From assembly GCA_029706075.1 (NCBI GenBank), contig JAINUG010000085.1:3063392-3127391 (forward strand): a DNA stretch of 64,000 bases. Reading direction: 5' to 3'. The translations under genes and the position numbers were made by a program. Source of the stretch: Aldrovandia affinis. Taxonomy: Eukaryota > Chordata > Actinopteri > Notacanthiformes > Halosauridae. This document shows, piece by piece, positions 1 through 64,000 of this stretch (position 1 is its first letter; every line of letters begins with the position of its first letter). The notes under the pieces are model-generated. The model was not told the origin of the DNA and did no database searches. It saw nothing but the letters and a program-made list of their open reading frames with translations.

Positions 1-803
1 AAGTGTCCCATCGGCTTTGTATTCTCGTCATTTCCCCCATGCCATCTCTTATTAAGCTTGAAACTCAAATAAATATGTGTTAAATCAATAATACGCTATC
101 ACATTTAAAGTGGAAACTATCCATATCTGTGTTCATTGATAACAAAGTAACAAAGAGAGTTGAATGTTTTTCCCCACTACGCAAGCAACCTGAGATGTCT
201 GCTGTACAATTGTACTATTTTATTTCATTCTGACTTGTAGACCAGAATGGTTCCACTTTCAGGCTTTTGTACAGCCATGTGTTTCTCACTATAAGGGCCT
301 ATCTCATTACTGTTGACTACAAAGAAGAGTATTTATCAAATTATGAGTAAAGACAACTTCCTATCTAATTAATTTGTACATAAAGCCGAAGGACAAGATG
401 GCTTCTTCCCACATTAACTAGACTCAAAAGCTATGCCAGAATACCAGAATAGTCCCATTGTATGAATAGAACACCTTATAGAATTAAATTCACTCAGCGA
501 AAGTCTAACAACTACTTGGACAAATTTTCTGTTTACTTTCCACTTCGTCTTTTATTCAGAACCTAATCCAGTGTCTGAATGGGAATGAAAACCTCCATTA
601 TGTGTTCCCACCGCTGTTCCTGTTTGCACCTGGACTGTAATCAGCAAAATAAATATTTGTTTTTACAAGAGAGGCCATAAGGGGATAGAAGCGAGGATAT
701 AAGAACATATCAGATTATGCACAATAATAGTAGTTATGCCTATGCCCATTCAGCAAGTGTCCTGATCCTGTCATTACAGGACTGACAATAATAATAAAAA
801 TAA
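1..803. other. Left flank, no gene seen
   Basis: AT-rich sequence with short ORFs only. I see no splice-bounded coding segment, RNA gene or recognisable repeat here. It precedes the solo LTR and lies upstream of the consortin-like gene. Confidence 0.4.
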
Positions 804-1117
804 TGTGGCAAGATTAGGGGTGTGGGGTTTCCACGCAGCTATGATCAATAACAAAACCTTGCATACAAAGGAGAAATTCAAAACAAACGTGTTTTATTGA
901 GGGAATTAAACAAAGGGAAGGAGGGGGATGCAATAAAGTCCAATCTGTAATCCTTACTTGTTGTCAAAAGTCTGTAGTCCAATGGTTGGTTTCGATAGAG
1001 TACACGAGTCAGGTTTTCTGCTCACAATCCCATTCAAGGCACGAGGGTGGAGCCAGCCACCGTCACATAACGCCCCTCAATTACATACCCCTGGACTTTC
1101 TTCAGACGGTTGCCACA
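804..1117 (-). mobile_element. Solo LTR of a retroelement
   Basis: A 314-bp unit that begins TGTGGCAA and ends TTGCCACA, as LTRs do. It is flanked on both sides by the 4-bp repeat ATAA. Read on the minus strand it has an AATAAA signal in the right place for an LTR R/U5 boundary. No internal retroelement genes adjoin it, so it looks like a solo LTR left after recombination. The family is not certain (Ty3/gypsy-like or retrovirus-like). The flank is an AT-rich (ATA)n tract, which weakens the target-site evidence. It is a fossil. Confidence 0.55.
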
Positions 1118-3599
1118 ATAATAATAATTAGTAAAAAATAAAAGTTATCAATGTGTGAGAGATTTAGTAGAAGAAAAAGCCCTGAATAAGAATACGCTTA
1201 CAACAGCTTGGATCCCTAATAAGAAGAAGAAAAAGAAGAAGCATACTAGTCAGGTGTTTTCAGTAGCAGCAAGTTAGCAATGGCAATGGCTCATCTGACC
1301 CAGCAATATTTGTACATTTTAATGATGTGAAAATGTTGGTTATGGTTTCATAACTGGAGATAAGAGTGGTAAAAAAGGAAGTGACATGAAATAAAACAGG
1401 ATGTGACTGACAGGTATTGATGTTGTACCTGTATTTCTCAACAAAAATGTTTTTAAAATGATGCCAACTTACAACTAAACTCTCAGCAATAAATTTCACA
1501 GAAACTGAACAAGCACTGTTCCGAAGCAAGGCTACCCATATTTTCTTACATTTGTTCAAGTAACTTTCAAACTCAAAAACATAAATCATTACCCTAATGA
1601 CTGAAGCATAAAGAATGCTCAAAGACACAAGGGTAAAAGAGCAGAGTTAATGTTACTGGTACAGGCACAGTGCTTTTTGATTGTATTTTCTTCATGCTGC
1701 TGTCCTGTTGGTTTTATATCTAGCAGAGTGGTTCTTAGCCATTTGAGGAATATCCAGGAAGAGAGGGATAATCTAACTAGATATCAGTCTGTAATAGATT
1801 TGAGCGTGTGCCATTTCATTTTCTTAATTTGATAGCTGGCACATCTAGCTCCATGCAGTCGGTTTGTAAAGGTCACTTTGGGGATTGACGATATGAAAAA
1901 GCATCAGCCGTAAACGGCCTATTTTCCTTTTTTATTTGTCTGTTCAGCAAATCTAATTCCACTTGTTTTGATCTGCGAAACAGTTTCAAGGGAGCCGTAT
2001 TCAGCTCAATCAGCATTAAGGAGACTGGCATGCTGGAATGTTCAAGCATGGTGTGTCAACAAAAGGCACGACACTTCATAAAAATCAGAGAATAATCACA
2101 TTTTTCAGACTGCGACGAGTGAGTTGTGTATTCGGGTAATTTAAGCAGGCAATAATATTAAAGCTCTTTGGGAACGCTGATTGCCATTGCAATGCTCTCA
2201 ACCTTGTTGATAATCACAGTGCATTTCTCGATAAGGTGACAAATGTGGCTTTGTCTGCAGCGAACATTATAACAATATGTAGGCCTAATCATGGTAATGC
2301 CAAGCACAAGTGTGTTGCTGGAAAGGCTTGTTAAAGACAGGGGGCTGGAGCTGTGACTGGGATACAAATACAATGAAGTGCATGGTATTTGTGGGTGAAA
2401 TATTGCCTCACGGTGAGATTGTTTTGCTTTATTGAATCTTAATTCCAATGTCTGTCTTAATTTGCTTGCCTTACCCATAAGCAAACTATTCATTTGAGAA
2501 AGAGATTACTAATAGCATGATTTGATTTGATGTTTGTTGTGTTCAGACTTGGCTGGTACGATCCAGTAAGCAGCATTCCTGAATGATTTGGAAACGTGAT
2601 CTAAAGTGTCAAAAGCAGCTTTCCAGCTCGTTCAGGTCAGAGGCTCCTGTTTTGCATAATGCTGGATTTGTCACAAATGGCAGGGGGAGTGTCTCCCAAC
2701 ACAAACGCTCTGTCCTATTCCCCATCCTGAAAGGCTCACCACAGCGCCCATTTGCATAATCATCTCCCTTTAGTCTTCTTGATGCAATTAGCCCAAACAT
2801 GGCAATCCCCTTTCAAAGCCTTGTCAAACAGAACCAGCCATTTGGTTTTAATGTTCCTGGAGAGTGTAGGGGTGGGGTTCAAATCCATTAAGTGCCCATT
2901 CAGAGAGAGCAAGGTGCACCATTAACTGGAATCAGATATAATGGGAGCTGACTGTGCCCATTCAGTTGAGTTTTCTGGTTCCATTCAGTGATGATGTCAG
3001 GTGTCCTGCGGGACTATATGGGGTGACAATCGCCCCAGTATGAGGGGATACATATTCATCAGTCGTTCTTAAGTGCTCTCAGGTTTTCTCCCTCATTACA
3101 CTCCCAATAGCAAAAGAAAATCCAGTTTTATCCCTTGATTAGTAAACTGTAAAGGAAATGCAAACAGTTGGTCTCTCACATTACTTTGCCAGACCTAATG
3201 GTTGTCCTTATTTCGAAGGTGAAATGTCTCTCGCCGCAGACGAGCGAAACTCACTTCCAGTTTCCAGTAACCGTGATGTTTTATCAGCTGCTGAGTGTTT
3301 AATTTCTTATGCTGCCTTGAACAGAGCACTCTGCCCCAGCTTAAATACCAGGTCCTACCTGAATCTCTTTAAAGGGATTACATCATTCGGTTGCAATCAT
3401 GTTCCGTATGAATAAGTCATGACTACGCAGCAGCAATCTCAATCCCATCTCATCCACTCACACACTCACACACACACACGCACATGCAAGAAATTCCTGC
3501 ATCAACTGTACAAATGTACACCTTGAGAATGGATTCACTCTAACTAGCCACGCATCAGTTGCTTTGGAAACATCAGTCTCATTCTGTAGAGCTTTTTAA
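1118..3599. other. 5' flank of consortin-like gene, no gene seen
   Basis: There is no convincing coding exon on either strand; the ORFs are short and lack splice signals or recognisable domains. The part from about 2540 to 3070 is less AT-biased and has several TTTGCAT-type motifs, so it could be regulatory, but nothing in the sequence proves this. A short CA-rich tract lies near 3460-3485. Confidence 0.4.
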
Positions 3600-4024
3600 A
3601 GGTTTCCACCAAGGCACGGCGCTGAGACTACAGCTCCCATCTCTCGCGAGTGAGGTAGTGCGCGCTGCCGGTGCTACCGTACGTGAGGAGAGGAGGGATT
3701 GGACGAGGGCCCTGTCAGTCAGTAATCGTCGCTCTGTGCTGCTGCAGGCTGACTCCCACTCTGTGCTGGGTTAGAGTGGAGGGAGTAGAATGCAATGCAG
3801 CCGTCTCTCTCAGCTGGGCAGTTTCAGTAGCGCCTGCCCTTGAAGGCCGGGATAGATGTGACTCAGCCTGCGTTTTCCGCCTCCACCGCCTGCCTCTCCT
3901 CTTTGTTTAGGTTTTTTTTCTATTATTGTCATTTGCTCGTCCTCGTTTCCCGGAGAGAAGTGAGCGTTCCCCCCCCTGGCCAGGAGGCTCAGATGGGAGG
4001 TGCTGCTGCTCGGGGCGGTTCGTC
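3600..4024 (+). promoter_or_regulatory. GC-rich promoter and 5' UTR of the consortin-like gene
   Basis: This stretch is much richer in GC and CpG than its surroundings (for example CTCTCGCGAG near 3640 and the CGTACG near 3678). It sits directly upstream of the first coding exon. That is the usual look of a CpG-island promoter. An in-frame ATG at 3926 could extend the protein by 33 residues, but the extension is Arg/Pro/Ser-rich and low in complexity. I therefore prefer the ATG at 4025. Confidence 0.5.
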
Positions 4025-4177
4025 ATGCTAAACGGGGGCAGGGAGGGCCTGTTCGAGCTGGGCAGGCAGCTCCAGCAGCAAGGGGAGTCCCAAGCCGCTC
4101 TGCAATGCTTCCTCAGCTGCCTGCTGGGGCTGACGCACGTGCAGAGCTTCCACTCGCTGCCCAACTGCCTGCACCAG
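4025..4177 (+). CDS. cnst-like: Consortin-like exon 1
   Basis: Starts at ATG 4025 and ends at donor GTGAGG in phase 0. It encodes 51 residues that finish in NCLHQ, matching consortin's LCLHQ. An in-frame upstream ATG at 3926 is the alternative start. Confidence 0.8.
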
Positions 4178-7100
4178 GTGAGGCGCCGGCGCCTGCTCCG
4201 GCCACATGCAAATGCAAATGCAAATGCAATTGACCGCGAGGTAGCCTCGCGCTGTTTGAGCGTAGTGGATTAGCACTCTCGGTTAGCATGCTTGTTTGTG
4301 TATTATCTGAACCTGCTGAGGTCAGGATACACCCTGTGTGGGACAAGGACAAATTACACTGATACTGGTTATATGGAATTTGCATTTCAATGCAGTCAGG
4401 TGCAATGCATGCTGCACTGTTATGGGTTGTAGGTACAGTATATGAGCACTTCTTCATAAATGACCTATTTATTGCATCTGCCTCAGGTAACTGTTCTTCA
4501 AGCACTGATGAATAGGGTTTGGCCTTTCACATACACACATTTGCATTCAAACAGAAACAAAATACAAAAGTACTTAATGTGGTTAAAATGGATGAAGATT
4601 GTTCAAAAATGTGAAAATAATTAGGTTTTTTTTTTCTCCTATATAATAATGCAACTTTTTAATTTTTTGAGATCTGACTATCCTTCATGTGAGAATGTGT
4701 TTGGTTCATAAAAAATGAAAGAAGTGGTAGAATCTCCAATATGTCTGAAAGTCTGTGATCCTTCACATCATGTAAACATGATTCCTCATTTATTCCCATT
4801 TTCCTGTCGGGACTACGGTTCGGAAATTGAGACGAGATGAGGAATATTTACATGCTATGATGTTCTATTTCAAACCTCATTTCACAGTCTCTTTGTAGGC
4901 GTCATGTGGGGAGATTTCAGCATTACTAGTGATATGCGGTGCTTTGGTGTGAGGCTGTAGTGCTTCATCAAACACTGCGGTGTATTTGTAGTCTTTCCCT
5001 TGGGTCCTTACCAGCACTTTTCTTGGTTTTTAGAAGCGGCCAAGGGAAATAGATCACATTTTTTGTCTCAGTGTTCTGGGAGAACAACTTATAAACATGT
5101 CAGCTCTTACGCAGTTTGTAGGGAATGTGTGGCATGATGTAAAACAGTGCTGTGGTAGGGAGGAGCTTGTTCTATTGGGGTCAAGGTGTTCTTGTTTTGA
5201 ATAAGAAGCTCAATGATTTTATGAAAAATGCCCCATGCTACTTGATAAGGGCATTTTTCCTCTAACCAGAATCAAGCAGTCACAGTTGGTGGTCAAATGT
5301 ATGTGATAAACTGTAAAGCTAATGCAAAAGATAAAATGAAACTTCCTCTGGCCATGAATAATCCATGGATGTGCTTGTGTGTGTGAGTGAACATTACATT
5401 TTAAGCATTTAGCAGACGCTCTTATCCAGAGCGACTTACAAGATGTGCATTAATACATAGTAGGAACAATCATAGTTTGCGCACGAGGTCAGTGCAGTAA
5501 TACAGCGATAGACATCGTTGTAGGCAGCTGCATACCATACCTGTTACATTTTATTGATTTAATTTAATTTATTTGACAGGGATCAAGTATTATTACTTTT
5601 CATCTCCAGTCCCTGGGCAGGTGTACAGACAAACAAAAAAGAAACAAGAAAAAACATTAATCATACACACTATAAGTTAGTCACCAAACAGCATTATAAA
5701 AAGACATTGCAAGAACACAGGACACTTCACAGAAAAATACAATAGAATGTTGTACCAATGTACTACAAATACAGTCGAAATTCTGAGAGTGATGCATATC
5801 GTGTTTTACATTTACATTTACATTTTAGGCATTTAGCAGACGCTCTTATCCAGAGCAACTTACAAAAAGTGCATTTATACATGGTAAGATGAAACATGGA
5901 TAGTGCAAGAGATCAGTGGAATAACTCTGTAATAGACATCACTGTTGACAGGTGCACACCGTACCTGTAACACAGGGAAAGAAAAGTTTGTTTAAAAAAA
6001 GAAAAATTCACTGGTCAACACGATTTTTCTTGCATGGGGTTTTTCAACGGATTCTAGCTAACTTTTGGGTGCTGAAATTTATTTTTGCCTATCGCATCAG
6101 GTTTTTGAACTATGAAAAATCTATATTTTACACTCGAAGTTGAAAAACACTGTTGCATTAGAAGATCGATAGATGCAAAAATGTTTACAATGAAAGGTAC
6201 CTACTTCAATTACAATATTTAATAGTAAAACTTAGATTAGGTAGTCTTGACAGCTACAAATCACAAAAAACATAAACTTATGTAAAACATGTTTTTATGA
6301 CTTTAAGGACCTAAATGAAGTAGTTTTGGTGAGAATAATCAAGCTTTTGCTGTTTTATCCCCACCAAGATTGCCAGATTGGATGGTCAACTTTAGTAAAA
6401 TCCATGAATATGGAGCATGGATTGCACAAAAACTTGATGTGATAGAGCAAATCTGAGATCTCAGATTTAGATTCAGCAGCCCAAAATTAGGCAAAACCAG
6501 TTTCCAAAGTCCATGCAAGAAAGACCATATAGACCAGTGGATTAAAACATGTAGACAGAGGTGATGGCAGTTAACTGATGTATAGAGTCAGTGGTACTGA
6601 AGTCTAAAGAGGTGGATTTTTAGTCTCTTGCGGAAGATGGCCAATGATTCTGCAGTCCTGACCGGGTGCGGACGTGAGATAACCAAAGCCTGGACCAGGG
6701 GTTGTGTGGCCTCTTGGGTGAGGAACGGGCGGATTCTCCGGATGTTGTGAAGGAATAATCAGCATAACAGTGATATGAAAAATCATGACCAGAGCCAGTG
6801 ACTTGGTATAGAGGGAGAATAGGAGGGGGCCTAGCACTGAGCTCTGTGGGACGCCGGTAGAGAGGGTATGGGGAGAGGAGAGGGATCCTCTCCAGGCCAC
6901 CTGGTAGGACTGGTCAGCCAGGTACGATTCAAACCATGCCAGTGCAGATCCGGAGATTCCCATCTCAGCGAGAGATGAGAGCAGGATCTGGTGGTCAACA
7001 GTATCAAATGCAGCCGATACGTTGAGTGGAGAGCCCCAGTGACCGCGAGCAGAGTAGTTTCAGTAGAGTGTTTGTCCCAATAAAATGTAATGCATGCGTA

Positions 7101-8544
7101 TTGCAAGATCAAAATGAGTGTGTATAGGCTTGATGGACTTCAATCCATGTTTGACCACAGAAGATACTGAAGAAGCTGTTTGTTTAGAATAGTGGGAAGA
7201 GCATTTGATTTTGTATGTGCTTTACTGGAGAAGGCCGATTGTCCACATTTGGTGGATTGTTTATATAACACAGTCTCATCTGCCCCTGGTGGAGGTCCAG
7301 ATGACTCTCCTGTTTTGTTCCGAGAAAAGTTTGATAAAAAGTTAGCAAAATTGTTGATAATTATATAAAATCTTTTTTTTTTTTTTAAAGAAAAAGAAAA
7401 ACTAAGCACCCATCTGAGAATACAAATATGTTCAACTGAGTGAGTTTATTGTAGTTGTGGCATTGGTGTGGCATTGGTGTGGTTTTCTATGAAGGATTTT
7501 TTCAGCATCTGTTTGTAGAGTGATTGATGGTGCTTTACTAGCATGGGAGCAGCTAGCAATGCAGTAGGCCAGGTGTGCCAAAGTCATGATGCGCAAAAAC
7601 CTCCTAGATAGGTAGATGTATCAGATGTATCATTAATTTTAGAATGCATTTGAGATAACTTTATTATGTGTTTTTATTTTTTAATTTAAAGCCGTATCTT
7701 TAATAACGGCAAGGTATTTAAACTGTGTTTCAGCTTCAATCCTTTGCTGTTGAATTACGATATCTGGATAAACCAGAATTTGGGGGTTTATTACAGAAAT
7801 ACCTACAGAAAGACATTTAAGAGTTTAAAATGCAAACCATATTTTAAATGAATTGAAATTAATTAATGGTCCCTACATTCAATAATCATGAGCAATTTCC
7901 CTCATTGCCTCTGGTTATTTTTTGTTAATTGTCCATGCAGTAAATGAGAAATGAAAAGCAGAATCACGGGAGGAATTTCTCTCAACATTAGGGTAGATTA
8001 ATTAAGCCTCGTTAATTATCATTGTCTTAAAGTCATGGCCCCATCTCTAATGCCCTGCGATGAGAAAGATAAAGACTATTTTGTTCGGCTGAGAAATAAA
8101 TCAATAACAAAAAAACTGTAGTAAACTGTAATTCAGCAGGGACATATTCATAACAGTGGATATACCACAGCATTCATTTAACCCAGCAGATTCTGCAGTT
8201 CTGTGATGTAAATGTGTTCAACTGGCCTGACTGATTCATGAACAGACCCAGACACAACATCTAGTCCACCACTGAATAAACTCACTGGACACACAACTAC
8301 CATCTTTCTCTCTCTTTCAGATCGCTGAACTCTTCATCGAGGAAAAGAATTGTATCCTTTTGCTTTAGGCAGGGAATTAGTTCAGAACTATAACACTAAT
8401 AGCATGCTTGAACCCTGAACAGCACACGCCCCTCCGAGAAGGTGTATCGTGCAGATACGCTAAGAGGCAATTATCAGTAGATTTATTAGCTCTTGCACAA
8501 TTATGTGAAATTCTGCAGCAGTGTGGGTGTGGAGAGTATGCATA

Positions 8545-8585
<41 letters not shown>

Positions 8586-10527
8586 GAGAGGAAGTGCAAT
8601 TACATGCATGAGTAATTAATTTTAATTCATGACTGCGGCCCTGACTCTGCAGGTGTAGCAATCAGGGTCTGTGTGGCTCTTGCTCTGTTGGGTGGATTTG
8701 TAAGCTCTTATCTCGCGACTACAAGGAGCGAGGAGACTAATTGCCCTGCAGTTGCAGTACCAATGTATTGACGCCAGCACTGCAAAGTAGAGGGCACAGA
8801 TAAGGGGTGTGTAGCATTTCGTGATATATACCCACCGGACCTCTCTCTGTCACTGAGACTCCCGCTTCACACGCCGGCTCATATTCCCCACCGCAGCCAG
8901 ACTCGGGCCCCATACATCCCGCACAACAAGTCATTACACTTACAGCTTACCGCTCTGAGACCATCTGTCACCCCCATACCTCATCATCACATCGGGACAC
9001 AGTCTAATCCGTTTTAAAATCATCTGCGGAGCTATCGGCCCACGTCGCCGCATGCTGGGAATACACATCTCGCAGAGCACCGCGCCGACTGGTTGACAGC
9101 AGATTCGTATTGCGATGGCGCCGTGCGTTCTGCGACCGTGGCTCCCAATCGTAGCGGTGACCTTGGACTGAAATTTTGATGTAGGGAATATTTGATGCCA
9201 TCTGGTCAGTCACACGACAAGAATAACAGATATCCCAGTGCTGCCGTCCAGCCGTGGGGCGTCCTCTCCCAGCGCCTGAGGTTCAGACAGGCCTGATCGA
9301 TCCCCAGGGTGGGAGAGTGGGCGTCACCTTTCTGACTCCTTCCAGAAGTATAGAAACAGCTGAGGGTAAGAGCACAGTTTCCCCTCACTTTACAAATGTG
9401 TGCGTTTCTCAGACAAGCTAATCATCCGTAGGATCTCCAGGTAAGCTGGTTGAATGCTATAGAAAATTAGCTGCTGATATAGGATATTTTTTGAGGGTTC
9501 ACATACAAACAACGGAGTTGAAGAATCACAGGCAGCGAGTGAGTTGTGGACTGCTGGGAACACAGAGGTTCACACGCCAGCTGTATAGTTATGGCCCATC
9601 ATGCCCTCCTTTCCTCTTTCATTTTCATTGTGTTGTGATCCCCCAGGGAACCCTTTGTAGTCAGTATTCCATCCCCGAAGATTGAAGTTTAGAATGGCAT
9701 GTATCCCAAGCAGGTCAAGAACTAGTGGTATTTACTCATGACTGTATTTTTGTATATTGACATTTTTATCTTGGGAAAGATATTTATATGCCAATATAAC
9801 AGAACTTGTGCAGGAGTCATTAGTCACTGATTTACAGCACACAGCGTGGTAGCAACCCTAAAGAGCTCAGTTTTATTTTTATAACAATTGCTTTGAGTGA
9901 AAAAGGACATGTCCATTGGGGAATGCACATAAGAAAACAAATCTGAGTGACATTAAAACATGTACTGTACATGCGTTAAGCTCTATGGGTCAAAATTCAT
10001 ATTCAATGTGATCCAAAACTGAATTGATCACAGTTCTCACCTTTAATATTAAACGCTGTGAGGAACATATGAAGCAGATGATCCTTTGTATTTCCAGCCT
10101 AAGCTCTTTAAAAGGTTTGATTTGTCCTCCCTGACAACCTTGACAAAGTGTGACGGTGTAGTATCATATTAAACTGGGAGATGGTCACACTTGTCCAGCT
10201 GATCAGGGTGTTGAGGAGGAGAGCAGCGATGGGACATATTTAAATTGTTTGTTGAGCTTCGCACCCACTCAAGTTCATCTGAACTGCCTGGTGCTGTTCT
10301 GGCAGGCTAAAAATACCACAGGCCTGGATAGAATCAACATTTTTCTTAACCATAAGAGTAACAGATAAATGGAGGAGTTAGCATTTCTCTTCACAAACCG
10401 AGCTCAGCCATCACCAAAATGAACTGTGTTATGAGGAAAGAAAACTCTAGCTAGCATTAATTTGCAAGTTAAAGTTAAGGAACATTTTTGATTGAGGCCA
10501 CAGACCTCAGACAAGAATCATGGGCTC

Positions 10528-10622
<95 letters not shown>

Positions 10623-13600
10623 ATGTGGATAGACAAAATAACAGAAACACCAAATGAAAAAGGACTCATATTTTGAATGAACTAAATCGCAATTAAAACT
10701 ATACAGATGTTTCATATTAATGTCAACACTAATTACCAATATGTTGAGTTCTTAAAGCAACTCTAAAGAGGTCAAATAGTTTGTGCCTGAACTGCAGGTG
10801 CTTCAGTCATGGAAAAAATATTTAATGTGTCAAGGGGAACAGTGTCAAAAATCATGACAGGACACACAAACAAGGAAAAACTGCATCAGGAAAGGGGAAC
10901 AGTGGTCACAAGTCAAAGCTCACCGACAGGGATAGACGGACACTTAACAGGATAGTTGCTAAACACCGCAAAACAACAGCCTCAAAAATGACCACAGAAC
11001 TGAATCTTCACCTGTGACCCAGTCTCAACCCAAACTGTATGTTGTGAGTTTCACAAAACTGATATTTACGGTAAGGCTGCCTTTCGGAAAGCACAAACAA
11101 CGCAGATCATGGGAGATGAGAGTCACCCACTCCATGGAACTCTCTGTAGACGTAGCAGGAGGGGCAGCCGCCGCCTCCTCCAGCACAAAATCAAGACAAA
11201 AATATTTTATCCCAGCTGCCATCAAACTGTATAACAGTTCTGTCTAGCTGCACTAAATGCACTTTGAATGCCCTAAACGCACCAGGCTAGATGCACTTAT
11301 GCACCGTAACAATGGAATTTGCTCTGAATGTACTAGATGCCTTTTTATTATAATATGTGCCTTTTTTCTATTCTTTTTTTAATGTTTCTATGTCTTAATG
11401 TGTAGTGAAGCCAAACGAATTTCCCTCTTTTGGGATAATAAAGGTCTTCTGACTCTAACTAACTAACTCTAATTTGTAACCAAGGCCAATGTGCAACAAT
11501 GCATAACCTGGTGTGATGAGCACAAAGCCTGGACTTATAAGCAGTGAAGGAAAGTAATATGGTCTGATGTTTTTTTTTTCAAAATGTGTATAAGAAAAGA
11601 AAAATGCACAAGAAAAGCAGACAAGCAAATAAGGTAAAGATCTTTGTAAAAGTTTCTCAAAAAGGCACAGCTGAATGGTATGAAATCACAGAACAGAAAA
11701 AGCTGGGGGGTTTTCTCAAAAAAACTGCCACCCCACCCCCTTATAAACTCCAGACAGGGGGCGTGGCCAGACGAGGTTGAGGACAGTGGAGTTGGGGGCG
11801 GTCCAATCAGCGCCGGAGCAATCACGCAGCGGGAGCATGGCCTCAATCAGCAATCAAGCACCTGTTGTCTAAAAGGTCAAACTTTGGTCACCCGTAACAG
11901 ATATGAAAAAATGCCATTCTCAGGAGATCAGAAAAAGACCAGCTTAAATCACACCCGAACCAAAAATATTTCCATAAATCATATAAAGTGTTTAAACAAA
12001 AAGGCAAACAGCAAAAAACTGTCAGTTTCAGATGTTTGAATGTTGTTACTAGAGGGTGTCGGTCAGTTATACATTTTCTCCCTGTAATCAGATGTGCTAT
12101 AAGGTGTAGTTACAGTAGTATTTATGTATCAAATGAACTGTAATTAGCTCTTTTCAAATCAATACTGAAATAATAATTCAAGGCAAAGTAATACAAAATG
12201 TAATGGATGCTTGAATGTCATCACTCTAATTACTGTACCGTACACTGCTCAATAGATGGTCTGCCAGAAACTTGGCTTGCGGCCTCTGTTGCTACCTACA
12301 CATAGGCAGACATGCAGATATACTTCATCTGCAGTTCCAGGAGATTTCTTTCAAGGTCTTTTTTTAGACAGGTTTTGAAAGAGATTTCACATCTGTTGTT
12401 TCACAAGCAAAACAGATTTCAGTCCACTGCAAGAGCTCTAAGGAATGCACACTGTGACCCAAGTACGTCAATTTACCAAGTGGCCTTCTTTCAAATGGTA
12501 TGTTGAATCTGAAAAATCTGTTTAATTTGGTACAAATGTACAATCTGACTTCCTTATTTGAAACACAGACCCATTAGAGAATGATATTACATCCATACAA
12601 AGATAATTATGTGTTCAGTCCTGACTGGTCCAGCGCTAACTGTGGCCAGCAGTCCCACGGGGTGACTCAATATTGGCCATAACATCACCCAGGGAGGGAG
12701 GGAGGGTTTTGATCTGAAGGATATTCCCTGCCTCATAGCGCAATATCCTCTGGTCGATCGGGCATCTGCTGTCTGTCTGCACCGGCTGCGTAACGGGTGC
12801 AGTTCTCGGGTGTTATGACTGCAGGGATTATGAAATGAAAACGGCTGGCTGCACAGGTTTCAATGGGAAGTTGATGGAGAACATGGCAGCAATGGGGTGA
12901 GCCTACAACTATGATTGATGAATAAAGAAATAAGGGGATAGACTCATTTGAGGGCAACTTAAAAAACTATTTGGGACCACACATCTATACTGTATACCAG
13001 CTGTGAAGTAAGCAGTCAAGTGAAATTCAGGCTGTAGAAATGATAGAACACTTGGATCCTTGGGGGATCAGCTGCCAATTTAAAATTCACACAAGAGATA
13101 CATTACACAGAATATATGTACTTTATGTCCTCAACACTATACCACTTTTTATCAACTATAATTCTTAGAAAAGGTTTCTGAAAAACAGTTTTTTTTGGGG
13201 CTATATGTTTTGTTTTTTTAAACGAATGGAAAAGTACTCACAGAAAAAAAATCTACATGTAGGGGAGAGTGTGTGACGAACAAACAGCTGGGAAACCTTT
13301 ATCCCTCTGTAATTGCATCTGAGAAACACAGACATAAGTGTGTGCTTTGCAGCCATGAGCGCCCACTCACTCCCTTACATTTCAATGGTCTCCATGGTTA
13401 TATCACGCCAGTCCAACTCGGCCTCCCCAGCCCTGTTTACAAAGAGAGAGCAGATGAAAGAGGGCAAGGCGAGTGATGGTAATAACTGACCTTTCAGTCA
13501 GTGACAGTATCAGACACATCTGACACAGGGTTTCTGTATGGCTAAAATATGGGATTCATTTTATGGCTATTCATACTCCTACCCCACAGTACGTCAGCAG

Positions 13601-15189
13601 GTTCTGACATGGTCATCTTATCTGCCCTCAGTCAATAGTGACTTTGTTTTTTCCCATCCCTTTAGAGTCAGTTATCTAACTCGAGTAAACATGCATGTAC
13701 GCAGATGTGCAATGCACCGCCAATGTTTTCCCCAAACAAAATTTCCATATAAACGATGCTGGCAAAGCATAATGGGTTCATCAGGAAAGCATCCTGTTTT
13801 GTTTTATGGAGGCTTTTGTTTCCTCTTCGTCTGTTTACACACGGACATCGAAAATAACAGAGAAATCCTGTCCATACAGGACGTGCATCAACACGCTCCC
13901 ACAGATAAGTCGGTCATGAAACAGATTTATACCTGTGTTTATTTTAAGCACGTTGTCCCTACGCAGCAATAGGCGTTATATTCACCAATCAAATGCGAGT
14001 GGTGTCACCTTTCAGTCGGACATTCTAATCTATTATCTGCAACAACGTACAGAAGGGAATACACTCACAAGTTTATTTTTAGTGCGAGCACATTCTGACT
14101 TCTCCCTGCGGAGTTTAAACAAGTTATACTATGTAAACAATGAACTGCACGCCGGAAATACTTCGCATGAATTGCAATAAGCCATTCTAATGGAGGACAT
14201 CCTGCGGCGTTTACAGAAACACTTCTAACTTCTATGTTTGGTCTGACCTGCGTCTTGAGTAGCATTTGCTCGTTTCTCGTTTTTTTCCTGCCTTCGGGGC
14301 ATATTCACGAGCGTCAATGCAGTAGATGACCAGCCCCGGCTGTTCTTTTCCGTAGCGCACCAGGACAACTGACACCGCTGTTAATCCTTCACCAGTATAA
14401 ACAGATGTGAAGGCGCTCCAGTTCATTCAGGCGGAGAAGATGTTCTACGAGGTGGCTCTGCTCGAGCTCACTGCTCTTCAGGGGAGTGCAGGTAAGTTTA
14501 CGCTTTACTTTTACACTGAGCTGGAATCCGAGGTTCACTGTGTTCCGCACTGAAGCGTCACGCCGCATTGACGCCAAACTTGCACCGTCGCCTGCAGATA
14601 ATTGGTTCCTTTTTAAGTGTTGTGTTTTGTTGTGATCATTTTAAGACGTTCAAATCGAACGTACAGTGAGCTTCATGTTTATACATTTGATAAACGGTGA
14701 CAAAAATAAAATACAAATTATAGAAGCAACGAAGGTGGCTCAGTGGCTCAGTTGGTAGAGCGCAGCGTTGGCAACGCTTAGGTTGTGGGTTCAATCCCCA
14801 CTGGGGCCACATATACTGGAAATGTATGCATTCAGTACTGTAAGTCGCTTTGGATAAAAGCGTCTGCTAAAAGGCGTATATTCAATATTATATTAAGGTG
14901 CACAAATGTGATTTTCATCAACATATAATGCGGTGCGAAAGTTTATTCTATTCAAATAATCATATATAGCCTAGGTATGGATTATGAATATAGGTATTTG
15001 GAGTTTACACCTACTTGCAGCAGAAATCCATTTTGACAGCATTAGTGCTATGGCTGTTACTACAATAACCTCTGGTAACACCCTGTTTGTGAATAACTAA
15101 GCTGATGTGTTAATGAGATGAGTCAGAGTTTTTCATTAGTAGATGACAGTCACAAACAGGCCCATACTCAGCTATGTGCTTAGAAAATG

Positions 15190-15228
<39 letters not shown>

Positions 15229-17015
15229 GCACACACACACACACATAGCAAGGGCGAATGCAAAGAGTAACAGTAGGTGGGCTCGTATCTGACCTAGGTG
15301 CTGTGGGCAGTGGAGTCCCGCAGGTATTGGTGTTGGGACCTCTGCTCTTCCTTTAGATAAATGATCTTGATAGGGATGTTAGTATCAAAATAGTTACATT
15401 TGCAGATGATATCAAACTTGGGCGTTTCGCAAACCTTTTGGAATTGACTAAAGTAATCCAAGATGATTTAAACAAAATCCAACATGGCAGATGGGATTCA
15501 ATATTACTAAATGTAAAGTCATGCATGTGGGAAGTAAAAACATAAGACATTTTATGGGGAAAATTTGTAGGTGTTCAATTGGAAAATGAATTGTAGTTGA
15601 TCAAGGTCTATGTGCATCAAAGCAGTGTGCCATGAAAAAGGCCAACAGGATGCTGGGATACATAGCAAAACGTATTGAGTATAAATCAAAGGAGGTTATA
15701 TTAATGTTATGTAATGCCTTTGTCAGACCTCACTTTGTACTGTGTGCAGTTCTGGGCACCAAACTACAAGAAAGACATAGAAGCTCTTGAAAAAGTTCAA
15801 AGGACAAACTAAATTGGTAGCTGGTATGAAATGTAAAGGTTATGAGAATAGACTGAAGGCACTCAATCTATTTAAGCTTAGCAAACGGAGACTTAGGGGG
15901 AATTTGATTGCGGTTTTTAAATTCCTAAAAGGGATTAACAAAGTGAACTACCAAAGATTTATCAAGATAAGTTCGGTTAGCAGAACAAGAGGCCACAGGT
16001 GGAAATTAGTTAAAAGGCAAATTCCGCATGGATATTAGGAAGTTTTTCTTTACACAAAGAGTTGTCGATGCCTGGAACAGCTTGCCAGGTTAGGTAGAAG
16101 AGGCAGAAACACTTCAATTCTAGGCTAGATGCAGTACTAGATGCTCTTTAGATTAGGACATGACGAGCCTAGATGGGCTGAATGGTCCGTTCTTGTCATT
16201 ATGTATTCGTGTGTTCTCATGTTCTTATCATATATGCATATTATCAGTTAATATAGTTGGATATTTGCTGAAGGAATTGGGCACAATGTACCACTGGGCA
16301 ATGATCCACTCAGGATTTGAACCTGCACCTCTTTGTAAAAACCCACTGCAGGCGTTGTGGTGGTTTCAGATACCTGAAAAACATACCCTTTCATGGGTTT
16401 GACTTGGCAGTCGCCTGAGAGCAGTGATCTATTAGCAGGTACTCCTTTGCAAGACCCTTTGCTACCTCTTTATTTGACTGAGTGGTGCTGATGCAGCGAC
16501 CGGCTCTTGCATGTGCAGGATGGAGGTGCAGGGGACACAGAGAAGACAAATGGTCCTGCTCTGCAATATCTGATTAAGCAATGAACAGCGCCATGGAAAC
16601 CAGAGTCCTCTGAATCAGCACTTCTGCCTGCTTCCCAGCTGCACCAGCAGCAGCAATTCTCTAGCCACCCCCCTTCATTTGGCTCCCTGTTTCTGTTTAG
16701 TCTATCTTTTTTTCTTTTTTTTCCCTGCTCTACATCTATCCAGTCCCAAAATATACACGTCCATCCTTTCCTGTGGCCCATCCCCCTCTCCTTTTTAAAC
16801 TCCTCATCTTTCCTTGCCCAAACCTCCATCTCGGCACTCTTCTTTGGCCCCTTTCCTTCCTTTGATCACACACAATCTCCGCTCCCCCGTAGTTGTGAGT
16901 CACGCATGTTGTGTGATGTTCTGGATCAAAAGGGAATGAAGCTACATCTAAGACAGGCAAGAGAAAGGAAATAAAGTAAATATAGCGCCACTTCACTTCA
17001 CAACTCACGGGCAGG

Positions 17016-17069
<54 letters not shown>

Positions 17070-20000
17070 ATGCACGCGCGTGTGGGCTGAGCACGGACAC
17101 GTGTGTTTTCCTCTCTGATCTTATCTGCGCTCTTTATCGCTCGCCTGTCCCGCTCGCCGCTGCCCCAGTGTGACGTGTAGACTGTGCTGTGTGGAGCCAC
17201 AGTGGCCAGTTGCCCACGTTCGAGATCCTGTTTCCTGGCCTGGGAAAGGTGGCTGTCTGCTGACGGACTCTGATTACACCGCCCGTGACAGGTCCTCAGG
17301 AAGCGGCTCCACTCGGATCAGCAGGATGGGAGTCCCCAGAGGAGCTGTCGGAGCAGGCCTCCCAAGCCGTGGACTATGAGAGACTCGCCCAGCTGTGCAT
17401 CATGAGTAAAAGGTAGGTAGGGCTCGGCCGTCCGCTGATCCGCCAATCAATCAGTGTGCGCAGCAGCGCTCGTCCGCCAATGTGACAATCTCTCATTTGT
17501 CCTGAGGCGTTACACCTGGTGATGCGGTCCTTTTCACCGTGTTTGAGCAGTTATGAGAGTAGGTGCTGGGGATTAGTATTAGGAGCCAGGGCTTCTGTTG
17601 TTTTGCAGAGGTTAAGAGGAGCTGAGGAAGTTTCCTCCGTGCAGGCATTGAGCGAGAGCCATCGATCAGTACTGGCCATTAGCTGTCAGCGCTGCGGTAT
17701 GGCTGGAGGAGGAGCAGGGGAGCTTAATGGAGTGTGCTGAAGTCAGTGCAGAGAGTGGCACTGTATATTGGCTGGGCTCAGCACCGGTCGAGTGAAGCTG
17801 CTGGCAGGCAGCTGTGACACAGCACATTTCTGCCACAAAAGTCATTTGATTTATTGACGGCGTAAAACCGTGTCTCTAGACATTACGAGGGCTGGCCGCT
17901 GTGATTGGTTTTTTTAAGCTGTTATGACCACAATATATAAAGTTTATGGTGGAGAAAAGTTTCTGGAGAGACCTGTGCGTTTGCTTTTAATTTGCTCTTT
18001 GCCTTTTGCAAATGCAATTTCTACCCTCCAAATACTATGTCCTCTAAAATCGCATTGTCGTTTACCTAAATCTAAACACAGTGCTGGTTGTCACCTGTTG
18101 TTCTCCCAATTACATCACTGATGAATAAATTAGATGTCCTTTGTGAAACAGGGACATACTGTACAACAGGAACATTGCTGCTGTGTGTAGAGTCTGAGAT
18201 TGCGTTCTTGTGTCATTGTGAACAAGATTTATGTTTTTGACCTTTGATAATGGCACAAACACAGACACTTAGGTAAATGGGATGGAAATTTACCTTGCCA
18301 TATGTCAGGCTGAGAAGTCTTTGTGCTTCAGGCTGCATGCAAAAGGAGCACTTTAATTTCCCTGTCGGCCAATGGGCAAAGAAAACATACACCACTTCTG
18401 TTGTGAGTTTCAAGTGCTACTGGAACACCTGAGTCCAGTATCCTTTTTCTCTATGCTGAACTTGATGCAAGAGTAATTTGTTAGGCCACAACATACACAG
18501 AAAGACCAGGGTGACCAGACGCTCCGGTTTGGCTGAGACAGTCCCGGTTTTGAGCAGTATGTCCCGGTGTCCTGACGAAATGGTGGAAAATGCCGAAATG
18601 TCCCAGTTTCCAGCATGCCCCGAATAGAAATATGGTACATGCATTCTGCACAGCTGTGATTACATTCTGCTCTCAACAACTGGTCCAAGATCAGCCCTAT
18701 TACCGGCTCATGATTTTTAACCAATGAAGAAAACACAGTAAAACAGACCCTGAGCCAGTTAATTGGAGCACAATGTATGCACACCTTCAGCATGTGCACT
18801 GACCAACGACCATCAGAAAACAATCATATCCGTCACTGTCAGACAAAATCTGATTAAAATCTCTTTAAAATGCTGAAGCGAAAATGCAGATTTAATATAG
18901 AGCTTCAAAATGCCTGTCAAAAAAGTGACTTGCTGAGGAACAACACTGTATTGATTGATATATATTTTTTCTGTCCCAGTTTTAGGTTTCTGAAAATCTG
19001 GTCACCCTAAGAAATACAGAAAGCTCAACAATGATATGCCTGCTTGTCATTGGCTGGGAGATTAGAGCATTTAGCTTGATTTCTTGGGGGAATGTGTAGT
19101 GGGGTGTTAGTTGTATGGGGGTGGGAGGTTTGAGATGTGGATTGTTTATTACTGTGCTTCTGAGTTTGAGTTTCAGAAGATACAAGGACATCAGTGTTTA
19201 GACTGCGCTGCAACTCTCTGATCTCATCTTTGGCAGTTTCATGTGTCTCCCTCTGAATGGCATAGAATGGCTTTTAGACCTCTCCAAACAGTTAGTTTTA
19301 TTAGCGCTCATAACTGTGTTTATTTTAGCCTAGTGTTCATTTTGGACAGGTCAAAAGGCAGAAAAAATATTTAGGTTGGGATTTTTTCTGTGGCGTGCTT
19401 TCTAAATAAAATATTTAAGATCGTAAGACTTTCAGACCTTTTAAGTACTCAAGACTCAAAATATTGCACACAGAGGAAATGAATAACAAAATATATACTT
19501 GGTCAAAATGGTCCAGCTCACGGAAGGACAGGAAGGAAAACCATGAAGGGCCACTTTTGACTGCGATGGTACTGTATTCGCGTGTATTTTCTAATCACTG
19601 GAGATCATTTTTAGGCTGACCTCTTTTCCAGACAGGAAATTCCTTTCCTCCTGAATCTTTCAACGCAGTGGCAGGAAGTCCTCCAATCGGTGGGTGTGCT
19701 GGGATGCCAACGATCGAATGTCGAGAAGGACAGTCTTAACGCGGTGCACCCAACACTCCGCCATTACTTATTTAAGAGCCTATGATTTGGAACAGTAGCG
19801 CTGACATCTGTAGCACTAAATGCAGCTTGCTCTACATTTCTAAGTACACGTGGAAGTGATGGATGACCTCACGGCCTCAGGCAGGGGGGCACGACAGAGC
19901 AAGGCCACTCCCACCTTGTAACGGTGCTGGGGGGATTGGGGCGCTGGGCGTAACCTAACCTGCATTCGCCATGGCTCTGTAACGCTGCCCGGATGCTACC

Positions 20001-23000
20001 TCACTTCGGCGGTTGTTGGCACTGGTTGAACATTTCCACTGACTCGATAATCTCACTTCTCATTGTGTGTCAGGCTACACGCGCCAGCCCGCGGAATCAC
20101 AGCGTGTCTGCGTTCAGATTTGTTATACAGTACCAAGCAATCCACACAGTGAAAGAAATACACACAGCCTCCCGACTTGGCCAGGTTAGGTTTCACCATT
20201 GTTGTCCTCTCTGAAAGCGCTTATTTTGGTTCTTTATTTAATATTGGGCCGCTGGAGCATATGCATTCCTTGCACCTGATTGGGTTGAATCTTTGTCACC
20301 TTTTTTGATTTTTCTGATCACCTTTAATTGAGAAGCAGGCATGCTTTTTGTGAATTTTTATTGGGTAGTATGGGAAATAATTTTAAATAAATTAAAATAT
20401 TTTAATATATTTCCTTGTACTATGTTTAATAATAATATTAAAAATATATCATTTTAAAATAATTAAATGTATACAGCCAACATAACTTTTCTATTGTATC
20501 TGTTTATCTTCTGTGATTTTCGATGAATAAAGAGATGATGATAGATGATAATATGATAGAAATATTTTGATGTAAATCTGTATCCAAAATGGTTCCATCT
20601 TATTATACACTTATAAAAATAATATGGACCGCAACTTCAGGGTGGGTGTCTCCTCTGTAATATGAAGTACATGATATCAGTGAGCCACAAAACATTCTAA
20701 TAAAAAGGATATCAGAAACAAAAACTCAAATGATATTAAATGACAGGGCATTTAGGACATTTGCCATGTCCAGTGCTGGTTTGAAGGCCTCTAGTCAGCG
20801 GTGTTTCATGATAACTCATCCGAGTATAGGCACGTGCGCAGAACTGTAGTTGGCCAGAGGTCCTTAGTCACTGCTGAAATGAGATGTTCATCAGCTTGTA
20901 ATTATTGCTGACGGGGAATGGGGGAAGGGGAGCTTGACCAGGTCCATCTGCTCAGAGGGACACTCGGGGCCTGCGGGCAGTGGCCATATGCTGAGCGGCC
21001 GGTGTAGTGAGAGGTCGTGGGAGTTCAACAGGCTGGGCCAACTGGAAGCACTGACCTTGCGTGGGGAGAAATTCACAATGCAGGATCAGGAGCAGCGGCA
21101 ACCGTGACTGGTTGTGTGTCCCTGTGGGCTTCGTAAGGAGTGGGCAGGAGGGAAAGCAGCAAACAAATGCACGTGTACTGTACACATGAGCACAAGCACG
21201 ACACAGGCTGATGAACTGGGAGGCGATCCCACTTCTGACACCAAGAGCACAGGTCCCAGGAGAAACAGGCCCACTGCAAAACATGACACACACATACATA
21301 CACACACACACCTACACAAACAGTAGGTAGACACACAGGTCACGGGTTCAATTCCCACTGGGACCACATATACTGAAAAATGTATGCATTCACTACTGTA
21401 AGTCACTTTGGATAAAAGCGTCTGCTAAATGGCATATATTATGCACACATACACAAGTACACAAACGCACATGCACACACACACACACTTACACCTACTC
21501 ACACTCACATTAACACCAACTGTTAACTGATGACTGATGAGTGATTATTGTTTCCCTTATTTTTTCAGACCACATCTTGCTTTAGAGTACAGCGGCAAGG
21601 TATGTTGTGTATCGAATATTGTACAGTGCGTCTATGTATGGATTACAGTGCTTTCTCACCTTACATATACATGTGAAGAAGAGTTTTGCAGGCGATGTCC
21701 ATCTAGATGATGCTACACGGCAGTGTTCATGTGGTATATGGATATGCTTGATAGGATAATACTTTAGTTTCATTAAATGTCATACTCTAACTGTAGCCCT
21801 AGGCACTGTTCCTCTTTCAAACATAAATTAGATTACTATTTTGCCGTGAATGACATCTCTGTTTCAATGACATTCTGGCACAAACCATTCATCCATTCAT
21901 TTATGACGTAAATTCTCATGATTGAATCTGACTCTAATGAAATGCTCCCCTCCCATGTTTGACCTTTCCTTGTCTTTGTCTCTGTTTCAGGCCACTAAAA
22001 TCAGACAGAAAGCTTTTGGCAACGACCACCCCATCACAGCCAGGAGCCTGGAGCTACTGGCAACCGTCTATGCTGAGATAGGCAAGACTGAGTACTCAGG
22101 TAAACACCTTAACTCTCCGATCTACTAACACTTCCACATTCTGTACAGTGGTTATTACTACACTTTCTGTGTCGAATACAAGTGAATATCCCACTTTTAA
22201 CAGTGATTGGATAAGGTATAGCGATAAAGGGGTTAACACCCTCACTCTCAGTATTAAGTAGGCCTATATATGTAAACATGTTTCTGCTGAAACTGCCCAG
22301 ATAATGAAACATCTGGCTAAAAAGCCTGCAGCTCATCAATATTTATGTCTCATAGAGAAATATATATGTTTTATATTCTTTCTGTAGTGGGCTGTCATAC
22401 CATTGAACTTTCTCTTGAATGCACAAGTGAACATTAACAGTGGGTCTTCCATTTTATTTACATTTTATTTTCAGAATGAACTTTCAGCTCATTAAGTGCC
22501 TATTCTAAAATCAAATACAACGTTCAAATACCACTGCAAGTATCAGTGCATGTGATCCCCACAGGCAAGGGAAACCTATCTTATGCGTAATGAGGTTTTT
22601 ATTCATTTTAGCTGATTATCTTAATAAGCTGTTAGTCAAATGAGCTGGAAGGGCCAAATGGAATCCACTCATTTGTTATGCTTTGTTATCACAACAGTTT
22701 TGGAAATCACTGGGAATCTTAACTATGTTGTACATTTAGGGCAACCTGATGGTGCAGTGCAGTACAGTATGTATAAAACCAGTTCTAATTTTAGTGTCAG
22801 TCTTGACAGTTTGGTCCAGATTCAATGTAACTTAATTAAAGCTTCATTCTTAACTCTTAACATCAAATGTAAGCCAATGCAACCTTTTTCTCTACGGTTT
22901 TTTCTATATAAAGGCTACTGAACTGCACAGTGATTTCACAGGACATATTGATGCCATGTTCAGCTGAGCATTCAACAGGGTTTGACATACAAATCTGAAA

Positions 23001-26000
23001 TGAATGTTTTTTAAAAACAGTGTTTTTATTTTGTTTTGTTTATTTTTACACTATAGCTTTAAGGAAATATATTAGCATGTAGTTATAGCACTGCACAGAT
23101 CATATCAGATCATTAACATCAATGGATACGTACAGATCAGCCACTCGCACAGTGCACCCTCACGATGAAGTTTGCGAGCAGAGACTAAATTACAATTGTT
23201 CATTTACAGGTGAAAAACATCATTGTGTACATTTTCCGTAAAATATATTTTACTGTGCAGGAACAGTGTGTAGAACAACCCCTTTCAAGCCAAGTCACTC
23301 ATCTGGGTGGCATAGTAAACGCAGAGCTGGATAAATGGCTTGTAGACCAGCTGCTGCAGCTGGTAAAAATGCCAGCTGAATGAAAGGACAAATAAATAAA
23401 CACGATCTCCTGTCTTTTATGGCTTGGCAGTTTGATGCCAGTGTTTTATTGGCCCTGTCACAATACGACTTTGCTGACATTCCAAAAATATTTTTTCATT
23501 GTCCTGCTGTGAAATACAGTGAGGTTTTGTCTTGACATGTCTTAGCTAATGGGCGGCCTTGGTGTTTCCTAGGCAGGGGTGCGCAGTGCACACATTCTTT
23601 GAGGAATGGGACAGGTCTGCATTAGTTATCGCTAAGCTTTGCTAAGGCAGGGGGACGCTGGAGGCTTTTTTGAAACTGAGGTCAGTGCTAGTGGAAGTGG
23701 CTCTCATGTGTTGCCCCTTGTTATTTCAGCCTTTCTTTTGTGCAGGCAATGTGTGTCATTAGTGAGTCAAACGGAGTCATTATGGAGCAGAGGTGGGAGA
23801 GAACATTTTGAGGTGGCATCCATGTAGAGATAAAGCACCACGACCATGTTTATGTGGCATAACAGTTGGTGTCGCACTCTCTCATTGCACCTCACTGAGT
23901 TGTAAGTGGATATTGCGTGTAGATGCCCCTCGCCATCCTTCTGCAAAGCAGTTTTAAAACCCCCTGTGCTAGTGCGAGTGAGTTGAGTGTCTCGGTTGTG
24001 TTTGGACTCCACAGACTCTCTGGGCCAGTGTGTGTCGGCGCTATCCAAGAGGTTCACTGCGACGGAGACGTTCAGTGACGCACTCAATGGCGCCCCACCG
24101 ACCCACCGGGAGAGGCGCTCTGAGGTCCGGCACCACCACAGGAAGGACCCCCATCCTCGACAGGAAGCCTCAAAACAGAAGGTGTCAGCCTTGTTACTCC
24201 AGATAACCTTGTAGCACTTCTTCAGACAGTCATTCATATATTTTCTTTTCTGGGACAAAGGATAGAGACTACAACTGAAATCAAGACGATATATATATAT
24301 ATATACAGTATATACTTTCATATAATAATAGTTTCTTAATTGACCTATTCTTAAAATCAGGAAAATCTAAATACAAAGTGCATATACAAGGCCACTGTTC
24401 AAAAACTACAAGGCAATTATAGTATGCTGAAAAAGTATATTATTTATACCCGTGTTTTGAGTACAACCAGATGAATTTGCCTTTGTCAGCTGTTTTGTGG
24501 CCCGTTGTTTCCCTCACACTGCACTAAACTTCCCAAAAATGACTGTGCTATTCCACTGAACAGGTATGAAACCAAGTGTGCACACACACACCATAGTGTC
24601 CACAGCTGTGACGTTGTGCCCTTCCACCTCCCTGTCTCTCTGTCCAGATCAGGGGTTGTAAAATCCCCACCTCTATCCTCAAGAGGCCCACGTGCAGCGG
24701 CACGGACTCAGACCTGACTCACCGGCGCAAACCAGAGCGGCGGGTTCGCTTCAGGGAGCCTGAGCTCACCGTACACGGTAAGAGCTGGGTCAAAGGTCAC
24801 ACTGGTGAGGGGTCATTTCAGCTCACAGTCCAGTCAGGCAGCTCAATTCCAAATCGCCTTCCTATGGTGGTAATCCCATTGAATCTTCAGCACCATTTCC
24901 CCTCTCTAGTTTCAGCACTATGTGGATTACATATGGAATGCAATGCTGAATGTTGAGTGCTGCCCTCTGCTGTCTCCACTCTGCACTAGCACTGACTGTG
25001 CATAGCTCTGTGTACCTGAGCTGTATTGTTTACAGTTGCAATAATATTAAGACTATTACGATAACTAATAATAACATTCAGATAGGAGTGGTATGAGAGC
25101 TGTATTTTAACCCACCCAAGTTCCACAAATGACTTTATTTTGATTCATTATTTTGTTGAATGTACATTCTTTGGAGCCTGATTTAGACTAGTGGACTCTA
25201 GAGGATAATGAAGATTATTAGTGACGTTTTAGTCCCTTGTGCTATTATCCTAAACCTCTCAAGATTAGTTTTACAATTCCTCATAAAGTGTTGACATTTT
25301 TAAATGTAAGCAATTAAAGAAAAATAATAATGAGGTCAATTAAAAAAATCGATTCACTTGAGGACCATAGTCACTGAGGATTGCCAAACGAGGGAAGGAA
25401 CGATATGTCTACATGATTTGCATTTACAATTAGCTGCAAAAGCATTGGAGGCACTTTGCAATCTGTAATGTAAGGGCAGTTACATTTATTAAAGCAGTAA
25501 TTTGCAGTTGCACTAGTCTGTAGTCACCAGTGTCTGTAGCCATAGCATCGGTTCAGGGCTACGGTGCCTGAGGCTGCTGTCACGGCGATGAGGAGGTATT
25601 TACGTACTATTCATCTGTCCAATTCACAGACATTCCATACAATGACTGTTTAGTAGGTAAGTAGGACTCATGGGGTGAACCATGGTTCACTAACCGCATG
25701 CAATTTTGATGTGTCACTCACATTGGCCAACAGTAATCATGGAAATGAGTGTGGAAGAGACACTGTGGAGCATGAGAGCAGAATATAAGGGTGGCAGTGT
25801 AGTGCAATGGTTAGAGAACTGGACTTGTAACTGAGAGGATGGTTCAATTCCCAGGTGGAGCACTGCCATTGTTCCCTTGAGCAAGGTACTTAATCTGAAT
25901 TGCTTCAGTAAAATATCCAGCAGTATAAATGGATTGTATTTAAAGAAATGTAAACTGTGTAAGTCGCTGAAAAATCTGGATAAGAGCATCTGCTGAAAAA

Positions 26001-27355
26001 TGGCACACACAAAAAAAAAAAGAGAGAGACTGCACTGTAAAACAGGGACAGCCTCCCCTACCCCACTCACTGCCTAAGATCACTTCAATACACACATTAA
26101 AAACCAAAGTTCCATTGGAAGCTATAATAACAATCGTGTTATCAATAACGATTATGAAGAAAAGGATTTATAAATGGGACTCACAAAATGTAAACAATTG
26201 AAATGGCAATTATTATTATTATTGGAAAAAATCATGCCTCATTGCGCAATTCACAATTTCATATCTCCCCCAATAATTGCTGTGATTTTGCTGTTTGTGG
26301 GTCGTTCTCAGGAGTGACATTGCATTTTGTCATTTTTCCGTTTAGCTGAATGGATTGTGCTCTAATGGTGTGTTATTATTTCTCAGTGGTGTGTAATGGT
26401 TTGTGTTATTCCCCTCCCAATTCACCTGCACTGGACGAGTTAAATGTTCTGTGTTGTTTATTTTACACCAGCGGCAAAACATTTTGCACTATATTTCTCA
26501 CTCAATGCATGCATGGCTCTACTGAGAATAAGTATATGTCATCAGAAATACACCATAACATGGGCATTTGTTTGAACTCATTTCAGTCAATGAATCCCTA
26601 TACCAGCAAACAGAACTCTTTCACAATTTTTAAACATGTTGCACTGTAGTTATAGCAACATTATATGAATATGGCAATCACAAAGGAGATTTTTTTAGAT
26701 AGGTTTCATGATACACTTGATAAGTGATGATATGCATCACGCACCATTGAGCATTCCAAATCAGCACTTGGAGGCCTGGCTGGAAGAATGGTGTCACCTA
26801 CAGGCTCAGGTTCAAGGATAAAACAACAACAATGGTTCAAAATGCTCAGTTGTGCATGTAGGCTCTTTATACACTGATGACACTGATACTGTCAAATCTA
26901 AATTCTTATTCTATTTGTGCTGCAGTATATTCTCCAAATTTTGCTCTGACTGCTTTGCAACAGGATAATATGTTTCTTTTAAAAACTGGGGAAGAGTTTG
27001 TGTGTTCTCCTTTAAATACTTTGATGCAGTTGAGTTTTCGCTGAAGACAGCCTAGTGGCAACTCGATTGAAATCAAATATAGAATGGAAAGCAGAGCAGA
27101 TCGTTATGACTGCTGTTAAAGAACCCGTGTTGTTCTGCTTGGGTTACAGCGTACGACACGTCCCCCAGCCGACCACACCTGGCACTCTTCACCTGCCTGT
27201 TCCTGCTGCTCTCCGTCCTGGGGGTGGCGCTGTACTGCACGGACCGCCGGCGGCCACAGCGTGTGTGCGAGGAGCTGGAGGCCATGCTGGCCGTTTACCT
27301 GCTACAGATGAAGCAGGTACTGTGGGGCTGCTGGATCTGGCTAACCATGCAGTGA
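4025..27355 (+). CDS. cnst-like: Consortin-family protein (consortin-like), nine exons
   Basis: Nine exons join with consistent phases (4025-4177, 8321-8351, 14405-14491, 17292-17412, 21569-21599, 21991-22099, 24015-24181, 24648-24777, 27150-27355) into about 344 residues. Residues 20-90 match the helical repeat of human consortin (CNST), including LCLHQIAE-type and KFIQ-type motifs. Residues 142-178 resemble a kinesin-light-chain-type TPR (FGNDHP). Residues 243-270 match consortin's ILK...RRVRF segment, and residues 287-306 are a single membrane helix followed by the ALYCT motif and a short tail. Consortin (about 725 residues) is a trans-Golgi protein that binds connexins and helps deliver them to the surface. 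This protein is half that length and lacks its long acidic middle. Position beside tmem179 suggests that it is the counterpart of mammalian C14orf180/NRAC, not of CNST itself. Family assignment is strong; orthology and function are inferred. Confidence 0.85.
4206..4230 (+). repeat. Hexanucleotide repeat giving three octamer sites
   Basis: The unit ATGCAA is repeated four times just inside intron 1, 28 bp after the exon 1 donor. It creates three overlapping copies of ATGCAAAT, the POU/Oct octamer. That octamers bind POU proteins is established; use of these copies is not shown. Confidence 0.8.
5393..5552 (-). mobile_element. L2-tail short interspersed element, copy 1
   Basis: Read on the minus strand it ends in the fish L2/SINE 3' tail (CTCTGGATAAGAGCGTCTGC and TAAATG). 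The body closely matches copies at 5806, 33582 and 38935. It is a short 3'-end-only copy. Confidence 0.65.
5806..5972 (-). mobile_element. L2-tail short interspersed element, copy 2
   Basis: Same body and tail as the copy 250 bp to the left, somewhat diverged. It lies in the same orientation as the L2-like reverse transcriptase fragment at 6604-7110, so it may be the 3' end of that LINE. Confidence 0.6.
6604..7110 (-). mobile_element. L2-like LINE reverse transcriptase fragment
   Basis: On the minus strand the translation includes SGSALAWFESYLADQSY, TGVPQSSVLGPLLFSLYT and, in a second frame, SYHCYADY. These are the conserved RT blocks of fish L2 (CR1-group) LINEs. The YADD catalytic box reads YADY and the frame is broken, so the copy is dead and 5'-truncated. 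Confidence 0.75.
7850..8110. promoter_or_regulatory. Possible conserved non-coding element in intron 1
   Basis: Non-repetitive AT-rich sequence packed with homeodomain-type cores (TTAATTAA, GTTAATTA, CAATAATCATG). It lies about 200-470 bp before exon 2. It resembles developmental enhancers of vertebrates, but only comparison with other fish would show conservation. Confidence 0.2.
8321..8351 (+). CDS. cnst-like: Consortin-like exon 2
   Basis: A 31-base microexon between TCTCTCTTTCAG and donor GTATCC. It encodes IAELFIEEKN and leaves phase 1. It aligns with IAESYFQEED of human consortin directly after CLHQ. Confidence 0.85.
8546..8582 (+). repeat. (TG)n microsatellite
   Basis: Pure TG dinucleotide run in intron 2 of the consortin-like gene. 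Confidence 0.95.
10527..10621 (+). repeat. Compound (TA)n(GA)n(G)n microsatellite
   Basis: Three adjoining simple runs: TA, then GA with one interruption, then ten or so G. They abut the left end of a Tc1-type relic. Confidence 0.95.
10622..11028 (+). mobile_element. Tc1/mariner transposon, 5' half
   Basis: The left edge carries GACAAAATAACAGAAACACC, which matches the terminal repeat of the Tc1 relic at 42 kb. Inside, the plus strand encodes KLTDRDRRTLNRIVAKHRKT, the second helix-turn-helix region of Tc1 transposases. The catalytic DDE part and the right terminal repeat are absent, so it is a truncated dead copy. Confidence 0.75.
11080..11470 (+). mobile_element. LINE 3' end (fish CR1/L2/Rex-type)
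   Basis: A C-terminal ORF segment containing YFIPAAIKLYNSSV is followed by a short 3' UTR with GGGATAATAAAGG and a tail of CTAACTAA repeats. These are typical of 5'-truncated fish non-LTR elements. It adjoins the Tc1 fragment. The clade is not settled. Confidence 0.6.
14405..14491 (+). CDS. cnst-like: Consortin-like exon 3
   Basis: Lies between acceptor AAACAG and donor GTAAGT, phase 1 to phase 1. It encodes VKALQFIQAEKMFYEVALLE, matching EKAMKFIQLERLYHEQLLAN of consortin. Confidence 0.88.
14733..14880 (+). mobile_element. tRNA-derived SINE with L2-type tail
   Basis: The head has RNA polymerase III A-box (TGGCTCAGTTGGTAGAGC) and B-box (GGTTGTGGGTTCAATCC) motifs. The tail is TAAGTCGCTTTGGATAAAAG followed by CGTCTGCTAAA. 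Further copies lie at 21333 and 51815. It is a SINE, not a tRNA gene, because the 3' half of a tRNA is missing. Confidence 0.85.
15191..15245 (+). repeat. (CA)n microsatellite
   Basis: CA dinucleotide run with one CGCG interruption, in intron 3 of the consortin-like gene. Confidence 0.95.
15270..16225 (+). mobile_element. CR1/jockey-group LINE, 3' part of ORF2
   Basis: The plus strand shows SGVPQ, LGPLLF, then INDLDRDVSIKIVTFADDIK with the FADD catalytic box. Further on come ANRMLGYIAKR, RGHRWKLVKRQI and FFFTQRVVDAWNSLPG, the typical C-terminal end. The frame changes several times and has stops, so it is dead. The 3' end (GATGGGCTGAATGGTCCG) recurs at 31795-31970. Confidence 0.85.
17016..17067 (+). 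repeat. (TG)n microsatellite
   Basis: About 25 TG units, roughly 225 bp upstream of exon 4 of the consortin-like gene. Confidence 0.95.
17292..17412 (+). CDS. cnst-like: Consortin-like exon 4
   Basis: Runs from acceptor GTGACAG to donor GTAGGT, phase 1 to 2. The translation ends DYERLAQLCIMSK, matching DFERLTKICATHQ of consortin. The first third is poorly conserved, so the acceptor is chosen mainly by phase. Confidence 0.75.
18507..19009. mobile_element. Non-autonomous hAT-like element
   Basis: A 503-bp unit bounded by inverted repeats AGGGTGACCAGA and TCTGGTCACCCT. It is flanked by near-identical 8-bp repeats, AGAAAGAC and AGAAATAC. An 8-bp target duplication is the hAT hallmark. It encodes no transposase. 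It sits in intron 4 of the consortin-like gene. Confidence 0.7.
21333..21440 (+). mobile_element. tRNA-SINE, 5'-truncated
   Basis: Starts at the B box (CACGGGTTCAATTCCC) and runs into the same body and tail as the SINE at 14733. The A box is missing. Confidence 0.8.
21569..21599 (+). CDS. cnst-like: Consortin-like exon 5
   Basis: A 31-base microexon after TTATTTTTTCAG and before GTATGT, phase 2 to 0. It encodes RPHLALEYSGK. Support comes from the strong splice sites and from phase agreement with both neighbours. Confidence 0.65.
21991..22099 (+). CDS. cnst-like: Consortin-like exon 6, TPR-like
   Basis: Lies between CTGTTTCAG and GTAAAC, phase 0 to 1. It encodes IRQKAFGNDHPITARSLELL followed by ATVYAEIGKTEYS. 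This has the spacing of a kinesin-light-chain-type tetratricopeptide repeat. Confidence 0.85.
24015..24181 (+). CDS. cnst-like: Consortin-like exon 7
   Basis: Lies between TCCACAG and GTGTCA, phase 1 to 0. It encodes 55 residues beginning SLGQCVSALSKRF and ending in a His/Arg/Lys-rich stretch (RHHHRKDPHPR). It has no clear match in consortin and stands where consortin has its long acidic region. Its reading frame stays open and in phase. Confidence 0.7.
24648..24777 (+). CDS. cnst-like: Consortin-like exon 8 with RVRF motif
   Basis: Lies between CTCTGTCCAG and GTAAGA, phase 0 to 1. It encodes TSILKRP and KPERRVRFREPEL, aligned with ILKKR and SKRRVRFQEIDD of human consortin. RVRF (residues 265-268) fits the RVxF docking motif for protein phosphatase 1; docking itself is inference. 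Confidence 0.9.
25790..26005 (+). mobile_element. tRNA-headed SINE, second family
   Basis: Head with A box (AGTGCAATGGTTAGAGAA) and B box (GGTTCAATTCCC). The middle holds TTGAGCAAGGTACTTAATCT and the tail is the L2-type GTAAGTCGCTGAAAAATCTG end. Better copies lie at 49687 and 60621 in reverse. Confidence 0.8.
27150..27355 (+). CDS. cnst-like: Consortin-like exon 9, membrane segment and stop
   Basis: Starts after GGGTTACAG in phase 1 and ends at TGA 27353-27355. It encodes a membrane helix (LALFTCLFLLLSVLGVALYC), then a tail with VCEELEAMLAVYLLQMKQ. Human consortin ends in the same way with LSVGGTALYCT and a short C-terminal helix. Confidence 0.92.
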
Positions 27356-29270
27356 CTATGACCAGCCAGAGGGGGAGCTCTGGGCACTCTCCATTCTTCC
27401 ACAGCCTCGCCCCAAAGCTTCAAACGGTTATCGCCTCCTGCAAAAGCATTGCATCCTCACTGTCTAGGCACGGTGCTAAGACGTGCATCCTAGATTGTAG
27501 CACTGCGCTTACTTACACCGGCATACTGTATATAAAACTGTATATTCCCAGAGTTATGTAGCTGTGTAAATATTTAGGTCATTGCAATGCCTTATTTATG
27601 TCGATGAGGTATTTAGCACATTGTAATGTCGACACTTAAAAATCATTGATTTCCACTTTTAGGTTTTTTACGTACCATCAATGTGGGCGAATGGTTCCAT
27701 GGAATCCAAAGCATTAATGTTTATCCCAATGACATGTGTATGTGTTAATATTTTAATATTTAAAACTAATAGGGGACTCCAAATGGATTATTGGGAAACT
27801 ACTATACAGTACGTCAAGTAAAGTAATATCACAAAATGAAGCATTATTAATGCAAACATTCCAATGTGGAGTATGCATTTCGATAACCTGAGAAAGATTA
27901 TCTAAAATCACACACACTGGATGTCATCGTTACAATTGAGCAGAGTTGATTAATTAAGACAAGCACAAATATTAACACCTTTTGCAAAATATAGGTAAAA
28001 ACAGACACTGCAGCTTCACAGCATAGTCAGTCTGTATTCATAGTCTATATTTTCAATACAGGTCACAAGTTTCTATTTTATTTACCACATGATATATGTT
28101 GTTTTTTTTGCTGGTAAATGAATCAGTTTTGATTTAGGGGAAAGAAACGTGATGCACAGCATTCTAATTCTACCCACATGGATGGTACATTCATGATTGA
28201 TTTGTAGTTCATAATTGAATTGAGTATTTTTTTAGCACAGAAATATGTATTCATTGTATATGTCAAATGAATCCTGTATCTGCCTATGAAGGAAATGTGA
28301 TTGTTTTTCCTGCAGAGTGTATAGTATATGCCTTCTACACTTTTAGATATAGTTACTAAAATGCCACAAGGAATGACATTTTCCATTATAGGGGAAAGAC
28401 TGTACCTTTTCTGTATATCTGAATATGTTAAAGTATGAAATATCCCTTTTGTTTGATTTTAAGTACATTTTGTATAGATTTTGCTATCTGTTAATTTTTC
28501 TATTTTTTAATTGCTCTTTGGTATTCAGATTTTAATCTTGATGTCTAATGCTGTTCAACCTAGCATTTCAGGACTAATGAATTCTTTGAAATTCTAACAG
28601 ACTGCTTGGTGCAAGTTACTTTGCATTAAGGTGCAACGCACTGTATCGTGGTAAGCACAGAAAATAACTTTAGAATGGAGCAAAATACATTATAGTATGG
28701 ATAAAACCCCAAAACAGGTATGGAAAAAAAAAAAAGAATGCTCACTATTTCATTTCTGGATTACCTTTTAAGACAGGCACTTTGACCCTTATGACAAGAC
28801 AAGTAAAGACAATAAAGCTTTAAAAAAACAATAAATAAACACAAGTACACTAATGTTAAATGTATGTTATGTATACTTTTAATTTTAGAGCGATAAAACA
28901 CAAAACACAGTTTCCAATAATATGTATTCTTTACGTGACAGGTTTCAGGGAACACATTCATAAGAAGCAAGACAGTCTCAAACTGTTTAAACATTTAAAT
29001 TTCAAAGCAATATGATGCAAAAGCTGTCTAGAAGAATACTGTCGGTATTAACACAGAATGATTCATATTCTACAAATCTTGCTGAACTGTCAGCCATCTT
29101 GAGCAATAAAAAATATCCCCAGAAAATCCACATGGCCTATCATTGATTATCTTTGTTTTGAACCTGTATTTCACCAGTGACAACGTGTATGCAGCCACGT
29201 TTAAGAGAAGTGCCTTTTATAAGGTTTTGTTTGTTTCTATTTTATTTGAATTATTTTGAATAAAACTGTC
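27356..29270 (+). other. Probable 3' UTR of the consortin-like gene
   Basis: AT-rich, repeat-free sequence directly after the stop codon. Candidate polyadenylation signals AATAAA occur at 28811 and 29259. The real end cannot be fixed without transcripts. Confidence 0.45.
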
Positions 29271-29916
29271 GTTGTGAACCAATGTGTCTCCCACATCATG
29301 TGGTGTAGCACATCACAGAAAAAAGGAATGACCAATGGCGATGACGATGGAAAACCGAGACCTAGGCCGTAGTCCAGGAAAATGTAGCAAAGAACACAAG
29401 GTGAAAGTGTAACCTAAGATTATAAATATATTTATCACATAACTGAACTGCACGGTCAAGCAAGGTCTTTGCAATGGAGACTAGCTACTATACCATAGAA
29501 TGCAGAAATTAATATATTTATAAACCATAAATGTATCACCTTTAAGAATGTCAAAGTGGGACAGCAGTGGCTTGGTTCTGTGTGTTTTTGGGGTGTTGAT
29601 AACTGCTTGTACAACCCATATCATTTATTTTTCAAAGGGGTTTTGAAAGCCAGGCATGGGATGGTCGAGACAAATTTGTAAATCTGTTTTAGTCCACCAC
29701 CACCAACAACTTTTATGTTTATGACTTATTTATACAGCAATAAATTGTACAGTGTGTACAATCTAGTGAAACATATTTAAATCAGTGAGAAGATTAGTGG
29801 ACAGGGAATAACAAAAAATAACACGTAGATGGGTCATCATCACTTCCGTCCAATTATAAAGTTTTGAGCTTTGCGAATACAGTGCTTGGTAGTAGTTGTG
29901 TACGTGACACTGCAAA

Positions 29917-29949
<33 letters not shown>

Positions 29950-31237
29950 CTTGCAGGAACATGCAAAGTACTCGGAGTTCACTATGCCACCAGCTCAGCT
30001 GAACAGAATGTACATATCTAGCGTAGGCGGTTATTTCTAAACTTCCCCACCACCACCACCCCCTCCCCCTGTGATCACACTCACCTGTGCAACAGCTGAA
30101 CAACTCCAGTGCAAGGGAGTCATTGACCTTCATGACAAAGGACAATACTTGCCCTTGGCATTTCCAATATAATTTATTTGACAATATTTGAATTTCTGAT
30201 TTCCGGTCAAATTAAGTGTATTTATTATACTGTATACTGACAGGCGTATATAGTATGTAGGAGACCAAATATTTGATTATTTATAAAACTTTACATTGAC
30301 ATTAATCAATTGCTTGGCTCAGTGTTCAAATGATTGTTAATTAACAAACATTTATGGAACATGAAAGAGAACCTATAGAAATAGGACAAATAGAAAGTGC
30401 ATTGTTATTATGAACTGTTCTGCCTGGAAGCATTGCTTAACACAAACATCTTGAAATATCATATCCAGGGAGCCCACCCCTAATGCGGCCCTTGTTTCAG
30501 TGACAGCTGTTCTCGTCCAACAGCCTTTCTTGTGTCAGAAGTGTTGTGTTGTTCAAAGGCAGACTGCTCATTTGCAAACCCGGAGATTTCTATTGTACAC
30601 TGCCATGCTGGAACCAGTAGTTATCGTGAAATAAATACATCAAGTCATACAGATTAGATCGTGCATATGCATCGTGACAAGAGGGAATGAATGATTCAGT
30701 CAATTTTTTTGTCCCTTTACAATCAGCCCAGAGGGGAATTATCAGCTTTGCGCTGCTGAGCTGAGATTCTCGCTCGTGGTAAGAAATGCTCAATGCAGCG
30801 TTACTTTCCCATTAAACAGCATCTAGCCGCTCATTTACGCCTTGCTGTGTGCCTTGGGGGTTGGGGGTTAGGGGTTGGGAGTTGGGGGGGAGAAGAGGAG
30901 GGACTTTCCAAGCAATACATAAATACTTACACAGAACTCGAGTGGAAAAAAAGGACTGGATGAGATTAGCCCTAGAGCAGATCCTTAGCCCAGTGCAGGA
31001 TCCGACTGAATCTCTAGCGCAAAACAGGATCAGAACTACTGCACAGAGAATCTGCGATGTGATGCAGATCCCCTCTGTCACTCGAAATGGGATAAAATCA
31101 AAGATCTCTCTGAATGATTGCTTTGGTGCGCCTGACTATTTCTGAGATGGCTTTACCCTCTGGCTCCTCAACGTTCCTCTGCTAAGCCCGCCGGCCGTGG
31201 GGGAAGTTTGTGAGTAACGCGCACTTCCTGTGGGGGG
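29271..31237. other. Tail-to-tail intergenic region and tmem179 3' UTR
   Basis: No coding exon is seen. A (CA)n run lies at 29917-29948. The right-hand part should hold the minus-strand 3' UTR of tmem179; minus-strand AATAAA occurs near 30174. The GGGGTTGGGGGTT-type run near 30857-30890 is low complexity. Confidence 0.4.
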
Positions 31238-37870
<6,633 letters not shown>

Positions 37871-37877
37871 GTTGGAG

Positions 37878-38010
37878 GGTTACACGGTGGTACAGTGGAT
37901 AGCACTGTTGCTGCAAAACAAGAAGGTCCCGGGTTCGATCGTGGCCGGGGCCTTTCTGTGTGGAGTTTGCATGTTATCCCCGCGTCCCCGAGTTTGTTTA
38001 CAGTGTGCCT
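37878..38010 (+). mobile_element. V-SINE/DANA-like SINE head
   Basis: Contains TACACGGTGGTACAGTGGAT, a B box (GTCCCGGGTTCGATC) and TGTGTGGAGTTTGCATGTTA. This head-to-body pattern is that of the DANA/V-SINE group of teleosts. The 3' part is lost. Confidence 0.75.
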
Positions 38011-38242
38011 ATATGTATCAGGTAAAACATCGTAGAAGGAATGGAATCCCTATAAACAAAAGACAAAAGGTATTTAATTTTAGGCAGAAATAAATACATC
38101 TACGAACTAAGGTAGGATCAATGCTGTGTGCATGGATGTAACTATGTTCACCTTACTCAACCTTCCATTTCTCTTTGATGGATCTTTCAGTCACAATCTC
38201 GAGTCTGAGGCCACCACCACCACATAATTTCCTCCTGGAAAC

Positions 38243-38325
38243 ATTACATTTTACATTTTAAACATTTAGCAGATGCTCTTATCCAGAGCGACTTACAAGA
38301 TGTGCATAAATACATGGTATAAGTC
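38243..38325 (-). mobile_element. L2-tail short interspersed element, copy 4 (truncated)
   Basis: Carries the tail and first half of the family seen at 5393, and stops abruptly after CATAAATACATGG. Confidence 0.7.
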
Positions 38326-38934
38326 TCTACGGGTAAGATGGAGGATGATGGGCTTGTTTCATATAATGTATGTGGTACATTAATGAAGAAGGGAGACAGA
38401 AGGTGGCTTTTTCACACCACTGAGACCCCCGGCTGAGAGCCAATTCTCAGGTTCCACACCTGTAATATTTTTCTTAATAATGAAACTGCAGGGATCAAGA
38501 TGGACTTAAAAGATATTACACTTGCAGTGCTATAGCAGAATCAACTGTCTCCTGTGTCTTTCACCTGAAATATATTTCTAATTTGTGTGGTGCTTCGTTG
38601 GTAATGCAAACATGTGGAGTGGCTGAGTCACAGTAAAGTAGGCTCACTTTCTAAAGGCAAGTGCCTCCCTGTGTCTTCAGCAGCACTGGCATGCACAGAG
38701 CTTCAGAAAAAACGTGATGGAACCTGATGTGGAAAGCAGCACGTGTTTGGGTGGAGTGTGTGCAAAATCCCTAACGAAAACTCAGAGGTACTGAAATGTA
38801 GGTTTTTAATCAATAAAAGTAAAAAGAATGTGCAGCCCCAACTCACATTTTTGTTCCTTTTTTTTTTACTTCTTGTTGTATATGTATACTTGTTTACTCC
38901 TCAAAAAAAAAAAAAATACTAACCTCTTCCTTCC

Positions 38935-39100
38935 CGGTGTTACAGGTATGTTATGCAGCTGCCAACAAGGATGTCTATCGCTGTATTACTGCACTGATCT
39001 CTTGTGTGAACAATGATGGTTCTTATCATGTATCAATGCACATCTTGTAAGTTGCTCTGGATAAGAACGTCTGCTAAATGCTTAAAATGTAAAATGTTGT
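38935..39100 (+). mobile_element. L2-tail short interspersed element, copy 5
   Basis: Plus-strand copy that starts at GTGTTACAGGTATG and ends at AACGTCTGCTAAATGC. It shows the element in sense orientation with its 3' tail on the right. Confidence 0.75.
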
Positions 39101-39109
39101 CCATTTTGT

Positions 39110-42060
39110 CCAATGTCGCAGTATCTAGGATCTGCGTTCCTTCTTTAACTGGAGACTGAAATAACAGGAGTGAACAAAACTGCGGTGTGGTAACCTGTTC
39201 TCCTTCACATACTGTGCACGCACAGCACTATTCTCCTGTTGCCTGTTGAAAGTGAAAAGAGGAGGACAGGTAACTAATATAACATGCCACCCACTTCACT
39301 GGGTCCCTGTGCCACAGGTTCTGGGCTCGCCCCTTCCATCCGCCTGTCAAGAGCAGCAGGGTAATATCTACGTGCTTCTAATATGGCGCCCCCCAGAGGA
39401 CATAGTTCAGCCGAGATGGTACAAAAGCTCAGGCCACCACACATTCCACCTTCCACCTTGCACCTTTTGCTGCCTTTCCCCAAATCGGGAAAATAACTGA
39501 GCATGCTCTGAAAATGTCAAAAATTACTTGTCCACTTTCTAATGGCTGTCAAAAGAAAAGCATTCAAAATACTGTGTGAGTCTGTTATTCCAGGAAGATT
39601 TAACTAAGTAGATGTGCAGACCATGGCACACTGATCAGCATGTTGCAAAATATCAACAGCGGAGAGTAATTTGCAAAACCATGCTAGAGCAAGAGCTTCA
39701 TTTCCATCATAATAATCAAGAAAGCTTTGCTGGCCGCTGTGAATGCATGAATACGGCGTGTGAAACGAATTGCATGATCACAGGCCTAAATTACAGTGCA
39801 ATTATGTCACACTTTTTGATGTACTCAAAATAACCTTTATTCAATTTATCTAGCTACAGTGAGAAAGGCTGTATATTTGCAAAATTCATAAAATCCATCA
39901 GGGGAAGTGAAAAAATAGATGTAAATGTATAGATCTCATAAATTTTCTCCACATTTGAAAACAGATCTTCAGCAGCAACACACAACACAGTTTTTCAAGG
40001 AGGTCATATTGCTGAAGATGAAGAGGACAGAGACAAAATGGCAATAAAAAGTGCATTAGAGAGGTCACGAGAGGTTCTCTGACATTGTTTTGCATTACCA
40101 AGTATTAATAGCACCACTGTCCTACAAGGGGCTTTTTTCCTTTTCTCACCTAGACAAGTATTTATATGAATGGGTTACAAACAACTCTGAATCATTTGTA
40201 CCCATCAGATTTTGTTAAGCTTTAGCCTCTGGTTGGAAGAATGATTTATATGCAATTTGGTTTCACAGACACCATGATTTTACATGATTTGTATCTTTTT
40301 TTCCAGATTAATCTGAGCAATTGTGCATGCAGTCAGACGATGGATCTGTGCTCCAGGAACCCCTACACAATCAGTGTGTCCTTATGAGTAACATTAAGGT
40401 ATTTTTCAGGGGTATCTCGGGATTTTAGAGGCTATTTGTTTGAGGGCTGCATGGAACGAAGGCTTATGTTGTGAATAATTTCACAGTTCCTTTTTACTGT
40501 CTGCTATGTCGTTTATTTTGACCAGAACAGCGTGGAAATCAGCATGCCTTTCATTATCTGGTAAAATGTTTGTGGTGTTTGGAGAAATGCAATATTCAGA
40601 AGGGAAATGTGGTCAGGCCAATGCTGGCTACAGATGCTGTTCAAGGTTTTAATCACGACGGCAAGAGCAGGCGACCTTTACGGCACATGGGCACAGCTTC
40701 TTACCAGCCATTCTTACACAGTGAGGAACGGAAGGGGGAGAGAGAGACTGGATTTGATGAAAGTAGGCATGCAACCCGCTATGGCTGTGGGGATGGAATA
40801 CATTTCAAAATGGAAAATGCCATGATATGCAGGGAATATAATATGAATTATAATTATCTATTAATATTAAACAGGTAGTTTGGTGTGCCCAAATATTATT
40901 GACATTATTTTTTGTGAAGCTAATGGAGAGATATTTGTGTACCGAGGGATTTAAAGAGACGGGTGTCGATTGGACATTTGAGATGCTTTTGAGTAATGGT
41001 TTAACTTTGGTCTTTCAATCAGATGTCTTGGTATTATTCCTGTGTCCATTGTAAATTCTGGCACCAAATTTCACAGCATGTGGCACCTGTGATACTGGTC
41101 ACAAGCAGAGGGCCACCTGTTCTGCTTTCTCCGAGCAGTGGCCCCAGGTGTCGCCTTCCCAGCAGTCATCTCACCTGGTCAGGGGCATGCTGGGAGGCCT
41201 TGGAGCACCAGAAGGCAATCCCCCTGCCTGTGAATTATGTATTCTGCACTGGGGCCCTGGGGAGACTTGGGCTCAAATGTGTGTTAAGTTATTCAACCCA
41301 GCAAAAGGGGGGAAGGGAGGGGAGAGGCCAACTTAAATGCACTCTCTTTGCACAGAGCAAATACGAAGAGAGATGGGCAGCAGAGTCTAGCTTTGGTAGG
41401 GCATCAATATTTCATAAGCATGGATCGCGGCAAGCAAACAGAGAATTTTAACACTGAAAAATCTGAGTGGCCATCAAATTTCCAAGGGGGAAATGTGGTG
41501 CACTTATTAAATAGATGTATAATAATCTATTATTTTTTATTTAATCATAATCATTATGTATGCATTTGGGGCATAAAATAACAATAAACCCAGACAAGCA
41601 ATTTCCTATTTCTAATGTTGACAGTGAACTTGCCACATTTAATAATTTAGCACTTATTAATAATTACTAGGGGGTTAATTATGGATGAGATGCTTTCGAT
41701 GTGCACAGAAAAACGGTGTAAAAGACGGTGTGGTGCTGTCCGAGGTGGAGCCTTAGTCTGGGCTCCCTTTGTTCCAATGAAGAGGTTTGATGGGAGCGAC
41801 TGAGAAGCCAATCACATCCTGTCACAACAAATATGCTCATCACGCCTGGAACCCAAGATCACGTATGACTGCAGAGGGTGACACGGTGGTCAAAGTGCAA
41901 AGGTCAAACTACACCATCATTGAGAAGGCCTTTGATCGCTCAAATCAGTGTCTTAATGAGGAAAATCCTCCATTTTCCATTACTGTGATCAAATACTTTT
42001 CCAAACATCCTGAAAGACTACATTCTGCTTTATAGAAGTGACTTGGGAAATGCATTGGTT
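39110..42060. other. Intergenic, nothing recognised
   Basis: Only short ORFs without splice context. I see no conserved protein motif, RNA gene or clear repeat. Confidence 0.4.
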
Positions 42061-42065
42061 GACGT

Positions 42066-42474
42066 ACAGGTAACTACCAAAATAAAGGAAACACTTGAAA
42101 TGAAGGGTTCTGATGGCTTTGTTATAGTGTGGGGTGCATTTTCCTGGCATGAGTTGTTACTGAATGGTTTAATTAGCATGGACATTATGTAAACCATATG
42201 CCATGGCCATCTCAGTCACCAGATCTCAACCCAATTGAACACTTATGGAAGAATCTGGAATGGTGCCTGAGACAACGTTTTCAGCACCATCAACAAAACA
42301 TCAAATTGGAATTTCTACTGGATTGATGTTTCTTCCCTCCAATAGAGTTACAGACACTTATAGAATCTATACCAAGTTGCACTGAAGCTGTTCTGGTAGC
42401 TTGTGGTGGCCGGACACCCTATTAAGGCACGTTATGTGGGTGTTTCTTTTATTTTGTCAGTTACCTGTATATAA
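42066..42474 (+). mobile_element. Internally deleted Tc1/mariner transposon
   Basis: Both ends are present as inverted repeats: CAGGTAACT, then AAAATAAAGGAAACAC on the left and its complement on the right. The insertion sits between TA dinucleotides, as Tc1 elements do. The inside keeps only the transposase end, MPWPSQSPDLNPIEHLWKN, which includes the conserved SPDLNPIEHLW motif. The N-terminal half is deleted, so it is non-autonomous. Confidence 0.85.
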
Positions 42475-42479
42475 AAATG

Positions 42480-45400
42480 ATATACAGCAATGACCAGCTA
42501 TCCTGTAAAATAAACACATGGTAGTTCATGTCAAGAAGTATGTCTTTTCTTAAGTATAACAGAAAAAATATTGTTTATTTGGAGAAAACATACAACACAT
42601 ACTGCATCTAAAACCACTGACAACGGTTCCCAAGCTCCCTATTCCCCGAGGCTGAGAGTGAGAGTGAGTTCTGCAGTGACAACTCAGCATGTTCCCCACA
42701 CTTTTGACACTGCTGGCGCACACAGTTGGCCACGTCTTTTATCTCCAGCTCTGGCGTTTCACAACCCCGCTCACGTACAGCTGACACAAACATAACAGGC
42801 GGATCTCGTGTCAATGTGCAGCCAAAAGAAGTCTTTTGGAAACAAAGGAAAAAGCTGCTCTGTTGAGAGAGGAACTTCCACTGAATCGGTTGCCGGTTGC
42901 TCATTTAAACTGACTGACTGCGAAGGTAAAGGAGAGGCATGATAAAACTCTTTTTCCCCTCTCGGCAGTAGCCCCTCGTTGGGTGCCCGGACTCCGCTCG
43001 GAGCGATGGAGGAGTTTAAGGGAACCCCTCCTCAGAGGTCCCACCTGAGAGAGGAGAGAAAACATCCAACGCAATTACGCCTGATTCATTCCTCTCACAT
43101 TATTTGGGGAAGGGGGGCTGAAATATCCTGTGTCATTAATCTTTCCACGGGGGTCTGTGGGAAACAAACTGGGGGAAAGCCAGTGATTAAATGCTTGTAA
43201 TGGTGCCCATTCATTTCTTCTGTCAGCCAATGAGTCTCTTGCAAACTGTCTTTATCCAGGCTTCACATGGAAGCTCCTCTTAACATTTTTACTTCTGCAC
43301 ATCTTCTGCTTTTGTCTTCTTTGATGTTCTATAAACAGGCCTTGCAACCTGGCCTCTTATTCCCCTTTATGTAGAAAAGGATTAACGGGCCATCCATAGA
43401 GGAAATGTATTTATTTTTTATCCAAGGCCAGAGGTTTGTATGCAGAGTTAAATTCCACAGAGTCATTCAGTCTTGCTTGTTTTGATGTCTCTGTGATAGA
43501 CTGAAAGCAAAACCCGGGTGTGATCCATCATCGCCTTGACTGTTTTGACATTATAAGTATAGTACGTTTTCAGCCCATGCTCTCTCAAAGTTTTGTCGGA
43601 ACAGGGTGATATAAATGTCTAAACGATTGTCCATAGAAGGGAAAAGCGAAAGCATCTAAAAGATGTATGACTTCATTTAAATTGTGTTGGACATAACTGC
43701 ATTTCCCTGTCCCTTTGTTTCAAATGAAAATGCTATTATCAAAAGGTAAATACATTATTTGAAGATGTATATAGATGGACAACTAACAAATATCCTATTT
43801 TCTGTTACAATGAGTTGCTATATTTGTGGAATGGATATGAATTCATATAGATTGCCAAAAATCACGTTGCAATATTCTTCTTAATGGTCCCTTTTCTATA
43901 GACACTTTCCTCGTATTTACCATGGATACGTGTATCTCACCATCATCCAATCCATTATAACATAAAGGCACCATCCTCTCTCTGTTAGATACAGATTGAG
44001 CTATAACCTAGATTGATGACCAAGTTGTCACAGTGACCAGCATCCAAATTTGTGGCCATACATCACATTTAATTGATTTTAGGCACACAGAGAGAAATAG
44101 AATGTATAAGAGTCATGACCATCAATTAATACACGTCATCAGACAATTTAGCAAAGAAAAGGGAAACTGGAATGCATATAAATGAAGATATTTGAGATAT
44201 TTGGTTTTCAGGTTAGCTGAGTACATTTTCTCTGCTACACACTTATGTGCATTTCAGTCTGAAATCCATGTAACTCCTATGACTCTTAACTAGTTAAGAA
44301 ATTAAATAAGTGAATTTCTTAAATAGTTAGTTTTCCAACAACACTTTCCTGTCTGTCTGACTGAATTACTTAATGGAGAGACCCACTAGATTGATTATGC
44401 ACTGCAACATTTAACATTTCAACTGGACAGTTTCAAGTTTTGTAAAATAATCGAAGCTTGCAATATGTCACATTTCTTAAGCTTTATGAAGGCATGTTCT
44501 CTTTTGGGAAATCTGCAGTTTTTAGCTGAAAAAACTAAAGTATGACTTATGGTCCGATCCCCTGGCTGGCTGTCAGTTGAGCAGCTGATGGGAAGCAGGA
44601 GAAACATGGAAGAAATCGGCAAATGTGTCTGTTGCAGGGAGGGGGGTGTTCACCAGGGAGGGGCCACTGAAAGGATGAGATCATCACAAAGCTGAGCCAG
44701 AGTGGTTTTCAACCTGAGACAACACTGCCCCCTGCTGGTCAGTGGCAGCTCCCCCATCATTCATTCTGCTGTGGCCAGAGACCCAAGTCCAGCAAAGCCA
44801 CAAGCCAGCAGGTTTTTTGAGTCTCTGGCTATACAGCTCCATTCTCGCAAGAGCAAGCAAAAACCTGAATCAATTCAACAAAATGATTAATTCAATTAGC
44901 TCAACAGTGACAAAAATGTGTTCCTTCACAGCCTTTAAAGAAATTAGTCATGCTCTCCCGATTGTTTGTGAGGCAACCTTTCAGGCAATCCCGTTCTGAC
45001 TGATTTTGCATTGATCTATCTGGGGGATCTGCATTAAGCTCCACTCTCCATGCATAGCACAGTACGAAATAGACAGGGAAAACCACAGTCATCAGCGTTT
45101 CCACCTCTCCCCCGTTCCCATCAGGATTCAAGCCATGCGTACGCACTGAATAACTGAATATAAACACAAGCGCATCCACAGCGCTGTGTCCAGTGATGTT
45201 TGCAAATACATTCAACAGCAGAATGCATGCATACATATTGGCATGAAGAATTAATAAGTGATGGCCCCCGATCCCGTTCCCCCCTTTCATTAAAAAAACA
45301 AGGCTTAAGGGGAGACGGGGTTGTACACACCTCCGGTAAAGTGTGATTAAAGGAGCACTCCATCAACAGTCCTAATCTTACCCTCACATCATATAGTCCT

Positions 45401-46800
45401 TACCTTGAGTCAGTCGGTGTGCATGATTTTGCCCAAATGCAAGCACAACTCCAAAGCTATTAGCATAAAGTGCAATAGAGCTTGTCTCTGCCTGGCAGGT
45501 CTGCTTTGGTTCAGGGATCACAGATGGATTGGATACATGAATGAATGTGTAGCAACCATGTAAATGAAAGGAATACCACATCAAATGATGGCTTTTATTT
45601 GGTGGAGTGCCCCTTTAATTATTGTTTACCGCTTCCCCGGCGTTGAAGAAGACCTCCCGCTGTTCCCATGATGAACACTTTAATGAGAACGGCTCCTCGG
45701 TCCGGCACCTTGGCGGCAAAGGCTTAGCCATTAACATACCGTATGCAGCCGTTAACATATGCACTGCACGTGCGATGCATAACGCAACACACGCACATCG
45801 CTCGTACATTCCCACAGTACTTCATCATCGCATCTTAAGTATGTGTGTTTTGAGAGCATCCTGTCATTATTTCGCTACCTCGGCGTTGCCACCATGCATC
45901 AGGTGTCAAGGGGAAGAGGCTGTAGCTGAAGAATGCATCAGAGCGCAAACACTAGGGAGATGTGCCGTATGTATTTCAGCTCACGTGTTTTCCCCGCAGA
46001 AAGAGTCAGGCGTTCAGCTAAGGGCATCTCTCGATACATTTTTCATTCCGTGCAGATGACCTTGATGTCCTTCTCAATGTGATTTGGAAGGGAGCGCTCA
46101 CCATGGCGACAGACCACTCCCGATGTCCCGTGGCTGTGTCAATGAACAGGCGAGGGCGAGGGGCCACCTCCTTACCTCTTTGGTCTTGTCCCCTTTCAGC
46201 TTGGGCAGAGACCCCAGGAAATTGACGAGGCTTCGCGAGCACGGTCGACCCGCCGATGTGAGTGGCCTTTTTATCTGGGGACAAAGGAGGATCGGGTTCA
46301 GAACAGGCAGCCCGGGTGATAACAGTTTAACTCAATGGTAGTCTCCATCATCCCTCTACAGGCCACCACTGTCAGGGGAACCAGACCGCCAGAGCACTGG
46401 TAGGGATCTGTGCTCCGTACAAAGGTCTGTCCCCGCGGGGCGCTCCACAGACTCACTCTCTCGGTTCTCGAGCTCCAGCACTGCAGCACGTGCATACAGA
46501 CCACTCTTTGTTTAAACACGCCCAATGATTTTTATGTGAATGTGAGCTCTGCTCCAGGAAATCAGTGTGTGCCCGCCTCTGTCTTCAGTTTGATTCAATA
46601 ACTGCAAATTACATTTTATAGATATCGCCACTTGATTGCCTGCCAAAGCACTTACCAGATATATTCTCAATTAAACACATCATGATAATGAGAGTAAGTC
46701 TAAAATTGCATAAACACAATGACACTGTTTAGCCTTTGTGTTTATACTTCTCCTAAATCCAGCACACCAGGTAACAGTGTGCAACTGAGTGTTCAGCCTC
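42480..46800. other. Intergenic, nothing recognised
   Basis: Single-copy-looking sequence. The 45.6-46.5 kb part is more GC-rich, but its ORFs on both strands overlap each other, lack domains and have no consistent splice sites. I therefore report no gene. Confidence 0.35.
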
Positions 46801-46805
46801 TAGCC

Positions 46806-46957
46806 CAGGGGTGGGCAATCTTACCCTGATTTGACTAATCAGCTAATCAAAGTCTTCAATCAGGGCTTTGATTAGTGGAATCAGGTGTGTCACTGTTCAG
46901 TTGGAACAAAAGCCTGCACCCACTCCGGCCCACACAGGGTAAGATTGCCCACCCCTG
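46806..46957. mobile_element. hAT MITE with perfect target duplication
   Basis: A 152-bp element with perfect 22-bp inverted ends starting CAGGGGTGGGCAATC. It is flanked by identical 8-bp repeats CTCTAGCC. It has no coding capacity. Intact ends and duplication suggest a fairly recent insertion. Confidence 0.92.
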
Positions 46958-47299
46958 CTCTAGCCCAATGGGAGAACACTGCGGTGAGTAAACATGCTGG
47001 GGGCAACACCCATGGCAGATCTTTAATACAGAGGGGAAGGGAGCAGACTCTCATAGCCAACCAAAAGAAAGCAATCAGGAAGACCCAGTTGCCAGCTACC
47101 CCCCCTTCCCCACCTATCAGCACAGGAGACCACACCCCACCTCCCTGCTGCACACATCTGGCCTTCAGTGTGACAGCAACAGGCTGCGCTCAAAGAGCAG
47201 GACTGGGAGAGCTCCTCTGGGGCCATCAACCAACCATGACGCTGCTGCTGCTGCTGCTCTGCCAATCTCTCTGAACAGACACATGCCCACACACACTAC

Positions 47300-47570
47300 T
47301 AATAAAATATACACACACAAATACATAAAACACACACTGCACTAATACAAATACACACACACACACACAGTACTGAGACAAACATACATGCTCACACACT
47401 GCACTAATACAAATACACACACACACAGTACTGAGACAAACATAGATGCTCACACACTGCACTAATGCAAATACACATGCACATGCACACACAAAACTAA
47501 TAAAATAACCTACACATACACAAATGCACACTTGCAGAAATGCACACACACACACACATAATACTAACAC
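47300..47570 (+). repeat. CA-rich tract with a roughly 60-bp tandem unit
   Basis: CA runs mixed with a longer unit (ACACACTGCACTAATACAAA ... AGTACTGAGACAAACATA) present twice in full and begun a third time from about 47333 to 47490. Reverse-strand Cys/Val-rich ORFs here are products of the repeat. Confidence 0.85.
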
Positions 47571-47699
47571 ACAAAGTGCAGCAGACCAATTTGATCTGTC
47601 CCTGCACAAACAAATCCAGAGGTCAGCGCCAAGAATACACAATTATATTTCCACAGAAGAAAGAGTCCAGCTTGGCCACATACGCAAGCACTCACACCC

Positions 47700-47870
47700 G
47701 TACCAATTAAAGCAGGGCGCTCAGTGTGGGCAGCAGTGCAGTGCTCTTAAGATACTAATTACATTGTTTCAGTATAATATCCAGCTGTATAACAGGGTAT
47801 CCGTTCAAAAAGTGTAAGCTTTGCGTATTTGCCCTAGATAAGGGCAGCAACTACACCATGTAATGTAATG
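47700..47870 (+). mobile_element. Degraded SINE of the second family
   Basis: Only scattered matches remain: GTTTCAGTATAATATCCAGC, TGTATAACAGGGTATCC and CTAGATAAGGGCAGC, with a short (TAATG) end. Low confidence because the head is unrecognisable. Confidence 0.4.
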
Positions 47871-49132
47871 CAACGGTGCCCACTGGCTCTCCCCATTCCC
47901 CTGCCTCCCAGAGTGCACCAGCTGGTAGAAGAGACAATGCCACTCCGAGAGAGCCAATATGTGTGCCATCTGCCCACTGCCTGCCACAGCAGCTTGTCTG
48001 CACAGGCTCACCGCCTCCAATCAGAGAGCCTGTCAGTGCGGTGACGAGCACAGCCCACCTGCAGCCTGTACTCCTGGCAGGGGGGACAATCTGCACATCG
48101 CGCGTAAAGAGTGACAATACGCCCTGAGATACCATGCCCAACACCGTGGAGGTAAACAACGGATAAAAAAAGCCTGCAAAAGCTTCAGCCAATGCACTCT
48201 TCAACTTTCCCCAAAGGAGCGAGGGCCTCAATAATGAGTGATTCCTGGTGTTCGCGTGGTGGCTTCTCTGCAAACTGTCTGCCCGCATGCCCTTCAGAAA
48301 TCAAAGGTGCCCCCCCCCCCATTCACAACAATCACTTCGCATTGGGATAAGAGCCCGAGGGCCTGGCAGAGTTGCCTTGCCGAATGCCAGATGTGCCAGA
48401 AGAGTGGACAGTGGTGGAGAAATAAATGCCCACGCCAGGCTAGATGGGCAGCTCCTACCACCCACACCCGTGGGCATTAGCATTCCAAGTGTCTGGAGCA
48501 GCACCTCATCCATATTAATGCCGCCTCGCCTAATAAGACGCTTCATCAATAAACATGGAAATGGCACCTATTCTGCAAGGGTTATTACTGCAGAACGCAA
48601 GTTAATATTCCTCAGGCCAAAGACACAGGCAGAGGAAATGGGTACTCTGAGGCTTTCTTATCCTCCCCACTACGGCAGTATTAAAATAACTCATATCAAG
48701 GAATGATATTGGTTTTCCTTGAGGCAATTGACAGGCAATTACCCAGTATGGCCTCCTCAAAGCACTATGAACAGAAGCCAAGCAGGAAGTTAACCTTTGG
48801 TGGCAAACTGTGGATTCAGGAATGATAAATGGCTTTTAAAAATGCAACACTAATTAGTTTGTTTGGTCTCCTCAGTTCAGAGTCATTATCCCGTAACAGG
48901 TTTAGGGAATCCGAGCGCTGTGTGCTACTTTTTATATTATATCCTATTTCCCCTCTGCAATTTCCACTACTTTGTGTGCCATTATTGGAAGAGCCAGTCT
49001 GTGCACACAGACTCAGACTACCCAATAAGATTTATTGTGCTTTATATTGCAGGAAATGAGGAAGGGTCTACCGCTTTTCACAAAATCAAGCATATGCCCA
49101 TGGACACTCTTTCAATTGTACACTGCACACAC

Positions 49133-49153
49133 ATATATATATATATATATATG

Positions 49154-49247
<94 letters not shown>
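49133..49247 (+). repeat. (TA)n(CA)n microsatellite
   Basis: A short TA run followed by more than 90 bp of CA with two small interruptions. Confidence 0.95.
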
Positions 49248-49463
49248 TGCACAAACAAAACTTCACTCAGGCAAGTTTTCAGGTAGAGCTTTTAGTTTTA
49301 CAGCATTACCAGGTGTGATGCTGGAGTGGTCGAAGGCAGGCAGAAGGCCTGGGGATGCCCGGTGGGTCTCCAGCGTTTGTTTCCACCAGCTCCCCAGCTT
49401 GCAGTGGCCCAGGCGGTCTGAGGTGCTCCGTAAGCATTCCGCTTCCTTCTTGGGGGGGGCGGC

Positions 49464-51688
49464 TCAGAGGGGCTGACCGGGGGCGAGCTGGCGGCGCTGC
49501 TCCTGGCCGTCAGCGGGGCTCAAGGAGGCCTGTAGCTGCCTCTGCTGCTCAGCCCAACGGGTGGGGATGAGCATGAGAGAGTTCTGGAGGGAGAAGGGCT
49601 CCTTGTACCTCCCCCTGGTCATGGTGTTTGTCTCCACCTCCAGGAGAGAGGCCCTGCTCCTGGGTCGCCTGGTCTCCTGCAAGGACTTACATTTACATTA
49701 CATTCACATTACATTTTAGGCATTTAGCAGACGCTCTTATCCAGAGTGACTTACACAGTTTACATTTCTTTACATATAATCCATTTATACAGCTGGATTT
49801 TACTGAAGCAATTCAGGTTAAGTACCTTGCTCAAGGGTACAACGGCAGTGCCCCACCTGGGAATTGAACCTGCAACCTCTGAGTTATAAGCTGCACTGCA
49901 CTGCCAGCCCTGATGCCCCTGTGCTCCTGGAGGGGCTCTTGTGGGGGCCGATGGAGAAGCCCTGCATGGTTTCGCTGAGGGTGCAGGAGGTCAGGATCTT
50001 GGCCTGGTCCACGGCCTCCTGGGAGAGGACTCCACCCTCTCCTCCAGCCTGGAGTCTGAGGCCCTCTGCTCACACAGGGCAATGGATGAACAGTGTCATC
50101 CAACCAGGTGAGTAGGGTTTAAGACGTGCTATTGGACCAGAGAGCTGCCTATCACCCACAGAGGCTCCAAGAAGGAGTGGGAGCCGAAGGGGCTGGTGGA
50201 TAAGGAATCCTGGGAGAATAACTTATTTTGCTTTTTGGTCAGGGCGGGAGGCACTACTCAAAGCTTTGGCTACCTGCTGAGGCACTGGGTACATCTCCTC
50301 AGGCACTGCTTTGATGTAGTCCATTTGATCTTCATCCCACAAATAAATATAAACCACATGCAATGAATCAGAGCCATGGCCATTTGTCAGGGTTAAAGTC
50401 AATATAACTAAAGCCTGAATTAGGGAAAGACGGAGAATTTGTGTCTAAAGCAATCAACTACCCTTCACATCAATACTAATATAAAGTATTCAGGATAAAC
50501 CTCTCTGTTCATCAGAAATTAGTCTTCCATTTCATCCATTTTAATGGCATACCATGGTCAGGAGAAAGGAAGTTGTCACTCTCCATTAGACTGTCAGAGG
50601 CAGATAGTGCTGATTGGTTGTCTTCGTTGCTATAGAATTGACGATGGAGATTCAGATCTGCGCCTGTTTCTGACAGATCAAAATAAATGACAATAACAAT
50701 AAAGAATATACCTAATGTTACGACGTGATTTATCTTAATAACCTTTCCATTGTGTCACATTGTGTTGTATCAATTTAAATATAAATAACTCATACAGATT
50801 TAATTAAATTGTAACAATTATGTGTGCCAAATATTACTATTGAGTAGAACAAACTTTAGTGCCATTACCTACCCTCTTAGAGTAGTATCTAGAGTAAATC
50901 CTGTAGCGCCCTCTGCTGTCGGAACATTGTCCCTGGTCATCACAACTATCTGCTCTCTTCCATACCTCATTATGAAAATAATGAAATGTTCAAAATTAAA
51001 GTACACATATGTTGATGTTAAAACAACTGGCATTGTGATATGAATCACTTTGACCATAGTAATTGTATACCACAAATGTATGATAAAGGCTAAAGACTGG
51101 AGCTCAAAAAAGCCTGTAATTCATCCCTCCCAGAACTTTAACAGGACTCAGCATACCAATCCAGGCCATTCCTGTGATTTCCTGTTCAAGCTCATTCCAG
51201 ATAAACATTTCTGCTTGTGGCTGAGCTTCTCCACTCTGACCCACAGCTTGATCAGAGAGTACACTGTGACTGAGTTCTGCATGAGTCTGACAATCCCGAA
51301 ATGAAAAAGCAAAGCAGTTACAGGACAAAACAAACAACAATGTTCATATGTGTACGATTTTCTCATGGTGCATGACATAGGCATAATGAGTGGGGGGGAC
51401 AGGGGGGGACATGTCCTGCCCAAAATTCAAAACAGTCATATCTGTACATCCTAATAATTTGTAGATATAAAACATTCCCTTTCATTATGCCCCCACCCCC
51501 CAATATTTAATATGTGGTTACGCCCTTGGTGTATGAAGAGTGAAGCAAGCCACCTTGGCCAGTCTTTCCATGTGGGAAATACAGTACCAACACGGGTCAG
51601 TCTCTCACAGCCACGTAGGCCATGTCTGATGATGTCATCATTCTCTACCTTGTTTTCCTTTAGGGGGGTCCAGGCCTCACTGATACAC
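49464..51688 (-). pseudogene. ahctf1-like: ELYS-like exons, end of helical domain
   Basis: Exon 51688-51588 starts CISEAWTPLKEN, like CMVEAWNFLRQH, and its split arginine codon fits the previous donor. An exon at 51286-51157 may contain AEMFIWNELEQEITG, but its phase does not fit. Near 50.04-49.92 kb DSRLEERVESS and VDQAKIL lie in different frames although ELYS has DPRLRERS and LDQYGKIL in one. At 49675-49464 TNTMTRGRYKEPFSLQNSLM resembles TGTVLTRSVFINNVLS. A SINE separates these last two blocks. Confidence 0.62.
49687..49908 (-). mobile_element. SINE (second family) inside the ELYS-like relic
   Basis: Near-complete reverse copy of the SINE at 25790, with tail TTTAGCAGACGCTCTTATCC on the left and B-box complement GGGAATTGAACC near the right end. 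It lies between the last two recognisable ELYS-like blocks. Confidence 0.85.
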
Positions 51689-51814
51689 CTGTGTGACCAG
51701 AGGGGGACACTCAGACATTAGGTCATTCACACAGACAGCCACGGACAAACAGACAGGAAGACATGAAGAGAAGAAGAGAAAACACATGTCACTCATTGTG
51801 CTGTACAGCTGTAA

Positions 51815-51956
51815 TATATGCCATTTCACAGACACTTTTATCCAAAGCAACTTCCAGTAAAGAATGCATACATTTTTCAGTATATGTGGTCCCAATGGGA
51901 ATTGAACCCACAACCTAAGCGCTGTCAACGCCATGCTCTACCTACTGAGCCACACA
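51815..51956 (-). mobile_element. tRNA-SINE, reverse copy
   Basis: Reverse copy of the SINE at 14733: GGGAATTGAACCCACAACCT is the B-box complement and CTACCTACTGAGCCAC the A-box complement. It sits in an intron of the ELYS-like relic. Confidence 0.85.
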
Positions 51957-51985
51957 GAACTGTGTGTGGGCATGTGCAGCTGTAC

Positions 51986-53885
51986 CTGTTGTGCAGGAAG
52001 ACCTTAACATAGAGCTTGAGGTCCTAGACATTCCCAATTGCAGGTTTATTCCAGTAGAGGTACCTGAGAGCACTCTGGGCCTCTCCTCTCCTTAGCAACG
52101 TCTGTATGATGGGGCGGTGCTGCCAGGAGAGCAAGGGATGTCTGGACCTGGGGCTCAGTAGCAAATCCATTGACTGCTGCAAGTGAATTGGAAGAACATG
52201 AAGTAGTACTTCTGGTCAAGATGCACAACACAGGAGCAGATACAGTATGTGCTATGCACTGTGGTAAAGGTCAGTTTGACCACTGAACTGAGAGACATAC
52301 AGATGTCAGGCTACGGTCCAGCAGACAGAATCCTCTGATCTGTTGACAGGAAGGCTGTGGGATGGAAAAGGCACGGGAGAAGGACTTCAGAAGGTCGTCC
52401 CTGCACTGGAATAAGTTGGCAACATCCAGGACAAAGTACATAAGCTGTCAAGGTGAGTTAAAGAGCATTCACTTATATATGCACACATCATAAACATTCT
52501 TGACATCAAAAACATTTGACACTTTTTGGGCAACATCACTGGTGTTGCTAAACTGAAGAGAATAACGTTGGATGTGTGTAAGAATATATTTTAAACAGAT
52601 AAAAACAAATACCAAGTACAATTTGTCGCATTATGGTAGACAACTATGACCAGTGTATTAAATCGTTTTGTGAAGTGTTTAGCAGCTCTGAGGGACACGG
52701 GAGTGGAAGGATACAGCGGGGTGTCACCAGACGTCAGGGCTGTGGGGAAAAATGCCACAGTGTCGATCCGTGGCACCAGCAGCAGCTTCAGCAGAGCCTG
52801 GAGACAGGGCGGAAGGTAACACTGCGTGGTATAATATATATAAAATGATTCTACCGGGGTGTCACCAGACATCCATACAGGCCCGTGTCGTTTGTTTACT
52901 TCAGCCACCATACCCTGGAACAGAGAACTTCCCTTCTCCTCATCCTTCTCTACCTCCTGCCTAATCAAAATCAGACACAGAGACATAAAACGTCACCCCC
53001 ACTAAACAGCTGTCATTACATCATCTCTGGCCAGAACAAATGGCTCAAACCTATCGATTACCCTGGTGACTGCCGGGAAGCCCTCCTATGGTTCTGATCC
53101 ATCTCCCGCCACATCTGAGAGAGAGAGAGAGCGCAGAAATGTTACAGCTAATTGCCGTTCTTTCATCCCATGTGTTTAATCAGTCTGCTGAGAATTCTAC
53201 TTGATGGGAAATGATTAGACTAATGGCAACTTGTTTTCAGTAATCCCCAATTAATATAAGGCTTTTAAGGCTTATCTGTTTGATGGCATCATGACAAAAT
53301 CACAACAAAACAAAGCCTCGACCTGATTGAACACAATTTGTAATTCATTGTAACTGAAGTGTGGAACTCGACTAATGGATTTGGTCACTGAGGATTCAAA
53401 TCCCAGTGCAGTGCATTTAAGGGATTGGAACATTAAACACATATGCATATGCGCACACACACACACACACACACACATACACACACACACACACACATAT
53501 TGCTGTTTTGGTTCATTGATTGTTCATACTAATTACACAGCCAAGTTGCTCATTATGAGCAAAATTATGTACTACCGGCAGAAATGGTTTATAATATTAT
53601 CTTACCTATTGGCTATAAAAGTCAAGAGGTGAATAATTGTTTTCAGTGAATGTATTGTACTGCAAATATTTGTATGTGTATGTATGCATTGTATACACTG
53701 TATAGATTTAATTTGTAGCGATGGACCTGCAGTCACATTTATTAGACTGCTGTGAGAAAGGTCGGTGGTGATACCAGGAGACTTAGGCAGAAGTCCTGTG
53801 ATGCCCCACCACTGCACCAGGCAGCCCAGCCAGAGGTGCTGCTCCAGGGCCCGGTGTTCCTGGTCCCATCATCCCCCATCTAGCA
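51986..53885 (-). pseudogene. ahctf1-like: ELYS-like exons, central helical domain
   Basis: Exon 53885-53737 holds LEQHLWLGCLVQWWGITGLL (ELYS VVSHLICQYAQVVLWFSHSG). A 52-base exon lies at 53114-53063, and an exon at 52960-52855 has GMVAEVNKRHGPVW. The block from 52821 has LPPCLQALLKLLLV. Exon 52444-52301 has SFSRAFSIP and QQIRGFCLLD, matching SFPTVFAIS...KLIQGFWLID. Exon 52176-51986 has SMDLLLSPRSRHPLLSWQHR, then ALRYLYWNKP, matching GLDLLFHPATAKPLSWQHS and ALRYIQTMKP. Two stops interrupt otherwise aligned codons. Confidence 0.78.
53452..53498 (+). repeat. (CA)n microsatellite
   Basis: CA run with one TA interruption, in an intron of the ELYS-like relic. Confidence 0.95.
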
Positions 53886-54026
53886 CTGGAGTCCATGGAG
53901 GTCCATGCATCACACGGGCATTACCGAGAACCAAAGGAGAGGTAAGGACATTCATCACCAATTAGTGCACATTACAAAATGACCGGTTTTTTTTCAGAGG
54001 TGATATTCAGAATACAGCTGGTTTAC

Positions 54027-55190
54027 CTGGCCAGTGGTGGGAGGAGCTTGACTGGTTCCTCCCCCACCTAGTGAGTGACAGCAGGTTCCTCAGCCTCTGC
54101 AGGAGGAGGTGAATCTTGATGAAGGACTGCTGGTCCAGATACATCCACAGGCCCCTGCAGCAGCTGAAGCCTGGAGCCAGGGTGGTATGGTGAGATGCTA
54201 ATCAGTGCCATGGAGCTCAGTGTTGTCTGATCATAGTTTAAAAAACATGATTATGACTGATGATGTACTTTCACTTTGCAGATTAATTTATTGCTGTTTA
54301 TTGCCACACATGGTTGCGGTTATTTACTAAGATTCCCTCCAAAATCAAATTGTATTGTCTGTCCTAAACTGTCTCGAGTAGATAGTATATTTTAATGCAT
54401 TATTTTAGGGCCTTTGGAATCAGGAGTGGGAGGTTATTGATTCCCATACTTACAGGGAGTGATTAACTCTGTCTTGTTGAAATCAGCCATTTTCTTAATC
54501 CAGGCACTGAACTTTGCCAAACTATCATCCACATCCGCATCATCTACATCAAACATTGACAATGAGGAGGGATTCAGAAACAAGGTGTGAACTATATATT
54601 AAGTCTACTGTTAATGCTACGTTTATAGATTTACATAGCAGCTCTCTAACTTTTAGCCAGGAGGTCCTGAATGCAGTGAATAATTGCTCTCATATTGCTA
54701 TTGGCCAGAGCCTGGGCCCATCTACTCTCCTCATCCAAAGCGGTCTTGGTACTACACACTGTGGTGGAGAATGATGGGGCAGGGTCAGCGCTGGACATGT
54801 TACGTCAGACATGGTCAGGGAATCAGTGCTCTTTGTATGAATTAAAAGCTGTTAACCATTTGAAAATGTTGCCATGGCAACCTGGTCATATCTGCAGCTG
54901 CTGGATGCATCCTCAGGGGAAAGCAGAACCGTCTCCACTGATGGAAACATCTGGAAGTGCGATATGTAACAGAAGTCCTCAGGTCTTGCACGGAGACAGA
55001 GAAATTGTACTTGAGCCCTGGCTTAATTTAGCCTACTTCAAGCGTATCCCCGTTCAGGGTGGTTTGTCCTGAGTACATTCTGCTGTTATTGGGTTGGGAG
55101 ACGTCCTGGTCCCAGCCCTCTGATAGAGACCTTGTTCTTTCCAGATGCATGGTTTGTAATTTGTTTGTAATTGCCCTACGAATCGCCAGG
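54027..55190 (-). pseudogene. ahctf1-like: ELYS-like exons, end of propeller and start of helical domain
   Basis: Four blocks. The one at about 55190-55037 contains RTRSLSEGWDQDV and TTLNGDTLE, placed like HERSLNRG...STYNFDATC of ELYS. The block at 54758-54651 has KTALDEESRWAQALANSNMR (ELYS [20 protein letters not shown]). The block at 54543-54454 has SLAKFSAWIKKM. The block at 54170-54027 has GLWMYLDQQSFIKIHLLLQR, like CHFMDPQTIQSIQQCYLLLS. The last three are all phase 1 to phase 1 or compatible. No stop lies within them. Confidence 0.7.
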
Positions 55191-55199
55191 TCAGATGTT

Positions 55200-58100
55200 C
55201 TGTCAATTGGCCTCTATGTAACAGCTAGTGGAAATGTTCCCCACCTGGAATAATCTTTAATTACAAACCGTTCAAGCTCCAACGTGGCCGCCTTGTTGTA
55301 AAACCTCACTCAGGTATGTAAAATCCCTCATTTCCATTGCATGGCCTCTAGTCTCTCTGCCCAGAGAATGTGGAAAATGAGTAATTAGGTCTGCCCTACA
55401 GAGTGGACATGCCAGCACTCCAAAGCCCCAGAGGCAATAGAACAAATTCCCACTGATTTATGTTGTTGTTTTACAGCTTGTAATTATTCTTAGCTTCGTT
55501 CATTAGAATGAAATCACCAGTTCACTGAGAGCAGGACAGAGTACGATGACATTTCAAGTACCTTTAACTCAAATTATACAGTTAAGGATGGTGGAACACA
55601 GAGTAATTACAACTGTAGCTGCAGGCTGGCAAAAAAACATACCATGAGGCTTCAGATCCTCCTGGCCTTAAATACAGATGAAAGCCATAGACACCATACC
55701 TCTCTGTCATATTCAATGTTCATTCAACCTGCAGGGACTCAGGTCTAGGGCTGTGAACAATGAGCATGGTGATTCCTACCCCATTCTGAATCACCACAGG
55801 AAGAGACCTGCCATACCAGTCTCTTCCAATGGTGAAATAGATACAGTACCATTGAATTTGGACAGTTCTGGGCCAGGCTGTGCACAGTGCTCCAACTCAG
55901 CAGCACTTTCTTCCACCTCTGGGGATCAGATCATGGACCTTCTGCCCCTTCCAGATTTGGTGACTGCTCTCCTGTGTGTACAGCGCGTGCATTACCCTTG
56001 CCCAAGCTCCTTTTGGGCCCGCTAATCCAGTAATCTCAGCCTCTCTGAGGCTCCCATTCGGTGCACTGTGTGTATGAGCCTCCTAGAGGGTAGGAAACAC
56101 AGCCCGAAAGGTAAGTGTAATAGTAGGTCGATCACAAAACTCAGGGTAACCAGCTACTTTGGAGGGAAAATGAGACGGAGGTGTAGTCATGTAGCACGCC
56201 CATTCAGTGTATCCCAGAAGGTTTGAAAAACAATTTTTACCAAGCAAATGTGTTTATCAGGGAATTAACATGCACCCTACAGGCTCAGATGAGGGATATA
56301 AGCTTAGGTGTTTGATTTCATTAAGCCTACTATCTTTGGACATACTTTGGTGCATACATCCTTTTGTATATCAGAGCAATGGAGGCCTGTTTCTGATCAT
56401 GCAGAGTTCATTGACTGTACAGCACAAGGAGGTTGGCCTCCTGTTACAATTTGACAGGGCCATGTGGTTTAAAGATTCTAAAGGCTCTAGTTTTGTTGTC
56501 AAATTGCAATGTGCAGACAGTAGTATTAATCCAGGACTGAGACACATTAAGGAATGCCCTTGTCCATTCTGGTAGTTTTGTGACAAGAGACTAGCACACC
56601 TGTGGTGCAGTTGTAAAAGAGGTTGGTTTAAGGAAAAATAAATTACTTATGCTAAAATAAATGCTAATAAATTACTTGACGCTAAAAACTGCCCACATTC
56701 TCTTGAGTGACAACATTCTCTGAGCTTGTCCTTGCAGAAAGTTGAATGGTGGTGGGTTTGAAACAGGCTTCATACCGATGTACAATTGCGACCAGTCCTT
56801 TGTTTCAATGGAGAGAAAACCACGAAGGGCACGAGCCGAACTTGATGACGTGAATGCGACTGACCAATCACTGCCAAATTGAGAAGAACAAAATATAACA
56901 ACATTGTGGACAATCTACCGATAGAAGAGTATGAAAACTAAGTGCACATTCTTTTAAGAATATATTTTAGGATTATTAAACACAGTACTTATGTAGCCTA
57001 CTCAGGATTTATCCTGAGATTAGCTAGCTCAGCCATGAGCTCATAACTGGTCAGAATGGTCAAATAGCGGTTTGATAGAAAGTTATCTGTGGACGTTGCT
57101 TTCTGTGTGATGGTAAAAACTGCCCTCCATGATCTTTAATGACATCATTCATTGAGTGTGTCCTCGCGGAAAGTTGAACGGCCAATAAACGTCATTTTAG
57201 AATGATCTTGCTGACTATTTCCGCATTTTAAATAAAGTACAAACTTTTACGGATATAAAATACGGATATGATCCCCTGTCCCATAGCTCAACAATGTAAT
57301 CAGTAATCGCTTAATTGTTTTTCATTCGTTACTATTCGTCGTTATAAGATCTTTCCTCTCCCTAGCAATCATATCCGACCTCTGCAATCGCTCAGGGCAT
57401 TGCCCCGTGATATGCCGGACAATTATGTAATTATATAGGTAGGCTATTTGTTTTGTAGTGAACGTTTAATATTTAACATAACAGAAATCAGTGCATACAT
57501 AAGTATATTAAAAAAACGACAATTATTACACAGGTGTAGAGATGGTCTCTATCTAATTCGAGTACTGTACATTGAACCATTCCCTACCAGTGCAAAGCTC
57601 AAATAGTTTGAACTGCTTAGTTGAAAACAGATTGTATTTCAAATTGTCATTTATTGAACGATTTGCTTCAGAGTGAGGTGAAATACTGTGCATACGTGCC
57701 CATTAATAACGTCGCCAAACTAGCACATAACGCTATTGAGTTAGGAGGCGGTCTGGTTGGACGAAAATGCAAACGAATTATCTCAGACGAAACTTGTAGT
57801 CTAAATAAGCACTGGGTGGCAGCAATGAGGTCTAATTCATGCGTCCCTTCTGTGTTTGAGGTCAGTGCGTTCTAGTCACATTTGGCTGCACTTTCACACC
57901 TAATGTGTTATTAATGTATTGCCATTATTTATCAGGTCCAAAAGAAAAATATCTAAGGCCGATTCAAGCACTAGCCTCCACACAGAATTAAGCGGGTAAA
58001 CAGGTTACAAACTGTTTATTTTTAGCATGTCTACACCTATGCACACTGACACACTGCTCTGCTGTCAATGCTGTAGGCAGATTTGTGCAGGTGGCAGAAG

Positions 58101-58200
58101 GCTTTTCTTCAAATCCTAGAGGCCTGATTAATGATTAAACAGGATTATGTGGAGAGTCAGAGACAGGGAATGGAAGTCACTTTGATGCGGCCACCGGCTC
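55200..58200. other. Region upstream of the ELYS-like relic, little recognised
   Basis: If the relic kept its N-terminal propeller it should lie here on the minus strand. A minus-strand open stretch near 55.73-55.93 kb (AAELEHCAQPGPELSKFNGT) is the only weak candidate. I could not align it with confidence. No other gene or repeat was recognised. Confidence 0.3.
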
Positions 58201-58218
58201 TGTCCCTTTTTCTTACAG

Positions 58219-58332
58219 CAGGAGTACTCCCTCTCAGCACTCCTGGCTCATATTGATGATGCTCATTAGAAAACAGATCCAACAGATAGGACTGTCTCGA
58301 CAACCCCGACAATGTAAACTCTCCCAGGAGAA
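58219..58332 (+). other. Possible upstream exon of the peripherin-2-like gene
   Basis: A 114-base segment has a strong acceptor (CTTTTTCTTACAG) and a strong donor (AGAAGGTAAGGG) on the plus strand, 780 bp before the peripherin start codon. One frame is open but I recognise no protein in it. A 5' UTR exon is the simplest reading. Transcript evidence is needed. Confidence 0.35.
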
Positions 58333-58470
58333 GGTAAGGGCTATTTCTTTTCTTAGTCTGGGGGATAATCTTCAACCAGAGTAGTCTGGCAATGATACTG
58401 CATTCATTGTTCAGTGCTTAATATATATATAAATAAATTGGGTCACCTTACCCAAACAAACAAACACAAT

Positions 58471-58561
58471 TCAAACTTGCAGAGATGAGTAGTCATAGTC
58501 ATTTATAATAATAGAATCTCCAATCAAACTTGCAGAGATGAGTAGTCATAGTCATTTATAA
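58471..58561 (+). repeat. 38-bp perfect direct repeat
   Basis: The same 38 bases (starting TCAAACTTGCAGAGATG) occur at 58471-58508 and 58524-58561 with no mismatch, separated by 15 bp. It looks like a recent tandem duplication. Confidence 0.95.
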
Positions 58562-58604
58562 CAGTGCCAAAAACTGCCTTTTTAATATCTGCTGTATGAT
58601 TAAG

Positions 58605-58638
58605 TACTCTTGTATGATTAAGTAATCATACAAGAGTA
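58605..58638. repeat. Perfect 16-bp inverted repeat with 2-bp spacer
   Basis: TACTCTTGTATGATTA and its exact complement flank AG. It could form a short cruciform or hairpin. No function is evident. Confidence 0.95.
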
Positions 58639-59114
58639 AGTTAGCACATTCTTTGCATTACCCAAAGCTTGTCATCATAGACCACTATATAATATGTTCT
58701 TAGACATTGGCAGATGCACAATAAGCAGTGATGTGTTATTTGGAATGGACACATTTAATCAGTAATTGATTATAATGATTTGTGTTGTTCATAGAGAATA
58801 ACTGAGAATGGCAGTGTTTATGCAGCCAGAGATATTTACTGCAGTCGTCTTCATATGTGGTGTTCTGTTCCTCAGGACTGCTGCTACGTACCGTAGCCAC
58901 CGTAGTGGAAGTTTAAAAATACCTCTCCTAAGCTACTTATGAAGGCCTCCAGAAAATAGCTCCCATCTTCTTCCCTGTCCCTCCCTTCCCCTAGCTACAC
59001 TACAGCCCCTGCCCTGTCATCTTCCCCTCTCCCTCCCTCCCTTCCCCTCTGTGCAGCACAGGGATCGCTGAATAAATCTCAAAACCCACAAAAAAAAAAA
59101 AAGGAGCATCCAAG

Positions 59115-59695
59115 ATGGCAGTCTTAAAAGTAAAGTTCACCAAGGACAAGAGGGACAAGCTGGCGCAGGTGCTATGGGTTCTGAACTGGGTTTCCGTGGT
59201 GACGGGCATCATCTTGTTCAGCCTGGGCCTCTTCCTGAAGGTGGAGATCAACAAGCGTCGGGAGCTGATGTCCGACCGGGAGATACATTCTGTGCCAAAC
59301 ATGCTGATCGCCATGGGCCTCATCGCGTGTGGAATTAACTTCCTGGGTGGCAAAATCTGCTACGACTGTGTGGACACCACCAAGTTTCTGCGCTGGAAGC
59401 TGCTGATGCTGCCCTACATCATCTGCACCTTCTTCTTCACCTTCTGCATCCTGGTGGGGGCACTAATGTGCTACACGATGCGCAACGAGCTGGAGGAGTC
59501 CCTCTTCGTGGGGCTGCGCGATGCCATGCGCTACTACAAGGACACGGACATGCCCGGCCGCTGCTTCCTCAAGCAGACCGTGGACATGCTCCAGATTGAG
59601 TTCCAGTGCTGTGGAAATGGGGACTTCCGGGACTGGTTTCAGATCCAGTGGATCAGCAACCGCTACTTGGATATGTCCCACAAGGAGGTGGTGGA
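59115..59695 (+). CDS. prph2l: prph2-like exon 1
   Basis: From ATG 59115 to donor GTAAGT in phase 2. It encodes 193 residues: three membrane helices and the first half of the large intradiscal loop, including C150 and CCG. Confidence 0.95.
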
Positions 59696-62218
59696 GTAAG
59701 TACTATGGACTACAGTGCCTGTGGCACTTACAAAGCAAGCACGTTATATTAAAATGTGAATCTGGCACAATCTGGCTTCCAACCTAAGATTATATATAGA
59801 CCTTTATTGCATTAAGTAGGTGTGGATTAAAATAAATAAGAGTGATTAAGAAATTAATTCAGATTAAGGTTAAGTGATTATGACATTGCTGGGTCTTTGC
59901 TTTGCTTTCACTTTGTACACTAGAACATGTCTCCAGCCCAGTCTATCACCAGTCTTTCCCTGATGAGCTGCACACTCAGATAATCATAATGCCATGTTAT
60001 TAAATTGAATTCATTTAGTCTGGGACATCCCACCATTGCATGGACCTGAAACCTTCTCAACATTGTTACCACTAAACAGGCATCATTCATCTTATATTAG
60101 CAAGGCTATACCACAAAAAAATAAAATAAAAAATAATTATTATTGTTAATTCAAAATAATTGGGGTATTTAGTTGTGTAGGCTCAACAGTATTAAAACAT
60201 TGCTTCAGGCTCAACAGTACAACTCTTAAGCACATCTGCCTGGGTCCCAAACACCTCCTCGGAATCTTCATCTCAGCTTTGAATCCAGTCCTACGACTCC
60301 ACACATTCAAATTCACTTTTAATCCCTCCCCCACAGTCGATTTAGAAGCAATGTGGAAGGGAAGTACCTGAAGGACGGGGTGCCCTTCAGCTGCTGCAAC
60401 CTGTACTCCCCCCGACCCTGCATCCAGCACCAGATCACCAACAACTCGGCCCACTTCAACTACGACTACCAGACGGAGGAGCTGAACCTGTGGAGGAAAG
60501 GCTGCCGGCAGGCCCTGCTGGAGTACTACACTGAGATCATGCAGTCCATTGGCCTGACCGTTCTCATCATCTGGCTCTTTGAGGTGGGGATAAAGTGGGC
60601 ACAGGCATGCACCTACTCATACATTACATTACATTACATTACAGGCATTTAGCAGACGCTCTTATCCAGAGCGACTTACAGTTTACATTTCTTTTACAAT
60701 ACATTTATACAGCTGGATATTAACTGAAGCAATTCAGGTTAAGTACCTTGCTCAAGGGTACAACGGCAGTGTCCCACCTGGGGATTGAACCTGCAATCTT
60801 AACGTTCCAAGCCCAGCTCCCTAACCATTATACCACACTGCCTGCCTCATACAATACACATTTTAATTCGCTCTGCTGGAATCAGAGGTGGAAACTCAAG
60901 AAGGCCTGGTGCACACGATGGACCCTCTGTACATGTCTGGGTTTCTAGGTCTAAACCTCATTGCTCAGGCGCACATCAGATTAGTTCCAGCAAGTTAAGA
61001 GTGTATGGATGTCACATAACAATCGATGCCCGTGAAGCTCTACTTCCCCACATATGAATTTAAATGTATATCATCATCTGTTTAGCAAACACCCTTACAG
61101 TCAATTCAGTTTTACTATGACATAGTGGATCACAACAACAACCACTCCAGCAATAGAACAGATATATTGGTCCTGACAGCTTCCCTCATATTCACAAGTG
61201 GTTAATCTCAGGAGCCCCCCAGTAGAACCATGCCTCTTCATCTTCCATTAATCGTGTGTATTAAGTCTATAAGTGCGAGATACACACTGCACTGAATGAC
61301 TATCACAGACTCAAATGCAGTCAGTGTGGTTAATCTGACAGAGTAGTCTTTTTTGTCTCTCTATTCTTAGCATGATTAATGCCATTGTTCATTCACTCTG
61401 CTTGTTCCCTAAACCCACAGTAAATCTCTGTTGTGGCACAATACCAGGTTGTCCATGCTTAGCTCTGTCCCGATACACTGATATTGTCTTACAGAGGGTC
61501 ATACATGACCACTCCTCTTTCAAAGCGATCTGTATAGCTGTGCTGGTCCAGGTATTATAACATGCTATCTAGTCACAGCCAGGGCCACAAGGCAAAGTGT
61601 GGTTACAGATAATCCCAGGAAACCAAAATGGTTCCTAACGGTTTCCAAACAAGAGACAAGAGAAGTCCAACCTGTGCAAGAATAATTTGCTAATGTGTAG
61701 TACTTTGGGATTTAGGATTATTTCTCCCTCCTCCGAGATCTAGACATCAACACAGCCTGCATGTTGACAATCCTGTAATGGAAAAAATTGAACACATTAA
61801 ATGTGAAACAGGTGTATTAGTAACTGGAAAACTTTAAACAATATGTATGTGCAGAAAATACCCAGGTTTGAGTGAGCTGTCAACACAATGGCCTTGTGTG
61901 TGCAACCAATGGCAGTGTGCTTATTCACAGTCCCTCCCTCTCCCTCCGTAGGTCTCTGTGCTGACGGGGGTGCGCTACCTACAGACCGCCATGGAGAACG
62001 TGCTGCGCCAGGGGGACCCGGACTCTGAGTCTGACGGCTGGCTGCTGGAGAACAGCTTTGTGGAGACGGCCCGCACCAACTTCAACATCATCAAGAACCT
62101 GGGAAAGTGCAACCAGATTGACACTGCCAACAACGGCGACCCCAACATTGACGTCCCCTCTACTGCCCATTACGGCCCAGACAATGTTCCCCCCAAAGAA
62201 ATCCCTGTGGCCAGCTAA
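59115..62218 (+). CDS. prph2l: Peripherin-2-like photoreceptor tetraspanin
   Basis: Three exons (59115-59695, 60337-60583, 61952-62218) join in phase to 364 residues, with the classic PRPH2/ROM1 gene structure. The start [18 protein letters not shown] and the C-terminal end PVAS fit the second peripherin of birds and fish (CRDS2/prph2-like) better than PRPH2 itself. There are four membrane helices (about 17-41, 61-81, 98-123, 262-284). The large loop carries C150 (PGRCF), the CCG motif at 165-167, C213, C214, C222 and C250, and the N-glycosylation site N229. C150 in PRPH2 makes the intermolecular disulfide. The family shapes rod and cone outer-segment disc rims and forms oligomers with ROM1. 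No lesion is seen. The exact ortholog name is the main doubt. Confidence 0.92.
60337..60583 (+). CDS. prph2l: prph2-like exon 2
   Basis: From acceptor CCCCCACAG to donor GTGGGG, phase 2 to 0. It encodes the rest of the loop ([23 protein letters not shown]) and the fourth helix up to IWLFE, as in mammalian PRPH2. Confidence 0.95.
60621..60845 (-). mobile_element. SINE (second family) in prph2-like intron 2
   Basis: Near-complete reverse copy, beginning with an (ATTAC)n tail, then GGCATTTAGCAGACGCTCTT, and ending with the complement of the tRNA head (CTAACCATTATACCACACTG). The terminal pentanucleotide repeat is typical of the 3' end of a SINE. Confidence 0.9.
61952..62218 (+). CDS. prph2l: prph2-like exon 3
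   Basis: From acceptor CCGTAG to TAA 62216-62218. It encodes [18 protein letters not shown], the [15 protein letters not shown] segment shared with peripherins, and a divergent cytoplasmic tail. Confidence 0.95.
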   Translation, partial: VSVLTGVRYLQTAMENVLRQGDPDSESDGWLLENSFVETARTNFNIIKNLGKCNQIDTANNGDPNIDVPSTAHYGPDNVPPKEIPVAS

Positions 62219-63980
62219 CCCCCTCCCCCCCCCCTTGCCACACGCAGAACAACGCTCCACAAATCATGGGTCAATCTGACTACCAGGGTCCTGGGACATG
62301 GTAGCAAACTGTCAAACTTTTTGAAATCGGAAAATTGAAATGAAAACAGACATTGCCACCTGTGTAGGCTGGACATTAGGGATGCTACGTTACAAGAAAC
62401 AACTGGACAAGACTGACTAGTGATTACAGTTGACCAAAGCTGAGAGTGATAGCCAGGGAAACTGAAATACTTATCCCATCCTTGTTCAATGATTTAGAAA
62501 GGTTACTTCTAAAAAAATGTTCTCTTGGAAACTTTGAAAGTGAAAAACTAAAAACTACAGAGAAAGTTACATTCAAGTCCACAAAAAAAAATAGAATGAC
62601 TGCTGATGGATATAACATACAATCTCATTCAATCAGTCCACTCAGTGAGAAGACAAAAGACCCAGACGCAGGTGGCACAGTGGCCTACTTAAAGACATTG
62701 ACAACGTCAACGTTAAGCCTGTACCAACAAGACAGTTTTGCAAACAGCTGATGAATAACTGCCATACTGAACTCCTTGTACGGCCTTCTATTTTGTTTTC
62801 CACTTAATTCTTAATGAATTCTTTACAATGAAAACATGCGTTTACGTTGGAAGCACATTGATGTGTCTAATCGTGATGAACATAATGAAATGTGACAAAA
62901 TGTCACCAGGAAGAACAGAAAAACAAATATAATAGCTTATTAATCGGTTTCATGCATTAGAGCAGAAAAGTATTGCCGTGGTTTTTCCTAGGATTACAGC
63001 AATGGTTTAGAGCTGGTTGATACTTATGTCACAATGGCAGTTGAGATGTTTATGGAACTTGTCATAACTTAATTTTCAAATGTGTTTATTTGTGTGATGT
63101 TTACCTGAACCACGATTGCGAAGCTAGAGACCATTGTGGAACTAGACACTAAAACTAGCTAGATACTAGAGCTAGCTTCAAACTTAGAATTCTTCATATT
63201 TCCAAGCAGGCACTCAGTGACTGTCCAGCTCAGAATGGGACCATAGGCGAGTAATAATACCTTCTCTTGTGCCTCTGCCCATGACCTTTATGGGCACCCT
63301 TCCAAAAATATGGGTAGAAATACTCCATTACAAGGAGCAATCCGATGTGCATTCCAAAACTTATCACAACCACTTTGCAACACAAATGCTTTAAGTAAAA
63401 GTAGACCAAGATGTTCTGATAGTAAGATACAACAACTACAGTACTCGTAACAGAGTACTCGTCTCAAGTACTGTTCTCGAAGAAAAGCATTTCCTTTTTT
63501 TTTTTTTTATATTACAAAGCCTTCCATCTTTCTTACCTTGATACCTAAGGGAGAACATAGATATGTGTGTGGGTGTGATCCACTATTTGCACATTTAAAG
63601 CTTGGAAATGGTTCTTAACCATTCTAGAAGTTATATGGCTATGATTTTTTTTAAATATTCCCACTTCTTTCCAAAGTTGGGATGAAAGCTTTCTACTTAA
63701 TGCTTCTCTTATGCACAGTACATCTTAAAGGAAGTGGTATTTTTGTCGTGTCTTTACTACCGGTATCAGCCCGAAGATCACAATGAATCATATATTGGAA
63801 ATTGCCAGTTAATAGGTTTTGGCACTTAATGAGATATCGGCTGTGCTACTTTTTACATTGGACACGAAAACCACAGCAAAATGAGCTTTTATATTTTCTG
63901 CTGTATATACCAGATGTCTTTTTATGAAATGTACAGTAACATGAAAACATTCCAATAAAAACATTTCATGAAGTCCGGAG
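62219..63980 (+). other. 3' UTR of the prph2-like gene
   Basis: A repeat-free, AT-rich stretch follows the stop codon and runs to a polyadenylation signal near the window end. ORFs in it show no domain. Confidence 0.6.
63954..63959 (+). terminator. Polyadenylation signal of the prph2-like gene
   Basis: AATAAA, followed about 20 bp later by a GT-containing stretch (GAAGTCCGGAG). It is the best placed signal downstream of the stop, giving a 3' UTR of about 1.75 kb. Confidence 0.6.
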
Positions 63981-64000
63981 ATTTAACGATTCGCTTTCTT

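What the first reader, a model, noticed from the sequence alone, without database searches (positions are those of the whole stretch)
49464..55190. A lost ELYS (AHCTF1) paralog between tmem179 and the peripherin-2-like gene
At least ten minus-strand blocks match ELYS in order, with matching residue spacing and mostly consistent intron phases. I know of no described ELYS paralog in vertebrates. Two stops (53869-53871 and 52024-52026) fall inside otherwise aligned codons, so the gene looks recently lost here. It may still be intact in other fish. If so, that would be an undescribed nucleoporin relative, apparently without the AT-hook tail of ELYS.
Basis: partly seen in the sequence, partly recalled or inferred. 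Interest (0 to 1): 0.85.

Follow-up and report, generated by a model that had tools for sequence, protein, structure and literature searches.

The report
Decayed sister gene of ELYS
This fish genome seems to carry the broken, intron-bearing remains of an ancient sister copy of ELYS, a protein that starts nuclear-pore assembly on chromosomes, a hint that vertebrates once had two such genes.

Summary
Three neighbouring minus-strand exons (52444-52301, 52176-51986, 51688-51598) match ELYS residues 776-919. Joined, they match Pfam ELYS at E 1e-19. Their intron positions and phases equal those of the fish's own AHCTF1. Exons at 54729-54651 and 53885-53775 are probable. The stops TGA 53869-53871 and TAG 52024-52026 are present. 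The other claimed blocks, the beta-propeller and the C-terminal tail are not above chance.

The fish's own AHCTF1 lies on another contig. In the 1.22 Gb genome no third place matched significantly. So it is a non-processed paralog, not a piece of AHCTF1. AHCTF1 stands beside cnst; the relic's window holds a second consortin-family gene, plus tmem179 and prph2l. That points to block duplication, most likely the early vertebrate (2R) round. A second tmem179-prph2l locus has 2 kb where the window has 24 kb, and no significant ELYS match. Codon-position conservation suggests it long coded for protein. It now looks like a pseudogene. Whether it is intact in other fish could not be tested here.

The parts
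51598..51688 (-). Relic of exon 21 (ELYS 887-919), phase 2 acceptor; downstream end and donor lost
   Evidence: Top in-window match for ELYS 885-925 (score 49.0, next 38.0); adds 12.9 bits to the joined Pfam ELYS match; phase 2 as in own AHCTF1; strict exon test failed for it because no donor is kept; sequence
51986..52176 (-). Relic of exon 20 (ELYS 825-886), canonical AG/GT, contains TAG stop
   Evidence: tblastn E 2e-9; rank 1 of 4331 AG..GT candidates; splice sites shown
52024..52026 (-). In-frame TAG stop in exon 20
52301..52444 (-). Relic of exon 19 (ELYS 776-824), canonical AG/GT, no stop
   Evidence: rank 1 of 4264 candidates; Pfam PF13934 E 5e-4 alone; tblastn Xenopus E 0.005, human E 0.31
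53775..53885 (-). Probable relic of exon 15 (ELYS 650-683), contains TGA stop; ...WWGITGLLPKSP. Start may be 53879 (exactly the expected length)
   Evidence: ranks 1 and 2 of 4288 candidates, scores 9.7 and 8.0; rank 1 for ELYS 645-700; in order. Moderate support only
53869..53871 (-). In-frame TGA stop in probable exon 15
54651..54729 (-). Probable relic of exon 12 (ELYS 542-571)
   Evidence: rank 1 of 4197 candidates, score 8.7 against 7.0 for the next, and in order. Moderate support only; not among the top in-region places of the local search
55825..55974 (-). Weak candidate for exon 11 (ELYS ~500-530, KVHDLIPRGGRKCC), with a stop
   Evidence: rank 1 (43.0; next 38.0 at 56500-56649, best outside the region 35.0), but noise over all segments reaches 43.0; expected splice structure not found
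51888..51960 (-). tRNA-like SINE head between exons 20 and 21 of the relic
   Evidence: ARAGORN tRNA-Val; Rfam tRNA 39.4 bits; SINE nature is my reading
35115..35417 (-). tmem179 first coding exon, one boundary of the interval (name recalled)
   Evidence: 81% identical copy at C1823
59115..59696 (+). prph2-like (tetraspanin) first exon, other boundary (gene name recalled)
   Evidence: Pfam Tetraspanin E 9e-24; 73% copy at C1823
24612..27352 (+). Second consortin-family gene (pieces at 24612 and 27110), likely C14orf180-like; paralog of cnst
   Evidence: pieces joined by eye: Consortin_C E 3.9e-9, 36.9 bits over cut-off 30; DUF4658 25.6 bits, below its cut-off 27; single pieces stay below the cut-offs

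Best explanation
The feature is the decayed remains of a second, paralogous AHCTF1 (ELYS) gene. SHOWN: at least three exons (probably five) of the alpha-helical domain survive in order, with the splice sites, intron positions and phases of AHCTF1. The frame is broken by stops, and the 5' (beta-propeller) and 3' parts cannot be recognised. The real AHCTF1 of this fish is on another contig, and no further copy was found. The window and the AHCTF1 locus both carry a consortin-family gene. A second tmem179-prph2l locus exists whose 2 kb gap is too small for the gene. INFERRED: the copy arose by block duplication, most likely the 2R whole-genome duplication, since human also has C14orf180-TMEM179 on 14q32.33 and CNST-AHCTF1 on 1q44. 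It was kept as a working protein for a long time, was lost from one of the two teleost-duplication (3R) copies of the region, and later lost function here. It probably has no protein product today. While intact it would most likely have bound the Nup107-160 (Y) complex as ELYS does, perhaps as a tissue-specific variant; that last step is a guess.
For: ELYS homology. Own AHCTF1 with 24 modelled coding exons and C-terminal matches further on on C1767, and no third locus with E below 0.3 in the genome. Same intron positions and phases at 775/776 (acceptor side only in the relic), 824/825 and 886/887. Relic equidistant from human, Xenopus and own ELYS (48/139, 49/139, 49/140) while own-human is 86/143; over 196 columns of five exons, at sites where human equals Xenopus and own differs, the relic sides with human/Xenopus 11 times and with own 6 times. 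Codon-position identity relic-own, exons 19-21: 69, 94 and 52 of 141, and for exon 20 well above codon shuffles at positions 1 and 2. cnst beside ahctf1 (Consortin_C E 2.4e-32, L028) and a consortin relative in the window (E 3.9e-9). 3R sister locus C1823: tmem179 and prph2l coding starts 2.0 kb apart against 23.7 kb here; no significant ELYS match there. A second cnst copy at C458 without any AHCTF1 hit. Human gene sets: C14orf180 and TMEM179 among the genes of 14q32.33 intervals (PMC6764480, PMC8971628, passages) and CNST, SCCPDH, AHCTF1 in a 1q44 interval (PMC4061518, passages).
Against: Exons 13, 14, 16-18 and 22 onward and the whole propeller cannot be recognised, so gene-wide colinearity rests on three strong and two moderate exons. 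The 2R age rests on synteny and equidistance: no fish, shark or lamprey paralog and no outgroup could be compared, and the relic's branch is long. Orthology of the window's consortin-like gene to C14orf180 is not tested by a tree. A further tmem179-like gene (47%) lies near an adenylosuccinate synthetase gene on C2011, so which tmem179 matches human TMEM179 is open. The genome search scores only its best candidates, so a further weak copy, also at C458, could be missed (note). Base errors in the assembly are possible (frame disagreement in own AHCTF1 exon 8), so single stops carry limited weight.
Confidence: 0.82

Rival explanations
1. A teleost-specific (3R) duplicate of AHCTF1 that was moved to this place and diverged fast.
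For: Other genes here do have two copies at 3R-like divergence (tmem179 81%; prph2l 73%); the relic's branch is long, so distances cannot date it exactly.
Against: The likely 3R copy of the cnst-ahctf1 region is at C458 and shows no AHCTF1 hit; the relic's window has its own consortin relative; it is no closer to own AHCTF1 than to human ELYS.
Confidence: 0.09
2. A recent segmental or processed copy of the species' own AHCTF1.
For: None beyond the homology itself.
Against: Introns with matching phases exclude a processed copy; only 35% residue identity to own AHCTF1 in exons 19-21.
Confidence: 0.02
3. A still working, shorter gene: stop-bearing exons are skipped or the stops are assembly errors.
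For: Exons 19 and 20 keep good splice sites; only two stops in the 201 codons of the five exons (about nine expected at neutral saturation, my estimate).
Against: No propeller and no C-terminal part found, exon 21 lost its donor, exons 17/18 unrecognisable, SINE-like insertions in the interval.
Confidence: 0.05
4. Chance similarity only.
For: True, as far as I can tell, for most of the ten claimed blocks.
Against: E 1e-19 for the joined exons, though the joined letters were selected by me; single-exon E 2e-9 and E 4.3e-6 in a whole-genome search need no joining.
Confidence: 0.01

Closest known systems
AHCTF1 / ELYS (MEL-28), nucleoporin, Pfam PF13934
   Same: alpha-helical domain residues 776-919, intron positions and phases, order
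   Different: about 35% identity; no beta-propeller or AT-hook tail found; stops in two exons; different chromosome position; not the species' AHCTF1
Lost ohnologs (whole-genome-duplication partners) in vertebrates
   Same: paralogous neighbourhood, retained introns, decay in place, no trace at the sister 3R locus
   Different: this one is the partner of a nucleoporin gene found in one copy here, and I found no description of it
C14orf180 / CNST pair (consortin family) next to it
   Same: the same two-block arrangement of paralogs as AHCTF1 / relic
   Different: the consortin relatives show no obvious damage in the parts seen; the ELYS copy does

Membership tests
ELYS / AHCTF1 protein family | PF13934 domain above cut-off | tested here: met
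   joined exons 19-21, 71.7 bits against 28.8; single frames stay below the cut-off
ELYS / AHCTF1 protein family | N-terminal seven-bladed beta-propeller | tested here: not met
   no hit for ELYS 1-495 above controls in 54900-59060. tblastn does find own AHCTF1's propeller exons, but those are far less diverged, so a decayed propeller could be missed
ELYS / AHCTF1 protein family | C-terminal AT-hook / basic tail | tested here: not met
   human residues 1041-2266 give nothing below E 0.4 in the window
AHCTF1 gene itself (orthologue) | locus beside cnst | tested here: not met
   AHCTF1 is at C1767 beside cnst; the window is C2411
Non-processed pseudogene | introns kept at the parent's positions and phases | tested here: met
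Non-processed pseudogene | disabled frame | tested here: met
   stops at 52024-52026 and 53869-53871; missing 5' and 3' parts
Non-processed pseudogene | no protein product | not testable with these tools
   no RNA or protein data
2R ohnolog of AHCTF1 | paralogous neighbours at both loci | tested here: met
   consortin-family gene at both loci; more neighbours not tested by tree
2R ohnolog of AHCTF1 | tree places it outside bony-vertebrate AHCTF1 | tested here: inconclusive
   four sequences only, no outgroup; equidistant; the one tree made is unusable

The most novel reading that the evidence does not exclude
Vertebrates had two ELYS genes from the 2R duplication, and the second, at the tmem179-prph2l locus, is still an intact nucleoporin paralog in some living fishes or sharks, giving some cells a variant Y-complex or chromatin anchor.
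Probability: 0.42. Interest if true: 0.68.

Novelty: new member of a known kind. Interest (0 to 1): 0.5.

Why it matters
ELYS seeds nuclear-pore assembly on chromatin and, to my knowledge, is treated as a one-gene nucleoporin in vertebrates. It is needed for life: the zebrafish flotte lotte mutation in it is recessive lethal, and a cited title reports peri-implantation death of mouse mutants (PMC2570612, passages). A second vertebrate ELYS that stayed under protein-coding constraint long after duplication would mean that pore seeding once had two versions, and that losing one copy could be followed through fishes by looking at a single named interval, tmem179-prph2l. It also gives a clear case of a gene pair (consortin plus ELYS) duplicated as a block with very different fates.

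Tried and rejected
Spliced alignment with low intron cost produced long chains over the whole interval, but controls scored as high, so those chains were dropped. The ELYS 821-865 secondary hit at 54806-54940 (41.5) is within noise. An exon 7 candidate at 58369-58228 ranked first in the strict test (7.3 against 6.3) but did not show in the local ranking. Exons 17/18 looked convincing by eye (ALLKLLLVPRIDTV after a good acceptor) but did not raise the Pfam score. The last reader block (49697-49464, RSRASLLEVETNTM...) resembles neither own nor human C-terminal ELYS significantly; low E-values of own-locus frames at 49710-49899 are repeat sequence that also matches elsewhere in the window (25.8 and 60.7 kb), and Rfam puts a UnaL2 element there. 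A four-taxon tree used a wrong frame for exon 21 and had support 52; it is not used. An alignment of own AHCTF1 made in the wrong frame was discarded and redone exon by exon. Searches of viral contigs and genome contigs for other ELYS found none (46 and 225 pattern matches, none confirmed; two short peptide patterns each). Literature: searches (17 papers; 2; 6; 0; 2; 27, 10 listed), seen as titles and starts of abstracts, showed no paper on a vertebrate ELYS paralog; passages of PMC4920428, PMC7764596, PMC2570612 and PMC6027884 name none, and 'ELYS-like' in the last is the domain of the Drosophila protein. Open-licence papers only.
Full report
WHAT IS THERE. A six-frame search of the window with human and Xenopus ELYS (residues 1-1071 and 1-1065) gives one strong hit, minus strand from 52179 to about 51985, E 2e-9 and 7e-10, with the exon before it, 52441-52310, at E 0.005 for Xenopus and 0.31 for human, and the one after it, 51693-51598, at E 0.40 for human. 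phmmer with a raw frame finds the PDB ELYS chains at E 1.2e-6 and 2.1e-6, and Pfam finds PF13934 in two of three frames. Joining the three exons gives PF13934 at E 1.1e-19; the third exon contributes 12.9 bits, while two further candidate blocks contribute nothing. In a search of the whole genome with human ELYS the relic's exon 20 is the only significant place outside the real gene, E 4.3e-6.

HOW MUCH OF THE CLAIM HOLDS. Controls were run because short exons match easily. Spliced alignments of the N-terminal, C-terminal and propeller parts to the expected stretches were no better than to control stretches. Ranking of six-frame chunks put the region first for ELYS 500-545, 645-700, 776-824, 824-887 and 885-925 (5 of 12 segments). 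Ranking of exon-shaped candidates (AG before, GT after, right phase, length within four codons) put the region first for exons 7, 12, 15, 16, 19 and 20 of 23, with exons 19 and 20 far ahead (54.3 and 118.7) and the others at 7 to 10. Exon 16's candidate is out of order. I accept exons 19, 20 and 21 as certain, 12 and 15 as probable, 11 as possible, and the rest as unsupported.

THE REAL AHCTF1. The genome of the window is 1.22 Gb in 2576 contigs. Its own AHCTF1 lies on C1767, minus strand, with 24 modelled coding exons for residues 1-1069. C-terminal matches follow, the last with the human ...RRKML end at about 4442930, and a 1168-residue open frame lies in that part. It is 68.1% identical to human over 1067 residues. 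Of 26 matches, 23 are on C1767, one is the relic, and two are insignificant (E 0.37 and 1.8). The relic's exons used as query find themselves and own exon 20 (E 1.7e-8), and nothing else below E 0.9. The tool scores only its best candidates, so very weak copies could be missed.

SAME GENE ARCHITECTURE. The junctions 775/776 (phase 0), 824/825 (phase 0) and 886/887 (phase 2) are the same in own AHCTF1 and relic; for the first only the acceptor side can be seen in the relic. The acceptors of exons 19-21 and the donors of exons 19 and 20 are canonical; the donor after exon 21 is gone. This excludes a processed copy.

WHEN AND HOW IT AROSE. On C1767, cnst (Consortin_C E 2.4e-32; plus strand) ends about 6 kb from the last C-terminal match of AHCTF1, which is on the minus strand. 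In the window a second consortin-family gene (E 3.9e-9 for its joined pieces) is on the plus strand and the ELYS relic on the minus strand, with tmem179 between them and prph2l beyond. Two neighbouring gene families duplicated in the same relative orientation point to block duplication. Human gene lists put KIF26A, C14orf180, TMEM179 and INF2 in a 14q32.33 interval (PMC6764480; PMC8971628 lists all but INF2; passages) and CNST, SCCPDH and AHCTF1 in a 1q44 interval (PMC4061518; passages), so the split of the two blocks most likely predates bony vertebrates. I take this as 2R, an inference. The relic is equally far from human, Xenopus and own ELYS, as expected for an old split, but its long branch makes this a weak clock. 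The fish also has 3R-like copies: tmem179 (81%) and prph2l (73%) on C1823, coding starts 2.0 kb apart against 23.7 kb in the window, without a significant ELYS match (best E 0.12 with own ELYS and 0.32 with the relic), and a second cnst on C458 without an AHCTF1 hit (the place itself was not read). So of four possible positions one holds the gene, one a relic, and two show nothing.

WAS IT EVER A WORKING GENE. Between relic and own exons 19-21, codon positions 1, 2 and 3 agree at 69, 94 and 52 of 141; in exon 20, 30, 45 and 27 of 63 against 17.6, 16.1 and 21.8 for shuffled codons. Position 2 is conserved and position 3 is near background, the mark of protein constraint. Part of this is due to own AHCTF1's constraint, and exons chosen by protein similarity are biased in this direction. 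Exons 12 and 15 show no such pattern (12, 13, 11 of 26 and 14, 14, 16 of 32), which fits decay or wrong assignment. Only two stops occur in the 201 codons of the five exons; a fully neutral stretch at saturation would hold about nine (my estimate). Together: long constraint after an old duplication, then loss. The date of loss is not measured.

WHAT IT DID. ELYS binds the Nup107-160 complex through its propeller and helical domains (PMC7764596, passage). The best-preserved relic exons are in that helical domain, so an ELYS-like role while intact is the simplest guess. Nothing here tests it.

NOVELTY. My searches of an open-licence library showed no described vertebrate ELYS paralog (listings only). 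The thing is a new example of a known kind, a decayed duplicate, of a gene for which I found no partner in print.

Noticed in passing
window 24612-27352 (+) and G000 C1767:4436150-4436909, C458:2200050-2201629: The DUF4658 (C14orf180-like) gene beside tmem179 matches Consortin_C when its pieces are joined, so it and cnst look like duplicates of one gene.
   Followed up: partly
G000 C1767 about 4464450-4464590 (own AHCTF1 exon 8): The reading frame inside this exon disagrees with its flanking phases, though the protein sequence is well conserved; probably an assembly base error.
   Followed up: partly
window 52717-52732 and 52855-52870 (-): A perfect 16-base repeat where exons 17/18 of the relic should be, perhaps a small rearrangement.
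   Followed up: no
G000 C2011:326783-351348 and 663316-665074: A tmem179-like gene (47%), an adenylosuccinate synthetase gene and a prph2-like gene share this contig, perhaps another 2R copy of the block.
   Followed up: no
window 5399-5876, 14737-14880, 21385-21438, 38256-38308, 49714-49767, 60639-60692: Seven UnaL2 LINE 3' elements, one directly behind a tRNA-Ala gene or SINE head.
   Followed up: no
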